A model generated the notes under the pieces. It was not told where the DNA came from and did no database searches. It saw only the letters and a program-made list of their open reading frames with translations. From NCBI RefSeq assembly GCF_029910095.1, contig NZ_CP094526.1, positions 434,001-498,000 on the forward strand: a stretch of DNA of 64,000 nucleotides. The letters are read 5' to 3'. The translations under genes and the position numbers were made by a program. The stretch is from Bradyrhizobium sp. ISRA464. Its GTDB lineage: Bacteria; Pseudomonadota; Alphaproteobacteria; Rhizobiales; Xanthobacteraceae. Numbering within the stretch: the stretch's first letter is position 1; each line of letters begins with the position of its first letter. Positions 1-64,000 of the stretch are shown in pieces.

Positions 1-569
1 ACGCCAAGGCCGGCGACCACGACGGCCACCACAGGCATCCTGGCCGCCTTGGCGCGGTCGGCGTCGGCCGCATAGACCGTGAATGGCTTCAGGCCGTCGG
101 CGACCACCGGGATCATGCCGTAGCGGGACTTTTCGAGCAGACGCGGGTCGGCGCCGGTCATCGCGGGGGCGGGTGTGTCGCCATTGGCCGTGTCGCTCGG
201 ATCGCCACCGCCGATCACCACGTCCTGGCGCTTGCCGCTCGAGCCATCGATGATCGTGACCGTCTTGACGTCGCCGGCAGCGGCCGGCGGCTTGGCGGTG
301 GATTTGGCCGCGGGTTCGGCGGCCTGGCTGGCCGCGGAATGCTTGTCATCCGCCGCGGCGGGCGGCGCCTTGCGCAGCGCGATATGGGCGATTGGCTCGC
401 CGCCAAGCGGGTTGTCGTTGAACAGTGCAATGCCGACGAAGGCAACCAATAACAGCCCCAGCAGCGCGGCGAGCGCCTGCATCGCCGTGAAGGGCAGGCG
501 GAACCGGCGCGATTTGCCCACGGTGTTCTGCCCAAGCGGCGTGCTCAGTTCGTCGGCCGCCTCTGCCAT
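1..569 (-). CDS. divergent polysaccharide deacetylase family protein (N-terminal part, runs off the window)
   Basis: The reading frame opens at an ATG at 569 and runs off the left edge, giving about 189 residues. It begins with a short cytoplasmic stretch, then one hydrophobic segment (about residues 28-50, ALAALLGLLLVAFVGIALF-like), a low-complexity Ala/Pro/Lys linker, and then the start of the catalytic fold (RLLEKSRYGMIPV ... PVVAVVVAGLG). This matches the YibQ/DUF610 family, periplasmic proteins anchored by a single membrane segment that usually lie downstream of envC and ctpA. The catalytic centre is outside the window. It is the last gene seen of the rlmH-envC-ctpA run, but a terminator separates it from ctpA, so it may have its own promoter. 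A wall-related role is family knowledge; the exact substrate is unknown. Confidence 0.8.
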   Translation of the reverse strand, partial: MAEAADELSTPLGQNTVGKSRRFRLPFTAMQALAALLGLLLVAFVGIALFNDNPLGGEPIAHIALRKAPPAAADDKHSAASQAAEPAAKSTAKPPAAAGDVKTVTIIDGSSGKRQDVVIGGGDPSDTANGDTPAPAMTGADPRLLEKSRYGMIPVVADGLKPFTVYAADADRAKAARMPVVAVVVAGLG

Positions 570-673
570 CGTCCTCCCCGAATCAACAGCGCGAACGATA
601 GCACGATGCAGTGCATTCCCGCGCACTGCGCCGACCCGTCAAAGCACGGTGCGGGCGCCGGATGGTCGGTCCC

Positions 674-707
674 AAAAGCAAAAAGGGCGACCCGAGGGCC
701 GCCCTTT
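674..707 (-). terminator. rho-independent terminator after ctpA
   Basis: Perfect 8-bp stem, 682-689 against 700-707 (AAAGGGCG/CGCCCTTT on the minus strand), followed on that strand by a T-rich run. It lies about 20 bases past the ctpA stop codon. Confidence 0.75.
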
Positions 708-727
708 CGCCGAATCGATCGATCGGA

Positions 728-2095
728 TCAGTTCGCGGCCTTGCTGGCCGGCTTGTCGACTGCGGCCTTGTCGCCGGGCGCAGGCGCCGCCGGCGCGCTC
801 GAGGTCGACTTGATGCCGTGCAGGAGGTCGTCGGCCATCTTCAGGGCCTTGTCGTCCTTGGCGTCCGGCGGCACGTAGGACTGCGAGCCGGTTTTCTCGT
901 CGCCATCGTTCGTCTTCAAATGGCCGCGGAGCGAGGCCTCGCCCTTGGTGTCGGTCCGTGCCTTCAGCTCGTCCGGCACGTCCTGCAGCACCTCGATATC
1001 GGGCACGATGCCCTTGGCCTGGATCGACTTGCCCGACGGTGTGTAGTAGCGCGCGGTGGTCAGGCGCAGCGCGCCGTTGCCCGAGCCGAGCGGGATGATG
1101 GTCTGCACAGAGCCCTTGCCGAACGAGCGCGTGCCGACCAGCGTCGCGCGCTTGTGGTCCTGCAGCGCGCCGGCGACGATCTCGGAAGCCGACGCCGAGC
1201 CGCCGTTGATCAGCACGATGACCGGCTTGCCCTTGGTCAGGTCGCCCGGATGAGCGGTGCGGCGCTGCGTCTCCTCGGCGTTGCGTCCGCGGGTCGAGAC
1301 GATCTCGCCGCGCTCCAGGAAGGAGTCGGACACAGTGACCGCCTCTTCAAGCAGACCGCCTGGGTTGTTTCTGAGGTCGATGATGTAGCCCTTCAGCTTG
1401 TCGCCGATCTGGTTCTGCAGATTGGCGATCTCCTTCTTCAGGCCTTCGGTGGTCTGCTCGTTGAAGGTGGTGATGCGGATATAGGCGATGTCGTCGGCCT
1501 CGACGCGCGCGCGCACCGAACGGACGCGGATGTTGTCGCGCACCAGCGTGACGTCGATCGGATTGTCCTGGCCCTTGCGGATGATCCTGAGCTTGATCTT
1601 GGTGTTGACCGGGCCGCGCATCTTCTCGACCGCCTGGTTGAGCGTCAGGCCCTGCACGGCCTCGTCGTCCAGCGTGGTGATGATGTCGTTGGCCATGATG
1701 CCGGCCTTCGAAGCCGGGGTGTCGTCGATCGGCGAGACGACCTTGATCAGCCCGTCTTCCATCGTGACTTCGATGCCGAGCCCGCCGAATTCGCCGCGGG
1801 TCTGCACCTGCATGTCGCGGAAGCTCTTGGCGTCCATGTAGCTGGAGTGCGGATCGAGGCCGGACAGCATGCCCGAGATGGCGGATTCGATCAGCTTGCT
1901 GTCGTCGGGCTTCTCGACATAGTCGCTGCGCACGCGCTCGAACACGTCGCCGAACAGATTGAGCTGGCGGTAGGTATCAGACGTCGCGGCGCGCGCGCTC
2001 GATCCCATCAGCACAGCACGGGGCTGCGTGACGAAAAGCGTCAGTGCCGCGCCGGTGGCGGCGCTGAGGAGAATTACAGAAGTCTTGCGCATCAT
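728..2095 (-). CDS. ctpA: carboxy-terminal processing serine protease (S41 family)
   Basis: 455 residues. An N-terminal signal or anchor (residues 5-37) exports it to the periplasm. A PDZ domain covers about 105-185 (GLGIEV...GIMANDIITTLDDEAV) and the S41 protease core about 200-370. The Ser-Lys dyad is visible: Ser302 in GGSASASEI and Lys327 in SFGKGSVQ, 25 residues apart as in Prc/Tsp. The tail after about 375 is Lys/Asp/Ala-rich and probably disordered. The start codon overlaps the envC stop by four bases (ATGA), so the two are translationally coupled. CtpA proteases in this group cut periplasmic and wall-associated proteins, often peptidoglycan hydrolases, which fits the neighbour. Confidence 0.95.
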   Translation of the reverse strand: MMRKTSVILLSAATGAALTLFVTQPRAVLMGSSARAATSDTYRQLNLFGDVFERVRSDYVEKPDDSKLIESAISGMLSGLDPHSSYMDAKSFRDMQVQTRGEFGGLGIEVTMEDGLIKVVSPIDDTPASKAGIMANDIITTLDDEAVQGLTLNQAVEKMRGPVNTKIKLRIIRKGQDNPIDVTLVRDNIRVRSVRARVEADDIAYIRITTFNEQTTEGLKKEIANLQNQIGDKLKGYIIDLRNNPGGLLEEAVTVSDSFLERGEIVSTRGRNAEETQRRTAHPGDLTKGKPVIVLINGGSASASEIVAGALQDHKRATLVGTRSFGKGSVQTIIPLGSGNGALRLTTARYYTPSGKSIQAKGIVPDIEVLQDVPDELKARTDTKGEASLRGHLKTNDGDEKTGSQSYVPPDAKDDKALKMADDLLHGIKSTSSAPAAPAPGDKAAVDKPASKAAN

Positions 2096-3447
2096 CCGCG
2101 AACCTTTTCGCCTTCATTTGCGGCCCACCATGGACCTGGATCGATTGGAGTGCCGTCTTTCCGGAACTCGACATAGAGCACTGGCTGGCTCGCATTGGTC
2201 GCGAGAATGGATGCGACTTGGGATGTCGAGCCCATGGTCGCTACCGGCTCCCCCGTAAGTACAAACTGGCCGATGTTAACCGAAATGTGCTCCATCCCGG
2301 CGATCAGGACATGATACCCGCCCCCGGCATTGAGGATCAAGAGTTGTCCGTAGCTGCGGAAAGGGCCTGCGTAAACAACCCAGCCGTCACACGGGCTTGT
2401 GACCTGCGCGCCGGCCTTGGTCGCCAAAGAAATGCCTTTTTGTACGCCGCCCGCGCCATCGGAACCGCCAAAATCGCGAATCTTGGTGCCGTTCACGGGG
2501 TACGAGAACAGCCCCTTGGCCGAGGCGAAGGCGACCGCCGGACTCATCCGGGCCGGGTTCTTGAAGGCCTCCAGATTCGGCTTGCCGTTGACGGTCGCCG
2601 GCGCGCCCTGGAGATTGGCCGTGGCGGCGGCCTTGGCCGCGCTCTTCAGATCCTGCTCCATCTTGGCGATCAGGCCTTGCAGGTCGTCGACCTGCTTCGA
2701 CAGCGCGATGGCGCGGGTGCCCTCGGCTTCCATGTCCTTCTCGGCCGCGGCCTGCTGTCGCTGCCGCTCGTCGACCAGCGCCGTAAGGCGGGTCTGGTCC
2801 TCCTTGAGCTTGTCGCGGTCGCGTGCCAGCGCGTCGCGCTCGGTCGAGATGGTCTTGCGGAGCGCGACCAGCTCGCCGAGGTCGGTTGCAAGCTTCTCGG
2901 CGCGGCCGCGTAACTCCGGCACCACCGCCCCGAGCAGCATCGCGGTGCGCAGCGATTGCAGCGCGTCCTCGGGCCGCACCAAAAGCGCCGGCGGCGTCCG
3001 TCGCCCCGCACGCTGGAGTGCGGCGAGCACTTCGATGATCTCGGCGCGGCGCGAATCGAGCGAGGCGCGGATGTCGCGCTCGCGGCCGTCGAGCGGCTGC
3101 AGGCGCGCCTCGGCGTCCGCGATCCGCGTCTCGACGCTTCGCACCTGGCCGGCGATGTCGATCAGCTGCTGGTTGAGCTTGCTGCGGTCCTGGCCGATTG
3201 CCGCGATCTCGGCCTTCAACTTCTCCTGCAGCTCGGTCGCCTTGCGTTGCTGCTCGCGTGCGGCCTCGAGCTCCTGTTCACGCTGCTTGATGGCGTCGGG
3301 CGATGCCGTCGTCACCGCGGCCTGTTGCTCCGGCAGCGCGGCTTGCGCGTGCACCGGCGAGAGCGGGCTCGCGGCGAGCATGACGATCGACAGCAGCTGC
3401 GATACGGGCAGCCAGGCGCGACACGCAGCGCCGAAATACGAAACCAT
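2092..3447 (-). CDS. EnvC-like murein hydrolase activator (degenerate M23/LytM domain)
   Basis: 451 residues from the ATG at 3447. A longer frame reaching 3615 would overlap rlmH and lacks a signal peptide, so I reject it. Residues 1-36 look like a signal peptide ending at VHAQA. Residues 50-300 are a long coiled coil rich in Glu, Gln, Arg and Lys. The last 130 residues form a LytM fold. The metal ligands of active M23 enzymes are missing: the HxGxD-type site reads QKGISLAT, and the HxH-type site reads LYVEFR. The domain is therefore predicted to be non-catalytic and to activate an amidase during cell division, as EnvC does. It is coupled to ctpA by an ATGA overlap. Confidence 0.88.
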   Translation of the reverse strand: MVSYFGAACRAWLPVSQLLSIVMLAASPLSPVHAQAALPEQQAAVTTASPDAIKQREQELEAAREQQRKATELQEKLKAEIAAIGQDRSKLNQQLIDIAGQVRSVETRIADAEARLQPLDGRERDIRASLDSRRAEIIEVLAALQRAGRRTPPALLVRPEDALQSLRTAMLLGAVVPELRGRAEKLATDLGELVALRKTISTERDALARDRDKLKEDQTRLTALVDERQRQQAAAEKDMEAEGTRAIALSKQVDDLQGLIAKMEQDLKSAAKAAATANLQGAPATVNGKPNLEAFKNPARMSPAVAFASAKGLFSYPVNGTKIRDFGGSDGAGGVQKGISLATKAGAQVTSPCDGWVVYAGPFRSYGQLLILNAGGGYHVLIAGMEHISVNIGQFVLTGEPVATMGSTSQVASILATNASQPVLYVEFRKDGTPIDPGPWWAANEGEKVRG

Positions 3448-3505
3448 GTCCCGCCTGTGTTGCATCCAGTTTTTGTTCAGCGCTATCGACTGTTCGTTAC
3501 GGCAT

Positions 3506-3988
3506 TCATGCGCGGTGATAGGGGTGGCCGGCCAGAATGGTGGCGGCCCGATAAATTTGTTCCAGGAGCATGACGCGGACCATTTGATGCGGCCAGGTCG
3601 CGGAGCCGAATGCAATGCGTAACGAAGCCTTGCGCTGCAATTCGGGCGAAAGTCCGTCGGCGCCGCCGATCACGAAGACAGTATTTGCGATTCCCTCGTC
3701 GCGCCAGCGGCCGAGCTGCCGGGCGAAACTTGCGCTGTCGACGCTCTTGCCGCGTTCGTCGAGCGCGACCAGCACATGCTTTTCCGGGACCACCGCGGCG
3801 ATGGCTGCGGCCTCTTCGGCGATGCGCGCATTGGCGTCACGTGCGCGGCTTTCCGCAATGTCATGGATATCGAGGCCGCGAAAGCCGAGCTTGCGGCCGA
3901 TATCGTCAAAGCGCGCGCGATAACGCTCGGCGAGCTCCCGTTCCGGGCCCGGTTTCAGACGGCCGATGCAGATCACAACGAGGCGCAT
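3506..3988 (-). CDS. rlmH: 23S rRNA (pseudouridine1915-N3)-methyltransferase RlmH
   Basis: 160 residues from the ATG at 3988, the usual length for the family. The SPOUT knot is visible in the C-terminal half: VFVIGGADGLSP binds SAM, and the protein ends in the conserved HPYHRA tail. It methylates a pseudouridine in helix 69 of 23S rRNA on assembled 70S ribosomes. A start six codons upstream would lie inside a palindromic repeat (3993-4035), so I prefer MRLVVICIG. It is the second ribosome-related gene in a row after rsfS, and envC follows after 58 bases. Confidence 0.95.
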   Translation of the reverse strand: MRLVVICIGRLKPGPERELAERYRARFDDIGRKLGFRGLDIHDIAESRARDANARIAEEAAAIAAVVPEKHVLVALDERGKSVDSASFARQLGRWRDEGIANTVFVIGGADGLSPELQRKASLRIAFGSATWPHQMVRVMLLEQIYRAATILAGHPYHRA

Positions 3989-3992
3989 AAAA

Positions 3993-4035
3993 GCGTTTTC
4001 CGGCAAAGTGGAAACCGGTTTGCCGCAGAAAACGC
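3993..4035. repeat. nested palindromic repeat
   Basis: Outer arms GCGTTTTC (3993-4000) and GAAAACGC (4028-4035) enclose inner arms CGGCAAA (4001-4007) and TTTGCCG (4019-4025). It sits just before the rlmH start. The internal AAACCGGTT motif recurs in the repeat at 6641-6710, so both belong to one dispersed family. Confidence 0.8.
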
Positions 4036-4117
4036 GTCAAGCCTGACACTCGCGCGCCCTGAGGCGCGCGTGCAGACTAGCTGCGCTGCTGCCGATTCGC
4101 ATCGGCTTCGATAAGCC

Positions 4118-4537
4118 TTAGACCGCCGCGACTGCCGGGTTCTGAGTCCACAACCGCTCGAGATTGTAGAACTCGCGCACCTCGGGTCTGAACACGTGCA
4201 CGATCACGTCGCCGGAATCGATCAGCACCCAGTCGCAATTGGGCAAGCCCTCGACGTGAATGCTCTTGACGCCGTTTTCCTTCAGGCCCTTCGTCACATT
4301 TTCCGCGATCGCACCGACGTGCCGGTTGGCCCGGCCCGAGGTGATGATCATGTAATCGGAATATGCGGATTTGCCGCGAAGGTCGATTGTGACCGTCTCT
4401 TCCGCCTTCATATCCTCGAGGCGGGAGAGGATCAGGCTCAGCGTCTTGTCGGCGCCGGGTTGCGCCTGCAAGGCCGCGGTTTTCGTCGATGTTTTACGCG
4501 CAGTCTTGGGAACCTTGGGTAAAACAGACTTGGACAA
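4118..4537 (-). CDS. rsfS: ribosome silencing factor
   Basis: 139 residues. The family signature is clear: LILSRLEDMKAEETVTIDL, then SAYSDYMIITSGRANRH, and the C-terminal HVEGLPNCDWVLIDSGD with the VHVF strand. RsfS binds L14 and blocks joining of the ribosomal subunits under starvation. The frame opens with a TTG (4537); no in-frame ATG lies before the first conserved helix, so either TTG or another non-ATG codon is used and the Lys-rich first 28 residues are uncertain. It lies between nadD and rlmH, the usual order in many bacteria. Confidence 0.92.
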   Translation of the reverse strand: MSKSVLPKVPKTARKTSTKTAALQAQPGADKTLSLILSRLEDMKAEETVTIDLRGKSAYSDYMIITSGRANRHVGAIAENVTKGLKENGVKSIHVEGLPNCDWVLIDSGDVIVHVFRPEVREFYNLERLWTQNPAVAAV

Positions 4538-4658
4538 TACAGATGTGGCCAGGGACCATTCCTTTCACTGTATCGCGGGTGCCGAATCCTCGGCGCCCAC
4601 ACACCATACTACGCATGTGGGGTTAATGGTTTCAATATTCCAGTAACCCTCTTGTGCT

Positions 4659-5324
4659 TCACGCCGTCCTCCAGCTCCCGTCAGGGTTCCGAAGGCCGGT
4701 CGAAGACAGCTTGGATTTCATGCCGGTCAGGAATACCCAGGCCGGGGCGCGCTGATCGGCCAGCCGCGTCGCCTGGTTCTCGGGCAAGCGGTAGCGCGCG
4801 AGCGCCTGTGCTGCCGGTGCGGCAAGGGCGCGGAAACTTTGGGGCGGGCGGTCGATCACGGCAATCGGCACATCGGAGGCGATGCGCCGCCAGTCTTTCC
4901 AGCGGTGGAACTGCGCGAGGTTGTCAGCGCCCATGATCCAGACAAAGTGCACGCCGGAGACGCGGCGGCGCAAGTGGATGATTGTGTCGACAGTGTAGCG
5001 CGTACCAATGACAGCTTCGAGACAGCTGATGTCGATGCGCGGATCATCGGCAACGCGGCGCGCAGCGTCGGCGCGTTCGGCAAGCGCACGCAGCCCGTCA
5101 TGGTTCTTCAGCGGATTGCCCGGCGTCAGCAGCCACCAGACGCGATCGAGCTGCAATCTCTTGATCGCGAACAGGCTGATGGCGCGATGCGCCGCGTGGG
5201 GCGGATTGAACGAGCCGCCCAGCAGCCCGATCCGCATGCCGTTGGTATAGAACGGCAGCGCCTGGGCTGCGGGGTACGGCACGGTCGAAGCTTGCTGCAA
5301 TGGTCTACCGTGCGCGTGGGACAA
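4659..5324 (-). CDS. nadD: nicotinate-nucleotide adenylyltransferase
   Basis: Up to 221 residues. The nucleotide-binding motif [11 protein letters not shown] and the substrate loop [14 protein letters not shown] are present. The enzyme adenylates nicotinate mononucleotide in NAD synthesis. Two starts are possible: TTG at 5324, three bases after the proA stop, or ATG at 5237 (MRIGLLGG). Relatives often carry a short leader ending in a Pro/Phe-x-x-G-M-R-I pattern like the one seen here ([10 protein letters not shown]), so I list the longer form with moderate confidence. The close spacing suggests co-transcription with proA. Confidence 0.9.
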
Positions 5325-5327
5325 TGA

Positions 5328-6620
5328 TCACGGCCGCGTCTGCCCGGTGCCGTGGACGCGGTACTTGAAGCTCGTCAGTTGCTCGGCGCCGACCGGGCCG
5401 CGGGCGTGGAATTTGCCGGTGGCGATTCCGATCTCGGCGCCGAAGCCGAACTCGCCGCCGTCGGCGAACTGGGTCGATGCGTTGTGCAGCACGATCGCGG
5501 AGTCGACCTCGCTCAGGAATTTCTCGGCGGCCTTGGCGTCCTCGGTCACGATCGAATCGGTATGGTGCGAGCCGTGGTCGTGGATATGCGCGATCGCATC
5601 GTCGACACCATTGACGACGCGGGCTGCGATGACGGCGTCGAGATATTCGGTGTTCCAATCCTCATCGGACGCCGGTTTGACGCGCACATCGACCTTCTGC
5701 ACGGCGTCGTCGCCGCGAACCTCGCAGCCGGCGTCGAGCAGCATCTCGACCAGCGGCTTCAAGCTGCTCGCCGCGGCGGCCCGATCGACCAGTAGCGTCT
5801 CGGCCGCGCCGCAGACGCCGGTGCGGCGCATCTTGGCGTTCAGCACGATCGACTTCGCCATCTCGAGATCGGCGCCGGCATCGACATAGACGTGATTGAC
5901 GCCTTCGAGATGCGCGAACACCGGCACGCGTGCTTCCTCCTCGACGCGTGCGACCAGGCTCTTGCCTCCGCGCGGCACGATCACGTCGATGCCGCCATTG
6001 AGCCCCGACAGCATCAGGCCGACCGCAGCGCGGTCGCGCGTCGGCACCAGGGTGATCGCGGCTTCGGGCAAGCCGGCTTCGCGCAGGCCCTGCACCAGGC
6101 AATCATGGATTGCGCGGCAGGAGCGGAAGCTGTCCGAGCCGCCGCGCAGGATCACCGCATTGCCCGACTTCAGGCACAGCACGCCGGCGTCGGCGGCGAC
6201 GTTGGGGCGGCTCTCGAAGATCACGCCGATCACGCCGAGCGGCACGCGCACGCGCTCGATCGTCATGCCGTTCGGCCGCTGCCAGCGCTCGGTGACGGCA
6301 CCGACCGGATCGGGAATCTCGCGCACGGTCGCAACCCCATCGGCCATGCCGTCGATGCGCGCCTGCGTCAGCGTCAGGCGGTCGAGGAGCGCCGAGGTCG
6401 TGCCGGCGGCGCGCGCCTCCGCGACATCCTCGGCATTGGCGGCAAGGATGGCTGCCGCGTTGGCGCGGATCGCGCGTTCGATCGCGGCGAGTGCCCGGTC
6501 CTTCTGCTCCGGCGGCGCCAGCGCCAGCACGCGCGCGGCGGCGCTCGCCTTGGCGGCGAGATCGGTCATCAGGGCGGAGAGATCGGCGTTGCCGTCGATC
6601 GCCTTCAGAGGCGTGGTCAT
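5328..6620 (-). CDS. proA: glutamate-5-semialdehyde dehydrogenase (gamma-glutamyl phosphate reductase)
   Basis: 430 residues from the ATG at 6620. It makes glutamate 5-semialdehyde from gamma-glutamyl phosphate with NADPH, the second step of proline synthesis. The aldehyde dehydrogenase fold is evident: [24 protein letters not shown], and the catalytic cysteine in [14 protein letters not shown]. The C-terminal [21 protein letters not shown] motif is typical of ProA. The frame upstream of 6620 runs through a palindromic repeat and is not coding. It sits behind proB with 185 bases between them, most of which are that repeat. Confidence 0.96.
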
Positions 6621-6640
6621 GGACGTCCCAGCTTCTATGT

Positions 6641-6710
6641 GAGCATCATCTCTTCGGAAAACCGGTTTCCACTTTTCGCTAACGCGGCCGTTCTGGTCCG
6701 GATGATGCTC
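6641..6710. repeat. palindromic repeat in the proB-proA spacer
   Basis: Perfect 10-bp arms GAGCATCATC (6641-6650) and GATGATGCTC (6701-6710). It lies 20 bases before the proA ATG, so it would be transcribed in the proBA leader. The same outer-arm type, with one base changed, is found at 45445-45520. Confidence 0.85.
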
Positions 6711-6805
6711 TAACGTCATATTCTAGCATGGCAATTGAGGGGTTGGCGAGGCGCGGAACCGGCATGGCAGATGGGCGGCCGACCGCCGGCAGGTCGGCCA
6801 ATGGC

Positions 6806-7948
6806 CTATTTGGCCGGGATTGGCCCGGCCGGGCCGACCACGAGATCGTCGCGATGGATCATCTCGGAGCGGCCGCTGGTGCCCAGAATGGCCATCACCT
6901 CCGGCGAGGAATGGCCCTTGATCCGCTCGGCCTCCTCGGCGTCATAGGCGACCAGGCCGCGGCCGATTTCATGGGTGTCGGGGCCGCGCACCACCACGGC
7001 GTCGCCGCGGGCGAACTGGCCGTCGACCCGGATGACGCCGGCCGGCAACAGGCTCTTGCCGGCGCGCAGCGCATTCACGGCGCCGGCGTCGATGGTCAGC
7101 GTGCCCTTCGGCTCCAGCGAACCCGCGATCCAGCGCTTGCGCGCGGTGACGGGATTGGCCGGGGTCAGGAACCAGGTGCAGCGGCCGCCGTCGGCGATCG
7201 CCTGCAAGGGATGCTCGATCTTGCCGGAGGCGATCAGCATATGCGTGCCCGCGGTGGTCGCGATCTTGCCGGCCTCGATCTTGGTGGTCATGCCGCCGCG
7301 CGACAGCTCGGATCCGGCAGAGCCCGCCATCGCCTCGATCTCCGCGGTGATGCTTTCGACGACCGGGATCAGCTTCGCATCGGGATCAACCGCCGGCGGT
7401 GCGGTGTAGAGGCCGTCGATGTCCGACAGCAGGATCAGCAGGTCCGCGCTCGTCATGGTGGCGACGCGGGCGGCGAGGCGATCATTGTCGCCGTAGCGGA
7501 TCTCGTTGGTGGCGACCGTGTCGTTCTCGTTGATGACGGGCACCGCGTGCCATTCGAGCAGCTTTGCGATCGTCGAGCGCGCGTTGAGATAGCGGCGGCG
7601 CTCCTCGGTGTCCTGCAGCGTGACCAGGATTTGCCCTGCGCCAATGCCGTGACGGCCGAGCACCTCCGACCAGATCCGCGCCAGCGCGATCTGCCCGACC
7701 GCGGCGGCGCCCTGGCTCTCCTCGAGCTTCAGCGGTCCGCGCGGCAGCTTGAGTCGGCTGCGGCCGAGCGCGATCGAGCCCGACGACACCACCATGACCT
7801 CACGGCCTTCCTTATGCAGCCTGGCGATGTCGTCAACCAGCGCCGAAAGCCACGCCGCGCGCACCTCGCCGGCCTCCGAATCGACCAGCAATGATGAGCC
7901 GACCTTGACGACGATACGGCGAAAATTCTTGAGCGCGGGGCGTTTCAT
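6806..7948 (-). CDS. proB: glutamate 5-kinase
   Basis: 380 residues. The amino-acid kinase domain (about 8-260) starts with [13 protein letters not shown] and contains the [14 protein letters not shown] segment. A C-terminal PUA domain follows (about 285-370; [21 protein letters not shown]). It phosphorylates glutamate, the first and feedback-inhibited step of proline synthesis. It lies downstream of obgE and upstream of proA, the usual alphaproteobacterial order obgE-proB-proA. Confidence 0.96.
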
Positions 7949-8029
7949 GGGTTCGGTCTAGCAGGAAGGTGGAAGCAATACGCGCCACAACGTGGCTTGG
8001 GAAGTGCAAGGCTTGTTCGACCTTGTCGT

Positions 8030-9091
<1,062 letters not shown>

Positions 9092-9181
9092 TTAGGGCAG
9101 GGCGGTCGCGGCGGCAACCCGGAAGCGCCCTGACTTCGGCAAAAAGCCTTAATTGTCGGGCCTTCTTGCGGCCTCTCGGCG

Positions 9182-9661
9182 CTAACCCGGGCGCCGCCGC
9201 ACCAAGAACTTCTGCACCCCCTCCAACACCAGTTCGCGGCGCTGGTTGTGCACGGTCGAGCGCAGCGTCACCACGCCGGTGGTGCGGCCCGGGGCGAGCT
9301 CGATCACTTCCAGCGCCGGATAGATGGTGTCGCCGGCATAGACCGGTTTCAGGAACTTGCTCGACTGCTCGAGGAAGCCGATCAGCGACTCCTCCACCAC
9401 ATAGGGAAACAACCCCGCGCCCGGCGCGGTGTGCACCAGGGTCTGGAAACCATGCGCAAGCAGGTCCGGCATGCCGCGCGCGCGGCAATATTCGACGTCA
9501 TAGTGGATCGGATGGGTGTCGCCGCTCGCGGTCTGGAATGCGGCAAACACGGCGGAGGTTTGGGTCCGGCTCGGAATCACGAAGCGCTCGCCGAGCACAA
9601 AATCCTCGAACCAGCGCTGCGCGGTCACCATGCGATGTTGGGTGGGGTCGAACTCGGTCAT
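9182..9661 (-). CDS. MaoC-like hotdog-fold dehydratase
   Basis: 159 residues from the ATG at 9661. The MaoC/R-hydratase core is seen: the Asp-His active pair in SGDTHPIHYDVEYCRARGMP, then LLAHGFQTLV and the FLKPVYAGDTIYPALEV strand. These enzymes hydrate enoyl-CoA or enoyl-ester substrates in fatty acid or dicarboxylate metabolism; the substrate cannot be read from the sequence. Upstream in-frame codons to 9790 read through the spacer before the divergent transporter and have no family similarity, so the shorter start is chosen. Confidence 0.85.
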   Translation of the reverse strand: MTEFDPTQHRMVTAQRWFEDFVLGERFVIPSRTQTSAVFAAFQTASGDTHPIHYDVEYCRARGMPDLLAHGFQTLVHTAPGAGLFPYVVEESLIGFLEQSSKFLKPVYAGDTIYPALEVIELAPGRTTGVVTLRSTVHNQRRELVLEGVQKFLVRRRPG

Positions 9662-9828
9662 GCGGCGTTTTCCTGCACTGTTTCCTGAATGGCTGACCCA
9701 CCGGTAGCGCAGGCACCGGACTGCGACAATTGGTGCGATCGCAACCCCCGGGGTTGTCCTGCGCGGCCACCTCGCTAAAACCGGCAACAAGAGCGGCCCG
9801 ACTCACACGCGGCGGCGACAAGAGCAAG

Positions 9829-10743
9829 ATGAGCCTGTTCGCAAAACTGTCCTCCTACGACGATCGATCGGCGCGGCTCGCCGGCATCGGCCTGATGCTG
9901 CTGTCGATCTTCATGTTCTCGTTCGGCGACGCGATGGGCAAATTCATCGTCGCGACCTACTCGGTCGGGCAGCTCCTATGGCTGCGCGCCTGCGCGGCGT
10001 TGCTCGTGCTGCTGCCGATCGTGTGGCAGCGGCGTGCGGATTTTCTGCATCTCGAGCGCCCGTGGCTGCAATTGCTGCGCGTCACGCTGTCGACGCTGGA
10101 GGTCGCGGCGTTCTTTCTGGCGACCGTCTATCTGCCGCTCGCCGACGTCATCACCTACTATCTGGCGTGCCCGATCTTCGTCACCGCGCTGTCCGGCCTC
10201 GTGCTCGGCGAGCATGTCGGCTGGCGGCGCTGGACTGCGATCCTGATCGGCTTCTGCGGCGTACTGATCGCGCTCAGGCCATCGACGCAGACGGTGAGCT
10301 GGCCCGCGCTGATTGCGCTCGGCGGCAGCACCTCGTTCGCGCTGCTGATGCTGATCACCCGCTCGCTGCGTGCGACGCCCGACATCGTCCTGACGACGTC
10401 GCAATTTTGCGGCACGTTCGTCCTGGGCGCGGTGCTCTCGCCGATCGGCTGGGTGACGCCGACCGCTGGCAGCCTGGTGCTGTTCGCCGCCGCCGGCCTC
10501 ATCTCGGTCGCCGCGCTGTTCTGCGTCAACCGCTCGCTGAAGCTCGCACCGGCCAGCGTCGTGGTGCCCTACCAATATTCGATGATCGTGTGGGCGGTGA
10601 TCTTCGGCTTCGCGGTGTTCGGCGACGTGCCGTCATGGGCCACGATCTTCGGCGCCGCGATCATCATCGCAGCAGGCCTCTACATCTTCCTGCGCGAGCA
10701 GCAGCTCGGACGCGAGGAGCCTGCGGTGAATCCGCCGGCGTGA
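9829..10743 (+). CDS. EamA-family (DMT) transporter
   Basis: 304 residues from the ATG at 9829 (MSLFAKLSS). About ten hydrophobic segments form two EamA repeats (about 20-145 and 160-292); the first opens with GIGLMLLSIFMFSFGDAMGKF and the second ends with GAAIIIAAGLYIFLREQ. Such inner-membrane proteins export metabolites or amino acids; the substrate is unknown. It is divergent from the MaoC gene and convergent with the GNAT gene, with a shared hairpin at its 3' end. The longer frame to 9730 lacks hydrophobic or conserved sequence. Confidence 0.87.
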   Translation: MSLFAKLSSYDDRSARLAGIGLMLLSIFMFSFGDAMGKFIVATYSVGQLLWLRACAALLVLLPIVWQRRADFLHLERPWLQLLRVTLSTLEVAAFFLATVYLPLADVITYYLACPIFVTALSGLVLGEHVGWRRWTAILIGFCGVLIALRPSTQTVSWPALIALGGSTSFALLMLITRSLRATPDIVLTTSQFCGTFVLGAVLSPIGWVTPTAGSLVLFAAAGLISVAALFCVNRSLKLAPASVVVPYQYSMIVWAVIFGFAVFGDVPSWATIFGAAIIIAAGLYIFLREQQLGREEPAVNPPA

Positions 10744-10747
10744 TCGA

Positions 10748-10774
10748 GTGGCCTCGGCATTGAGCCGAGGCCAC
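10748..10774. terminator. hairpin between two convergent genes
   Basis: Perfect 11-bp stem GTGGCCTCGGC (10748-10758) and GCCGAGGCCAC (10764-10774) with a 5-base loop, placed four bases after the EamA stop and 18 before the GNAT stop. There is no strong T-run, so its terminator role for both genes is inferred from position. Confidence 0.6.
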
Positions 10775-10792
10775 GATGTTGGCGGCGAAGAA

Positions 10793-11392
10793 CTATCCGT
10801 GCCGGCGCGTCGAATTGTTCCAGTTCTTCAGCGACGCCCAGACGCTCCGCGAGAGACGGAAGCAGTCGACCGGGCTCGACGAGCCGAGCGCCTCGAAACG
10901 ATGCAGCTCGACGCCGCTCCACTGGAAGCCGCACTTCTCGAGGATGTTGCGCGACGACGGGTTCACCACCCGCGCGCCGGAGATCAGGTGGTCGAGGTCG
11001 AACTCCTCGAAGAAGTAATCGATCACCGCGCGAGCGGCCTCGGTGCCGAAGCCCTGGCCCCAATGGTCGACGCCGAGCCAGTAGCCGAGCTCCGGCGTGA
11101 TCCCGTCGCGCCAGTCGATGCCGACCATGCCGATCGGCGTGTGATTGTTCTCGATCAGGAAAGCCGTTTCGCGTCCGCGTTCGGCGAGGGCTCGCACGAA
11201 GTCGATGGCGTCGTCCTGGCTGTAGGGGTACGGCAGGCGGCGGGTGTTCTCGGCGATGCGGCGATCATTGGCGAGGCGAGCAATTGCTTTTACGTCCGCG
11301 AGAGTCGGCTTGCGCAATGTCAGCCGTTCGGTCTCGAGGACGCAAGCTCTTGCCTCACGCAAGGTCGTCGGCGTCGGGATTTCCTGCAACAT
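10793..11392 (-). CDS. GNAT-family N-acetyltransferase (RimJ/RimL type)
   Basis: 199 residues. The GNAT core runs from ETERLTLRKPTLADVKAIARL to about residue 185, with acetyl-CoA loop GVDHWGQGFGTEAARAV near 125 and the following VVNPSSRNILEKCGFQ segment. RimJ/RimL relatives acetylate N-termini of ribosomal proteins, but many paralogs act on small molecules. Its position after rpmA on the same strand is common in this bacterial group, yet a terminator (11470-11499) separates the two, so it is probably expressed on its own. Confidence 0.88.
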   Translation of the reverse strand: MLQEIPTPTTLREARACVLETERLTLRKPTLADVKAIARLANDRRIAENTRRLPYPYSQDDAIDFVRALAERGRETAFLIENNHTPIGMVGIDWRDGITPELGYWLGVDHWGQGFGTEAARAVIDYFFEEFDLDHLISGARVVNPSSRNILEKCGFQWSGVELHRFEALGSSSPVDCFRLSRSVWASLKNWNNSTRRHG

Positions 11393-11469
11393 GTCGGGCT
11401 CCTGTGATGCGAAAAAATGTTACGCAACGCTTGGAACGTCACACGTGATCGAACCGGAACACGCGCAAC

Positions 11470-11499
11470 AAAAAAGGGAGGCCGGTTATCCCGCCTCCC
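11470..11499 (-). terminator. rho-independent terminator after rpmA
   Basis: On the minus strand: stem GGGAGGC / GCCTCCC (11493-11499 with 11476-11482), 10-base loop, then six T. It ends the rplU-rpmA transcript about 60 bases past the rpmA stop. Confidence 0.85.
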
Positions 11500-11561
11500 C
11501 TGGAGCCCTTTGCGACTCCGCCGGTTCAACAGGACCCGGCGGACTTGTGTTTGTCCACCGT

Positions 11562-11831
11562 CTACTTGGCCGCTTCCGCCATCGGGATAACCGATACGAA
11601 TGTGCGGCCGTTGGCTTTGGCACGGAACTCGACATGACCCTCGATCTTGGCGAAGAGAGTATGATCGGTGCCCATGCCGACATTAAGGCCGGGATGCCAG
11701 GTGGTGCCGCGCTGACGCGCGATGATGTTACCGGGGATCACGCGCTCGCCGCCGAACGCCTTGATGCCAAGGCGCTTGCCCTTGGAATCACGTCCGTTGC
11801 GCGATGAACCGCCTGCTTTTTTGTGAGCCAT
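11562..11831 (-). CDS. rpmA: 50S ribosomal protein L27
   Basis: 89 residues. It begins [20 protein letters not shown], the L27 signature whose N-terminal arm reaches the peptidyl transferase centre, and continues with [17 protein letters not shown]. Length is normal for the family. It follows rplU by 92 bases and ends in a strong terminator, forming a two-gene ribosomal operon. Confidence 0.98.
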
Positions 11832-11923
11832 AGCCCGTCTCCGACTTCGCTTTGATCTCTAGATCAATTCCTTGACGGAATCATTTCACATTTTGTCACG
11901 CTTCAATTCGTGAAGCGCGATGA

Positions 11924-12388
11924 TCACTTCTTCTCGCTTTTGGCGGCGGCCTTCTTGGCCGGAGCCTTCTTGGCGGCCGGCGCCTTCTTCTTGGCCGCCT
12001 TGGGTGCGGCGTCCTCGCCATCGGCGGGCGCTGCGACCTTTTCCCTCTTCGGCCGCGGGCCGATGGTCGGCTTGGCGTTATCGGCGAGGATCTCGGTGAT
12101 GCGAAGCACCGTCAGCTCATCGCGGTAACCGCGCTTGCGGCGTGAATTCTTGCGGCGACGCTTCTTGAACGCGATCACCTTGGCGCCGCGCTTGTGCTGC
12201 AGCACTTCGGCTGCAACGGAGGCGCCTGCCACGGTGGGCGTTCCCAGCACCGGCGTGTCACCGCCGAGCACCAGAACTTCACCAAGCTGCACGATCGTGC
12301 CGACGTCGCCGGCGATCTTGCCTATCTCGAGTACATCATTCGGAACGACACGGTACTGCCGGCCGCCGGTTTTGATGACTGCGAACAT
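11924..12388 (-). CDS. rplU: 50S ribosomal protein L21 with Ala/Lys-rich tail
   Basis: 154 residues. Residues 1-103 are L21 (MFAVIKTGGRQYRV, KVIAFKKRRRKNSRRKRGYRD, TVLRITEI). The remaining 50 residues are almost only Ala, Lys and Pro with acidic interruptions (KKAPAAKKAPAKKAAAK), an extension typical of Rhizobiales but absent from the roughly 103-residue E. coli protein. L21 binds 23S rRNA with L20. First gene of the rplU-rpmA operon. Confidence 0.97.
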   Translation of the reverse strand: MFAVIKTGGRQYRVVPNDVLEIGKIAGDVGTIVQLGEVLVLGGDTPVLGTPTVAGASVAAEVLQHKRGAKVIAFKKRRRKNSRRKRGYRDELTVLRITEILADNAKPTIGPRPKREKVAAPADGEDAAPKAAKKKAPAAKKAPAKKAAAKSEKK

Positions 12389-12899
12389 CGTTTGATTCCT
12401 TCGTGTTCGATCCCGGCCTCGGACGCATCCGGGCCGGCTTCTTGTTCAGTCGGGTTTAGGGTACGTGTCTCGCGCGAAACGGGCACAAGTCCGCACAAAT
12501 TCGCACAAAGACAAGCGGCGCGAGAAATCCTCGCGCCGGATGCGGGGGACTTATAGCCGCAAATCGCGGAGAGTCAAGGCAAAGCAGGGCAAAAACCGGC
12601 CAAAAATGAAGGGTTTGGCGTCATTTTGGCCCTCCGGGCGCCGCTTTAGGACCGCAACCCGGATGTGAAATCAACGAGTTCCTTGAGGCCCGGAGCCAGC
12701 TTCGCTTCCGGGCGCCCTGGCGCGGTAAGGTTGACCGGTTAGGTTAAGATCGGCTTGGCGTTGCCGATTCCGGGCGGGTTGCTACCGTCCCCATGTCGCT
12801 CCGCCGGCCAGCGAAGCCGCACTTCCAAGCCGGCAATTTTCAAGCAGCGGCAAGGGACCGCCAGTATTTTTGTCGCGTCTGGCGGTCCCACCCGCCGTT
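12389..12899 (-). promoter_or_regulatory. rplU upstream region, with two hairpins
   Basis: No convincing gene in these 511 bases. A 9-bp hairpin (12516-12524 with 12530-12538, arms of GGCGCGAG type) lies about 130 bases before rplU, and a weaker one (GCCCGGA, 12688-12694, with TCCGGGC, 12707-12713) lies further up. They could end transcription from the upstream hydrolase gene or belong to an rplU leader; neither has a T-run. The rplU promoter should be here, but I cannot place its boxes. Confidence 0.45.
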
Positions 12900-13763
12900 C
12901 TACCTCCAATTGATTCGACCGAAGAAGCCCGCGATCTCGGAGGCCGCGCGGTCGGGGTGCTCACGATGCGGAAAATGCCCGACGTCGGGAAACATCTTCA
13001 GGTCGAGATGAGTGAAGGTTTCGCCGAGCCGGTCGGTCCAGGCATAGGGAAACAGCGGATCGTGCTCCGCCCAGCGGATGCAGGTTGGCACCGCGATAGG
13101 CGGCAGCGCCAGGGCCTCGCCCTGCATCATCTTCACGCGTGCCGCATGCGCCGCGCGGTAGTGGGCGAAGCCGCCGGCGAGGTTACCCGGCTTGAAGAAG
13201 TTGTCGGTGAAGGCCTCGAGCACGTCATCGAAGGCGGCCTTGCGATGCGACCAGTTGCGCAGGAAATGGCCGATATAGGTCCGGCAATTCTCGCGCGTCG
13301 CGCCGACCAGCGCTGGTGCCATCTCCATCTGGTGGAACGATTGGTACCAGATGTGGTTCAGCCGGTCGGGCGCAGCCATGCGGGCACCGATGCCAGGGTA
13401 GACAAAATCGAAGAAGAACAGGCCGGCGATGCGCTCGGGCGCCTTGCGGGCCAAGGGCTGCATCACCGCGCCGCCGACGTCATGGCCGACGACGCCGGCT
13501 TTCGCTATGCCGAGCGCGTCCAGCAGCGCCAGCATGTCGTCGGCATGTTGATCGGGGCCGTAAGGTCCCGCGGGCTTGTCGCTGTCGCCGAAGCCGCGCA
13601 AATCGGGCGCGATCAGCGTGAAGCGGTCGGCCAGCCGGGTCATCACCGGCTTCCAGGTCAGCCAGAATTCCGGCCAGCCGTGCAGCAGCAGCAGCGGCCT
13701 GCCCTTGCCGGTCTTTGCGACGTGGAACGCCGCGCCGTTGGCTCGAATCGTCACATGCTCCAT
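12900..13763 (-). CDS. alpha/beta hydrolase, epoxide hydrolase-like
   Basis: 287 residues. The fold is clear: oxyanion motif HGWPEFWLTW, then PDLRGFGDSDKP, nucleophile elbow GHDVGGAV with Asp as nucleophile, acid Asp in WAEHDPLFP, and catalytic His in DVGHFPHREHP. An Asp nucleophile with HGxP points to epoxide hydrolases or haloalkane/haloacetate dehalogenases rather than esterases. The GHNRGAR elbow known from fluoroacetate dehalogenase is not present, so I favour epoxide hydrolase-like. Substrate unknown. No signal peptide; cytoplasmic. Confidence 0.85.
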   Translation of the reverse strand: MEHVTIRANGAAFHVAKTGKGRPLLLLHGWPEFWLTWKPVMTRLADRFTLIAPDLRGFGDSDKPAGPYGPDQHADDMLALLDALGIAKAGVVGHDVGGAVMQPLARKAPERIAGLFFFDFVYPGIGARMAAPDRLNHIWYQSFHQMEMAPALVGATRENCRTYIGHFLRNWSHRKAAFDDVLEAFTDNFFKPGNLAGGFAHYRAAHAARVKMMQGEALALPPIAVPTCIRWAEHDPLFPYAWTDRLGETFTHLDLKMFPDVGHFPHREHPDRAASEIAGFFGRINWR

Positions 13764-13973
13764 GGCCAGCTCCTGTTCTGCCTCGCGACACCGTGCGACC
13801 TGATCAGTGCTGTGACGCTAGCGCTTTGTTTCCACGCGCTTTCTTCAGGCGGGTCGCGAATTTCACAGTCCGGCGACGCCGTGACGGAAATATTATTGCA
13901 GCGCCTTGTCTGGCCCGCCATCCTCGCCTAGAACACGCCCCGACCGCGGGTGGCGCAAATCACCCGGGCCACT

Positions 13974-14063
13974 GGAGAGGTGGCAGAGTGGTTGAATGCA
14001 CCGCACTCGAAATGCGGCATAGGTGCAAGCCTATCGGGGGTTCGAATCCCTCCCTCTCCGCCA
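13974..14063 (+). tRNA. tRNA-Ser (anticodon CGA)
   Basis: 90 bases with encoded CCA. Acceptor stem GGAGAGG pairs with CCTCTCC. Anticodon stem CCGCA/TGCGG holds loop CTCGAAA, so the anticodon is CGA (14008-14010), reading UCG. The long variable arm expected of tRNA-Ser and the T-loop TTCGAATC are present. The AT-richer accessory patch begins right after it. Confidence 0.97.
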
Positions 14064-14086
14064 TATGCGCCGTTGTCCGGCCCGGA

Positions 14087-14123
14087 GACATGGGTAACGG
14101 AACGTACCTAAGACACGGGTGAC
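14087..14123. repeat. two near-identical 12-mers after the tRNA
   Basis: GACATGGGTAAC (14087-14098) and GACACGGGTGAC (14112-14123) form a direct repeat with two mismatches, period 25. Closely spaced subterminal repeats like these are found at ends of some IS elements, so this may be a relic of an inserted element. That reading is tentative: no transposase or matching far end is seen. Confidence 0.4.
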
Positions 14124-14182
14124 AGCCTCGTGCCGACGGACGGTAGAGGTAGCTTCGAATCGATCGGACGGTGGGGGCGCGC

Positions 14183-15052
14183 TCAGAAGGGGACTAGGTC
14201 GTCCATGTCGAGTCGATAGAGTTTCTTCTCAATGCTCTCCACCAACACTTTCATCATGTCAGCGGTTTCTTGGACGTAGCTTTTTGTGAAGACTTCAAGT
14301 CGCTTGCCTTCGCTATCCCAGCCGTTCCGATGCACACAATCGTGGCGATACTCGATCGCTTTGAACAGCCTCTCTTTGTCAGCGCCGAGAAGGTCAAAAA
14401 GGTCGACGTTCGCTGCAATGTTGTACAGCGCGCGTACCTTCGGAATATTGTGATAGACGATTGACCGCAGATATAGGAGCACTTCCGAGTGAACGAGTTC
14501 CTTGCCTGCTGCTATTTCGGCAAGCGTGAATTTCTTGCTGGACAGGTCCTTATCGGAAGCTAGGAGCTTCTTCAGTGCTTCGGCGTCTTCCGACACGAGA
14601 TTGATGAGCGTGTCCGAAAGATACGCTTCTAGCGCGCCGACCTGCTGTGCGAAGACCATCCGATTGACAAGGTGAGCACCTTCTCCACCGTGCTCGGCTA
14701 GTAATTCACCGGTGTGGTGGTAGGAATCCAAAAATACTGCTCGTGGATTATCTGGCGCGTCGTAGTCAACCCAATCCTCGTCATCGGGGGCATACTGCGC
14801 AAGTTCCGCCTCAACCGTTATGTTGCCGAAATCGTCGAGCGTGATGTCACAGCTGCTTACGGTGTTGAAGCAGTGACCATTGAATACGTTCTTGCATTTT
14901 GGGCACGCGACCTCCACGGATCCTTCGGAAACGTTGTCAGAAGCACGCTCAGCTTCAAAGCTGGGTTCTGGAACGGCTACCGTGGTGGAGACGTGGCGCT
15001 TGCAATTGGGGCAAACAAATCGAGCGATTGTTTCAAAGCGGTGGTTTGTCAT
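14183..15052 (-). CDS. HEPN-like protein with two zinc knuckles, possible RNase or toxin
   Basis: 289 residues, no named family recognised over the full length. The N-terminus has two CxxC pairs, C14-P-N-C17 and C50-P-K-C53, which should form one zinc ribbon. Residues 130-280 are helical. The stretch EYRHDCVHRNG contains R236-x4-H241 with a polar residue after Arg, the catalytic R-x(4-6)-H pattern of HEPN nucleases. The gene is AT-richer than its neighbours and uses codons rare around it, a sign of transfer. It lies between tRNA-Ser and a dGTPase fragment on the same strand. HEPN proteins are common in phage defence and toxin-antitoxin systems; that role here is inference. Confidence 0.6.
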   Translation of the reverse strand: MTNHRFETIARFVCPNCKRHVSTTVAVPEPSFEAERASDNVSEGSVEVACPKCKNVFNGHCFNTVSSCDITLDDFGNITVEAELAQYAPDDEDWVDYDAPDNPRAVFLDSYHHTGELLAEHGGEGAHLVNRMVFAQQVGALEAYLSDTLINLVSEDAEALKKLLASDKDLSSKKFTLAEIAAGKELVHSEVLLYLRSIVYHNIPKVRALYNIAANVDLFDLLGADKERLFKAIEYRHDCVHRNGWDSEGKRLEVFTKSYVQETADMMKVLVESIEKKLYRLDMDDLVPF

Positions 15053-15206
15053 TTTTTGTTTGGATCCGCATGACGATATCCGCGAAATTCCCGTCTCTAA
15101 TGAGTACGCGGGTGCGATCCTTCACGCAAACAGGACGTCGCGGTGAACGCCAAAGCGCTTGCGGCAGATAGGGCTGCGATCAATGTACGCTATTGAACGG
15201 CACACG

Positions 15207-15563
15207 TCAGCTGGGTCTGAAGAGTGCCGCTGGATTTGTGGTCTTTAGCCTTGAGTAGACATCAAGCGCATATGCATCTGTCATTCCAGCAATGTAGTCA
15301 CAAATCAACCTGCTTCGCATCTCTTCACAGTTGCCGAACGCGCGAATCGCGCGTAGGCGATCGCGCCAGTCATTAGGCAGAAGCTCGCCTTCGACGTCCT
15401 TATAAAAGCAGTCAAATAAATCATGAACTATCTGCTTGCCACGATACTCGATCAGTTTTAGCCGAGGGCTCTTTATATGGAGCTCATACGTTAGGTGCTT
15501 CAGAACGTCGATCTCAAAGCGAACCTCATCCTCAAAGTCGTACGTGGAGTAACCCCGATCGCC
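15207..15563 (-). pseudogene. C-terminal fragment of a dGTPase-like dNTP triphosphohydrolase
   Basis: In the frame ending with TGA at 15207-15209 the minus strand reads about 118 codons without an N-terminal domain: GDRGYSTYDFEDEVRFEID, then IKSPRLKLIEYRGKQIV, LLPNDWRDRL, and CDYIAGMTDAYALDVYSRL. The last motif is a hallmark of the C-terminus of Dgt-type HD phosphohydrolases. The HD catalytic part is gone; instead the sequence joins the truncated ABC-F gene directly at about 15561-15572. No ORF track start codon supports it as a gene by itself. The downstream HEPN-like gene starts 155 bases later on the same strand, so the two may once have been an operon. Confidence 0.7.
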
Positions 15564-17084
15564 TCGTGGCTCACGACCAGCAGCGCTCCGTCATAGGCGC
15601 GCAATCCGGCTTCGACCGCTTCCATGGATTCGATGTCGAGATGGTTGGTCGGCTCGTCGAGGATCAGGAGCGGCGGCGGCGTCGCGCCACCCAGGACGCA
15701 GGCGAGGCCGGCGCGGAGCAACTGACCGCCGCTGAGGCGGGAGACGATCTGCAGCGCTGCATCGGCCCGGAACATGAAGCGCGCCAGCGCGGCGCGGCAT
15801 TCGTTCTCCCCGGCATTCGGATTGATGCGCCGGAAGTTGTCGAGGATGGAGGCCTTGGCATCCAGCAGGCTGACCGTTTGATCGAACATCGCAAAGCGGT
15901 TCACGACATGCACCGTGCCGCGCGACGGCAGCAGATCGCCGGTGATGAGCCTGAGTAGTGTCGTCTTGCCCGACCCGTTGGGCCCGACGATCGCGACCCG
16001 CTCCGGTCCGACGATGGAGAGTGTGACGTCGCGCAGGATCGGGCTCTCCGCGGTGTAACCGAGATCGGCGGCTTCGATCCGGAGCACCATCCTGCCTGTC
16101 GGCAGATCCGTCGGCGGCAATCGCACCGAGAATGGTTGAAGGACTTCGATGCGCTGACGCGCCGCGGTGGCGAGCTGAAGTGCTTGGGCGCGCTTGCGCT
16201 CGGCGAGGCGCGCGTTCTCGCCGCCGGTGTCCTCGCTGCGATCCTTGCGCAGGCCGGCGGCGATGCGCGGCATATCGCCCTTTGCGCGCTTCCGCTGGCC
16301 CGCGCCGTCCTTGCGCGCCTTCCGTTCAGTCGTTTCTCTTTCCTTGCGGTCGATCTCGGCTACGCGCTTTTCGGCGCTCGCCAGGTCGTGCCGGGCCGCG
16401 GCGAGCTCGACCGCCTTGCGGTTGGCTCCAATTGCCGCCGTAGCGTCTCGCTTCCAGCGACGTCAGCTCGACGATCGCATCCATGGTCTCCAGCAGCGCG
16501 CGGTCGTGGCTGACAATGATCGCGCCTCGACGCCAGTTGGCGAGCTGGTCGACCACGGCCTTGCGTCCCTCGCGGTCCAGATTGTTCGTGGGCTCGTCCA
16601 GCAGCAGAAAGTCGGGGTCTGCGAAAATGAGTGCAGCGAGGCGCGCCCTGGTGGCCTGTCCGCCGGACAGGCTCGCCACGGGCACGTCGAGAACATCGTC
16701 AAGTCCGACGCGGCCGAGCGCGGATGCAATGCGGGCGTCCAGCGTCCAGTCGACCTCCGCCAGCTCTTCGGTGGTCGCATTGCCCTGTTCGGCGCGGCGC
16801 AGTGCGCCAAGTGCGTGGCGGGCAGCGAACAGATCGATGACGCACTCGTCGTGCTTTACTTGAACCGTCTGGAGAAGCAGTCCGACGCGGCCCCGCACCG
16901 AGGCCGTGCCGGATTGTGGTGGACGTTGCCCGGCGATGAGGGCAAGCAGGCTCGTTTTCCCGATGCCGTTGCGGCCGACAAGCCCGGTCCGTTCGGGTCC
17001 GAAGCTCAGGTCGATGTTGGAAAGAAGGATCCGGCCGTCAGGCGCGGACAGGGTCAAATTCGAGAGCGTGATGGATGCAGGCAT
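15564..17084 (-). pseudogene. broken ABC-F family ATPase (Uup/YheS-like)
   Basis: Two ABC domains of one ABC-F protein lie in different frames. Domain 1 starts at the ATG at 17084 (MPASITLSNLTLS) with Walker A GRNGIGKTS, signature LSGGQATRAR, Walker B FLLLDEPTNNLD and VSHDRALLE. After YGGNWS, at about 16421-16427, the frame shifts; NRKAVELAAARHDLASAEKR continues in another frame through the linker into domain 2 (Walker A GPNGSGKTT, signature LSGGQLLRAG, Walker B LLILDEPTNHLD). Domain 2 ends abruptly at VVSH, where the dGTPase fragment begins. So the gene carries both a frameshift and a 3' deletion or replacement. Intact relatives are soluble ribosome-associated ATPases. Confidence 0.85.
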
Positions 17085-17399
17085 GGTGATGGATGTCCCC
17101 GTGGGCAAGGCTGGTGGGCGTTGCTGTCCGGATGAAATCCATGGCCGTCGGCATCCTCTCGGATTGATGATGGAGGTGATCTAGTCGCGTGTTGATTTGG
17201 GATCAAGGCCGGAACTGAGTTGCTTCGGCCACCCGGGCTGGCACAGACGCTCGCGTCCCTTCGTCACGCCGCCGCCGTGGGCTAGGGCCGTTCAAATCAG
17301 GCCGCTTTTCTGCCGCGCTTACCTAACCCGAAAGGGGTAGGTGAGGGGCCTCCTTGCGAGGGAATGGTATTCGAGTGTCCGAGAGCGCTATCGTGACCC
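17085..17399. other. spacer between the ABC-F relic and the repeat-protein operon
   Basis: No gene seen. Contains an imperfect hairpin with a GAAA loop near 17320-17343 (ACCTAACCC/GGGGTAGGT) and presumably the promoters of both divergent genes; I cannot identify their boxes. Confidence 0.4.
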
Positions 17400-20327
17400 A
17401 TGAGAGTAGGCCAAGGAATGGGCCAAATCACCATGCCACAGGTGATTGTGGAGGGGGCGGGAAATCCAACAACCGTCATCCTCATCGATGAGGTGCACGC
17501 TTGCGGTATCGCAGGCGGCTCGAACAATGGGCAGCTCGCCTGGAGGCCGACGCCGCGCCCGTCTGGATGGGCGCGAGCCGCGCCCCTGTGCATCATCGCA
17601 ACTCTGCTCGCGTCGACATGGGCATCGCAAGCGCTGGCGTCAGGCGAAGCCTGGCAAGCGCAGATGCGCCCGAGCGACGACAGATCGGTACAGCTGGCAC
17701 AAGCAACGAGCAGCGAGCCGAACGGGTCGCAGCCGGTCGCCGAGCAGGAGCGCCAGAGAGCGGAGATGCTGGCGCGCGAACTCGCCGTCGTCCGGCACGA
17801 TCTCGAGATGCTACAGGCGCGGTTGAAAGAGGCGGGCCAAGAATCGGCTCGAGCCAGGCAGGCCGCCGACAGCGAAATCGCAGAATTACGCAAATCCCTG
17901 CAGCGGGAGCGCGAGGGCGTCGACCGATCAATGTCGGCGGCGGGGCGCAGCGCTGCCGAGTTGCGCAAATCGATGATGCGCGAACGATCCGAACGGATGG
18001 AGCGGGATATTGCCAGAATGCGCGGCAATGCCGACCCGCGGGCCTCGCCGGCAGCCACGGCGAAAGACGAAGCAAGACAGGCGACCGATAGCGGCATGGC
18101 AGAGCTAAAGAGATCCCTGCAACAGGAACGCGAGCGAGCCGGCCGGCTGGAGCAGGATCTCGCGGCGGCAAGGCGCGAGGTTGAAGCGCAGACCGCACTG
18201 GCGGCGAAGGCACGCGCCGAAGCGGCCGAGGTAAAGCGGGCAGGGGAGAGTAGCGCAGCGGAACTGCAGAAATCTCAGCAAAAGGAGAGCGAAAAGTCTG
18301 CGCGGCTGGAGCAGGATCTCGCGGCAGCGCGGCGCGAGGTTGAGACGCAGACCGCACTGGCGGTAAAGGCGCGCGCCGAAGCGGCAGAAGTAAAGCAGGC
18401 TGGAGAGAGCGGCGCGGCGGAATTGCAAAAATCCCTGCAAGAGGAGCACGAGAGGGCGGAGCGGCTGGAGCAGGATCTCGCGGCAGCGCGGCGCGAGGTC
18501 GAGACGCAGACCGCACTGGTGGTGAAGGCCCGCACCGAAGCGACCGAAGCAAAGCAGGCGGGAGAGAGCGGCACGGCGAAGCTGCAGAAATCCCTGCAAG
18601 AGGAGCACGAGAGGGCGGCGCGGCTGGAGCAGGATCTTACGGCAGCGCGGCGGGAGGTCGAGACGCAGACCGCACTGGTGGTGAAGGCCCGCACCGAAGC
18701 GACCGAAGCAAAGCAGGCGCGAGAGAGCGACACGGCGGAGCTGCAAAAATCCCTACAAGAAGAGCGCGAGAGAGCGGCGCGGCTGGAGCAGGATCTCGGG
18801 GCGGCGCGGCGCGAGGTCGAGACGCAGACCGCACTGGCGGTGAAGGCGCGCGCCGAAGCAACCGAAGTAAAGCAGGGAGAGCGCGGCACGGCGGAGCTGC
18901 AGAAATCCCTGCAAGAGGAGCACGAGAGAGCGGCGCGGCTGGAGCAGGATCTTACGGCAGCGCGGCGCGAGGTTGAGACGAAGGCCGCGTTGGCGGCGAA
19001 GGCGTACGCCCAAGCCACCGCGGTAAAGCAGGAAGGAGAAGGCGGCACGGCGGAACTGAAAAAATCCCTGCAAGAGGAGCACGAGAGAGCGGCGCGGCTG
19101 GAGCAGGATCTCGCGGCAGCGCGGCGCGAGGTTGAGACGAAGGCCGCGTTGGCGGCGAAGGCGTACGCCCAAGCCACCGCGGTAAAGCAGGAAGGAGAAG
19201 GCGGCACGGCGGAACTGAAAAAATCCCTGCAAGAGGAGAGCGAGAGAGCGGCGCGGCTGGAGCAGGATCTCGCGGCGGCGCGGCGCGAAGTCGAGACGCA
19301 GACCGCACTGGCGGCGAAGGCGCGCGCCGAAGCGACCGAACTGAAGCAGGCAGGAGAGGGCGGCACGGTGGAGCCGCAAAAATCTCAGCGAAAGGAGAGC
19401 GAGAGGGTGGCGCGGCTGGAGCAGGATCTCGCGGCAGCGCGGCGCGAGGTCGAGACGCAGGCCGCGTTGGCGGCGAAAGCATACGCCCAGGCGACCGAAG
19501 TAAAGCAGGCGGGAGAGAGCGGCACGGCGGAACTGAAAAAATCCCTGCAGAAGGAGAGCGAGAGGGCCGGCCAGCTGGAGCAGGATCTCGCGGCAGCGCG
19601 GCGCGAGGTCGAGACGCAGACCGCACTGGCGGTGAAGGCGCGCGCCGAAGCCAGTGAAGCAAAGAAGGTCGGCGAAAGCGGCACGGCGGAACTGCAAAAG
19701 TCCTTACAGAAGGAGAGCGAGAGGACGGCGCAGCTCGAGCAGGAGCTTAAAGCCGCTCGGCGCGAAGTTGAGACGCAGACGGCATTAGCAGCCAAGGCGG
19801 GTGACGAGACTGCGCGGCTGAAGCAAGGGGCAGAGCAAGGCGCTGCAGAATTGCGCGCGTCGTTGCAGCAGGAGCGCGGGCGGGTCGCGGGGCTGGAGCA
19901 GGAACTCGCCCTCGCGCGGAGCACGAAGGACATGCCGGTCGCCGGTCAGGTTGCGCAGGCCAAGCAGGTCGAGACGGACGCGGCAAAGCCGGGCGCAGCA
20001 GAAACGGTGGCCGTCGCCAACGCGCGCGGACAGCCTCGGGGGAATCCAAAGGGCGCCCAGGACACGGCAAGATTGGTGGCCCGCGCGAGCGTGTTGCTTG
20101 GGCAGGGCGATATCGGCTCGGCGCGGATCGTGCTCGAGCGCGCCGCTGAGAACGGCAATGCTCAGGCGAGTTTCATGCTCGCCGAAACCTACGACCCGCT
20201 GATTCTGCCTCAATGGGGAACGTATGGGACGCGCGGCGATGCGCCAAAAGCGCGCGCTCTCTACGCGAAGGCCGAGGCCGGCGGAGTCAAGGAGGCGAAA
20301 CAGCGGTTCGACGCGCTGCGCCAATAG
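17400..20327 (+). CDS. large exported coiled-coil protein with tandem repeats and a Sel1-like C-terminus
   Basis: 975 residues from the first ATG; the start is uncertain because the only hydrophobic export segment (ATLLASTWASQALA) lies at residues 62-80, and possible starts exist at 17418, 17433 and 17493 (GTG). Residues 100-225 are helical and rich in Glu and Arg. Residues 230-830 contain about 12 copies of a 53-residue repeat with core RLEQDLAAARREVETQTAL, predicted to form one long coiled coil. The C-terminus (about 880-970; ASVLLGQGDIGSARIVLERAAENGNAQASFMLAETYDP) resembles TPR/Sel1 repeats. First of four same-strand genes; the next begins 18 bases downstream. Role unknown; a periplasmic scaffold is plausible. 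Confidence 0.8.
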   Translation: MRVGQGMGQITMPQVIVEGAGNPTTVILIDEVHACGIAGGSNNGQLAWRPTPRPSGWARAAPLCIIATLLASTWASQALASGEAWQAQMRPSDDRSVQLAQATSSEPNGSQPVAEQERQRAEMLARELAVVRHDLEMLQARLKEAGQESARARQAADSEIAELRKSLQREREGVDRSMSAAGRSAAELRKSMMRERSERMERDIARMRGNADPRASPAATAKDEARQATDSGMAELKRSLQQERERAGRLEQDLAAARREVEAQTALAAKARAEAAEVKRAGESSAAELQKSQQKESEKSARLEQDLAAARREVETQTALAVKARAEAAEVKQAGESGAAELQKSLQEEHERAERLEQDLAAARREVETQTALVVKARTEATEAKQAGESGTAKLQKSLQEEHERAARLEQDLTAARREVETQTALVVKARTEATEAKQARESDTAELQKSLQEERERAARLEQDLGAARREVETQTALAVKARAEATEVKQGERGTAELQKSLQEEHERAARLEQDLTAARREVETKAALAAKAYAQATAVKQEGEGGTAELKKSLQEEHERAARLEQDLAAARREVETKAALAAKAYAQATAVKQEGEGGTAELKKSLQEESERAARLEQDLAAARREVETQTALAAKARAEATELKQAGEGGTVEPQKSQRKESERVARLEQDLAAARREVETQAALAAKAYAQATEVKQAGESGTAELKKSLQKESERAGQLEQDLAAARREVETQTALAVKARAEASEAKKVGESGTAELQKSLQKESERTAQLEQELKAARREVETQTALAAKAGDETARLKQGAEQGAAELRASLQQERGRVAGLEQELALARSTKDMPVAGQVAQAKQVETDAAKPGAAETVAVANARGQPRGNPKGAQDTARLVARASVLLGQGDIGSARIVLERAAENGNAQASFMLAETYDPLILPQWGTYGTRGDAPKARALYAKAEAGGVKEAKQRFDALRQ
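18087..19900 (+). repeat. tandem 159-bp coding repeats
   Basis: About 12 head-to-tail units encode 53-residue blocks (one unit has 52). The middle units (from about 18430 to 19250) are nearly identical in DNA, including the segment GGAGCAGGATCTCGCGGC, while the outer ones are diverged. That pattern points to recent unequal recombination or gene conversion in the centre and makes the copy number likely to vary among strains and to collapse in short-read assemblies. Confidence 0.92.
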
Positions 20328-20345
20328 CACAGAAGGAGCTGATCG

Positions 20346-21380
20346 ATGAACAGGTGTCCTGCAACGCATCCGCTGCTTTTGCTTGCGGCATTGGCTCTGC
20401 TCCAGTTCGTTCAGCCGTCCCCCGTGGATGCGCAAACGAAGAACGTCCCGATACATGCCGCGCGGGCAGTGCGGCAGGAGCCGCCAAACCCGAGAGCGGC
20501 GATCAACGCCTGGACGGTCGGTCTGGCCGGAGGTCGCATCGAGGGCGCGCCCATTCGTCTTGCCGCAGAGATGGCTCGTGTGGTCGATGACGGTGACAAC
20601 ATGCATGTTCTGCCGGTCGTGACGCGGGGACCCACGGAAAATCTCAACTCGCTGCTCTATCTGCGCGGCATCGACGCGGCGATCATCAATTCCGACGCGC
20701 TCGACGAGTACAAGAGCCAGGTCCCGGATATCCAGCACAGGCTTGCCTACGTGCTCAACCTGTTCCCGTCTGAATTGCACGTGTTCGTTCGGCCGGAGAT
20801 TGCCAGCCTGAACGACCTCGTCGGCAAGAAGGTGAACTTCAATACCCTGGGCACCGCCGCAGCCTATTCGGGGCCGCTCATCTTCAGCCGTCTCGGTCTG
20901 GACGTCGAAAAGACGTTCATCCCGCATCAGGTCGCACTGGAGCAGATGCGCAAAGGCGAGATCGCGGCGGTCGTGTTCATTACGTCGAAGCCGGTCGATG
21001 CCTTCTTGCGCGGGCGCTGGGATCCTGGCTTCAAGTTTCTGCCGGTCCCATACGGAAGCAAGCTGGAGGACTACTATCTTCCAGCGGCTCTGGATGCGAC
21101 CGATTATCCAAACCTGATCAGGTCGGGCGAACGCGTGGCGACGATTGCCGTGCCGACAGCGCTTGTCGCCTTCAATTGGCGGACCAATTCGAACCGGTTT
21201 GAGCGGGTCGCGCGCTTTGTCGATCATCTGTTCTCACGGATCGACAGGCTGCAGGCGCCCGGTTTCGATCCGAAATGGAAATCGATCAATCTCGCCGCGA
21301 CCGTTCCCGGGCTTACGCGCTTCCCTGCGGCGCAGGCATGGCTCGATGGCCACACGCGCGCAGCCCGGGCATCGCAATGA
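20346..21380 (+). CDS. TAXI-family TRAP transporter solute receptor
   Basis: 344 residues behind a strong ribosome site (AGAAGGAG). A signal peptide (about 1-29, ending VDAQ) precedes a periplasmic binding fold: TVGLAGGRIEGAPIRLAAEMARVVDDGDNMHVLPVVTRGPTENLNSL, then GIDAAIINSDALDEYK and LVGKKVNFNTLGTAAAY. This is the TAXI (TRAP-associated extracytoplasmic immunogenic) type. No TRAP membrane subunits are in the window, so it may serve a distant transporter or act as a sensor. It lies in a run with a coiled-coil protein and a VasI-like protein, an unusual context. Confidence 0.85.
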   Translation: MNRCPATHPLLLLAALALLQFVQPSPVDAQTKNVPIHAARAVRQEPPNPRAAINAWTVGLAGGRIEGAPIRLAAEMARVVDDGDNMHVLPVVTRGPTENLNSLLYLRGIDAAIINSDALDEYKSQVPDIQHRLAYVLNLFPSELHVFVRPEIASLNDLVGKKVNFNTLGTAAAYSGPLIFSRLGLDVEKTFIPHQVALEQMRKGEIAAVVFITSKPVDAFLRGRWDPGFKFLPVPYGSKLEDYYLPAALDATDYPNLIRSGERVATIAVPTALVAFNWRTNSNRFERVARFVDHLFSRIDRLQAPGFDPKWKSINLAATVPGLTRFPAAQAWLDGHTRAARASQ

Positions 21381-21387
21381 CAGAGCA

Positions 21388-22014
21388 ATGATCGTGATTG
21401 TCCTTCCGATCTCAATCGCACTCGCGGCCGCTATTGTGCTGGCGCAGGGATCGAACGATCTGCTGGGCCAGCTTCGTGCCTGCTCCGCGATGGAGCGCGC
21501 GGACCGCCTGGAATGCCTCGATCGGCTGTCCCATGCCGCCGCGCCTCCGGCGATTTCTGCGCCGGAGGACGGCTGGATTGTCAGCCAGACGACGTCGCCG
21601 CTGGACTATACGCCGATCGCAACCGCCACGATTTCATCGCGCGAAGCTGCAGCCGGCTCGACTATGCAGCTCTCGATCCGCTGCCGCGGTGGACGCACCG
21701 AACTGGCAGTCGCGGGACCTGCCCTGCCTGGCCGCGGCGACGGCTATGTCCTTTCCTACCGCGTGAACGGCGGTCCTCCGGTGCAACTCGCGGGCAATGC
21801 GCCGGCATTCGGGGGCGGCATCGCGTTCGCCGGCGATGTGGTCGGGTTGTTGCGATCGCTCCCGGGTGAGGGAGAACTCGACATCCGCCTCCAGCCCCGG
21901 ATGGGAGCCACCAGAGAAGGAACGTTCTCCCTGACCGGGCTGGAGAAAGTACGGGCGAAGATAGAGGCCGTGTGCAAATGGCCACATGCCGTAGCAAGGC
22001 CCAACGACCGATAA
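21388..22014 (+). CDS. exported VasI-like protein
   Basis: 208 residues from the ATG at 21388, seven bases after the TAXI gene. A signal peptide (MIVIVLPISIALAAAIVLAQ) is followed by LRACSAMERADRLECLDRLS, the paired-cysteine opening seen in VasI (type VI secretion-associated) proteins, then WIVSQTTSPLDYTPIATATI and MQLSIRCRGGRTELAV. The similarity is at pattern level and the name does not imply a type VI system: no other T6SS gene is seen. The longer open frame upstream overlaps the TAXI gene in another frame and is rejected. Confidence 0.6.
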   Translation: MIVIVLPISIALAAAIVLAQGSNDLLGQLRACSAMERADRLECLDRLSHAAAPPAISAPEDGWIVSQTTSPLDYTPIATATISSREAAAGSTMQLSIRCRGGRTELAVAGPALPGRGDGYVLSYRVNGGPPVQLAGNAPAFGGGIAFAGDVVGLLRSLPGEGELDIRLQPRMGATREGTFSLTGLEKVRAKIEAVCKWPHAVARPNDR

Positions 22015-22047
22015 TGCGCGGAAACTTTCCTCGATAGGAGGCGGACC

Positions 22048-22641
22048 ATGACCAGATTTTTGTATATTGCGAGGATGGCGACGATCGGCGCTATCACTCT
22101 TATGGTTACCACGTGGCCGTCTGCTGCGCAGGAAGCCATGCGACCGTTGGCGCTGACGCCGACACTCCATCTCGCCGCGTCGCAGGCGAACGCCAGAACT
22201 GCGACGTCGCACGCCGCCGCACAGCTGCACAAGCAGAGAGCTGCGCGCGTCGCGCCGCCCGCTGCGGGGAAAAAGCTGCATCGCCTGGTGCTGCAAGTGA
22301 ATACCAACGATCCCGCCGCGATGAATCTCGCGCTCAACAACGCAACGAACGTCACGCAATATTACAAGAATCTCGGCGAGAAGGTGGAAATCGAGGTGGT
22401 CACGTTCGGGCCCGGCCTGCACATGCTGCGCAACGACACGTCGCCGGTAAAGGCCCGCATCGAGGAGATGGCCTTGAGCACGCCGGAAGTTTCGTTCAAA
22501 GCCTGCGGCAATACCCAGGAGAACATGCACAAGGCCGAGAACAGGGACATTCCGATCATTCCGCAGGCGCAAGTGGTCAAGTCGGGTGTCGTGCATGTCA
22601 TGGAGCTTGAGGAGCAGGGCTGGACCTACGTCAAGCCGTGA
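22048..22641 (+). CDS. exported DsrE-family protein
   Basis: 197 residues after a strong TAGGAGG site. A signal peptide (about 1-27, ending SAAQ) and a 50-residue Ala-rich linker precede a DsrE/F-like domain (75-197): HRLVLQVNTNDPAAMNLALNNATN, EIEVVTFGPGLHMLR, FKACGNTQENMHKAE. DsrE proteins relay sulfur via a cysteine; a Cys is present in FKACGNT. Export of this fold is seen in a subgroup of unknown role. Last of the four-gene run. Confidence 0.8.
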   Translation: MTRFLYIARMATIGAITLMVTTWPSAAQEAMRPLALTPTLHLAASQANARTATSHAAAQLHKQRAARVAPPAAGKKLHRLVLQVNTNDPAAMNLALNNATNVTQYYKNLGEKVEIEVVTFGPGLHMLRNDTSPVKARIEEMALSTPEVSFKACGNTQENMHKAENRDIPIIPQAQVVKSGVVHVMELEEQGWTYVKP

Positions 22642-22784
22642 GCCGGCGCAGGGCCGGTGCAATCTGGGTGGCAACCATCATGCGGTGACGTGCATTTCAA
22701 ACCGAGGCGTCTCCCGTAATCCACCGCCGCACTCGCGGCGTTTCGATGCGCCACTATGGCGCGACCCTTCCTATAGCGGTCTTG

Positions 22785-24104
22785 TTACGCCGCGGCAGCC
22801 ACCGACCAGCGATCGGGGTCCGGCGTGTGACCGATCAGAGCGAGGCCGCAGGCGATCGATTCGAACTGGTCGGCCGATGTCAGCCGCGCTGCGCCAAAGC
22901 GCTCGGCGAACAGGCGCTGCACCGCCGGTACGAATGACGTGCCGCCGGTCAGGAACACCTTCTCCACGTCGGGGGCGGTGATGCCGGCCTTGGCGAGCGC
23001 TTCGTCGACCGTCGCTCCGAGCCGTTCGATGTCGTCGGCGATCCAGGCCTCGAAATCGTTGCGCGTGACGGTCGCGCCGATATCGATGCCCTCGCGCGCG
23101 AAGCGGAACTCGACGCTGTCGCGCGTTGACAGCGCGACCTTGGTGTCGGACACGGCGCGATAGAGCGCGAAGCCGAGATCGTGGTCGACGATGGTAATGA
23201 AATCATGCAGCGGGGCGGGATCGAGCGCGGTGCGCGCGAGCTGCTGCAACTCGCGCAGGTCGCCATTGCCCTTCATCATCGCGAGCTGATGCCAGCGGGC
23301 CAGGCTCGAATAATAGTGATTGGGAATCGGAAGCACCTTGTCGAACGAGCGGTAGTTGGTGCCCTTGCCGAGCCGCGGCGAGACGATGTGGTCGACGATG
23401 CGGTAGTCGAAGGTGTCGCCGGCGATCCCGACGCCGGCGTGTCCCAGCGGTTCGGCGCGCAGCACGCCGCCCGAGCGCGAGAAGCGCATGACCGAGAAGT
23501 CGCTGGTGCCGCCGCCGAAATCGGCGACCAGCACGGTGGCGTCGTGATCGAGGCTGCGCGCGAAGGAGAACGCGGCGCCGACCGGTTCGTAGACATAGCG
23601 CGCGTGGCCGGCCCCAAGCCGCTCGAACGCGGCCCTGTAGCGCTGCATCGCGAGCTCGTCATTGGGATTGCCGCCGGCGAACCGCACCGGCCGCCCGACC
23701 ATGATGGTCGGCGCGCCGAGATCGAAACCGTCGCCGGCATGGCGCGCCAGTGTGCGCAGGAATGCCGCCAGCAGGTCCTCGAACTTGTAGCGCTGCCGGA
23801 AGATCTGCGTGGTGTTGAACGCCGAGCTTGCCGCAAACGTCTTGAACGACTGGATGAAGCGGTGAATGGTGCGCCCCTCCAGGAACTGCTCGATCGCCCA
23901 CGGGCCGCCCTCGGCGCGCGGATGCAGGCCGCTGCCCGGCCGCTCCTCCCAGAAGCACAGCGCCGACACAAAGACATTGTGCGTCCGGCCGCCATGGTCG
24001 AAACGGATGGCCTCGACGCGGCCGTCGCCATCGGACAGCGCGACCACGGTGTTGCTGGTGCCGAAATCGACGCCGATCGAGACGGCGGGCGGGGCGCTCG
24101 ACAT
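22785..24104 (-). CDS. Hsp70-family protein (YegD-like)
   Basis: 439 residues from the ATG at 24104. The actin-like ATPase fold is present: phosphate-1 motif IGVDFGTSNTVVAL, phosphate-2 VLVADFGGGTSDFSVMRF, and adenosine motif VFLTGGTSFVPAVQRLF. The substrate-binding domain of DnaK is missing, so this is an orphan Hsp70-like ATPase such as YegD. No J-protein or nucleotide exchange factor lies nearby. It is divergent from the methyltransferase gene. The open frame upstream to 24338 reads through the spacer and is rejected. Confidence 0.88.
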   Translation of the reverse strand: MSSAPPAVSIGVDFGTSNTVVALSDGDGRVEAIRFDHGGRTHNVFVSALCFWEERPGSGLHPRAEGGPWAIEQFLEGRTIHRFIQSFKTFAASSAFNTTQIFRQRYKFEDLLAAFLRTLARHAGDGFDLGAPTIMVGRPVRFAGGNPNDELAMQRYRAAFERLGAGHARYVYEPVGAAFSFARSLDHDATVLVADFGGGTSDFSVMRFSRSGGVLRAEPLGHAGVGIAGDTFDYRIVDHIVSPRLGKGTNYRSFDKVLPIPNHYYSSLARWHQLAMMKGNGDLRELQQLARTALDPAPLHDFITIVDHDLGFALYRAVSDTKVALSTRDSVEFRFAREGIDIGATVTRNDFEAWIADDIERLGATVDEALAKAGITAPDVEKVFLTGGTSFVPAVQRLFAERFGAARLTSADQFESIACGLALIGHTPDPDRWSVAAAA

Positions 24105-24331
24105 GTCATGCTCTGATTGTGATGTGAAAGGGGGCGGACGTTTAGCGGCTTTGGCCGCGCTTGCCAACCCATGCAAGATGCCGATGCCGGCATGGCCAAG
24201 CGATTGGGGCTGTGACGCAAAGGTGACGGATGTTGAGCGAGTCTTGAATCGACGCGCGCTTCCCGTTCTGCGCAGGCGCTGCTCTATACCATCAGGTTTC
24301 ACAGTCCAGCATGGCTCGCAGGAGAAGCGGA

Positions 24332-25081
24332 ATGACACTGAACCCCACGGCTGAAAATTATCGTGTCGCGGTCAACGCTTACGAGACTGGTCGGCCCAGC
24401 TATCCGGCTGATATCGTCGCCGCGCTACCGCTTCAGGCCGCACGTTGTGTCGTCGATCTCGGCGCCGGAACCGGCAAGTTCACTCGCCTCCTGCTTCCGC
24501 ATTTGTCTTCGACCGCCCGCCTGATCGCCGTGGAGCCCGTGCCGGAGATGTCGGCCAGGTTGGCGAAGGAAGCGACGGTCGAGGTCATCAACACGCGCGC
24601 CGATGCGATCGGCCTGGAAACGGGAAGTGTCGACCTCGTCACCTGCGCCCAGGCCTTCCATTGGTTCGATAATGAGCCGTCGGTCGCCGAGATCGCGCGG
24701 CTGCTGCGTCCGGGCGGAACGCTGGCGTTGGTCTGGAACAACAGGGATGACCGCATGCCGTGGGTCGACGCGTTGTCCCGCATGATCGAACACTACGCGG
24801 GAGACACGCCCCGGCAACGGACGGGACGCTGGCGATGGATCTTGATGGATCCGCGCTTCGTGCTCGAGAAGGAAATCGTGCAGGAGCATCCGCATCGGAT
24901 GCTGCGGCAGGATGTCTTCCAGCGCGTCGCATCGACGAGCTATGTCGCCAATCTTCCGGACGCGGAGAAGGCGGCACTTCGCGACAAGACCGACGCCATC
25001 CTACGCGAGGCCGGTCTCGGCGACGCTGATGAGGTGGTGTTTCCCTACGTCACGCACCTCTATTTGTTGAAGCGGGTCTAG
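24332..25081 (+). CDS. class I SAM-dependent methyltransferase
   Basis: 249 residues from the ATG at 24332, chosen because it has a good Shine-Dalgarno site (AGGAGAAGCGGA). Motif I VVDLGAGTGKFTRLL binds SAM; motif II region VDLVTCAQAFHWF and motif III LLRPGGTLALVWNN follow. The HWF motif is typical of the UbiE/trans-aconitate-type Methyltransf_11 group. Substrate unknown. Cytoplasmic. Confidence 0.85.
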   Translation: MTLNPTAENYRVAVNAYETGRPSYPADIVAALPLQAARCVVDLGAGTGKFTRLLLPHLSSTARLIAVEPVPEMSARLAKEATVEVINTRADAIGLETGSVDLVTCAQAFHWFDNEPSVAEIARLLRPGGTLALVWNNRDDRMPWVDALSRMIEHYAGDTPRQRTGRWRWILMDPRFVLEKEIVQEHPHRMLRQDVFQRVASTSYVANLPDAEKAALRDKTDAILREAGLGDADEVVFPYVTHLYLLKRV

Positions 25082-25116
25082 ACCGGCTCACGATCAGGCG
25101 ATCGTGCGGTGAATGC

Positions 25117-26070
25117 TCACCGACCGGGCGCGATCTTCCACTTTCCGTCTGCGCCACGCCGCAGTGCCGGGTCGCCAATGCGGATATGCTTGGCGAGGAA
25201 ATCGATGAAGGCCCGCACCCGCGCCGGCAACGGGCCGGCGTGACCGACATAGACCGCGTGGATGTCCTCGCGGTCGCCGGGATTGAGGGTCTGCAGCACC
25301 GGCACCAGGCGCCCGGCCTCGATGTCGGGGCCGATGTGGAACAGCGCGAGCCGCGCAAGCCCGATGCCGCCGAGCGCAAGCTGGCGCGCGGTCTCGCCAT
25401 CGCTGGCGCGTGCGACCGGCGGCGGCAGTGCCTCCTCGATCCGCTCACCCCGGCGAAATGGCCAGCCACGGATGCTGCGTGGAAAGGTCCAGCCGATGCC
25501 GCGATGGCCGGTGAGGTCGGCCGGCGTCTTCGGCGTGCCGAAGCGGGCAAGATAGGAGGGGGCGGCGACAACAGCCATGCGGCTGGTGCCGAGCTTGCGG
25601 GCGATCAGCCGCGAGGCGCCGAGCGGTCCGACGCGGATCGCGACGTCGGCACGCTCCTGCATCAGGTCGACCAGCGTGTCGGTCAGCACGATGTCGAGCG
25701 TGATGTCGGGATGCTCGCTCATGAAGCGCGGCAGCAGCGGCATCACATGCAGCGTGCCGAACGGGATGTTGCTGTTGACGGTGAGATGGCCGCGCGGCAC
25801 GCAGGAGGCGGCTTCGCGTTCGGCCTCCTCGATGTCGGCGAGGATGCGCTGGGCGCGCTGGTAGAAGGCCTGCCCTTCCTCGGTGAGCTGAAGCTTCCGG
25901 GTGGTGCGGTTGACGAGCCTTGTGCCGAGCCGCGTCTCGAGCCGGGAGACCAGCTTGCTGACGCCGGAGGGTGTCAGGCGCAGGCTGTTCGCCGCGGCGG
26001 TGAAGCCGCCGAGATCGACGACGCGGACGAAGACGTCCATCTCGCCAGAGCGGTTGGTGTCGCGGGCCAT
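25117..26070 (-). CDS. LysR-family transcriptional regulator
   Basis: 317 residues. N-terminal winged helix (about 8-67): FVRVVDLGGFTAAANSLRLTPSGVSKLVSRLE. The effector-binding domain follows from about 95 (HLTVNSNIPFG...). It is divergent from the MFS gene with 103 bases between, the classic layout in which a LysR protein controls its neighbour and itself; the two-gene MFS/aldo-keto reductase unit is the likely target. Confidence 0.92.
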   Translation of the reverse strand: MARDTNRSGEMDVFVRVVDLGGFTAAANSLRLTPSGVSKLVSRLETRLGTRLVNRTTRKLQLTEEGQAFYQRAQRILADIEEAEREAASCVPRGHLTVNSNIPFGTLHVMPLLPRFMSEHPDITLDIVLTDTLVDLMQERADVAIRVGPLGASRLIARKLGTSRMAVVAAPSYLARFGTPKTPADLTGHRGIGWTFPRSIRGWPFRRGERIEEALPPPVARASDGETARQLALGGIGLARLALFHIGPDIEAGRLVPVLQTLNPGDREDIHAVYVGHAGPLPARVRAFIDFLAKHIRIGDPALRRGADGKWKIAPGR

Positions 26071-26173
26071 ATTGAATTCACATCACAAATGATTGGATCG
26101 GGGCCATTCTAATCCTTTTGGAACCGGACCGCTATGTCGCATCGCGGAATCCTCATTCGACCCGGAGCGACGC
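26071..26173. promoter_or_regulatory. divergent promoter region between LysR gene and MFS gene
   Basis: 103-base spacer holding both promoters. LysR proteins bind T-N11-A type sites in such spacers. A dyad near the LysR start (TTGAATTCACATCACAAATGATT) is a candidate but is weak. Confidence 0.45.
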
Positions 26174-27355
26174 ATGCCTGCTGCTGTTCTTGCCCTGACC
26201 GCCGGTGCCTTCGGCATCGGCACCACCGAATTCCTTATCATGGGGCTGTTGTTGCAGGTCGCCGCTGACATGCAGGTCTCGGTCTCTGCGGCGGGCCTCC
26301 TGATTTCCGGGTACGCGCTCGGCGTGTTCGTCGGCGCGCCGATCCTCACGCTGGCGACGCGGCGAATGCCGCGCAAGGCGGTGCTGCTGGCGCTGATGGC
26401 GATCTTCACGCTCGGCAACGCGGCCTGCGCGCTGGCGCCCAACTATGCCCTCTTGATGGCGGCGCGCATCCTCACCTCGCTCGCGCACGGCACCTTCTTC
26501 GGAGTCGGCTCGGTGGTGGCGATGAGCCTCGTCGCCGAGGACAAGCGTGCGTCCGCGATCGCCACGATGTTCATCGGCTTGACGGTCGCTACCTTGCTGG
26601 GCGTGCCGTTTGGCGCCTGGTTCGGCCTGATGCTCGGATGGCGCGCCGCGTTCTGGGCGGTGGCTGCGATCGGCGTCATCGCCTTCGTCGTGCTCGCCGT
26701 GCTGGTCCCCGGCCATGTCGGAGCTAAGGACAAGCCAGCGCCGCTGCGCGAGGAGCTCGCCGTCCTTGGCCGCCCGCAGGTCCTGCTTGGGCTGGCGATG
26801 ACGGTGTTCGGTTTCGGCGGCCTGTTCGCGGTCTTCACCTATGTGCAGCCCATCCTGACGCGGCTCACGGGATTCTCGGATGCCGCCGTCTCGCCGATCC
26901 TGCTGGTATTCGGCGCAGGCCTTGCGATCGGCAACGTCGCGGGCGGGCGGCTTGCCGACAAGGGAGTAGCGCGTGCGCTGCTCGTGACGCTCGGCGGCCT
27001 CGCCGTCGTTCTGGTGGTGCTCGCTGCTGTGGTCTCGATCAAGGCGTTGGCCGTGGCGCTGCTGTTCGTACTCGGCATCGCCGCGTTCGCGACCGTCGCG
27101 CCGCTGCAGCTTCGCGTGCTCGAAGCCGCCGGCGCGGAAGGGCGGACACTGGCATCGAGCCTCAATATCGCGGCCTTCAATCTCGGCAATGCGCTCGGCG
27201 CCTGGGCCGGCGGCGTGACCATCGATCGTGGCCTCGGCCTCGGCGCGCTGCCGCTGGTGGCCGCGGTCATCACCGCGATCGGACTGCTGCTGGCGCTGTG
27301 GAGCCTGCGCCTCGATCGTCCCGCCGCTCTGGCGGCGCAGTGCCCGGCGGAATGA
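26174..27355 (+). CDS. MFS transporter, AraJ/PbuE-type efflux
   Basis: 393 residues from the ATG at 26174 with GGAG upstream. Twelve hydrophobic segments are visible. Family features: LTAGAFGIGTTEFLIMGLL at the start and the SLAHGTFFGVGSVVAMSL segment, typical of the arabinose-efflux (AraJ/YdhP) group. It should export sugars, nucleosides or drugs; the substrate is unknown. The stop is 23 bases before the aldo-keto reductase, suggesting co-transcription under the divergent LysR regulator. Confidence 0.9.
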   Translation: MPAAVLALTAGAFGIGTTEFLIMGLLLQVAADMQVSVSAAGLLISGYALGVFVGAPILTLATRRMPRKAVLLALMAIFTLGNAACALAPNYALLMAARILTSLAHGTFFGVGSVVAMSLVAEDKRASAIATMFIGLTVATLLGVPFGAWFGLMLGWRAAFWAVAAIGVIAFVVLAVLVPGHVGAKDKPAPLREELAVLGRPQVLLGLAMTVFGFGGLFAVFTYVQPILTRLTGFSDAAVSPILLVFGAGLAIGNVAGGRLADKGVARALLVTLGGLAVVLVVLAAVVSIKALAVALLFVLGIAAFATVAPLQLRVLEAAGAEGRTLASSLNIAAFNLGNALGAWAGGVTIDRGLGLGALPLVAAVITAIGLLLALWSLRLDRPAALAAQCPAE

Positions 27356-27378
27356 ACAGGATCAAAGGGAGTCCAATC

Positions 27379-28413
27379 ATGGAATATCGCAATCTCGGCG
27401 CCTCCGGTCTGAAAGTGCCGGTGCTCAGCTTCGGTACCGGCACGTTCGGCGGGCAGGGACCGCTATTCTCGGCATGGGGGCGGAGCGGTGTCGACGAGGC
27501 ACGCCGGTTGATCGACGTCTGCCTCGACGCCGGCGTCAACCTGTTCGACACGGCCGACGTCTATTCCAACGGCGCGTCGGAAGAGATTCTCGGCGCCGCG
27601 ATCAAGGGGCGCCGCGACAAGGTGCTGATCTCCACCAAAACCGGCCTGCCTATGGGCGACGGTCCGTCTGATGCCGGCACGTCGCGCCATCGGCTCGTCG
27701 CCGCGGTCGACGCGGCCCTGCGGCGGCTGGGCACCGACTATATCGACCTGCTGCAACTCCATGCGTTCGATGCCTTCACGCCGATCGACGAGGTGCTGTC
27801 GACGCTCGATGCGCTCGTACGCGCCGGCAAGCTGCGTTATGTCGGCGCCTCGAATTTTTCCGGCTGGCAGTTGATGAAATCGCTTGCGTTTTCCGAGCGG
27901 CACGGCTGGCCGCGTTACGCGGCGCATCAGGTCTATTATTCGCTGGTCGGCCGTGACTATGAGTGGGAGTTGATGCCGCTCGCGCTTGACCAGCATGTTG
28001 GCGCGCTGGTCTGGAGCCCGCTGGGCTGGGGCCGGCTCACCGGCAAGATCAGGCGTGGCCATCCGCTGCCGAAGCAAAGTCGCCTGCACGAGACTGCGCA
28101 GTTCGGACCGCCCGTCGACGACAAGCAGCTCTACGCGATCGTCGACGCGCTGGACGCGGTGGCCGCTGAGACCGGACGCAGCGTGCCGCAGATCGCCATC
28201 GCCTGGCTGCTCACACGTCCCAGCGTGTCCTCGGTGATCATCGGCGCGCGCGACGAAGCGCAGCTCCGCGACAATCTCGGTGCGGTCGGGTGGTCGCTGA
28301 CACCGGATCAGATCGCGCGTCTCGACAAAGCGAGCGCAGTGATGCCGAGCTATCCGTACTATCCTTATCGCATCCAGGAGGGCTTTGCGCGGCTGAATCC
28401 GCCGCCGGTGTAA
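27379..28413 (+). CDS. aldo/keto reductase
   Basis: 344 residues from the ATG at 27379, preceded by AAAGGGAG. The TIM-barrel family is clear from NLFDTADVYSNGASEEIL (catalytic Asp and Tyr), the Lys in LISTKTGLP, the His in DLLQLHAFD and the cofactor-binding IIGARDEAQLRDNL. NADPH-dependent reduction of an aldehyde or ketone. Its last 49 bases overlap the 3' end of the convergent threonine synthase-like gene. Confidence 0.92.
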   Translation: MEYRNLGASGLKVPVLSFGTGTFGGQGPLFSAWGRSGVDEARRLIDVCLDAGVNLFDTADVYSNGASEEILGAAIKGRRDKVLISTKTGLPMGDGPSDAGTSRHRLVAAVDAALRRLGTDYIDLLQLHAFDAFTPIDEVLSTLDALVRAGKLRYVGASNFSGWQLMKSLAFSERHGWPRYAAHQVYYSLVGRDYEWELMPLALDQHVGALVWSPLGWGRLTGKIRRGHPLPKQSRLHETAQFGPPVDDKQLYAIVDALDAVAAETGRSVPQIAIAWLLTRPSVSSVIIGARDEAQLRDNLGAVGWSLTPDQIARLDKASAVMPSYPYYPYRIQEGFARLNPPPV

Positions 28414-29549
28414 GCCTGGCTCGCTTCCAGAATCTCGGTGATCAATCCGGCGGCCTTGATTCCGGTCCCGGTGATGATGACGACAGTACGCTCGGCCGGA
28501 CGGATCGCGCCGCGCTCCTTGAGCACGTCGAGCGCGGCGGCAGCAGAGGCCGAGGTCGGCTCGACGAAGAGGCCGGTGCGCGCCAGCCGCTTCAACGCGT
28601 CGATGATCCTTTTCTCGGGGATAGCGACCGTGCCGCCACCCGTCTCCCGGAGCGCCGCGATGATCTGCTTCAGGCGCAGCGGATGCTTGATGGCGGTGCC
28701 CTCGGCAATGGTCTTGCGCACCTCGCGATTGACAGGCGTGTCGAGGCCGGCGGCAAAGCTGGCATCGACCGGCGAGCAGTTGAGCGGTTGCGCGGCGAAC
28801 AGGCGCGGCAGGCGCGTGATCTGTCCGGCCGCGAGCAGCTCCTTAAATCCGATGTAGCAGCCGAGCATGCTGTTGCCCGCGCCGACCGGCATGATGACGT
28901 TGTCGGGCACCGAGTAGTTGAAGTCTTCCCAGATCTCGTAGGCCAGCGACTTCGTGCCCTGGAGGAAGAACGGCTGCCAGTTGTGACTGGAATAGAAGGT
29001 CCGCTTCGACTGCCGGATCGCTTCCGCCTCGGATTCCTCGCGCGGGCCTTCCACCAGCTGGACCTCGGCGCCGAAGGCGTGCATCTGCGCCACCTTCATC
29101 GGCGACGTCGTGGCGGGCGCGAGAATCTTGACCCGCATCCCGCCGGCAGCGCCATACGCTGAGACGGACGCACCGCCATTGCCGGAACTGTCCTCCAGCA
29201 CCGCATCGACGCCGAGCTGACGCAGGAAGGATAGCATCACCGTGGTGCCGCGATCCTTGAAGCTCGCAGTCGGATTGAACCATTCGAGCTTGAAGTGAGG
29301 GCGCAGCTCGCTCCACTCCTTTTCGACGACAGGCGTGCAGCCTTCGCCCATCGTGATCGGTTGCTTGATATCGACGGGCAGCGAGGCCCGGTAACGCCAC
29401 AGCGACCGCGTGCCGCGATCGATGTCGTCGCGGGAGATGCCGGGCAGCGGCGTCACCAGCAGCGGCTTGCCCTCGTCCGAGCACCAGCGCGGCACATCCA
29501 GCGAATAGAGTTTTCCGTTGAGCGGGTCGATATAGCTGGGTGACGGCAT
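28365..29549 (-). CDS. threonine synthase-like PLP enzyme
   Basis: 394 residues. The PLP lysine is K98 in FNPTASFKDRG, a threonine synthase motif; EDSSGNGGASVSAYGAAGGM and MPVGAGNSMLGCYIGF form the substrate and phosphate sites. The C-terminus has the usual VIITGTGIKA segment. Fold-type II PLP lyases of this group include threonine synthase and related dehydratases or diaminopropionate enzymes, and a housekeeping thrC may lie elsewhere. It lies 31 bases after (downstream of) acetoacetyl-CoA synthetase on the same strand. Confidence 0.8.
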   Translation of the reverse strand: MPSPSYIDPLNGKLYSLDVPRWCSDEGKPLLVTPLPGISRDDIDRGTRSLWRYRASLPVDIKQPITMGEGCTPVVEKEWSELRPHFKLEWFNPTASFKDRGTTVMLSFLRQLGVDAVLEDSSGNGGASVSAYGAAGGMRVKILAPATTSPMKVAQMHAFGAEVQLVEGPREESEAEAIRQSKRTFYSSHNWQPFFLQGTKSLAYEIWEDFNYSVPDNVIMPVGAGNSMLGCYIGFKELLAAGQITRLPRLFAAQPLNCSPVDASFAAGLDTPVNREVRKTIAEGTAIKHPLRLKQIIAALRETGGGTVAIPEKRIIDALKRLARTGLFVEPTSASAAAALDVLKERGAIRPAERTVVIITGTGIKAAGLITEILEASQAYTGGGFSRAKPSWMR

Positions 29550-29580
29550 GTCATTGGATCCTGAATGCGGGCGTCATGCC

Positions 29581-31626
29581 TCACGCCGCGCCGGTCTGCT
29601 TGATCAGATAGGTCCTTGCAAAGTCGAGATACCAATCCAGGCAGCCTGGATTGGCCATCGCGTCCTTGTTGATGACCTTCTCCAGGGGGTGGCCGAGCAG
29701 CAGCTTCTTGATCGGCAGCTCCTGCTTCTTGCCCGACAGTGTGCGCGGAATTTCAGCCACCGCGAAAATGTCGTTGGGCAGGAAGCGGCGCGACAGTCCG
29801 GCTTCGACCGCCTTGTTGATCCTGGCCTTCATCGCAGTATCCAGCGCAATGCCCTCGCGCAGCACCACGAACAGCGGCATGTAGCTGTCGCGGCCGAGAT
29901 ATTCGAGGTCGACGACCATGGAATCGAGCACCTCGGGCAGCGCCTCGATCGCGGAATAGAGCTCACTGGTGCCCATCCGCAGACCGTGGCGGTTGATGGT
30001 AGCGTCGCTGCGGCCGTAGATCACGCAGGAGCCGTCAGGATTGATCTTGAGCCAGTCGCCGTGGCGCCACACTGGCCCGCGGCCGCTCCCGTCGAAATTG
30101 TCCGGATAGGTCTCGAAATAGCTGGCGCGATAGCGCGCATCGCCCGGATCGTTCCAGAACCGCAGCGGCATCGACGGCAGCGGCTCGGTGCAGACAAGCT
30201 CGCCGACCTCGTCGATCACGGCGCGGCCCTGCTCGTCGAAGGCTTCCACCGCGCAGCCGAGCAGGCGGCACTGCATCGTGCCCGGCGTCTGCGGCAGCTC
30301 ACGGTTGCCGCCGATGAAGGCGCCGGCGAAATCGGTGCCGCCGGAGATGTTCGCCCACCACATGTCGGCCTGCGCGGCGTTGCCGTTGATATTCGCGAGC
30401 GTGGCGAAGCGGTCGTTGAACCAGGCTTGCGTGTCGGCACTGAGCGGCGATCCGGTCGAGCCCAAGGTACGCAACTGCGAGAGGTCGCCGACTTCCGCGA
30501 GATCGATCTCCGCCTTGGTGCAGTTGGCGAAGAATGCCGCGCCCGCGCCGAAGAACGTCGCCTTGGCGTTTGCGACGAAGCGCCACAGCGTGGTCCAGTC
30601 CGGCTTGTCCTTGGAGCCGCCCGGGCTGCCGTCGAAGATGCAGCAGGTGGTGCCGTTGAGCAGGCCGTTGGTCTGGCAGTTCCACATGATCCAGCCGGTC
30701 GAGCTGTACCAATGGAAGCGTTCGCCGAACGAGTTCTGTTGGTAGCTGCAGCCGATGTCGTTGTGCAGCGTCGAGAGCGGCAGCGCCACCACGATCACGC
30801 CGCCATGGCTGTGCAGGATCGGCTTCGGCAATCCGGTCGTGCCCGAGGAATAGACGATCCAGAGCGGATGGTCGAACGGCAGCCATTCCGGCTCGAACGC
30901 GTCGATCTCGGCGCTTTGGCCTGCGAGGATGGACGACAGCTGCGTGTCGGAGGCGGCCGTCTCGCTATGCAGGATGACATGCTGCACCGTCGGCAGCGCG
31001 CGCCGCAATTCGTCGATGACCGGCCGCCGGTCATGGCGCCGGCCGGCATAGGTCACGGCATCGCAGGCGATCAGCACCTTCGGCTCGATCTGCTTGAAGC
31101 GGTCGATCACCGCAGGCGCCGCCATGTCGGGCGCGCAGACGCTCCAGATCGCACCCAGGCTCGCGGTCGCGAGAAACGCGATGATGGTCTCCGGGATGTT
31201 CGGCAGGTAGGCCGCGACGCGATCGCCGCTTCGCACGCCGTTGGCCTCCAGATGCAAGGCCAGCGCGGCCGCCTTGCGCCGGAGCTCCGGCCAGCTCGTC
31301 TCCATAAGCTTGCCGTCTTCGCCGCTCGAGACGAGGGCCGGCAGCCCCGCGGCATGCGCCGGCTCGACATGGCGAAACACCTGCCGCGCATAGTTCACCG
31401 AGGCGCCGGGAAACCACATCGCGCCTGGCATCTTGCGGCTCGCGAGCACGGCCGCGTGCGGCGTCGGCGATTGGATGTCGAAATAGTCCCAGATGCTTTG
31501 CCAGAAGCCGTCGATGTCGGTGACCGACCAGCGCCGCATCTCCTCGAAATTCGTAAACTCAAGGCCGCGGGTCTGTTTCAGCCATTGGCGGTAAAGGGCC
31601 ATTTGCGGGACGTAAGGTGCTGTCAT
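29581..31626 (-). CDS. acetoacetate-CoA ligase
   Basis: 681 residues, the expected size of AacS. AMP-binding motif IVYSSGTTGLPKPILHSHGG near 285, adenylation motif YGRSDATINRHGLRMGTSELY, and the acylation lysine in RTLSGKKQELPIKKLL at the C-terminus. It activates acetoacetate with CoA and ATP, linking ketone bodies and polyhydroxybutyrate breakdown to acetyl-CoA. The N-terminal ACAS extension (GFWQSIWDYFDI) is present. Confidence 0.93.
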   Translation of the reverse strand: MTAPYVPQMALYRQWLKQTRGLEFTNFEEMRRWSVTDIDGFWQSIWDYFDIQSPTPHAAVLASRKMPGAMWFPGASVNYARQVFRHVEPAHAAGLPALVSSGEDGKLMETSWPELRRKAAALALHLEANGVRSGDRVAAYLPNIPETIIAFLATASLGAIWSVCAPDMAAPAVIDRFKQIEPKVLIACDAVTYAGRRHDRRPVIDELRRALPTVQHVILHSETAASDTQLSSILAGQSAEIDAFEPEWLPFDHPLWIVYSSGTTGLPKPILHSHGGVIVVALPLSTLHNDIGCSYQQNSFGERFHWYSSTGWIMWNCQTNGLLNGTTCCIFDGSPGGSKDKPDWTTLWRFVANAKATFFGAGAAFFANCTKAEIDLAEVGDLSQLRTLGSTGSPLSADTQAWFNDRFATLANINGNAAQADMWWANISGGTDFAGAFIGGNRELPQTPGTMQCRLLGCAVEAFDEQGRAVIDEVGELVCTEPLPSMPLRFWNDPGDARYRASYFETYPDNFDGSGRGPVWRHGDWLKINPDGSCVIYGRSDATINRHGLRMGTSELYSAIEALPEVLDSMVVDLEYLGRDSYMPLFVVLREGIALDTAMKARINKAVEAGLSRRFLPNDIFAVAEIPRTLSGKKQELPIKKLLLGHPLEKVINKDAMANPGCLDWYLDFARTYLIKQTGAA

Positions 31627-31813
31627 GGGCGATTCCGGGTTTTCTTGTCGTGCCTTGCTGCCGTATCTTGGCGTTCGCGGCGGCCGCGTGCGGCATCTCT
31701 AACATAGGCGTGCAAGCGCGGGGAACGCAGTTCCGGCGGCAGGCGCGCCAGCATATTCTTACCGCTATTTCAGCATGCTATGCGGGACCTGATTCAGTGC
31801 GCAGGGCCAGCAC

Positions 31814-32821
31814 ATGCAGATGTCCGTCGGCGAACTCTTTATCCTCGGCTTCTATGGCAAGGTCATCCCCGCCTGGCTGAAGGATTTTGCCATGCGCTTC
31901 GGGCTCGGCGGGGTGATCCTGTTCGATTACTCCTGCCAGACCCGGCAATACGACAACAACATCGCTTCGCCCGCGCAACTGCAGGCGCTGTGCGCCGAGA
32001 TCGCGTCGCTGCCCTCACGCCCGCTGGTCTTCATCGATCAGGAGGGCGGGCTGGTGCGCCGACTCAAGGAGAGCCTCGGCTTTCAGCCGCTACCGAGCGC
32101 GAAGGATTTCAATCTGCTCGCCACCGAGGAGAAGCGCAAAATCCTGGCCGCAAGCTATGGCGAATTGCGCCGGCTTGGCGTCAGCTACAATTTTGCGCCG
32201 GTGATCGATGTCGACTACAACCCTGACAATCCGAATATCGGCCGGATCAAGCGCTCCTACTCGGCCGACATCGCCGAGGTCGAGGCCAATGCGCGTCTTG
32301 TCGACGCTGCGGCGCGGCAGGCCCGGGTCGGCCTCTGCCTGAAGCATTTTCCTGGGATCGGCGGCGCAAAGGTCGATTCGCATCTGGAGTTCATGGACAT
32401 TTCCGATGCGCTGCGGCCGGAGCAGGAGGAGCTGTTCTATGCGCTGGCGCCGCAGACCCATGGCGATGCCGTGCTGGTCAGCCACGCGATCGTCCGGCCG
32501 TGGGACACCCGCAATCCAATGACGTTGTCATCCGTCGGGATCGACCGGCTGCGTCGGCGCCTGCCCGAGACGCTGCTGATCACCGACGACATGCAGATGC
32601 AAGGATTACAGATGGCGCTTGGCACGCACGCCGCCAGCCTGCAGGCGATCGGCGCCGGCATGGACATGGTCTGCATCGGCAACAATCTGTTCGATCAGGA
32701 GCAGGAGATGGCCGCCATCGCCGAGGCGATCGTGGCGCGGATCGCTGAGGGCACGCTCGATCAGCCCAGCATCGGGCAGTCCATTGAGCGGGTGCGACAG
32801 CGCAAGGCACTGCTCGCCTGA
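31814..32821 (+). CDS. glycoside hydrolase family 3 (NagZ-like)
   Basis: 335 residues; a second Met lies two codons in. GH3 N-terminal barrel only, as in NagZ. LVFIDQEGGLVRRL binds substrate, KHFPGIGGAKVDSHLEF carries the DSH dyad used as acid/base, and LLITDDMQMQG holds the nucleophile (D258). The usual KHFPGHG reads KHFPGIG, a changed residue next to the loop. A beta-N-acetylhexosaminidase role in peptidoglycan recycling is likely but that substitution leaves the specificity open. No signal peptide, so cytoplasmic. Confidence 0.85.
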   Translation: MQMSVGELFILGFYGKVIPAWLKDFAMRFGLGGVILFDYSCQTRQYDNNIASPAQLQALCAEIASLPSRPLVFIDQEGGLVRRLKESLGFQPLPSAKDFNLLATEEKRKILAASYGELRRLGVSYNFAPVIDVDYNPDNPNIGRIKRSYSADIAEVEANARLVDAAARQARVGLCLKHFPGIGGAKVDSHLEFMDISDALRPEQEELFYALAPQTHGDAVLVSHAIVRPWDTRNPMTLSSVGIDRLRRRLPETLLITDDMQMQGLQMALGTHAASLQAIGAGMDMVCIGNNLFDQEQEMAAIAEAIVARIAEGTLDQPSIGQSIERVRQRKALLA

Positions 32822-32917
32822 CTGTGCGCCAGCGAAATTCAGCGGGGGCACGGCGAGGAGCGGAACCAATCTTCCTGACCGCGATTTAACGTAGACGCTC
32901 ATCGGGGCTCAACAACC

Positions 32918-33100
32918 ATGAAGATGCTCAAGCGTCTCTTCGGATTGACTTGGCTACGCCGTGTCGCGCGCAAATCGGCCGATTTCCCGCCTGCTTCCAT
33001 CGATCCAGACGAATTCACGCGCCTGCTTTGCAGCGGGCGCACCGAGGATCTGCGGATTCTGGCCAGGAAGCTCAGCCAACCCTCGCGGGCGCACGCATAG
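32918..33100 (+). CDS. small basic protein (hypothetical)
   Basis: 60 residues. MKMLKRLFGLTWLRRVARKSADF... then DPDEFTRLLCSGRTEDLRILARKL. The composition (balanced acidic, basic and hydrophobic residues, an amphipathic basic N-terminal helix) looks like a real small protein rather than a shadow frame, but the ribosome site is weak and no family is recognised. Confidence 0.4.
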   Translation: MKMLKRLFGLTWLRRVARKSADFPPASIDPDEFTRLLCSGRTEDLRILARKLSQPSRAHA

Positions 33101-33195
33101 CGGACGGGTCGCGCCCGGCCGTGGACGCCGGCTCTGATCGATCAGGGCTGGCGAACCCGGCGCGCGGCCGTCTGCAGTCGAGCGGAGAAATCGCC

Positions 33196-33612
33196 TCACT
33201 TCGCCTTTTCGTGATTGGCCATCCCGACCGCCTTGTAGTCATAGGTCGGATAGAACTCGGTGTGATAGGCGCCCCAGGCATTGTTCTCGATGACGCGGTT
33301 GACCTCGCGCAGCCGTGATGCGGGCAGCCGCAGCGTTACCACTTGGCCAATTCCCATCATCACGTACCAGCTCACGACCTCGATGCCTTCCGGCGGAAAC
33401 GCCTTGTAGAAGCCCTGCCGCTCGAGCTGGGCGTTCAATTCGCTCAACGGCCGCGACTGGTCATGCTTGAAGAAGATGGTGACCATGACAGCGTTGTCGG
33501 GCGTCGGCGTCGCATTGCCGGTCGGCGGGGTCTGGGCTTGCACATCGGCCCCCAATACCAGTGCGGCGGTCAGCGCGACCATCGCCATCCAGGATCCGTT
33601 TCGTCCTCGCAT
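33196..33612 (-). CDS. exported hypothetical protein
   Basis: 138 residues. A signal peptide (about 1-26, ending DVQAQ) leads to a roughly 100-residue domain: VMVTIFFKHDQSRPLSELNAQL, FPPEGIEVVSWYVMMGIGQVVTLRLPASRLREVNRVI, AYHTEFYPTYDYK. The beta-alpha-beta pattern recalls dimeric ferredoxin-like (EthD/DUF3303-type) folds, but I do not recognise the family. Periplasmic. Confidence 0.75.
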   Translation of the reverse strand: MRGRNGSWMAMVALTAALVLGADVQAQTPPTGNATPTPDNAVMVTIFFKHDQSRPLSELNAQLERQGFYKAFPPEGIEVVSWYVMMGIGQVVTLRLPASRLREVNRVIENNAWGAYHTEFYPTYDYKAVGMANHEKAK

Positions 33613-34065
33613 CGTCGCTGCCTCCTTGCTGGGGTCTTGCGGGCTATCCGAGGTGGCGGATCATCGCGGCGGCCCCGTGGTGAGGCTGTAAATTGACAAT
33701 CGCCTGACCCGGTTCCTCCGGCCTGCCACGGCCCTCTCGCGCGCTGCATCGTACGGAGACCCCGCCCCGAATGCGGAGCGACGCGATCCGCATCACGGCA
33801 CGAATCGCGGCCGGATCGAACGTCGGATGCGGCGATCGGGTCTTTCGGAAAGGTAAAAGCGGGTCCGTGAAACTACCGCGGTTGAGGCAGGCGTCGTCCC
33901 GTAAAAATATTGTAATTCGACTCAAATATGCGAGATTCGTTGCCAATCGGCGGTGATCTGCCTCTGCTTGGCCTGCCGGAACCGTAGATCACAGTTGCAT
34001 CGTCCGTATTTCTACGGGGTTCCGCGTTAACGCAGACACAAGTTCACCTTCGGTAAACCATACTT
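33613..34065. other. non-coding region before the LuxR-type gene
   Basis: 453 bases without a credible gene. The last 120 bases are AT-richer and contain the inverted repeat at 34004-34017. Probably holds the promoters of both flanking genes. Confidence 0.5.
34004..34017. promoter_or_regulatory. inverted repeat CCGTA-TTTC-TACGG (site A)
   Basis: Perfect 5-bp dyad, centre 55 bases before the LuxR-type start codon. One of four such sites in this region (see 35094, 39123, 44603). Confidence 0.65.
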
Positions 34066-34671
34066 ATGACGCAACACGACAATCGAGCCGAGGCCCGCCT
34101 CCCGACATGGATCGACGAGGCCATGCCGCTCGAGACCCCGCCGCTTGAGACCCAGAAGGTCGCCCCGCGAGCGCAGGTCACGGAGGAGGCTGGGGCCGCG
34201 ATCGTCCGCCAGTTCAATGGACCCGTGACGGCGCTGCTGCTCTATATGAATGAGCTCAAGCAGCACAGCCATCAGTTCGCGCAGACACCCGGCAACGGCA
34301 TTTACTTGCGGCAGGTCATCGAGAACGCACTCGAGCAGACCGAACGCGTGTCGGCGATGCTGAAGCAGATCTCCGATCTCTATCCGAATGCCGTGCCGGC
34401 CGCCGACTTCAAGCCGCTCCGCGCTGACAAGCCGATACGATCCTGTTCGCCCGAGGTGATGTTCGCGCCGGAGGCCGGCCGTAAGCCCTTGACGAAGCGC
34501 GAGCGCGAAGTGCTCAGCCTGATCAGCGACGGCTATTCCAACAAGCAGGGCGCGCTGCGCATGAACATCAGCCCGCGGACGTTCGAGAGCCACCGCGCCG
34601 AAGCCATGCGCAAGCTCGGTGCGCGCAACACCGCCGACCTCGTCCGCAAGGCTCTGCTGTACACCGCCTGA
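34066..34671 (+). CDS. LuxR-type regulator with a DHp-like N-terminal domain
   Basis: 201 residues. C-terminal LuxR/NarL helix-turn-helix (about 141-200): LTKREREVLSLISDGYSNKQGALRMNISPRTFESHRAEAMRKLG. There is no receiver domain. Residues 42-105 (AAIVRQFNGPVTALLLYMNEL ... LEQTERVSAMLKQI) look like the two-helix dimerisation domain of histidine kinases, where IAHDFNN-like sequence is expected, but the phospho-acceptor His is replaced (R48-Q49-F50-N51). It may be a phosphorylation-independent dimer. Its HTH closely resembles that of the FixJ-type protein at 44685, and both genes have the same inverted repeat before them. Confidence 0.82.
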   Translation: MTQHDNRAEARLPTWIDEAMPLETPPLETQKVAPRAQVTEEAGAAIVRQFNGPVTALLLYMNELKQHSHQFAQTPGNGIYLRQVIENALEQTERVSAMLKQISDLYPNAVPAADFKPLRADKPIRSCSPEVMFAPEAGRKPLTKREREVLSLISDGYSNKQGALRMNISPRTFESHRAEAMRKLGARNTADLVRKALLYTA

Positions 34672-34781
34672 GCGCCTTCGCCGCCACAGGTGGCGGCGAG
34701 AAACGGCTCGCATGCTCCGGGCTGCGCGTGCACACCGGCTGTCTTGCCGGAGACCGCCGCGGCGTGGCGGCGACTGGTGTC

Positions 34782-35030
34782 TCAGAGATAATCCTCTGCC
34801 GGAATGTGCATACGCGGCGTCGGCCGCGTCTTCGGCGCCGCGGCCGTCCGCTCTTCCGGAATGATCGTGATCACCCACATCGTCCCGACGTCACCCTTGC
34901 CTTCGACAATCGACCGCACGCGGCCGGTGATCGTCGCGCCGCCGAAGTGAACGGTGGCGGATCTGCCGCTGAACTGCGCAATACGGAGACGCCTGGCTTC
35001 CTTGTGGTCGGTCGTTTGATACGTGAACAT
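34782..35030 (-). CDS. small hypothetical protein (82 aa)
   Basis: Starts at the ATG at 35030, which has a GGGGGAG site; the open frame extends eight codons further. MFTYQTTDHKEARRLRIAQFSGRSATVHFGG then a beta-rich core ITGRVRSIVEGKGDVGTMWVITIIP and a Pro-rich end. Small beta-barrel-like protein of unknown role. The inverted repeat at 35094-35107 lies 70 bases upstream. Confidence 0.65.
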   Translation of the reverse strand: MFTYQTTDHKEARRLRIAQFSGRSATVHFGGATITGRVRSIVEGKGDVGTMWVITIIPEERTAAAPKTRPTPRMHIPAEDYL

Positions 35031-35093
35031 CGGCTCCCCCGCGCGTCCACGCACTGTGTGGATTCAATGTTATCCGACGGTGAAAATCGTGAG

Positions 35094-35107
35094 CCGTAGA
35101 AGTACGG
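35094..35107. promoter_or_regulatory. inverted repeat CCGTA-GAAG-TACGG (site D)
   Basis: Perfect 5-bp dyad between the Crp-like gene and the 82-aa gene, centre 70 bases before the latter's start codon. Confidence 0.6.
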
Positions 35108-35120
35108 CGTCGCGAGACGG

Positions 35121-35843
35121 TCACTTGTTGAAAGTCTCCTGACCATGGAGCAGCTGCGCGTACCGGGTCTTGACCGTGGCGTAGCACTCGCACGTGGTCT
35201 TGATCAGCCCGTCGAGATTGATGATCTCGATGTGACCGCGGCTGTAGTGGATGAAGTTCGCCTGCTGCAAGGTGTGGGCTACCAGCGACACGCTGTTGCG
35301 TCGGGCGCCGATCATCTGCGCTATCGATTCCTGCGTCAGGACGAACTTGTTGCTGCAGGCGAGATCGCGCGTTTGCAGCAGGCATCGCGCCAGCCGCGAC
35401 TCCACGGTGTGGGCAGCGTTGCAGCCGGCAGTCTGCTGGATCTGCGCGTAGACGGCGAGCCCGTGCCGCGTCAGCGCTGCGCGAAATGTCGGGCTCAGCC
35501 CGGCCGCCTTCCGCAAGGCCTCGACCTCGATCGTCGAGGCGACGCCCGGCACCAGCACCACCGCGCTGTTCAGCGTGGGAGCCTCGCCGAGCCCGGCGAA
35601 CGCACCGAAGATGCTGTCGCGGCCGACCATCGCGACCTGCACGTGCTCGCCTCGGGCGAGCTTGACCACCAGCGAGATCACGCCCTTGTGCGGCAGATAT
35701 GCGCGCTTGAGCATCTCGTCGGCTTCGATCAGCACCGTATCCGCAACCAGGTCGACGGTTTGCAGGTGCCGCCGGATCAATTCGAAATCGTTCGCCGACA
35801 GTGACGACAGGAAACCGTTAGGTGATCGCGAAGCCGTATCCAA
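35121..35843 (-). CDS. Crp/Fnr-family transcriptional regulator (paralog 1)
   Basis: 240 residues from a TTG at 35843. That start is chosen because GGAGG lies five bases before it and because it aligns with the start of paralog 2 (DTASRSPNGFL against SAVTRPPNRLL). A cyclic-nucleotide-binding fold (about 15-130) is followed by a Crp helix-turn-helix (LTQESIAQMIGARRNSVSLVAHTLQQANFIHYSRGHIEI). No FNR-type iron-sulfur cysteine cluster is visible. The tail TCECYATVK is shared with paralog 2. A third-party signal and its targets are unknown. Confidence 0.88.
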   Translation of the reverse strand: MDTASRSPNGFLSSLSANDFELIRRHLQTVDLVADTVLIEADEMLKRAYLPHKGVISLVVKLARGEHVQVAMVGRDSIFGAFAGLGEAPTLNSAVVLVPGVASTIEVEALRKAAGLSPTFRAALTRHGLAVYAQIQQTAGCNAAHTVESRLARCLLQTRDLACSNKFVLTQESIAQMIGARRNSVSLVAHTLQQANFIHYSRGHIEIINLDGLIKTTCECYATVKTRYAQLLHGQETFNK

Positions 35844-36001
35844 AGCAACCTCCAGCCTGCCGGCAAAGCTTGTCTCTGGCACCGACGCGCGCAGTCGTAC
35901 GCGCCCGCAACCTATCTTGGCACGTCTTGAGTTTAATAAAAATAGGTCTATTGCCGCATACTGTTGACCGCTGCGTCTGGGCTCGTTGCTCGCTCGCGCG
36001 A

Positions 36002-36712
36002 TCAATCCTCGGACCCAACCCATTGCGCGGCATACGCCTTGACCGTCGCGTAGCACTCGCAGGCAGCCTTCTGCAAACCGTTGACATCGGTGATTTCGAT
36101 ATGTCCGCGGCTATAGCGGAGGACGCCGGCCTGCTGAAATCCATGCGCGACGATCGAGACGGCATTGCGCCGGACACCGATCATCTGCGCCAGCATCTCC
36201 TGGGTCAGCGGCAACGCCTCGCTGCCGCACAGGTCGCGTGCGCGCAGCAGCCATCGCGACAGTCGCGCCTCGACCGGATGCGACACGTTGCACGCCACGG
36301 ACTGCTGCGCCTGTGCCATCAACGCCTGCTCATGGAGAGCGACCAGGGTTCGAAACGCGACTCCGCGCTCGGCCGCCTCGCGGAAATCCTCCGCCCGCAG
36401 CATCGAAGCCGTCCCCGGGACCGCGACGATCGCGTCCGTGAGCAGCGGGCGGCTGTGAAGCGCGGCGACCGCTCCAACGACGCCGTCGCGGCCGATCGTC
36501 GCGATCTCGACCGACTGTCCGTCGGACAAATTGACCATCAGCGAAATGATGCCGCCGTGCGGGAGATAGACCCGCTGCACCGGCGTGCCGGCGTTGGCTA
36601 GCACAGCGTCCTTGGTCAGTTCGACGGTTTCGAGAAGCGGGTGGAGTTGCGCGAACTCTGCCGCAGGCAGCGCTTGCAACAAACGATTGGGCGGACGCGT
36701 TACCGCAGACAT
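36002..36712 (-). CDS. Crp/Fnr-family transcriptional regulator (paralog 2)
   Basis: 236 residues from the ATG at 36712 with AGGAG. Same architecture as the preceding gene: effector domain (about 15-130) and HTH (LTQEMLAQMIGVRRNAVSIVAHGFQQAGVLRYSRGHIEI), ending ACECYATVKAYA. The two are close paralogs in tandem, 158 bases apart, probably a duplication; divergence is strongest in the effector pocket. Confidence 0.9.
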   Translation of the reverse strand: MSAVTRPPNRLLQALPAAEFAQLHPLLETVELTKDAVLANAGTPVQRVYLPHGGIISLMVNLSDGQSVEIATIGRDGVVGAVAALHSRPLLTDAIVAVPGTASMLRAEDFREAAERGVAFRTLVALHEQALMAQAQQSVACNVSHPVEARLSRWLLRARDLCGSEALPLTQEMLAQMIGVRRNAVSIVAHGFQQAGVLRYSRGHIEITDVNGLQKAACECYATVKAYAAQWVGSED

Positions 36713-37243
36713 TGGATCTCCTGCCGAGGGCGGGAGCACTACGGTCTCACATCACCTACTCTTGGCGTTTGGAACGGCAGCGAACATAGCCGGCCTGCGC
36801 AATTTTGCACAAGAGTTGCGGTACTCACTTTATACACCTAGACGGTAGAAAGTTGCGATTGGCTCGCGTTTTGCGCGAAGAGCGCATGCCTACGGCTGGC
36901 GAACGGTTTCGCCATTTCCGTGGCATTGTTGATTTTCTGTTAACGCCGTCGCTTGTCCCAACGACACGAGTCCGATCGCACTTCGATCGATCGGTCGAAT
37001 GGCGCGAAAGCCCGCACGCTGTACGCAATCTTTGGTGACTTGGCGTGCGTTCGGGCGCCGCTTGAACGCCCCTATATCGCAGGGCACAGGTTCCCCATGG
37101 ACTGACCTCGCGAGCGCTCTTCTGGGTATTAGTACGGAGGAGCTCTTTAACGAACGGGTAGCGCGGACGGGCCAGTGTCACACGGTCGCCGTGTGAAACT
37201 TGCGGCGTCGCGTCAATCGTGCTCATCCAGAAGGGTATCCAGT
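36713..37243. other. spacer before flagellin
   Basis: 531 bases between paralog 2 and the flagellin gene; no gene supported. A half-matching copy of the shared dyad (GGGTATTAGTACGG, 37124-37137; GTA-N4-TAC conserved) lies 110 bases before flagellin. Flagellar sigma boxes could not be placed with confidence. Confidence 0.45.
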
Positions 37244-38842
37244 ATGTCCGGCATCGTCCTTTCGGCTTCGGTCCGCCAGAATCTGCTTTCGCTGCAGTCG
37301 ACCGCCGATCTGCTCGCCACCACGCAGAACCGCCTTGCCACCGGCAAGAAGGTCAACACTGCGCTCGACAATCCGACCAACTTCTTCACGGCGCAGTCGC
37401 TCGACAACCGCGCCAGCGACATCAACAACCTGCTCGACGGCATCAGCAACGGCGTGCAGGTGCTGCAGGCCGCCAACACCGGCATCACCTCGCTGCAGAA
37501 GCTGGTCGACAGCGCCAAGTCGGTCGCCAACCAGGCGCTGCAGGCCGCCGTCGGCTATTCCCAGAAGTCTTCGGTGTCGACCGCCGCGATCACCGGCGCG
37601 ACTGCTGACAACCTCCTCGGCACAACCACCTACAGCAACGCCCAGCTTACCGGCTCCGTCGTCAACAACAACTTGTCGACGCCCGCTGCGATCACGTCGG
37701 CCACCAAGCTCGTCAGCGCGGCCAACTCCGACACCTTGGCGGCGACGCCGACCGGCGTCCTCACCGTGAACGGCAAGACGATCACGTTCTCGACGGCGCA
37801 GACCACCTCGACCACCGACGCGTCCGGCAACGTCACCCTCGGCACCGGTGCGGGCAGCACGCTGACCGTCGGCGACCTGCTCACGGCGATCGACGGCATC
37901 ACGGGTGCGGCCACCGCCTCCTCCGTGTCGGGCGGCAAGCTCCAGATCAGCACCGGCACCGCCCAGGATCTCGTGATCTCCGGCACCGGCACCTCGCTGA
38001 CCGCCTTCGGCCTGACCGCCGGCACCACCGCGCGCACCGCGAGCACCCCGCTGGGTGGCCTGATCCTGACGATCGGCGCGACCGGCAACGGCACCGCCAC
38101 CAACATCACCTTCGGCACCGGCGCGGGCCAGGTGAAGTCCCTCAACGACCTGAACACCGCGCTTGCGGCCAACAACCTGCAGGCCTCGCTCAGCTCGGCC
38201 GGTGCGCTCACCATCAGCACCACCAACGATGCCGCCTCCGCGACCATCGGCACGATCGGCGGCACGGCAGCCGGCGCCGGCAAGCTGTTCAACGGCCTGG
38301 CGGGCAGCGCCCCGGTGCAGGATCCGACCGCGCTGGCCAACCGTGCCAACCTGGTCGACCAGTACAACAACATCCTGGACCAGATTACCACGACGGCCCA
38401 GGACGCGTCGTACAACGGCATCAACCTGCTCAACGGCGATCAGCTCAAGTTGACCTTCAACGAGACGGGCTCCTCGACGCTGAAGATCCAGGGCGTGACC
38501 TTCAATGCCACAGGTCTCAACCTCACCAAGCTGACAGCCGGAACCGACTTCCTGGACAACGCTTCGGCCAACGCCACGCTGAAGACGCTCAACACCGCGA
38601 GCGGCCAGCTGCGGACCCAGGCGTCGACCCTCGGCTCGAACCTGTCGATCGTGCAGATCCGTCAGGACTTCTCGAAGAACCTGATCAACGTGCTGCAGAC
38701 CGGCTCGTCCAACCTGACGCTGGCCGACACCAACGAGGAAGCGGCGAACAGCCAGGCGCTGTCGACCCGCCAGTCGATCGCGGTGTCCGCGCTGGCGCTG
38801 GCCAACCAGTCGCAGCAGAGCGTTCTGCAGCTGCTCCGCTAA
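37244..38842 (+). CDS. flagellin
   Basis: 532 residues from the ATG at 37244 (MSGIVLSASVRQNLLSLQ). The N-terminal D0/D1 helices (about 1-110, GKKVNTALDNPTNFFTAQSL) and C-terminal D1/D0 helices (about 440-532, SIVQIRQDFSKNLINVLQ to QQSVLQLLR) are conserved. The Thr/Gly/Ala-rich middle (about 125-360) forms the surface-exposed D2/D3 part, large for flagellins and typical of Bradyrhizobium. Exported by the flagellar secretion system; no signal peptide. A strong terminator follows. Confidence 0.95.
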   Translation: MSGIVLSASVRQNLLSLQSTADLLATTQNRLATGKKVNTALDNPTNFFTAQSLDNRASDINNLLDGISNGVQVLQAANTGITSLQKLVDSAKSVANQALQAAVGYSQKSSVSTAAITGATADNLLGTTTYSNAQLTGSVVNNNLSTPAAITSATKLVSAANSDTLAATPTGVLTVNGKTITFSTAQTTSTTDASGNVTLGTGAGSTLTVGDLLTAIDGITGAATASSVSGGKLQISTGTAQDLVISGTGTSLTAFGLTAGTTARTASTPLGGLILTIGATGNGTATNITFGTGAGQVKSLNDLNTALAANNLQASLSSAGALTISTTNDAASATIGTIGGTAAGAGKLFNGLAGSAPVQDPTALANRANLVDQYNNILDQITTTAQDASYNGINLLNGDQLKLTFNETGSSTLKIQGVTFNATGLNLTKLTAGTDFLDNASANATLKTLNTASGQLRTQASTLGSNLSIVQIRQDFSKNLINVLQTGSSNLTLADTNEEAANSQALSTRQSIAVSALALANQSQQSVLQLLR

Positions 38843-38870
38843 GCGCTGCCGCGACAGGCATCGATATGAA

Positions 38871-38903
38871 GGCGGCGGAGAAAACTCCGCCGCCTTTGTC
38901 TTG
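38871..38903 (+). terminator. rho-independent terminator after flagellin
   Basis: Perfect 10-bp stem GGCGGCGGAG (38871-38880) / CTCCGCCGCC (38885-38894), AAAA loop, then TTTGTCTT. 28 bases past the stop codon. Confidence 0.88.
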
Positions 38904-39122
38904 CGCGCCTTCCACCTGGAGCGCGGTGCGCGATCGCGCCGACGTGCGCGTGTCGCGTCATGGCATGCTGCGGCCAGGCTTAACAGCCGCTTGTTGCAAT
39001 TTGATTCAATTCGCGGCGCTCGCCGGACGTTGTTCTACCTGCGCGAGTAGTAAGTGTCTGTTCTTTCGAGCGCGGCCGAGGCCGCAGAATGCATCTCCCA
39101 ACTCCTTGAAATGCCTCATGGT

Positions 39123-39136
39123 CCGTATTTGCACGG
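39123..39136. promoter_or_regulatory. inverted repeat CCGTA-TTTG-CACGG (site B)
   Basis: Dyad within the palindrome GTCCGT-N6-ACGGAC (39121-39138), centre 90 bases before the cheA start codon. Confidence 0.62.
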
Positions 39137-39219
39137 ACAGCAAAATTAACGTCGCCGTGAAGTTGGCGAGGTTATCGATAGGCGGCGACCATTCCGTAGC
39201 ACTTTGAGGGCCGATTCCG

Positions 39220-41928
39220 ATGGACGATTTGTTGCGCGAGTTCCTGACGGAGAGCAGCGAGAGCCTGGACACGGTCGACAACCAGCTGGTGCAGTTCGAG
39301 CAGGATCCGAACAACGCCAAGATCCTGGATAACATCTTCCGCCTGGTGCACACGATCAAGGGGACCTGCGGCTTCCTCGGGCTGCCGCGGCTGGAAGCGC
39401 TGGCGCATGCCGGCGAGACCTTGATGGGCAAGTTCCGCGACGGCATGCCGGTGACCGCCGAGGCGGTGACGCTGATCCTGTCCTCGATCGACCGCATCAA
39501 GGAGATTTTGGCCGGGCTCGAGGCCACCGAGGCCGAGCCCGCCGGCACCGACCGCGACCTGATCGATCAGCTGGAAGCCATGGTCGAGCGCGGCATGGCG
39601 GCGATGGCAGATGAGGCGGCGGTGCCGGTGGTCGAGGCGCCGCCGATGCAGCCGGCGGTGACCGCGGGCACGCTGGTGGCGCAGACGCTGGAGCGGCCGC
39701 TGCGTCCGGGCGAGGTCTCGCTCGACGAGCTCGAGCGCGCCTTCCGCGAGACCGCAACCGAGGTGGCGGTGCCGGCGCCCGTGGCCAGGCCCGCCGCGGC
39801 GCCTGCGGTTGAAGCCGCCGAGGCCGCGAAGAAGCCGGCGCGCAGGACCGCGGCCGCCGAGGCCGAGGTCGAGGGCGGCGACAAGATCGCCCACCAGTCG
39901 ATCCGGGTCAATGTCGACACCCTCGAGCACCTGATGACCATGGTCTCCGAGCTGGTGTTGACCCGCAACCAGCTCTTGGAGATCTCGCGCCGCAACGAGG
40001 ACACCGAGTTCAAGGTGCCGCTGCAGCGGCTCTCCAACGTCACCGCCGAGCTGCAGGAGGGCGTCATGAAGACGCGGATGCAGCCGATCGGCAACGCCTG
40101 GCAGAAGCTGCCGCGCATCGTCCGCGACCTCTCCGGCGAACTCGGCAAGCAGATCGAACTCGAGATGCACGGCGCCGACACCGAGCTCGACCGCCAGGTG
40201 CTCGACCTGATCAAGGACCCGTTGACGCACATGGTGCGCAACTCCGCCGACCACGGCCTGGAGACCCCGGCCGAGCGGGCAGCGGCCGGCAAGGGCGAGC
40301 AGGGCACGATTCGCCTCTCTGCCTATCACGAGGGCGGCCACATCATCATCTGCATCGCCGACAATGGGCGCGGCCTCCACACCGAGCGGATCAAGGCCAA
40401 GGCGCTCTCGAACGGCCTCGTCACCGAGGCCGAACTCGAGAAGATGACGGAAGCGCAGATCCACAAGTTCATCTTCGCGCCGGGCTTCTCCACCGCCGCG
40501 CAGGTCACCTCGGTGTCCGGCCGCGGCGTCGGCATGGACGTGGTGCGCACCAATATCGACCAGATCGGCGGCACCATCGACATCAAGAGCGTGGCCGGCG
40601 AGGGCGCCTCCGTCACCATCAAGATCCCGCTGACTTTGGCGATCGTCTCCGCTTTGATCGTGGAGGCCGGCGGCGACCGCTTCGCGATCCCGCAGCTCTC
40701 GGTGGTCGAGCTGGTGCGGGCCCGCGCCAACTCCGAGCACCGCATCGAGCGCATCAAGGACACCGCGGTCTTGCGGCTGCGCAACAAGCTGCTGCCGCTG
40801 ATCCATCTCAAGAAGCTGCTCAACATCGACGACGGCGCGACCACCGAGGCCGAGCACGGCTTCATCGTGGTGACCCAGGTCGGCAGCCAGACCTTCGGCA
40901 TCGTGGTCGACGGCGTGTTCCACACCGAGGAGATCGTGGTCAAGCCGATGTCGACCAAGCTGCGCCACATCGACATGTTCTCCGGCAACACCATTTTGGG
41001 CGATGGCGCGGTGATCATGATCATCGACCCCAACGGCATTGCCAAAGCGCTCGGCGCCTCCGGCTCGGCGGCCCATGCCGTGGCCGACGACAGTGCCGCT
41101 TCGCATGCCTTAAGCGGCGAGCAGCTGACCTCGCTCTTGGTGTTCCGCGCCGGCACCAGCCAGCCCAAGGCGGTGCCGCTCGGCCTCGTCACCCGGCTCG
41201 AGGAGATCGCCACCGACAAGATCGAGCTCAGTAACGGCCGCCACATGGTGCAGTACCGCGAGCAGCTGATGCCGCTGGTGCAGATGAAAGGCGTCCAGGT
41301 GCAGACGCAGGGCGCGCAGCCGATCCTGGTGTTCGCCGACGACGGCCGCTCGATGGGGCTCGTGGTCGACGAGATCATCGACATCGTCGAGGAGCGGCTC
41401 AACATCGAGGTCGCGGGCGCGCAGGACGGCATTTTGGGCTCGGCGGTGATCAAGGGCCAGGCCACCGAGGTGATCGACGTCGGCCACTTCCTGCCGATGG
41501 CGTTTGCCGACTGGTTCTCGCGCAAGGAGATGCGGCCGTCGGCCAGCGCGCAGTCGGTGCTGCTGGTCGACGACTCCGCGTTCTTCCGCAACATGCTGGC
41601 GCCGGTCCTGAAGGCCGCCGGCTACAAGGTGCGGACCGCGCCAAATGCGCAGGAGGGGCTCGCCGCGCTGCGCTCGGGGCAGGCCTTCGACGTCGTGCTG
41701 ACCGACATCGAGATGCCCGAGATGAACGGCTTCGAGTTCGCCGAGAGCATCCGCTCTGACCACAATCTGACCGGGCTGCCGATCATCGCGCTGTCGGCGA
41801 TGGTGTCGCCGGCGGCGATCGAGCGCGGCCGGCAGGCCGGCTTCCACGATTACGTCGCCAAGTTCGACCGTCCCGGGCTGATCGCGGCGCTGAAGGAGCA
41901 GACCGCCGAGATCCGGAAAGCGGCCTGA
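39220..41928 (+). CDS. cheA: chemotaxis histidine kinase CheA with C-terminal receiver domain
   Basis: 902 residues. HPt domain with phospho-acceptor H44 (RLVHTIKGTCGFLG), an Ala/Pro linker, dimerisation and HATPase domains (about 230-470; VRNSADHGLETP, DNGRGLHTE, GRGVGMDVV), then two CheW-like modules (about 475-610 and 630-770). A CheY-like receiver (about 785-902) follows, with phospho-acceptor D829 in VVLTDIEMPEMNG. The fused receiver may act as a phosphate sink or an adaptation element. First gene of the che operon; cheW follows after 23 bases. Confidence 0.95.
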   Translation: MDDLLREFLTESSESLDTVDNQLVQFEQDPNNAKILDNIFRLVHTIKGTCGFLGLPRLEALAHAGETLMGKFRDGMPVTAEAVTLILSSIDRIKEILAGLEATEAEPAGTDRDLIDQLEAMVERGMAAMADEAAVPVVEAPPMQPAVTAGTLVAQTLERPLRPGEVSLDELERAFRETATEVAVPAPVARPAAAPAVEAAEAAKKPARRTAAAEAEVEGGDKIAHQSIRVNVDTLEHLMTMVSELVLTRNQLLEISRRNEDTEFKVPLQRLSNVTAELQEGVMKTRMQPIGNAWQKLPRIVRDLSGELGKQIELEMHGADTELDRQVLDLIKDPLTHMVRNSADHGLETPAERAAAGKGEQGTIRLSAYHEGGHIIICIADNGRGLHTERIKAKALSNGLVTEAELEKMTEAQIHKFIFAPGFSTAAQVTSVSGRGVGMDVVRTNIDQIGGTIDIKSVAGEGASVTIKIPLTLAIVSALIVEAGGDRFAIPQLSVVELVRARANSEHRIERIKDTAVLRLRNKLLPLIHLKKLLNIDDGATTEAEHGFIVVTQVGSQTFGIVVDGVFHTEEIVVKPMSTKLRHIDMFSGNTILGDGAVIMIIDPNGIAKALGASGSAAHAVADDSAASHALSGEQLTSLLVFRAGTSQPKAVPLGLVTRLEEIATDKIELSNGRHMVQYREQLMPLVQMKGVQVQTQGAQPILVFADDGRSMGLVVDEIIDIVEERLNIEVAGAQDGILGSAVIKGQATEVIDVGHFLPMAFADWFSRKEMRPSASAQSVLLVDDSAFFRNMLAPVLKAAGYKVRTAPNAQEGLAALRSGQAFDVVLTDIEMPEMNGFEFAESIRSDHNLTGLPIIALSAMVSPAAIERGRQAGFHDYVAKFDRPGLIAALKEQTAEIRKAA

Positions 41929-41951
41929 CGGGACCCAGGGAAACAGGAGCG

Positions 41952-42425
41952 ATGACCAGCAAGAGCGAAGCGAGCGAAGGCATCATGGCCGAATACATCA
42001 CCGCCGTGATCGGCGGGCAGCTGTTCGGGCTGCCGATCTCGCGGGTGCAGGACGTGTTCATGCCGGAGCGGCTGACGCGGGTGCCGCTGTCGTCGGCGGA
42101 GATCGCCGGCGTGCTCAACCTGCGCGGCCGCATCGTCACCGTGGTCGACATGCGCGCCCGGCTCGGCCTGCCCCGGGCCGGCGACGGCAAGGCGATGATG
42201 GCGGTCGGCGTCGACCTGCGCGGCGAATCCTACGGGCTGCTGATCGACCAGATCGGCGAGGTCCTGCGGCTGCCCGAGGCGGGCCGCGAGGACAACCCGG
42301 TCAACCTCGATCCCCGCATGGCCAAGCTCGCCGGCGGCGTCCACCGTCTCGACGGCCAGCTCATGGTCGTCCTCGATGTCGATCGCGTGCTCGAATTGAT
42401 GCCAGACGCCAAGGCTGCTGCGTAA
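41952..42425 (+). CDS. cheW: chemotaxis coupling protein CheW
   Basis: 157 residues behind ACAGGAG. Single CheW/SH3-like domain: FGLPISRVQDVFMP, LNLRGRIVTVVDMRARLGL and YGLLIDQIGEVLRLP. It bridges receptors and CheA at the inner membrane. Cotranscribed with cheA. Confidence 0.95.
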   Translation: MTSKSEASEGIMAEYITAVIGGQLFGLPISRVQDVFMPERLTRVPLSSAEIAGVLNLRGRIVTVVDMRARLGLPRAGDGKAMMAVGVDLRGESYGLLIDQIGEVLRLPEAGREDNPVNLDPRMAKLAGGVHRLDGQLMVVLDVDRVLELMPDAKAAA

Positions 42426-42469
42426 TACGCTGGCCGCGAAGACGGCTGGTTCAACAAGGAGGCAAACAC

Positions 42470-42859
42470 ATGAAGACATGTCTTGTTGTCGACGATTCCG
42501 GCGTGGTGCGGAAGATCGCACGCCGCATCCTCGAAGGAATGGATTTCACTGTTATCGAGGCCGAGGACGGCGAGAAGGCGCTCGAGGCCTGCAAACGCGG
42601 AATGCCGGACGCGGTGCTGCTCGACTGGAACATGCCCGTGATGGACGGCTTCGAATTCCTGGTGCAGCTCCGCCGGATGCCCGACGGCGATGCACCGAAA
42701 GTGGTGTTCTGCACCACCGAGAACGGCATCGATCACATCTCGCGTGCGCTGCATGCCGGCGCCAACGAGTACATCATGAAGCCGTTCGACAAGGACATCG
42801 TCACCGCGAAGTTCCAGGAAGTCGGACTGCTTGCACTCGATCTGCCCACCGAAGCCTGA
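42470..42859 (+). CDS. cheY: CheY-type single-domain response regulator
   Basis: 129 residues, preceded by AAGGAGG. Receiver only: acidic pair in VVDDSGVVRKI, phospho-acceptor D52 in AVLLDWNMPVMDGFEF, the Thr in VVFCTTENG and Lys in YIMKPFDK. It carries phosphoryl groups from CheA to the flagellar motor. Confidence 0.94.
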   Translation: MKTCLVVDDSGVVRKIARRILEGMDFTVIEAEDGEKALEACKRGMPDAVLLDWNMPVMDGFEFLVQLRRMPDGDAPKVVFCTTENGIDHISRALHAGANEYIMKPFDKDIVTAKFQEVGLLALDLPTEA

Positions 42860-42895
42860 CGCCAGTTTCATCTTTTTTGCCCTTGCGAGGCTCCA

Positions 42896-43765
42896 GTGAC
42901 GCCCCCCGACTATGAGTATCTGCGTAAGCTCCTGAAGGATCATTCAGGGCTCGACCTGTCCGCAGACAAGCAGTACCTGATCGAAAGCCGCCTGCTTCCG
43001 CTGGCGCGCAAGTCCGGTTTGTCCGGCATCCCTGACCTGGTGACGAAGATCAAGGGCGGTTCGTCCTCGCTCGTCGTCCAGGTGGTCGAAGCCATGACCA
43101 CCAACGAGACCTTCTTCTTTCGCGACAAGGTGCCGTTCGATCACTTCCGCAACACGATCATGCCGGAGCTCCTGAAGGCGCGTGCCGCACGCAGGAGCGT
43201 CCGGATCTGGTGCGCCGCGGGATCGACGGGTCAGGAGCCCTATTCGCTGGCGATGTGCCTGAAGGAGATGGGCGCAGTACTGGCGGGTTGGCGGGTCGAG
43301 ATCATCGCGACCGACCTGTCGCAGGAGGTGCTGGAGAAATCGAAGGCCGGCATTTACAGCCAGTTCGAGGTGCAGCGCGGACTGCCGATCCAGATGCTGG
43401 TCAAGTACTTCAAGCAATCGGGCGAGTTCTGGCAGATCAATCCTGAGTTGCGCACGATGGTGCAGCACCGCCAGCTCAACCTGCTGCACGATTTTTCCCA
43501 GCTCGGCGCCTTCGATGTGATCTTCTGTCGCAACGTGCTGATCTATTTCGATCAGGACACCAAGATCAACGTCTTCAACCGCCTCGCCAGATCGATGGAG
43601 GCCGACGGCTTCCTGGTGCTGGGCGCCGCCGAAACCGTGGTCGGCCTGACGGACGGATTCAAGCCGTTCCCCGAACGGCGCGGCCTGTATCGGCCGAGCG
43701 GCGCGCGGACGTCGGCGGCAGGAGCCGTCCTGCCGAGGGTCGCCGCCATGGCAGCGAGGCTTTGA
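42896..43765 (+). CDS. cheR: chemotaxis protein methyltransferase CheR
   Basis: 289 residues starting with GTG (GCGAGG upstream). Helical N-terminal domain then SAM-binding fold: VRIWCAAGSTGQEPYSLAM, IIATDLSQEVLEKSKAGIYSQFEVQRGL and FDVIFCRNVLIYFD. It methylates glutamates of chemoreceptors. No cheB or receptor gene is in the window. Confidence 0.95.
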   Translation: MTPPDYEYLRKLLKDHSGLDLSADKQYLIESRLLPLARKSGLSGIPDLVTKIKGGSSSLVVQVVEAMTTNETFFFRDKVPFDHFRNTIMPELLKARAARRSVRIWCAAGSTGQEPYSLAMCLKEMGAVLAGWRVEIIATDLSQEVLEKSKAGIYSQFEVQRGLPIQMLVKYFKQSGEFWQINPELRTMVQHRQLNLLHDFSQLGAFDVIFCRNVLIYFDQDTKINVFNRLARSMEADGFLVLGAAETVVGLTDGFKPFPERRGLYRPSGARTSAAGAVLPRVAAMAARL

Positions 43766-43767
43766 CC

Positions 43768-44088
43768 ATGACGGAAGATGGCAAACTCGTCGAACGCGTC
43801 ACGTTCAGCAGGGGCTTTGATGTCTGCATCATGGCCATCGACGGCACCTGGCGGCGCGACTGCCGGCTCGACGCCATCTCCGACACGGACGCAGCCCTCA
43901 CAGTGGAAGGTTCCATTCAGGGGCTCAATCTAAAGGAGTTTTTCCTGCTGCTGTCGTCGACCGGGCTCGCCTATCGCCGTTGCGAACTGATCCGTGTCAA
44001 CGGCACCGAACTGGACGTCGGCTTCCTCAAGGGCAAGCCGAGCAAGAAGCGATCAGCCTCCGGCGAAGCCGTCCGGGTCGGGGCCTGA
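43768..44088 (+). CDS. PilZ-like domain protein
   Basis: 106 residues; starts two bases after the cheR stop, so coupled to it. A single small beta-barrel is predicted: RDCRLDAISDTDAALTV ... LKEFFLLLSSTGLAYRRCELIRVNGTELDVGFL. The order of motifs resembles PilZ, but the RxxxR and DxSxxG c-di-GMP-binding motifs are not clear, so it may be a degenerate PilZ. Confidence 0.7.
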   Translation: MTEDGKLVERVTFSRGFDVCIMAIDGTWRRDCRLDAISDTDAALTVEGSIQGLNLKEFFLLLSSTGLAYRRCELIRVNGTELDVGFLKGKPSKKRSASGEAVRVGA

Positions 44089-44229
44089 CCTAGCCCGCGC
44101 GTTCCGTCAAATCTGCCATCATCCCGAACTGAGCGCGGAACAGATCGCGATCTTATGTGTTGGAGCGCCAATGGCGCAATCTGCGTGACAGCCGTCCGCC
44201 GCGGCGCGGTCGTTTCCGGACCGGCGGAT

Positions 44230-44538
44230 GAGTTCAGGATGCGTGTCGGGGTCTCGGAGTCGAGCAGCCGACCAAGCGCGGCACCGAGGCCAACGTCACA
44301 GGCTTTCAAGGCAGTGGATGCGACCATATAGCGTGGCATAACATCGTCCAGGACGAAGATGTTGCTGGCGGCGTCCTGCTCGGCGAGCAGGGCTTCACGC
44401 GCAATCACGGACTCGATCAGCCGTAGGCTCGCCTGGACGTGCCCGATCAGACGCAACCAGGTCCGCCACAATCATGTTGTAGGGATCATTGCCTTCGTCC
44501 GAGCACGCCGCAACGTTATCCGCCGCTGCATTTCTCAT
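44230..44538 (-). pseudogene. small hypothetical gene broken by a one-base frameshift
   Basis: From the ATG at 44538, with a GGAG site, the frame reads MRNAAADNVAACSDEGNDPYNMIVADLVA, then turns to nonsense and stops. If one base is dropped near 44451, it continues as LIGHVQASLRLIESVIAREALLAEQ and SNIFVLDDVMPRYMVASTALKACDVGLG for about 65 more residues. Both halves have ordinary protein composition. So either a true frameshift mutation or a sequencing error. The 3' end is uncertain. It is divergent from the FixJ-type gene and shares its regulatory spacer. Confidence 0.5.
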
Positions 44539-44602
44539 GCATGTTTCTCCACGACCTCCACTTTTAGGGAATGCGGTGCTACTTGTGCGTTAAGCGGACG
44601 TC

Positions 44603-44616
44603 CCGTACAAATACGG
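44603..44616. promoter_or_regulatory. inverted repeat CCGTA-CAAA-TACGG (site C)
   Basis: Extended dyad CCCGTA-CAAA-TACGGG (44602-44617), centre 75 bases before the FixJ-type start and 71 before the start of the divergent broken gene. Confidence 0.68.
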
Positions 44617-44684
44617 GTCCATTGATCGATACGGTCGAGAGATATCTTGTGGGGCTAAGCACCACGCTTCACCACTGATGGACG

Positions 44685-45326
44685 ATGCACATGGCTGAGA
44701 ATGGCGTTCCCCGCGGGGAGATTTTCGTAGTCGACGACGATCCTGCCGTTCGCGAGACGCTTTCCGTGGTTCTGTCGACAGCCGGTTACAAGGTGATCTG
44801 TTTTGCGGACGGCGCCGCGCTGCTTTCCGTTGCGCGAAGCAGGACGCCGGCGTGCATCCTGCTCGACGTGCACATTCCCGGCAAATCGGGTCTCGACATC
44901 CTGAAGGAACTGCACGGCGAGGACTATCCGGCGCCGATCTTCATGATCTCGGGGCAGGGCGATATCGCGATGGCGGTCAGCGCCATCAAGAACGGCGCGC
45001 TGGATTTCATCGAGAAGCCGTTCCGCGGCAACGAGATCGTCGCCCGGTTGAATGAAGCGATCGAGGCCTACACAAGGCGCCGCACCGAGACTTCGGCGTC
45101 GCGCATCGCCTCGCTGCATTTTCCGGGGCGCGAGCCGCTGACCCGCCGCGAGCGCGAGGTGCTCGAGCAGTTCACTTCAGGCGCGTCCAACAAGGAGGCC
45201 GGACGTCATCTCGGCATCAGTCCGCGCACCATCGAGGATCACCGCGCCAACATCATGAAGAAGCTCGGGGCGCGCAACGCCGCCGACCTCGTCCGCATCG
45301 TGATGACGGCACAGCGCCAAGCCTGA
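44685..45326 (+). CDS. FixJ/NarL-family response regulator
   Basis: 213 residues; MHMAEN or MAEN start. Receiver domain (about 12-130): FVVDDDPAVRETL, phospho-acceptor D61 in CILLDVHIPGKSGL, conserved Lys in DFIEKPFRG. A LuxR-type HTH (about 148-205) follows: LTRREREVLEQFTSGASNKEAGRHLGISPRTIEDHRANIMKKLG. The partner kinase may be the hybrid kinase encoded next door, or another. HTH nearly matches that of 34066-34671. Confidence 0.93.
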   Translation: MHMAENGVPRGEIFVVDDDPAVRETLSVVLSTAGYKVICFADGAALLSVARSRTPACILLDVHIPGKSGLDILKELHGEDYPAPIFMISGQGDIAMAVSAIKNGALDFIEKPFRGNEIVARLNEAIEAYTRRRTETSASRIASLHFPGREPLTRREREVLEQFTSGASNKEAGRHLGISPRTIEDHRANIMKKLGARNAADLVRIVMTAQRQA

Positions 45327-45444
45327 TTTCCGCGCAACCTTCGAGAATTGCCGCGCTGATTGAAGCAGAGCCGGCATCCGCGAGCTCACATCCATAGCGC
45401 GATGAGATTAGGTTGAATCGTCATCGCGCTTTAGCTCTTTGTTT

Positions 45445-45520
45445 GAGCATGATCTCCGCGCAAACGCGTTCCGCGTTTGTCGCGAGGGAGAACCGCTTCA
45501 CACTTTTCCGGATCATGCTC
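45445..45520. repeat. palindromic repeat, GAGCATGATC family
   Basis: Arms GAGCATGATC (45445-45454) and GATCATGCTC (45511-45520), perfect 10 bp, with a further inner hairpin (CAAACGCG/CGCGTTTG). The last base is the first base of the stop codon of the hybrid kinase gene. Confidence 0.88.
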
Positions 45521-48500
45521 TAATCGGCGAGCGCCTTGCGGATCATCGCCGCGAGTTCCGACTTGCGATAGGGCTTGGGTAGCAGCAGCACGCCTTCGTC
45601 CAAGCGCCCGTGATGGATGATCGCATTCTCGGTGTAGCCCGAGGTGTAGAGGACCTTGAGGTCGGGCCTCATCCTGAAAATCCGTTCGGCAAGCTGGCGG
45701 CCGTTGAGCCCGGGCATGATCACGTCGGTGAACAGCAGATCGAAGGGCTTGCGGGCCTCGACGATCGCGAGCGCTTCATTGGCATTCGCGGCCTCCAGCG
45801 TGACATAGCCGAGACCGTGCAGTTGTGCGAGCACGTAGTCGCGGACCAGCTTGTCGTCCTCGACCACCAGGATCGTCTCGTGGCCGCCCTCGAATTCCAG
45901 CGCCGCCGCCTCCTCGGCCGCGACCCCCGTGCCGGAAGCCGCCGGAAGATACATGCGGATCGTCGTTCCGTATCCGTGCTCGCTGTAGATCTTGATGTGC
46001 CCGGCGGACTGCTTGACGAAGCCGTAGACCATGCTGAGGCCGAGCCCGGTGCCCTTGCCGGGGCCCTTCGAGGTGAAGAAGGGATCGAACACCTTGTCGA
46101 GCATGTCGGCGGCAATTCCCGTCCCCGTATCGCTCACTGCGATCATGGCATAGGGACCGGGCCGCACATCGCCATGCGAGCCGGCATAGCTCTCGTCGAG
46201 CACGACGGATGCCGTCTCGATCGTGAGCCGGCCGCCCTGCGGCATGGCATCGCGGGCGTTGAGCGCGAGGTTGAGCAGGGCGTTGGCGAGCCGATTGGGA
46301 TCGACGACCGCCAGGCACGTCTCGTCCTCGAAGGCCGACTGGATCTCGACCTGCTCGCCCAGCGTCCGGCGCAGCAGCTTGGTGGTGTCGATGATCAGTG
46401 CGTTGACGTCGATCTCGCGCGGCTCGAGCGGCTGCTTGCGGGCGAACGCCAGCAGTTGCTGGGTGAGATCGGCGCCGCGCGACGCGGCCTCGTCGATCAT
46501 CCGCGTGATCGCCGCGAGCTGCGGCTGGTCCTTTACGGCGTCGGCCAGGATCTCGATCGTCCCGGTGACGACGGTGAGGATATTGTTGAAGTCGTGCGCG
46601 ATGCCGCCGGTGAGCTGGCCGACCGCTTCCATCTTCTCCGACTGCCGGATCCGATCCTCGGCGGCGATCTTTTCGGTGAGATCGCGGATGAAGCCGTTGA
46701 ACACGAATCCATCGCGGGTCTTCAGTGCCGAGATGCTCAGCTCGGCGGTGAATTCGCTGCCGTCACGGCGCCGGATCTGCGCCTCGCGGCGGGGTTGGCG
46801 CACCCGTTCGCCGCCGGAGCTCAGGAATCCGGCGAGCGCCGTCCTGAGCGGGCCGTCCGGCCGGCCCATCAGGTCGAAGACGTTGCGGCCGATCGCCTCC
46901 TCGCGGGTCCAGCCGAAGATCGTCTCCGCCTGGGTATTCCAGTCGCGGATGATGCCGAACTGGTTGATCTGCACGAAGGCGTCGAGCGAGCCGTCGATGA
47001 TGCCCCTCGCGAGCTGCGCGCTCTCGCGCAGGCTTTCCTCGGACTTGCGGCTCTCGGTCATGTCGTACGCCGACTTGACGATGCCGATAATGGCGCCCGA
47101 CAGCGCCTTGATCGGCGCGGTCGAGAGCGACACGTCGACCGTGCTGCCGTCCTTGCGCAGGCGCACGGTCTCGCTTTCCTCGATCCGTTCACCGCGGCGG
47201 ATCCCGCGAATGATATCGTCGATCTCGGTGCGCCGGTCCGGGGGCACGATCAGGGAGATATGTCGGCCGACCGCCTCGTCGGCGCTGTAGCCATAGAGCC
47301 GCTCGGCAGCCGGGTTCCAGCCGGTGATGATCCCCTCGAGCGACATCGTGATGATGGCGTCGTTCGAGGATTCGACAGCCGATGCGAACAGGTACTCGCG
47401 CTCGGCATGGTGGTCGCGCGCCGCCTCGGTGCGGCGATGCTCGGCGGCCTCGCGCTCGAGCGCCACCGTCTTGGCGTTGGCCTCGTCCATCACGCGGACG
47501 AAAGCGCGCGCCAGCACGCCGGTCTCGCCGCCGGCGTCGACCGGAATCGCCGCGGTGCCCTTTTCGCCGACGCGCTCGACGGCGGCGGTCAGTCGCGTGA
47601 TCGGCCGGGTCAGCGATCGCGCGATCAGCCAGGCCAGGACGCCCGCGCCGAGCACCGCCAGCAGGCCGACCTGGATCGAACTGTTGCGGATCGCCATCGC
47701 TGGCGCCATGAAAACGGTATTGGGAACGGCTTCGATCACCGCGATCCATTGATGTCGGGCCAGCGTGGCCGGCGCGAGCGCGATCCCGATCCATTGTCCG
47801 GCGGGATCGCTGCTCATGGTCGAGGTGCTTTGCGTGGCTCCGCTCGCGGCTGACAGCGCAGGCATGTCGCGCTGCCAACTCGCCGGCCGGCCAAGCTGGG
47901 CGCCGAATTCGCGGCTGCGGCCAGGGTTCACGAGATAATTGCCGCTCGCGTCGACCACATAGGCCTGTTCGCCGGGCCGCACCGAGGCGCGAACGCGCTC
48001 GAGCACCGGCCGCATGTCGATATTGACGATGACGATCCCGAACGGCTTGCCGTCAGGCGCCGCGACCGGCTTGGCGACCATCATGGTCGGCGCCGGCGGC
48101 GTGTCGATGACGCCAGCCTCCTCGTTGAGGCGGATTGGAGAGACGTAGATGCCGTCGGCTCCCAGATTGATCGTGTCGCGGAAATAGGCGGCGTCGCCGA
48201 CCTGCTTCAACTCCGCCTGCGGCACGATGCGGGCGGTACCGTTCGGACCGGAGCGGTCGACACGGACGAGTTCGCGATGACCGTCCGCAACTCCGATGAA
48301 GCGGAGTGAATAGGCGGGCTTCAGCGCCATCTGCACGGCGAGCCGGCCTTCCAGGCGCTCGCGCCACACCGCCTCCGTGGTGCGGTCGACAGGATCGATC
48401 CCGCCATTGAGCCGCGCGCGCATCAAGCCGTCGACGGCGGCGAGGTTATGGAACGTCGTGATGTCGGCGGGCGCGCTCTGGACGTACGCCTCGAGGGCAG

Positions 48501-48651
48501 CCGCGGCGAAGCGCGATTGCGCCTCGATCCGGTCGAGGACCCGCGGGATCAGGGCCTGCTCGAGGCTGCGATAGCTCAGCCATCCGACCGCGGAAACCGC
48601 GATCGCTACGAGCGCGATCATTGCGATGGCGAGTCTGCTGGTCAGCGTCAT
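45520..48651 (-). CDS. hybrid sensor histidine kinase/response regulator
   Basis: 1043 residues from the ATG at 48651 (an in-frame GTG at 48735 is possible). Membrane segment near 5-25, periplasmic Cache-like sensor (about 35-330), second membrane segment (ISL-like VGLLAVLGAGVLAWLIA), HAMP domain, two PAS domains (about 415-670), HisKA with H686 in GGIAHDFNN, HATPase (DTGTGIAADM, GTGLGLSMVYGF) and a C-terminal receiver with D976 in LLFTDVIMPGLNG. It is convergent with the FixJ-type gene and next to chemotaxis genes. Signal unknown; a small extracellular ligand is plausible from the Cache fold. Confidence 0.9.
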   Translation of the reverse strand: MTLTSRLAIAMIALVAIAVSAVGWLSYRSLEQALIPRVLDRIEAQSRFAAAALEAYVQSAPADITTFHNLAAVDGLMRARLNGGIDPVDRTTEAVWRERLEGRLAVQMALKPAYSLRFIGVADGHRELVRVDRSGPNGTARIVPQAELKQVGDAAYFRDTINLGADGIYVSPIRLNEEAGVIDTPPAPTMMVAKPVAAPDGKPFGIVIVNIDMRPVLERVRASVRPGEQAYVVDASGNYLVNPGRSREFGAQLGRPASWQRDMPALSAASGATQSTSTMSSDPAGQWIGIALAPATLARHQWIAVIEAVPNTVFMAPAMAIRNSSIQVGLLAVLGAGVLAWLIARSLTRPITRLTAAVERVGEKGTAAIPVDAGGETGVLARAFVRVMDEANAKTVALEREAAEHRRTEAARDHHAEREYLFASAVESSNDAIITMSLEGIITGWNPAAERLYGYSADEAVGRHISLIVPPDRRTEIDDIIRGIRRGERIEESETVRLRKDGSTVDVSLSTAPIKALSGAIIGIVKSAYDMTESRKSEESLRESAQLARGIIDGSLDAFVQINQFGIIRDWNTQAETIFGWTREEAIGRNVFDLMGRPDGPLRTALAGFLSSGGERVRQPRREAQIRRRDGSEFTAELSISALKTRDGFVFNGFIRDLTEKIAAEDRIRQSEKMEAVGQLTGGIAHDFNNILTVVTGTIEILADAVKDQPQLAAITRMIDEAASRGADLTQQLLAFARKQPLEPREIDVNALIIDTTKLLRRTLGEQVEIQSAFEDETCLAVVDPNRLANALLNLALNARDAMPQGGRLTIETASVVLDESYAGSHGDVRPGPYAMIAVSDTGTGIAADMLDKVFDPFFTSKGPGKGTGLGLSMVYGFVKQSAGHIKIYSEHGYGTTIRMYLPAASGTGVAAEEAAALEFEGGHETILVVEDDKLVRDYVLAQLHGLGYVTLEAANANEALAIVEARKPFDLLFTDVIMPGLNGRQLAERIFRMRPDLKVLYTSGYTENAIIHHGRLDEGVLLLPKPYRKSELAAMIRKALAD

Positions 48652-48959
48652 CGGCGCGGTCGCAGCTTTCCGCTTGTCCGGGCGCGCGAGGTGATGGGCC
48701 ACCCGATACTCATGCGAATCCGCGGCCGGTTGCACTGCCGTTCCCCGCGCCCGGATGTGTGCTCTCGCCCGCCTCGAACTGTTCCTGCAGGCGAAGGATC
48801 CGCTTGACCGTCATGTTCAGTGAAGTCCGCCTCCTGATCGACGGGCTAGGACACCCCAGCCAAATTCGAGTATATGCACCGCGACCGATTTATAAGCCCT
48901 TTCCGGCAACCGAAACACTAGCCTATGCAGGCGACCTCGACAGATATGGGGCCCCGATC
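48652..48959. other. divergent spacer before the dehydratase gene
   Basis: 308 bases. The hybrid kinase frame could extend to 48735. The rest, AT-richer near 48840-48940, should hold the promoter of the dehydratase gene; no boxes identified. Confidence 0.4.
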
Positions 48960-50699
<1,740 letters not shown>

Positions 50700-50771
50700 A
50701 GGCCGTCGTTGCAAGGCACTCGCGTCGGCGAACAAGCTATGATGCGCAATTGCGCACCTGAAAATTTCGAG

Positions 50772-50804
50772 GTTCCGGGGTTCACGTTTCGCGTGCCCCG
50801 GAAC
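50772..50804. repeat. palindrome in the dehydratase-RraA spacer
   Basis: Perfect 9-bp arms GTTCCGGGG (50772-50780) and CCCCGGAAC (50796-50804), 18 to 53 bases before the RraA start codon. It could act as a leader hairpin or be a dispersed palindrome. Confidence 0.65.
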
Positions 50805-50824
50805 GACAACTGGGACCAAGCACC

Positions 50825-51544
50825 ATGTCAAAACTCAGCGACACCACCCGCAACAAGCTGAAATCCGTCTCCACCGCCACGGTGGCGACCGCGCTGTTCA
50901 AGCGCGGCTTCCGCATCCAAGCCATCCAGGACGTCCACCCCTTGAGCCCCAGTCAGCCGACCATGGTCGGCGAAGCCTTCACGCTGCGCTACATGCCAGC
51001 GCGGGAGGACCTCAACAAGATCGATGTGTTCCGCGACCGCTCGCATCCGCAGCGCAAGGCGATCGAGGATTGCCCGGCCGGCAGCGTGCTGGTGATGGAC
51101 AGCCGCAAGGACGCGCGCGCCGCATCCGCCGGCGCGATCCTGGTGACGCGGCTGATGAAGCGCGGCTGTGCCGGCGTCGTCACCGACGGCGGTTTTCGTG
51201 ACGCGGCCGAGATCGCCAGACTCGGTTTCCCCGCGTTCCACCACCGGCCGAGTGCGCCGACCAATCTGACGCTGCACCAGGCGATCGAGATCAACGTTCC
51301 GATCGGCTGCGGCGACGCGCCGGTGTTTCCCGGCGACGTGATCCTCGGCGACAGCGACGGCGTCATCGTGATCCCCGCGCATCTCGCCGACGAGATCGCC
51401 GATGAGACCTTCGAGATGACCGCATTCGAGGATTTCGTGACCGAGGAAGTCCACAAGGGCCGCGGCATTTTCGGGCTCTATCCGGCGACCGACGAGCAGA
51501 CGCTGAAGGATTTCGCGGTCTGGCGGAAGGCGAAGGGAAGGTAG
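50825..51544 (+). CDS. RraA-like protein, possible aldolase
   Basis: 239 residues. RraA/HMG-aldolase fold: TATVATALFKRGFR, GSVLVMDSRKDARAASAGAILVTRLMKRGCAGVVTDGGFRDAAEI with the GxxxR-DG metal/substrate motif and VFPGDVILGDSDGVIVIP. Such proteins either regulate RNase E or act as 4-hydroxy-4-methyl-2-oxoglutarate-type aldolases; the adjacent sugar-acid dehydratase favours an aldolase or keto-acid role. Confidence 0.8.
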   Translation: MSKLSDTTRNKLKSVSTATVATALFKRGFRIQAIQDVHPLSPSQPTMVGEAFTLRYMPAREDLNKIDVFRDRSHPQRKAIEDCPAGSVLVMDSRKDARAASAGAILVTRLMKRGCAGVVTDGGFRDAAEIARLGFPAFHHRPSAPTNLTLHQAIEINVPIGCGDAPVFPGDVILGDSDGVIVIPAHLADEIADETFEMTAFEDFVTEEVHKGRGIFGLYPATDEQTLKDFAVWRKAKGR

Positions 51545-51562
51545 CTGTCGTTACGCACTTCG

Positions 51563-51708
51563 CCGTCGTCCTGGCGAAAGCCAGGGGACCCATAACCACA
51601 GGGACGAGTTTGGCGAAGGCCGGCAATGATCTATCGTCCCGCGGTACACGCACCGCGCGTCATTGATGGATCACGCGGTATGGGTCCTGGCTTTCGCCAG
51701 GACGACGG
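51563..51708. repeat. long interrupted palindrome, CCGTCGTCCTGGCG family
   Basis: Left arm 51563-51594 and right arm 51679-51708 are near-perfect reverse complements of about 30 bp (CCGTCGTCCTGGCGAAAGCC type), separated by about 85 bases. It lies between the RraA gene and the IS element. Confidence 0.85.
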
Positions 51709-51744
51709 TAGGGAGGCGGGCGCAAGGTAGATTGCTGCTCTTAG

Positions 51745-53166
51745 CATTACAGTTGCATCTTCCTGAAGGTTCTGAATCTATGGGCGACCATGATTCGGGA
51801 TCTGATGATTGGTGGCGCGTCGGTTGAGGATACGCTGACGCTGTGGGCTTCGTCGTTGCGAGATGCCAAGCAACGCATCCGTCCGCTGTTTACGCAAGAG
51901 CGGGTCGCGGCCTCGGCGGGGCAATTTCTCGACGGACTGTTGGGCAACGAGCCGCGCAAGACGGGTTGGATGCGGGCGGAAGCGGCTGGCGATCCAGGCC
52001 CGTGGCGCCAGCAGGCGATTCTGGGTCGGGGGCAGTGGGATGCCGACGCGCTGCGCGATATTGTACGTGAGTACGCGCTGGAAACGCTGGGTGACGAGGA
52101 CGCGGTTCTGGTCATCGATGAGACCGGCTTTTTGAAACAGGGCAAGGCCTCGTGTGGGGTCGCGCGCCAGTACACTGGCTCGGCGGGCAAGATCACCAAT
52201 TGCCAGATCGGAGTGTTTGCCTCCTATGTGTCGCGGCATGGCCATGCCTTCATCGATCGGGCGCTCTACCTGCCAAAGGAATGGACGGACGAACCCGCTC
52301 GCCTGAAGGCCGCACATGTCCCGAGCGATGTGAGCTTTGCGACGAAGCCCCGGATCGCGCATCAAATGATCGCTCGCGCGATCGCCGCAAAGGTGCCGTT
52401 CTCGTTCGTAGCAGCGGACAGCGTGTATGGCACGGGAGCGATCGAAACCCTGCTGCGCAAGGCGGGCAAAGGCTTGTTCTGGGGGTTGCTTCCAATCACG
52501 TGTTCTATTCCTGGGGCAAGCAGCAGCCTGTCGCCGGCACTGCCTCTACGATCGCGCAGAGCCTTCCCAAGAAGGCCTGGCGCCGCCTGCCGTCCGGCGA
52601 AGGAACCAAAGGTCCGCGCTGGCACGACTGGGCCTATCTTGAGCTGGCCGATCTCGACGCCGGCGAATACAACGACGACCTTGCCGGGGAATGGACCCGA
52701 GGTCTTCTGATCCGCCGCAATATTGCCGACAACAGCTTAGCCTTCTTCTCCACATGGTGCCCCAAGGGCACGTCCATGCAGAAGCTGGTATCCGTGGAAG
52801 GCCATCGCTGGGCCATCGAAGACAGCTTCGAAACCGCCAAGAACGAGCTCGGTCTTGATCACAACGAAACCCGCTCCTGGCATGGCTGGCATCGCCATGT
52901 CTCACTGGTCATGCTTGCCTTCGCCACGATGGCCGTCATCCGTCATCGGGCCAACACCGGAGCATTGCTTAAAAAAACGCGACCGCGGCCCCGACCGAAG
53001 CATCGTTCTTGATCCGCTGGTCGATCCAGGAAATCCGCCGCATCGCCATGAAGCTCGCCCAGCGGCGCATCCCGCATGCCCACATCCTCGCATGGTCATC
53101 CTGGCGCAGGGCTCATCAAGCCAACGCGCGCAAAGCGCATCTCAAGCAAAAATTACAACTGTAATG
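51745..53166 (+). mobile_element. IS701-family insertion sequence with TTAG target duplications
   Basis: 1422 bp. Terminal inverted repeats start CATTACAGTTGCAT at the left and end ATTACAACTGTAATG at the right (about 12 of 14 match). The direct repeat TTAG flanks it (51741-51744 and 53167-53170); a 4-bp YTAR duplication is the known IS701-family rule. The target lies at the outer edge of the palindrome at 53168-53200. The transposase frame is broken, so this copy is likely inactive unless helped in trans. Confidence 0.93.
51790..53164 (+). pseudogene. IS701-family transposase, frame broken twice
   Basis: Piece 1 (51790 to about 52473) has the DDE residues D in VLVIDETGFLKQGKASCG and D in VAADSVYGTG. 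Near 52473 one base is missing and piece 2 (VASNHVFYSWGKQQPVAG ... WAIEDSFETAKNELGLDHNE, giving the catalytic Glu) is in another frame. At the A7 run 52971-52977 a -1 shift gives NATAAPTEASF and the last 60 residues, ending at TAA 53162-53164 inside the right terminal repeat. The first break is a mutation; the second could be a mutation or a slip site. Confidence 0.88.
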
Positions 53167-53167
53167 T

Positions 53168-53200
53168 TAGCCCGGATTTCGCTTCGCTCCATCCGGGCTA
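53168..53200. repeat. palindrome TAGCCCGGAT family
   Basis: Perfect 10-bp arms TAGCCCGGAT (53168-53177) and ATCCGGGCTA (53191-53200) around TTCGCTTCGCTCC. It is a dispersed palindrome known from Bradyrhizobium-type genomes; the IS element inserted at its edge. Confidence 0.88.
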
Positions 53201-53219
53201 CCAAGAGGCACTCTGAGGG

Positions 53220-55337
53220 TTACACCTCGGCCTTCTCCGCCAACCCGACCGCCCACAGCGCAAATGCGTAGACGATCGCGACTTCGTCGAGGCGGTCGAA
53301 GCGGCCGGAGGCGCCGCCATGGCCAGCGCCCATGTTGGTCCGCAGCAGCACCGGTCCGCCGCCCGTCATGGTGGCGCGCAGCCGCGCGATCCATTTCGCT
53401 GGCTCCCAGTAGGTGACGCGCGGATCGGTCAGCCCGCCCATCGCGAGGATTGCGGGATAATGCTTCGCGGAGACATTGTCGTAGGGCGAGTAGGACATGA
53501 TGGTGCGAAAATCCTTCTCGCTCTCGATCGGGTTGCCCCATTCCGGCCATTCCGGCGGCGTCAGCGGTAGCGTGTCGTCCAGCATCGTATTGAGCACGTC
53601 GACAAACGGCACTTCGGCCACGATGCCGGCGAACAGTTCGCCGGCGCGATTGGCGACCGCGCCCATCAGCATGCCGCCCGCCGAGCCGCCATGGCCGACG
53701 ATGCGCTTCGCGCCGGTGTACTTTGCATCGATCAGCGCGCGCCCAGCAGCGGCGAAATCGTCGAACGTGTTGGGCTTTTCCTCGCGCTTGCCGTCGAGAT
53801 ACCAGCCCCAGCCCTTGTCGGCGCCGCCGCGGATATGCGCGATCGCATAGACGAAGCCGCGGTCGACCAGCGACAGCCGGTTGGCGGTAAACGACGCCGG
53901 CATCGCCATGCCGTACGAGCCATAGCCATAGAGCAGCAAAGGCGCCTTGCCGTCGCGGACAAAGTCCTTGCGATGCAGGATCGAGACCGGAACCCGCGCG
54001 CCGTCATGGGAGGTCGCCATGATGCGCGTGGTGACGTAGTCGGCCGGGTTGTGGCCGGACGGAATCTCCTGACGCTTGCGCAGCACCCGCGTCCGCTTCG
54101 CCATGTCGTAGTCATAGACTTCCGAAGGCGTCGTCATCGACGAATAGGAGAAGCGCAGGTTCGTGGTCTCGAACTCATAGCCGCCCATCGTGTCGAGCGA
54201 ATAGGCCGCTTCGTCGAACGCGATCGCGTGCTCCTCGCCGCTCTTGATGTCGCGGATGACGATCGCCGGCAGGGCGTTGGCGCGCTCCAGCCGCACCATG
54301 TGGCCGGCATAGAGCTCGACGTCGAGCACGTAAACGCCTTCGCGATACGGGATCAGGTCGCGCCAGTTGGCGCGCTCTGGAGACGCGAGCGGCGCGGTCA
54401 CCACCTTGAAGTCGATGGCGTCATCGGCATTGGTGAGGATGTAGAGCTCGTCGCCGCGGTCGGCGATCGAATATTGCACGCCTTCCTCGCGCGCAGCGAC
54501 GAGGCGCGGCGGCGCGTCCGGATTGGAAAGGTCGATCAGCCGCTGCTCCGAGGTCTCGTGGTCGCCGCCGGCGATCACGCAGAAGCGGCCGCTCGAACTT
54601 TCATGCAGATGGGTGAACCAGCCGGGATCCTGCTCCTCATAGACCAGGATATCCTCCGCCTGCCTGGTGCCGAGCCGGTGTCGCCACACCTGCATGGGGC
54701 GGTGATTGTCGTCGAGCTTGACGTAGAAGAAGCTGTTCGAATCCTTGGCCCAGACCACGCCGCCGTCGGTCTCCTCGACGCAGTCGTCGAGATCGCCGCC
54801 GGTCGACCAGTCGCGCACGCGGATGGAGAAATATTCGGAGCCCTTGGTGTCGGCGCTCCAGGCGTGCAGCCGGTGATCGTCGGAATGCCGGCTGCCGCCG
54901 AACTTGAAATATTTGTGGTCCTTCGCCAGCGCGTCGCCGTCGAGCACGATATGCGTGTCGCCGCCGTCGCGCGGCGTGCGGCAGAACAGTTCGTGCTGGC
55001 CGCCCTCGCGGAACTTGCGGAAGTAGGCGAACGGGCCGTCCGGCGACGGCACGCTGGAATCGTCTTCCTTGATCCGCCCGCGCATCTCCCTGACGAGCCG
55101 CTTCTGCAAGCCGTCGGTGTGGCCCAGCAGGGTCTCGGTATAGCCGTTCTCTTCCTCCAGATATTTGCGGATATCGGGATCGAGGATCGAGGGATCGCGC
55201 AGCACCTCCTGCCATTTCGGATCCTTGATCCACGCATAGTCGTCCGTCACCGTGATGCCGTGAGTGGTGAAGGTGTGTGGCCGGCGCGGCGCGACGGGCG
55301 GGGGTTGCAGAGGTGTCTTGATAGCGGCTTCGGTCAC
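53220..55337 (-). CDS. S9 family oligopeptidase B
   Basis: 705 residues starting with GTG at 55337 (GAGG upstream). N-terminal seven-bladed beta-propeller (about 75-400) and C-terminal alpha/beta hydrolase. Catalytic Ser552 in GHGGSAGGMLMG; Asp in MGGLTDPRVTYWEP; His in GAGHGGASGRFD. Oligopeptidase B cleaves small peptides after basic residues in the cytoplasm; no signal peptide. Confidence 0.93.
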   Translation of the reverse strand: MTEAAIKTPLQPPPVAPRRPHTFTTHGITVTDDYAWIKDPKWQEVLRDPSILDPDIRKYLEEENGYTETLLGHTDGLQKRLVREMRGRIKEDDSSVPSPDGPFAYFRKFREGGQHELFCRTPRDGGDTHIVLDGDALAKDHKYFKFGGSRHSDDHRLHAWSADTKGSEYFSIRVRDWSTGGDLDDCVEETDGGVVWAKDSNSFFYVKLDDNHRPMQVWRHRLGTRQAEDILVYEEQDPGWFTHLHESSSGRFCVIAGGDHETSEQRLIDLSNPDAPPRLVAAREEGVQYSIADRGDELYILTNADDAIDFKVVTAPLASPERANWRDLIPYREGVYVLDVELYAGHMVRLERANALPAIVIRDIKSGEEHAIAFDEAAYSLDTMGGYEFETTNLRFSYSSMTTPSEVYDYDMAKRTRVLRKRQEIPSGHNPADYVTTRIMATSHDGARVPVSILHRKDFVRDGKAPLLLYGYGSYGMAMPASFTANRLSLVDRGFVYAIAHIRGGADKGWGWYLDGKREEKPNTFDDFAAAGRALIDAKYTGAKRIVGHGGSAGGMLMGAVANRAGELFAGIVAEVPFVDVLNTMLDDTLPLTPPEWPEWGNPIESEKDFRTIMSYSPYDNVSAKHYPAILAMGGLTDPRVTYWEPAKWIARLRATMTGGGPVLLRTNMGAGHGGASGRFDRLDEVAIVYAFALWAVGLAEKAEV

Positions 55338-55420
55338 ACGATCCTCATCATGCAGGGGGTTCCGCCTTATATCGGGATGAATGTGGCGATTGCCAGATGG
55401 GCGAGCGCCCGGTTTCCGTC

Positions 55421-55503
55421 GTCATTGCGAGGAGCGAAGCGACGAAGCAATCCATTCTATCCCCGAGGGGAACGATGGATTGCTTCGCTTCGCTCGCAAT
55501 GAC
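55421..55503. repeat. palindrome GTCATTGCGAG family
   Basis: Left arm 55421-55455 (GTCATTGCGAGGAGCGAAGC type) and right arm 55475-55503 are near-perfect complements. It sits between the convergently unrelated genes for oligopeptidase B and the permease. Confidence 0.88.
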
Positions 55504-55514
55504 AGCGGTTAGAC

Positions 55515-57227
55515 CTACGTGTTCCTTAGCCTCGCCCCGGCATTGCCGCCGGACATCGGGATCTGGTTCACCGCCAGCACCACGGCGAAAGTGATCACCA
55601 GCATCGCGATGCCGAGCACCGCGATCGCGGCGAGGTCGCCGCCTTCGTTGAGGTCGTAGATCAGGACCGACAGCACCTTGGTCTGCGAGGTGAACAGCAC
55701 GATCGCCGCCGACAGTTCCCGCATCACGCCGATGAAGATGAAGCACCAGGTCGCGATCACGCCGGTGCGCAGCAAGGGTGCGGTGATCTGGCGCAGCGCC
55801 TGCAGCCGGGTCGCGCCGAGGATGCGGCTGGCTTCCTCGAGCTCAGGGTGGATGGTCGCGAACGCGGCCTGCAATTGCTGATAGGCCGAGGGTAGATTGA
55901 TGGTGAGGAACGCAAGCAGCAGGATCCACAGCGTGCCGTAGAGCACGAAGGGCGGGCGCGTGTAGCTCAGGAACAGGCCGACACCGAGCACGATGCCGGG
56001 CACTGCGACCGGCGCGGTGGCGAGGAAGGCGAGCAGGCGGTGGCCCGCGATCACCCGGCGCGTGGTGACATAGGCGATCACGAGCGCGAGGATGGTGCCG
56101 ATGGTCGCGGTCGCGGTGCCGAGGATCACGGTGTTCTTCAGCGCGAGCTGGGTCGAGGACAGCTCGGTGAACACAAAGACGATGTTGTGCAGGGTCAACG
56201 TCGACGGTGTCACCAGCGTGGTGGCGTTCGGCGAGAGTGCGGCGTTGAGCAGCGCCAGATAGGGTAGGAACACCGGGTTGAGCAGCACCACGAGGCAGAA
56301 GCTGAGTGCAACATAGCGCCAGCCGCGTAGCTCCACCCGGCGCGGCGCGCCATATTTGCCGCCGATCACCGAATAGCTGCGTCGGCCGAGCAGGAATTTC
56401 TGCCCCTGCAGCAGGAGGATGGTGAGCAGCAATAGCGGCACGGCCGCGGCGGCGGCGAGCTCCAGTTTCGGCGGATACTGGAACAGGCTCCAGATCTTGG
56501 TCGTCATGGTGTGGAAGCCGGCTGGCAGCGCGAGGATCGCGGGCGAGCCGAACAGCGTCATCGCCTGCAGGAACGCGATCAGCGCGCCCGCGACCAGCGC
56601 GGGCAGGGCGAGCGGGATCGTCACCCGCCGCGCCGTGGTCCAGGCGTTGCCGCCGAGGATCGCGGAGGCGTCCTCCAGCTCGCCCGGCATGGTGTCGAGC
56701 GCATTCGCCACCAGCACAAACACGAACGGGAAGGTGTAGCAGGAGATCACGAAGATGATCCCGGTCAGCGAATAGATGTTGAACAGCGCGTCCGCGTCCT
56801 CGCCCGCGAACAGCCGGTAGAGCTGGTTCAGCAGCCCCGAATTCGGCGCCGCCAGCAATTCCCAGGCGATCGCGCCGAGGAACGGCGGCGTCACGAAGGA
56901 CGCCGTCACCAGCGCGCGGATGATCTGCCGGCCCGGCATGTCGGTGCGCGACACGAGCCAGCTGATCGGCGCCGCGACCATGCAACAGATCACGGCCGAC
57001 GTGACTGCGATAATCGCGGTCGTCAGCAGCGGATCGAGGAAGTCCGGATTGCTGAACAGGGTCGCAAAGTTCTGCAGCGTGAGGTGCCGGTCCTTGTCGG
57101 TGAAGGCGAACACCACAAGCCATGATAGCGGCAGCAGGATCAGAAGCATCAGCACGGCCGCGAACAGCCAGAGGACGAGCCGCGTCCAGTCGATGCGGGG
57201 CTTGGTGACGGGGGAGGAGGTGGTCAT
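55515..57227 (-). CDS. ABC transporter permease, fused double-domain (FbpB/ThiP/PhnU-like)
   Basis: 570 residues from the ATG at 57227. Two halves of about 280 residues, each with six membrane segments and an EAA loop (ELEDASAILGGNAWTTARRVTIPLA at about 190; ELEEASRILGATRLQALRQIT at about 480). Single-chain double permeases with this layout move Fe3+, thiamine or 2-aminoethylphosphonate. It should work with the ATPase encoded 319 bases upstream on the same strand. The substrate-binding protein is not in the window. Confidence 0.88.
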   Translation of the reverse strand: MTTSSPVTKPRIDWTRLVLWLFAAVLMLLILLPLSWLVVFAFTDKDRHLTLQNFATLFSNPDFLDPLLTTAIIAVTSAVICCMVAAPISWLVSRTDMPGRQIIRALVTASFVTPPFLGAIAWELLAAPNSGLLNQLYRLFAGEDADALFNIYSLTGIIFVISCYTFPFVFVLVANALDTMPGELEDASAILGGNAWTTARRVTIPLALPALVAGALIAFLQAMTLFGSPAILALPAGFHTMTTKIWSLFQYPPKLELAAAAAVPLLLLTILLLQGQKFLLGRRSYSVIGGKYGAPRRVELRGWRYVALSFCLVVLLNPVFLPYLALLNAALSPNATTLVTPSTLTLHNIVFVFTELSSTQLALKNTVILGTATATIGTILALVIAYVTTRRVIAGHRLLAFLATAPVAVPGIVLGVGLFLSYTRPPFVLYGTLWILLLAFLTINLPSAYQQLQAAFATIHPELEEASRILGATRLQALRQITAPLLRTGVIATWCFIFIGVMRELSAAIVLFTSQTKVLSVLIYDLNEGGDLAAIAVLGIAMLVITFAVVLAVNQIPMSGGNAGARLRNT

Positions 57228-57255
57228 GTTGTCCCCGCTTGCTGAGCTGAGCTCC

Positions 57256-57388
57256 CTCGCCCCGCTCTTCGCGGGGAGAGGGTTGGGGTGAGGGGCTGCC
57301 TCCGCGGGCACCGAATGCGCGGAGACTCCCCCTCACCCGCCGCACATCTTGCGATGCGCGGCGGCCTCTCCCCGCAAGCGGGGCGAGG
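57256..57388. repeat. palindrome CCTCGCCCCGC family between ABC genes
   Basis: Arms 57256-57282 and 57365-57388 are inverted copies (each itself a small hairpin, CCCCGC-loop-GCGGGG). Lies between the ATPase and permease genes, so it separates them by 319 bases. Confidence 0.82.
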
Positions 57389-57545
57389 CACCCGCGAGAC
57401 CCAGCAGTTCTTCGTCGACTTCACCGGGCAGCACTCGGTGCATGCGCAGGTACAAAGGAAGCCGGCCAGCCGGTCGGCGAACGGCAATGAATTAGGGACA
57501 TCGCGTCTGGAAATTTGCTTCCGCATCGCGTCCCTCCGTTTCTTG

Positions 57546-58607
57546 TTATCGGCTGAGCGCCCGGCAGCGCTCTGGCGGCAGCGTCAGCCAGACCTCGCTG
57601 CCCTTGTCGACCGCGGTCTCGGTTGGCGTGGTGACGCGCAACGACGTGCCGTCCTCTGTCTCCACCATGTAATCGCGATTCATGCCGAGATAGACCTGCC
57701 GCGTCACCGTGGCCTTCAGCGTGTTCTGCGGCGAGGCGGACGCCTGCGTCGACAGCTGGATCTCATGCTGACGGATCGCGACCGGCACGGTCTGGCCGGC
57801 CACGAGCTTCGCGCCGATCACCTGCAGCGTCGCGCCGGCAAACGCGACATGGCTCTCGTCGCGCGCGGTGCCCCTGATCACATTGGCTGCGCCGATGAAG
57901 CGTGCGACGAACTCGGATTCGGGGCGCGCGTAGATGTCTTCGGGCGTGCCGAGCTGGTCGATCTTGCCGGCATTCATCACCGCGATCAGGTCGGCGGTGG
58001 TCATCGCCTCCGACTGGTCGTGGGTGACGTAGACCGTGGTGTAGCGATATTCGTCGTGCAGCCTGCGGATCTCGAAGCGCATCTCCTCGCGCAAATTGGC
58101 ATCGAGATTGGACAACGGCTCGTCGAGCAGCAGCGTCTCGGGGCCGACGATCAGCGCGCGCGCCAGCGCGACGCGCTGCTGCTGGCCGCCGGAGAGTTCG
58201 CCGGGATAGCGCTGCGCCAGCGGTTCGAGCTTGGTCGTCGCCAGGATCGCGGCGAGCTTCTTGGCGATGGTGTCCCGATCGGCCTTGCGCAGCCGCAACC
58301 CATAGACGATGTTCTCGGCGACCGTCATGTGCGGCCACAGCGCGTAGCTCTGGAAGATCATCGACATGTTGCGCTGCTCGGGCGGCAGCGTGCGCACCTT
58401 CGAGGAGACCACGCGATCACCCACGCGGATTTCGCCGTCGGACGGCTCGAGGAAGCCCGCGATCAGCCGCAGCGTCGTGGTCTTGCCGCAGCCGGATGGC
58501 CCGAGCAGGCAGACCAGTTGCCCATGATCGATCGTGAGGGAGACATCATCGACCGCGACAAACGATCCGAATTGCTTGACCAGGCCGCGTAATTCCACCG
58601 ACGCCAA
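57546..58607 (-). CDS. ABC transporter ATP-binding protein (Fe3+/spermidine/phosphonate type)
   Basis: 353 residues. Start is TTG at 58607, with GGAGGG five bases before it. Walker A GPSGCGKTT, signature LSGGQQQRV, Walker B LLLDEPLSNLD, H-loop VTHDQ. Residues 240-353 carry a TOBE-type regulatory domain. It powers import with the double permease (55515-57227). Confidence 0.92.
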   Translation of the reverse strand: MASVELRGLVKQFGSFVAVDDVSLTIDHGQLVCLLGPSGCGKTTTLRLIAGFLEPSDGEIRVGDRVVSSKVRTLPPEQRNMSMIFQSYALWPHMTVAENIVYGLRLRKADRDTIAKKLAAILATTKLEPLAQRYPGELSGGQQQRVALARALIVGPETLLLDEPLSNLDANLREEMRFEIRRLHDEYRYTTVYVTHDQSEAMTTADLIAVMNAGKIDQLGTPEDIYARPESEFVARFIGAANVIRGTARDESHVAFAGATLQVIGAKLVAGQTVPVAIRQHEIQLSTQASASPQNTLKATVTRQVYLGMNRDYMVETEDGTSLRVTTPTETAVDKGSEVWLTLPPERCRALSR

Positions 58608-58726
58608 GCGGTCCCTCCATTCTCGTTATTTCGCAGGGATCAGTGCCCGGCTGTTGCCGGCAGTAAAGCGGAAAATGATGACAGCGAAAAGTGTCGATGC
58701 TTCCTCAGCAATGCGTCACGCGCAAT

Positions 58727-58792
58727 CCGTCATCCCGAGATGTGAGCCTGGCGGCGCAATTGCGCCGCGCCGCGGCCTCCTCAGGATGACGG
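58727..58792. repeat. palindrome CCGTCATCCCGAG family
   Basis: Left arm 58727-58739 (CCGTCATCCCGAG) and right arm 58779-58792 (CCTCAGGATGACGG) are imperfect complements, with a GCGCAATTGCGC-type hairpin between them (near 58755-58766). Lies between the aminotransferase and ATPase genes. Confidence 0.75.
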
Positions 58793-58835
58793 GTCGAGCA
58801 TGTGCGTCCGCGACGTCGGACCCGCGGCGGATAGT

Positions 58836-60020
58836 TTACGCCTTTACGTTCTCGCCCAGCCACTGCACCGCGGCGTCGGTTCCGCCCTTGCCGTGCGGAA
58901 TCTGCAGGGCGTTGAGCGCGACCTCGACGACGCCGAGTGTGCCCAGGACCATCGGTGCGTTGACGTGGCCCATATGCGCGATGCGGAAGGCCTGGCCTTG
59001 CAGGTCGCCGATGCCCGTGCCGAGCACCACGCCGCATTTCTCCTTGGCATAGCGCTGGATCGCGGTGGGGTCGGCGCCCTTCACGGTCACGGTCGTCACC
59101 GTGTTGGAACGCTCGGCGGGCTCGGTGATGTTGAAGCCGAGCACCTGTCCCTCGGCCCAGACGGCGACCGCGCGACGTACCGCCTCACCGAGCAGCCGGT
59201 GCCGCTCGAAAGCATTCTCCAGCCCTTCGGCGTGCAGCATGTTGATCGCCTCGCGCAGTGCGAACAACAGGTGCACCGGCGCGGTGCCGGCATATTTGCG
59301 GTAGTGCTCGCTGCCTTCGCGTTCGGTCCAGTCCCAATAGGGTGTGCGCAAATTCGCCTTCTTGTGCACGTCCCACGCGCGGTCGTTGGCGGCGACGAAG
59401 CCGAGACCGGGCGGGGTCATCAGCCCCTTTTGCGAGCCGCTCATCGCGACGTCGATACCCCATTTGTCCATCTCGAACGGCGTGCAGCCGAGCGAGGCCA
59501 CGGTGTCGACCATGAAGAGCGCGGGATGACCCGCGGCCCTGATCGCCTTGCCTATCGCCTCGATGTCGTTGTAGGCGCCGGAGGCGGTGTCGACCTGCAC
59601 CGCGAGGATCGCCTTGATGGCGTGCTCCTTGTCGCGCCGCAGCCGCGCCTCGACCTCGGCGGGGCGGATGGCACGGCGCCAGTCGCCCTTCAGCACCTCG
59701 ACCTCGGCGCCCATCGCGGCCGCCGCCATGCCCCAGCCGATCGCGAAGCGGCCGCTCTCCAGCACCAGCACCTTGTCGCCGCGCGACAGCACGTTCGAGA
59801 GCGTCGCCTCCCAGGCGCCGTGGCCGTTGGAGATGTAGATGTAGGATTTGCCCTTGGTGGCGAACAGCTTCGAGAGATCGCGCAGCAGGCCTTCGGTCAG
59901 TTCGACCATCTCGGTGGAGTAGATGTCGAGGGCCGGGCGATGCATCGCCTGCAGCACCTGATCAGGCATCGTGGTGGGCCCGGGGATGGCCAGAAATTCC
60001 CGGCCCGCGCGAACGGTCAT
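58836..60020 (-). CDS. class V aminotransferase (serine/alanine-glyoxylate type)
   Basis: 394 residues from the ATG at 60020 with AAGGAACAAG. PLP lysine K198 in SGSQKGLMTPPG; other motifs are GPTTMPDQVLQAM, SNGHGAWEATLSNVL and MVDTVASLGCTPFEMDKWGID. It should use alanine or serine as donor and glyoxylate as acceptor, or act on a related amino acid or aminophosphonate. It is upstream of the ABC importer genes on the same strand; if co-transcribed, the importer may bring in an amino compound such as 2-aminoethylphosphonate. That link is inference. Confidence 0.87.
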   Translation of the reverse strand: MTVRAGREFLAIPGPTTMPDQVLQAMHRPALDIYSTEMVELTEGLLRDLSKLFATKGKSYIYISNGHGAWEATLSNVLSRGDKVLVLESGRFAIGWGMAAAAMGAEVEVLKGDWRRAIRPAEVEARLRRDKEHAIKAILAVQVDTASGAYNDIEAIGKAIRAAGHPALFMVDTVASLGCTPFEMDKWGIDVAMSGSQKGLMTPPGLGFVAANDRAWDVHKKANLRTPYWDWTEREGSEHYRKYAGTAPVHLLFALREAINMLHAEGLENAFERHRLLGEAVRRAVAVWAEGQVLGFNITEPAERSNTVTTVTVKGADPTAIQRYAKEKCGVVLGTGIGDLQGQAFRIAHMGHVNAPMVLGTLGVVEVALNALQIPHGKGGTDAAVQWLGENVKA

Positions 60021-60152
60021 CTTCTTGTTCCTTGGGTAAAACGCGCAAATCAAGCGTGTGAGGGATCAGGTGAGGAAGATATGCGATCAGGCCCGCGATT
60101 GCGAGCATGGCGAAGCAATCCAGAGCTTCGAAAAGTGCGGGACACGGCTGCC

Positions 60153-61004
60153 CTATTTGCCGATCGCGTCGACGACGGCGTGCCAGACCTGGTCCTTGAA
60201 TGCGGTCGCGGCCGGGCTTGGGATCTGTTCGACCGTGCCATGATGCTTCTTGCAGGCCTCGACCAGGCGCAGCACCCAGATTTCGCCGTCGGTGTAATAG
60301 AGATCGCCGCCGCCGTTGCGGCCGGCGAGCGTCGGACCGATCCCGGTGACCTGATATTTCGCGGTGACCAGACCGGCGGATTCCAGATCGGTTGCGAGCA
60401 GCGCGCGCTCGGCGTCGAGGTCGGGCGCGATGTGATGAGTCACCGCGCCGGTGTAGTGGCTGACGCCGACGCTGCGGTCGAGTGTCGCGGCGCCGAGCCA
60501 CACCGGGCGCTTCTCCTCGCCTGACGCGAGCACCTTCCAGAAGCGCACATGGTTGCGGCGATCCGCGCTCGATCCGACCGGCTTCTCGAAGGCGAGGTCC
60601 TCGCGCCGGCCGAGATAGAACAGGTTGCTGACCGGCGCGTCTTTGTAGGGTCGATCGAGCAGCACGCTGCCGACGATCTCGATCGAGGATTTCAGCGTGA
60701 TCCGATCGGCGGGATACCATCCTGCCTCATGCATTGCGCAGACCACATCGGTGAGATCGCCGATCAGGCCGACATTCAGGGGATCGCCGGGAATGCCCTG
60801 CGCGGTGCGCGTCACCATCGGCAGATCAGCGAGGCCCTTCTGGTGCTCGTAATGCTTCCAGAGCTCCGGCAGCACCAGATAGGCCGCGATCAGATAGGTC
60901 GCGAGCACGAACAGCAGCGCCATTGCGACGCGCCGGATGCGGTGGCGCCTGTGCGCCGCGTGCGGGGCGAGCTCGATGTCGGTCACGGCGTTGGCCTGAT
61001 GCAA
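60153..61004 (-). CDS. LssY C-terminal domain membrane protein
   Basis: 283 residues from a TTG at 61004; a GTG at 60986 is an alternative. One membrane segment (about 28-52, ALLFVLATYLIAAYLVLPEL) then a roughly 210-residue periplasmic domain: GLIGDLTDVVCAMHEAGWYPADRITLKSS, LGRREDLAFEKPVG, HVRFWKVL, WLGAATLDRSVGVSHYTGAVTHHIAPDLDAER. This is the LssY_C family, seen at the end of type I secretion-linked LssY proteins; role unknown. Confidence 0.8.
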   Translation of the reverse strand: MHQANAVTDIELAPHAAHRRHRIRRVAMALLFVLATYLIAAYLVLPELWKHYEHQKGLADLPMVTRTAQGIPGDPLNVGLIGDLTDVVCAMHEAGWYPADRITLKSSIEIVGSVLLDRPYKDAPVSNLFYLGRREDLAFEKPVGSSADRRNHVRFWKVLASGEEKRPVWLGAATLDRSVGVSHYTGAVTHHIAPDLDAERALLATDLESAGLVTAKYQVTGIGPTLAGRNGGGDLYYTDGEIWVLRLVEACKKHHGTVEQIPSPAATAFKDQVWHAVVDAIGK

Positions 61005-61025
61005 TCCATCCGCGGGCTTTCTTCA

Positions 61026-61146
61026 CCTCTCCCGCTTGCGGGGGAGGTCGCATTGCATCGCAGATGCAATGCGGGTGGGGGCTCTTTCCGCAATGCGATT
61101 CGTAGAGAAAGCCCCCACCCCCGCCCTCCCCCGCAAGCGGGAGAGG
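61026..61146. repeat. long palindrome CCTCTCCCGC family
   Basis: Perfect 22-bp outer arms 61026-61047 and 61125-61146; further nested arms (GGGTGGGGGCT / AGCCCCCACCC) lie inside. Same family as 57256-57388. Located between the LssY-C and thermonuclease genes, both on the minus strand. Confidence 0.9.
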
Positions 61147-61193
61147 GGGTGCGCCGTCGATGCGGCCAGAAAGCACTCGCATCTATCAAGCTG

Positions 61194-61919
61194 TCAGCGC
61201 CGCGTCTCGCGGCAGCCGGCGGCCTCGGCCTCCTCGACCGAGCAGAACCAGCGCGTGCCCTTGCTGATCTTCATCTCGATCCGTGCGTACCAGCGGCTGG
61301 TCGGCTTGTGATAGATGCACTCGCCGGAGTGGTTGACGTTGCCCTTGATGGTGCAGTCGGGCGAGGGCGCGACTGGGCCGGAGGCCGACGCGAGCAGGAT
61401 CGCGTGGGCGCTGTCCGGCACCTTCGCGGCGCCGAGCACCGGCGTCTTCTTGTTGCGCACGCGCCAGTCCCACGGCGCGATGAAGGCGCCCTGCCACATC
61501 CCGGCCTTGGCCTCGCGCGCCGCCTTCTGGTCCGGCTCGTAGTCGTGCGAGATGTGGGGGTTGGCCAGCGCCCAGCCGCTGCCGACCAGCCATTTCTGGA
61601 TGTCCTCGCCGTCGACCTGGCAGCGCGCGATGGTGCGGCCGCGACGATCGACCGAGCGGGCATGGCAGGTCCAGCTCTTGTTGCCGGCATGCTTGACCAG
61701 CGCGTCGCGCGCGGCCACGCCGCAGGTCCAGCGCTCGCCCTTGGTGTTGAGGCAGAGCTGGTCGGTCGACGGCGCGTCGATGCCGCCGAGCCGGATGCGG
61801 ACGCTGCCGATCATCACCTGGTCGCCGTCGCGGATCTTCGGCACGCCGGTGATGTCGGCGGCGTGCGCCAGCGTCGGCAGCGACAACAGCAGGCCAGCGG
61901 TGAGCAACGTCTTGAGCAT
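61194..61919 (-). CDS. secreted thermonuclease (SNase)-like protein
   Basis: 241 residues from the ATG at 61919 (an in-frame TTG two codons earlier is possible). Signal peptide (about 1-22, ending AHAA). SNase fold: GDQVMIGSVRIRLGGIDAP with the first active Arg, CGVAARDALVKHAG, SVDRRGRTIARCQVDGEDIQKWLVGSGWAL. The Arg of DRRGRT supplies the second arginine; a third acidic residue is not certain. About 100 extra C-terminal residues with several cysteines follow. Likely exported nuclease or inactive relative. Confidence 0.85.
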   Translation of the reverse strand: MLKTLLTAGLLLSLPTLAHAADITGVPKIRDGDQVMIGSVRIRLGGIDAPSTDQLCLNTKGERWTCGVAARDALVKHAGNKSWTCHARSVDRRGRTIARCQVDGEDIQKWLVGSGWALANPHISHDYEPDQKAAREAKAGMWQGAFIAPWDWRVRNKKTPVLGAAKVPDSAHAILLASASGPVAPSPDCTIKGNVNHSGECIYHKPTSRWYARIEMKISKGTRWFCSVEEAEAAGCRETRR

Positions 61920-62069
61920 TGGCAATCCCGGCGCGGACTTGAGCGTTCAAATCTCATTGCCCACGGATTGTGCGGGCAATTGGGCAGCGGTGCCAGTGGC
62001 GTTGTGTTGCAGCCGGTTTCAACTTCACGTCATCCCCCTACGAATGAGCCATTCGCCTCCTCGACGGTC

Positions 62070-62150
62070 CGTAGGATGGGTAGAGCGCAGCGAAACCCAT
62101 CATCTGTCCCCGTGCATCGATGGGTATCGCTTCGCTCCACCCATCCTACG
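62070..62150. repeat. palindrome CGTAGGATGGGT family
   Basis: Left arm 62070-62100 and right arm 62120-62150 are near-perfect complements (CGTAGGATGGGT type, with a few mismatches). Its right arm contains the stop codon of the next gene. Confidence 0.85.
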
Positions 62151-63873
62151 AGGCAGCCATTCGCTTCCGCGCCAGCGCCAGGGCCATCAGCACGAAGGCC
62201 GACGTCACCTCCGGTCCGCCGACCAGGATGCGCGTCGGCGTCTTCATCTTGTTCCACTCATAGGCCCTGTAGGGGCCGCGGCGGCCGCCTTCGCCGATGG
62301 TCTGCACGATGCAGTGCAACGCCGGCGTGAAGCTTGCGACCTCGGCGTTGAGATGCGCCAGCGCCATCAGCGCGAGCGCGGCGTCGAACGGGTTCATCTC
62401 ATGGGTGATCAGCTCGTTCATGACGTAGCCGAGCACGCGGGCGCGGATCAGCGCGAACACGTTGCCGGGATCGATGACGCGCTGGGCTGCGAGCGGCAGC
62501 GCGATGAAGGCGGCGTAGCAGCGGCCGAAATAGGCCGAATAGAGCTCCGGCAGATAGTAGATGTGCGAGCGCGGATGTTTGAACGCGCCGCTCTCGACCA
62601 GCCGCTTCTGGAATGCGATGATGCGATGCAGGGTCTCCAGCCGCTGCGGCGTCTCGATGATGTTCCAGCGCTTAAGGTTGCGGAACGAGACCTCGAGGAT
62701 GTCGAGGTTGAGCGTCGGATCGAGGTCGTTGCCGTAGGGCCGGTCGCCGTCGAGATTGTCGATCCAGGTGACGACGCCGCCCTCATAATCGATGTTATCG
62801 TTCAGCGGCACGGTGACGCGCGGCTCGTTGGCGCCGGAGCGCACTTGGTAGCCGCGGTAGAAATCCACCAGCGGCTGGGCGAGGATCGGATCGTCGGCTC
62901 CCGCCTGCGTGGCGGCGGAGAACGAGCACGCCGTGGTGTCGCAGTCGGGCACATAGATGCCGAAGCCGAGATCCTGCTTGATCTGGGCGAAGAAGCGCGA
63001 GAAGCGCGGATGCCGCCCCGGCGCCAGCGCGGTGATCACCTTCACAACCGAGCCGTCATGCGACGGCACCTCCTCGGCGCTGGTCTTCAGGCAGAAGTCC
63101 ACCATGTCGGAGATCGCGCGCCGCGCAGCTTTGGTCTGATCCGACGACGCGAGCCCGGTCTCGAGGAAGCCGAGCAGGGCCTCGGTGAAGAACGCGTCGT
63201 AATAGGCCGAGCGATGGCGGATCTGCACCGGCTCCCACATCGGCTCGGCGATGCCGCGCCACGGCGGATTGATCAGCGCGCGCGCCGGCGAATGCGCGAT
63301 GAAGATGCGGGCGAGTGAGAACAGCAGCGTCGAGTTCTTGTAGCCGCGCGCGTTCAGGCCGGTGAGCGCCATCAGCATCTCGCGCCCGCTTATGTCGGCA
63401 TCGCCGAGCAGGTTGAACGCGGCATAGGTCGGGATGAAGCCGCATCTCGCGAAGGAGCGCAGCAGATGCGCGCCGCAGCTGCGGATCACCCGGTCGATCT
63501 CGGCCATGTCAGGTGCGCGCCCCGGCGCCGCGGCGGCCGGCGGCTGCGGGTGGCGCACATCGATGCCATCAATCAGCTCGGCGACGGGAGCGCCGATCGC
63601 GGCCCAGTCCGGCGTGGCGTCGTCGCGGGCGGCGGTCAGCGCCGCGCGCAGCCGGTCAAGCCGCGCGGGATCCTTCAGCGCCGGGACGCCGGTGCGGCGG
63701 AGCAGCGGCCGCAGCGCCGGATTGCCGAGCGCGGTCCGGTAAAACTGTCCCAGATGGGCGTCGCCGCCCTGGTATTTCAGCAGCAGGGGGTCGCAGACGT
63801 CGTACAGCGACGGGCCGTCCTTTTTGGCCGTCAGCGCCCGGCACGCCGCCCCCGCGATCCTGTGAAAGCCCAT
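62146..63873 (-). CDS. uncharacterised 575-aa protein
   Basis: Start at the ATG at 63873 (AGAAAGAG upstream) is preferred; ATGs at 63909 and 63987 are possible. I do not recognise the family. It is mostly helical with no export signal or membrane segment. Recurrent LFSLARIF-, ALLGFLETGLA-, ALMALAHLN-type segments suggest a helical solenoid or alpha/alpha-toroid. Acidic motif DNIDYEGGVVTWIDNLDGDRPYGND lies near residue 375. The stop codon TAG (62146-62148) is formed by the arm of the palindrome at 62070-62150, so the last residues MAAS may be recent. Confidence 0.75.
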   Translation of the reverse strand: MGFHRIAGAACRALTAKKDGPSLYDVCDPLLLKYQGGDAHLGQFYRTALGNPALRPLLRRTGVPALKDPARLDRLRAALTAARDDATPDWAAIGAPVAELIDGIDVRHPQPPAAAAPGRAPDMAEIDRVIRSCGAHLLRSFARCGFIPTYAAFNLLGDADISGREMLMALTGLNARGYKNSTLLFSLARIFIAHSPARALINPPWRGIAEPMWEPVQIRHRSAYYDAFFTEALLGFLETGLASSDQTKAARRAISDMVDFCLKTSAEEVPSHDGSVVKVITALAPGRHPRFSRFFAQIKQDLGFGIYVPDCDTTACSFSAATQAGADDPILAQPLVDFYRGYQVRSGANEPRVTVPLNDNIDYEGGVVTWIDNLDGDRPYGNDLDPTLNLDILEVSFRNLKRWNIIETPQRLETLHRIIAFQKRLVESGAFKHPRSHIYYLPELYSAYFGRCYAAFIALPLAAQRVIDPGNVFALIRARVLGYVMNELITHEMNPFDAALALMALAHLNAEVASFTPALHCIVQTIGEGGRRGPYRAYEWNKMKTPTRILVGGPEVTSAFVLMALALARKRMAAS

Positions 63874-64000
63874 GAAACTCTTTCTCAAGGAACCGGTTAA
63901 CGCCGTCATGGCAGACGATGTTTCCGTGGTCCGCCCCAAAAGCCCGCAAGCCTTTGGGAAGGCTACATGAATCCACGAGAAACTCAAATGTGACCGAGGT

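Follow-up and report, generated by a model that had tools for sequence, protein, structure and literature searches.

A dyad followed by a second word at a fixed 9-bp phase marks promoters of a flagellin and chemotaxis cluster in Bradyrhizobium and relatives and may be read by a FixJ-type regulator

Introduction

VisN and VisR are regulators of the LuxR-type class, the FNR/FixK box reads TTGAT-N4-ATCAA, and the CtrA operator is a TTAA-N7-TTAA pair with TTAAC as its half-site. VisN/VisR head the control of motility and chemotaxis in Sinorhizobium and Rhizobium, and according to a 2021 review B. diazoefficiens encodes no visNR (PMC8429497). Section 12 of that review names no regulator for the polar flagellum or chemotaxis in crop-symbiont Bradyrhizobium, and it describes LafR, the Rem homolog of B. 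diazoefficiens, as controlling the lateral flagella and not the polar flagellum (PMC8429497). For FixJ of the FixLJ system, the consensus words GTAMGTAG and GTAGTTTCCC have been given (PMC4999443), the word at R. palustris fixK is GTACGTAG (PMC4999443, PMC13327599), and at S. meliloti fixK the protein protects positions -69 to -44 (PMC4999443).

Here we describe a cluster of flagellin and chemotaxis (che) genes whose promoters carry the symmetric dyad CCGTA-N4-TACGG. Like FixJ, the lead candidate for its binder combines a receiver with a GerE helix-turn-helix (HTH). The FixJ words given above share only the GTA core with the dyad, and the CCGTAN4TACGG sites found here match neither GTAMGTAG nor GTAGTTTCCC. 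Unlike in the FixLJ system, the operator is symmetric and lies at a fixed phase to a TTAACG word, the candidate targets are chemotaxis genes and not fixK/nif, and the regulator gene lies beside the che genes. VisN/VisR differ in that the lead candidate here, whose gene adjoins cheR, combines a receiver with an HTH. LafR is comparable as an orphan response regulator for Bradyrhizobium motility genes, but the account of it in section 12 of PMC8429497 includes no comparable operator. The FNR/FixK box has the same 5-N4-5 geometry but different arms, and the Crp-type genes of the cluster mostly lack the dyad and do not track it.

Results

Dyads and genes of the cluster

The window, that is the whole 64-kb stretch of Bradyrhizobium DNA that was analysed, contains three perfect copies of CCGTAN4TACGG, against a mean of 0.01 in 100 dinucleotide shuffles, none of which reached three. 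This bears out an earlier note on this DNA, which had placed dyads at four promoters: they are perfect at the LuxR-type gene, the small gene and the FixJ-type gene, and have one mismatch at cheA. The same note had described a half-matching copy before flagellin, and this copy indeed has two mismatches with the right arm intact.

34004..34017, plus strand: dyad CCGTATTTCTACGG, perfect, upstream of the LuxR-type gene
35094..35107, minus strand: dyad CCGTACTTCTACGG (as read on the minus strand), perfect, upstream of the small gene
37124..37137, plus strand: flagellin half-dyad GGGTATTAGTACGG, two mismatches, right arm intact
39123..39136, plus strand: dyad CCGTATTTGCACGG, one mismatch in the right arm, upstream of cheA
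44603..44616, no strand assigned: dyad CCGTACAAATACGG, perfect, in the region that separates the divergent small gene from the FixJ-type gene

The claim that no such site exists elsewhere in the window is true of perfect dyads only, since one further site with one mismatch lies at 11220-11233. The distances to the start codons, given earlier as 55, 70, 90 and 75 bases, are all shorter when measured: 48 bases at LuxR, 63 to the ATG or 39 to the upstream GTG at the small gene, 83 at cheA, and 74 or 68 at FixJ, which has two possible ATGs. The genes are as follows.

34066..34671, plus strand: LuxR-type gene encoding 201 aa, with a GerE HTH and, by prediction, a two-helix hairpin at the N-terminus
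34782..35054, minus strand: small gene with no family assigned, 90 aa from the GTG or 82 aa from the ATG at 35030
35121..36056, minus strand: Crp/Fnr-type gene 1 (start uncertain), HTH_Crp_2; promoter without dyad in most loci, an internal negative control
36002..36739, minus strand: Crp/Fnr-type gene 2, HTH_Crp_2; promoter without dyad in most loci
37244..38842, plus strand: flagellin gene, assigned by sequence
39220..41928, plus strand: cheA, with Hpt, HATPase, CheW and receiver domains
41952..42425, plus strand: cheW-like gene, an open reading frame assigned to CheW by sequence and matched in relatives
42470..42859, plus strand: cheY-like gene, from profile search
42896..43765, plus strand: cheR, from profile search
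44232..44538, minus strand: divergent small gene, 102 aa in the relative G010, frame interrupted in the window
44691..45326, plus strand: FixJ-type response regulator with receiver and GerE HTH, the candidate binder
45520..48735, minus strand: sensor histidine kinase-like gene, assigned by sequence only, a possible partner of the FixJ-type regulator

The element is a composite

At every dyad listed above, and at the flagellin half-dyad, TTAACG or TTCACC follows after exactly 9 bp. The element is thus a composite, dyad-N9-TTMAC(G), and not the dyad alone, and the description of the flagellin copy is to be amended to include the same phase and TTAACG word as at the other sites.

34027..34032, plus strand: TTAACG, 9 bp past the LuxR dyad
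35079..35084, minus strand: TTCACC, 9 bp past the small-gene dyad
37147..37152, plus strand: TTAACG, 9 bp past the flagellin half-dyad
39146..39151, plus strand: TTAACG, 9 bp past the cheA dyad
44588..44593, minus strand: TTAACG, 9 bp past the FixJ-side dyad, directed away from FixJ

ACGGN9TTAACG was observed four times against 0.03 expected. The degenerate form GTAN4YACGGN9TTMAC has five matches in the whole 8.46-Mb genome, all of them within the 10.6-kb cluster, and its reversed control has one; the dyad with TTMAC at 9 bp is therefore cluster-specific in this genome. The earlier note had taken the dyad at 44603 to serve FixJ. Instead, dyad and TTAACG there face the divergent small gene, and because of this direction of the box at 44588 autoregulation by FixJ is not obvious.

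We also considered whether TTAACG might itself be the main control element, as a CtrA-type half-site under cell-cycle control with the dyad as a modulator. TTAAC is the CtrA half-site word, and four window promoters share TTAACG at an identical phase, with TTCACC in the fifth. By eye, however, the window promoters have single TTAAC words only and no TTAA-N7-TTAA pair, and the box of the small gene is TTCACC, so that we regard this reading as highly improbable.

The dyad alone is not specific to the cluster

The 8.46-Mb genome has 21 perfect dyads, whereas the reversed-pattern control gives 53 matches. When genes are called mechanically, six of the 21 dyads fall inside a reading frame by more than 90 bases, and two others are at most 50 bases from a called start. 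From the control and the in-gene copies it follows that the dyad alone is neither over-represented nor cluster-specific. The dyad count was below the reversed control in 12 of 13 genomes of the genus examined. The relaxed form YCGTAN4TACGR occurs 7-19 times per genome where a close FixJ homolog is present (ten genomes), and 10, 3, 2, 2 and 1 times in five genomes without one; its reversed control exceeds the true pattern in all 15. These reversed-control counts weigh against the dyad alone.

In two genomes of the genus g36, G145 and G128, nine of 20 further YCGTAN4TACGR sites examined lie in reading frames by the mechanical call and one is at most 24 bp from a called start. Of the remaining ten, two precede a chemoreceptor by coordinates (L280, L290), two have no called gene and six stand before unclassified genes. 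One of the nine in-frame sites, L284, may lie before a chemoreceptor gene for which the called start is too early. In this genus the dyad alone predicts the regulon poorly.

The chemoreceptors of the window's genome were considered as targets of perfect dyads, but by coordinate comparison none of the 13 PF00015 places has one upstream; the regulon in this genome may therefore extend little beyond the cluster. In 12 upstream stretches covering all 13 chemoreceptors, sites with at most two mismatches lie near the called start in two: a two-mismatch dyad 126 bp upstream of the start (L294) and a one-mismatch dyad 58 bp inside the called start (L296).

Conservation in related loci

Conservation was scored in 80 loci of named records, most of them from Bradyrhizobium, counting dyads with at most one mismatch and at most 260 bp from the start. 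The LuxR promoter has the dyad in 75 of 80 loci (61 of these with the box at 9 bp), the other five having none at fewer than two mismatches. It is found in 80/80 loci at the small gene (65 with the box) and in 42/42 at cheA (41 with the box), the other 38 loci ending before cheA. All nine named-record loci that reach FixJ have it there, 71 ending before; this count comes from a separate scan, since the FixJ row of the first was mixed with LuxR HTH matches. The dyads are thus kept in orthologous promoters, as the earlier note would have it. Flagellin was scored by the composite, since a dyad-only scan favours low-mismatch dyads without a box. Among 54 flagellin starts, the window included, the best summed mismatch score for dyad and TTAACG was 2 in 34, 3 in nine and 4 to 8 in 11, with no score of 0 or 1.

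The adjacent Crp promoters carry the dyad in only 1/74 and 2/73 usable loci. This bears on whether a Crp/Fnr-type protein binds the dyad, a reading suggested by the shared geometry of the FNR/FixK box and by the two HTH_Crp_2 genes that adjoin the 35094 dyad. We consider it very unlikely. Besides the scarcity of the dyad at their own promoters, the arms are CCGTA and not TTGAT, and no Crp genes were found in the FixJ neighbourhoods examined from other genera. More or less distant Crp1 homologs were found in 11 of 12 genomes searched (Crp1 query only), but G109, with no Crp1 homolog at E<=1e-25, keeps a one-mismatch dyad.

The arms are more uniform than the spacer at LuxR, the small gene and cheA (identity 0.94-1.00 vs 0.66-0.89, for sites preselected at one mismatch or fewer). 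At FixJ the spacer identity is 1.00 across nine Bradyrhizobium-type sites, so that arms and spacer are indistinguishable there. With 5-6 pairs and a four-base loop, the dyad could also fold as a small RNA hairpin, a leader or terminator and not protein-binding DNA, and such a hairpin would likewise allow the FixJ arms to change together between genera, as they do from CCGTA/TACGG to TCGTA/TACGA. The low variation of the arms relative to the spacer argues against this, as does the FixJ dyad and box facing the divergent gene. Furthermore, the constant 9-bp distance to TTAACG points to a promoter, in which case the dyad would be untranscribed. A hairpin is therefore scarcely credible.

Across genomes, perfect composites number 3-7 in six Bradyrhizobium-genus genomes, where the LuxR-type gene is present, vs 0-4 in nine other FixJ-bearing genomes; two of the 15 genomes of FixJ-bearing genera have none. 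Composites in other genomes, among them genomes of related genera, include five before chemoreceptor genes and one before a STAS gene.

The FixJ-type and LuxR-type proteins

The FixJ-type protein has a receiver and a LuxR/GerE HTH (PF00072, 7.6e-27; PF00196, 6.2e-19), as in the NarL/FixJ type. A homolog search gave 4540 matches among 7998 scored, and the names listed were unspecific, such as response regulator, LuxR family or FixJ family. Homologs of at least 74% identity have an upstream dyad with at most two mismatches in 16 of 17 genomes from five genera, perfect in seven of the 17. The 33 more distant homologs that were examined include none with CGTAN4TACG and five with a two-mismatch site. 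The recognition helix reads SPRTIE[D/Y]HRANIMKK in 16 of the 17 close homologs and SPRMIEDHRANIMKK in one; in the 13 of the 33 distant homologs that were compared, it is SPRTIEVHRARIMEK in 12 and SPRTIEVHRSRIMEK in one. The close homolog in G087 has only a three-mismatch site, though its recognition helix is the same.

The LuxR-type protein has a GerE HTH (PF00196, 1.9e-17) and, unlike a quorum-sensing LuxR, no autoinducer-binding domain at E<=1. Its N-terminus is predicted as a two-helix hairpin and falls short of a DHp domain, with a HisKA score of 14.2 bits (cut-off 26.9; E 0.047). Residue 48, the putative phospho-His place, is R in 37 of 40 aligned orthologs, with one L, one H and one S. 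The recognition helix, SPRTFESHRAEAMRK, is the same in all 40, which were picked from 80 and range down to 51% identity. A structural model has mean pLDDT 70.9 and pTM 0.35, with residues 1-33 and 110-135 below 50. A structure search with this model gave 467 matches, none at E<=0.001, leaving the hairpin without an identity; the best 50 of the 467 are mostly LuxR/FixJ-type HTH proteins.

Discussion

On balance we favour the view that the dyad serves as operator for the FixJ-type response regulator, whose gene closes the che cluster. The earlier note had proposed one operator for the LuxR- and FixJ-type HTH proteins alike. The like recognition helices and conserved promoters agree with this, but across genera it is the FixJ-type protein and not the LuxR-type protein that tracks the dyad. 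The circuit it had drawn between flagellin, chemotaxis and regulators is supported by the shared operator at cheA, flagellin, LuxR and FixJ, which is near-absent at the Crp promoters.

The LuxR-type protein could instead be the principal reader, with the FixJ-type protein as target or minor partner. This would suit the presence of the dyad before its own gene in nearly all loci, its invariant recognition helix and the higher number of composites in LuxR-bearing genomes. It is nevertheless unlikely: in genus g36, six genomes with a FixJ match gave no full-length LuxR-type match, and five of the six keep the dyad at FixJ. In one of them, G145, the composite at FixJ is perfect, and the one at cheA has two mismatches and exact phase. 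Furthermore, some loci keep other dyads while the LuxR dyad has two mismatches, and LuxR homologs of 41-43% identity in three other genomes have no dyad with one mismatch or fewer in the approximately 3.5 kb around them. More probably, the LuxR-type protein acts as a second reader of the dyad.

Going beyond what is observed, namely the element, its constant phase, its conservation and the genes around it, we propose that a dimer of the FixJ-type protein would bind CCGTA-N4-TACGG and activate, not repress, a promoter that starts with the TTAACG box, 9 bp past the dyad. Were TTAACG to replace the -35 hexamer, the dyad centre would lie near -52, a position near the S. meliloti fixK footprint of -69 to -44 (PMC4999443). 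In Bradyrhizobium, the LuxR-type protein (34066) would read the same sites through its similar recognition helix and feed back on its own promoter, and its DHp-like N-terminal hairpin may let it help the FixJ-type protein or compete with it. The regulon would then comprise the flagellin/che cluster together with chemoreceptors and chemotaxis-associated genes that vary between species. As a bolder and doubtful extension, the che-encoded FixJ-type regulator might be the missing master switch of chemotaxis and the cluster flagellin in Bradyrhizobium and related genera. The LuxR-type protein, a "kinase stump" in which a kinase-like dimerisation hairpin is joined to a LuxR HTH with no receiver or kinase domain, would sit on the same composite operator and use the hairpin to capture or compete for the FixJ-type receiver. 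If true, the circuit would have two heads: a former kinase stump, now a transcription factor, would tune a response regulator at the sites that both occupy.

Searches of open-access literature, with most subscription papers and all preprints outside their scope, listed no title or abstract opening that describes the element, and no paper containing the dyad written as CCGTAN4TACGG or CCGTANNNNTACGG.

In Bradyrhizobium and its relatives, a dyad with a second word at 9 bp marks promoters of a gene cluster for swimming and chemotaxis, and the composite word may be usable as a probe when chemotaxis genes are sought in several genera. Given the operator, the phase of its promoter and one candidate gene, the question of which regulator governs chemotaxis and the polar flagellum can be put to a direct test. 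A regulator encoded in the cluster itself probably docks at this dyad, which would help to explain how chemotaxis is switched on in these soil bacteria.

The dyad and its companion box

The earlier note had placed one CCGTAN4TACGG operator before four regulators or operons of the cluster, and a pattern search recovered it at all four, in perfect form at three and with a single mismatch at the other, where 0.01 perfect copies are expected in the window (mean of shuffles).

34004, perfect dyad, LuxR-type gene
35094, perfect dyad, small gene
39123, dyad with one mismatch, cheA
44603, perfect dyad, between the FixJ-type gene and a small divergent gene

A further one-mismatch dyad, CTGTAGGGGTACGG, lies at 11220-11233, distant from the cluster. 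Across the host genome (8.46 Mb, one contig, of which the window spans bases 434001-498000), 21 perfect dyads were found against 53 for the reversed-pattern control; a mechanical gene call puts six of the 21 inside reading frames by more than 90 bases and another two no further than 50 bases from a called start. The dyad is therefore significant within the window but not over-represented genome-wide.

When the promoters were aligned by the dyad, a second word, here called the box, was found at constant phase, and dyad and box together are referred to as the composite.

TTAACG, 9 bases past the dyad: LuxR-type gene, cheA, the flagellin half-dyad and, on the minus strand, 44603
TTCACC, 9 bases past the dyad: small gene promoter

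In the window ACGGN9TTAACG has four occurrences where 0.03 are expected, a count that is no independent test since the pattern was derived from the window itself. In the whole genome, GTAN4YACGGN9TTMAC matched five times, always within the cluster, and its reversed control once. Two or three bases past TTAACG a GTA/GTG word recurs, as CCGTGAA (39155-39161), CGGGTAGC (37155-37162) and CAAGTAGC (44578-44585, minus strand), with roughly three turns of the helix between it and the first CCGTA; it is perhaps a third half-site.

Conservation at orthologous promoters

From one LuxR-type protein scan of named genomes, in which the closest named relatives found were Bradyrhizobium, 80 of 164 loci were kept, and a dyad was counted if it had at most one mismatch and lay no more than 260 bp from the start. 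The dyad proved to be conserved before the LuxR-type gene in 75 of 80 loci (61 of these with the box at 9 bp, and some of the 75 counting a second, more distant upstream dyad), before the small gene in 80 of 80 (65 with the box), before cheA in 42 of 42 (41 with the box; the other 38 loci end short of cheA) and before the FixJ-type gene in nine of nine (seven with the divergent composite; the other 71 end short of FixJ). Among usable loci, the adjacent Crp-type promoters carry it in 1 of 74 and 2 of 73, and regional similarity is thus not the cause of this conservation. The right arm CACGG of the cheA copy is kept in the consensus of the loci.

Mean pairwise identity at sites selected to have one mismatch at most, the arm values being partly so by construction
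LuxR-type gene: arms 0.94, spacer 0.66
Small gene: arms 1.00, spacer 0.89
cheA: arms 0.99, spacer 0.86
FixJ-type gene (nine sites): arms 1.00, spacer 1.00
Flanks: 0.43-0.60

The arms are above the spacers at the LuxR-type gene, the small gene and cheA, and not at FixJ within the genus; between genera, the spacer at FixJ does differ. In six loci (L071, L073, L074, L075, L080 and L085) a second perfect dyad, CCGTAAAACTACGG, stands 148-166 bp before the LuxR start and the nearer dyad has one mismatch, a possible case of tandem operator turnover.

The dyad is real and conserved, but its second half, nine bases and a TTMAC-type word, had been missed, and the composite is the more specific element.

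The composite and the dyad in other genomes

Outside the window's genome, with 19 genomes searched, the composite matched 38 times. These genomes come nearer to an independent test, although some promoters of four of them (G002, G008, G009 and G010) had been inspected before the pattern search.

The 38 outside matches, assigned by position and downstream gene, several by sequence resemblance rather than by family search
LuxR-type gene, 4; small gene, 4; cheA, 4; flagellin, 1; FixJ/divergent site, 7
Chemoreceptors with an MCPsignal domain, 5
PAS protein with a sub-threshold MCP match, 1
STAS gene, 1
Protein with a sub-threshold Cache match, 1
dCache/HAMP protein, 1
Remaining nine: DUF6894, 1 (by likeness); short unnamed reading frame, 3; DUF3422, 3 (one tested, two by likeness); fatty-acid hydroxylase, 1; facing away from a DUF6894 gene, 1

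At least one match was present in 13 of 15 genomes of genera with a close FixJ homolog; the search gave none in G128 and G070, which belong to such genera, and none in five genomes of other genera.

In G008, a relative in which 35 chemoreceptor places were found, at least 3 of the 18 perfect dyads stand before chemoreceptor genes at distances of up to 215 bp, whereas none of the 13 such places in the window's genome has a perfect dyad. Beyond the cluster, the regulon thus varies between species. Dyads conserved in at least two of five compared genomes precede an HD-domain response regulator/STAS pair, a Cache-PAS-GGDEF gene, a PAS histidine kinase, and DUF1223 and DUF6894 genes. Conserved dyads were seen near a DUF1223 gene in locus L001 and its orthologs L037, L039 and L041, and near a 78-aa DUF6894 gene in L005 and its orthologs L157, L179, L186 and L192.

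Candidate readers

The LuxR-type protein had a match at E<=1e-15 in 18 of 149 family genomes, ten covering most of the protein (seven in the window's genus, three elsewhere at about 43%) and eight the HTH alone. The FixJ-type protein is widespread, with 93 of the 149 at E<=1e-40. Among 17 FixJ homologs of at least 74% identity, 16 have an upstream dyad with at most two mismatches, 70-118 bases before the match, seven of them perfect. CGTAN4TACG was found upstream of none of the 33 more distant homologs examined; since five of these have a two-mismatch site, three at 85-106 bases upstream, a weak ancestral form of the dyad is possible there. Six genomes of a related genus (g36) have a FixJ match; five of them keep the dyad at FixJ, and in none of the six was a LuxR-type match of full length seen. 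The composite of G145 is without mismatch at FixJ and carries two, in exact phase, at cheA. In the FixJ neighbourhoods examined, a search for Crp genes found none. The recognition helix of the 17 close FixJ homologs differs from that of 13 distant ones at three positions (D/Y vs V, N vs R, K vs E), and that of the LuxR-type protein is invariant in 40 aligned orthologs. Given these correlated distributions of homologs, dyads and helices, the best case is that the FixJ-type protein would be the older reader and the LuxR-type protein a later co-reader.

The LuxR-type protein (34066-34671) has an unusual kinase-stump/HTH architecture, with a predicted DHp-like helical hairpin and without a receiver, kinase or autoinducer domain. 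Its N-terminus has two long helices by structure prediction (35-66 and 77-105) and a sub-threshold HisKA match. A phospho-accepting histidine is not evident: residue 48, the expected position by our own placement, is R in 37 of 40 orthologs and L, H and S in one each. The combination of DHp-like stump and HTH suggests that it may contact a receiver.

Proposed promoter architecture and implications

Should TTAACG substitute for the -35 hexamer, the centre of the dyad would fall near -52. Since PMC4999443 gives FixJ protection at fixK as -69 to -44, activation from this position would, by analogy, be reasonable. Alternatively, the box may be a CtrA-like half-site, although by eye a second half was not seen at it. 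The FixJ-side site points to the small divergent gene (44232-44538, minus strand), which has two overlapping frames in the window and is intact in the relative G010 (102 aa); either the gene is interrupted in the window or the assembly contains an indel.

In B. diazoefficiens, visNR is stated to be absent and LafR to control the lateral and not the polar flagellum (review, PMC8429497). Expression of the primary flagellum is constitutive according to PMC5996035. A search of open-access literature gave no paper whose title or opening abstract lines describe the dyad or composite. The composite is real and conserved, and would be a promoter element of chemotaxis genes in a response-regulator regulon; with a strong candidate for its reader, it opens a question of rhizobial motility to testing.
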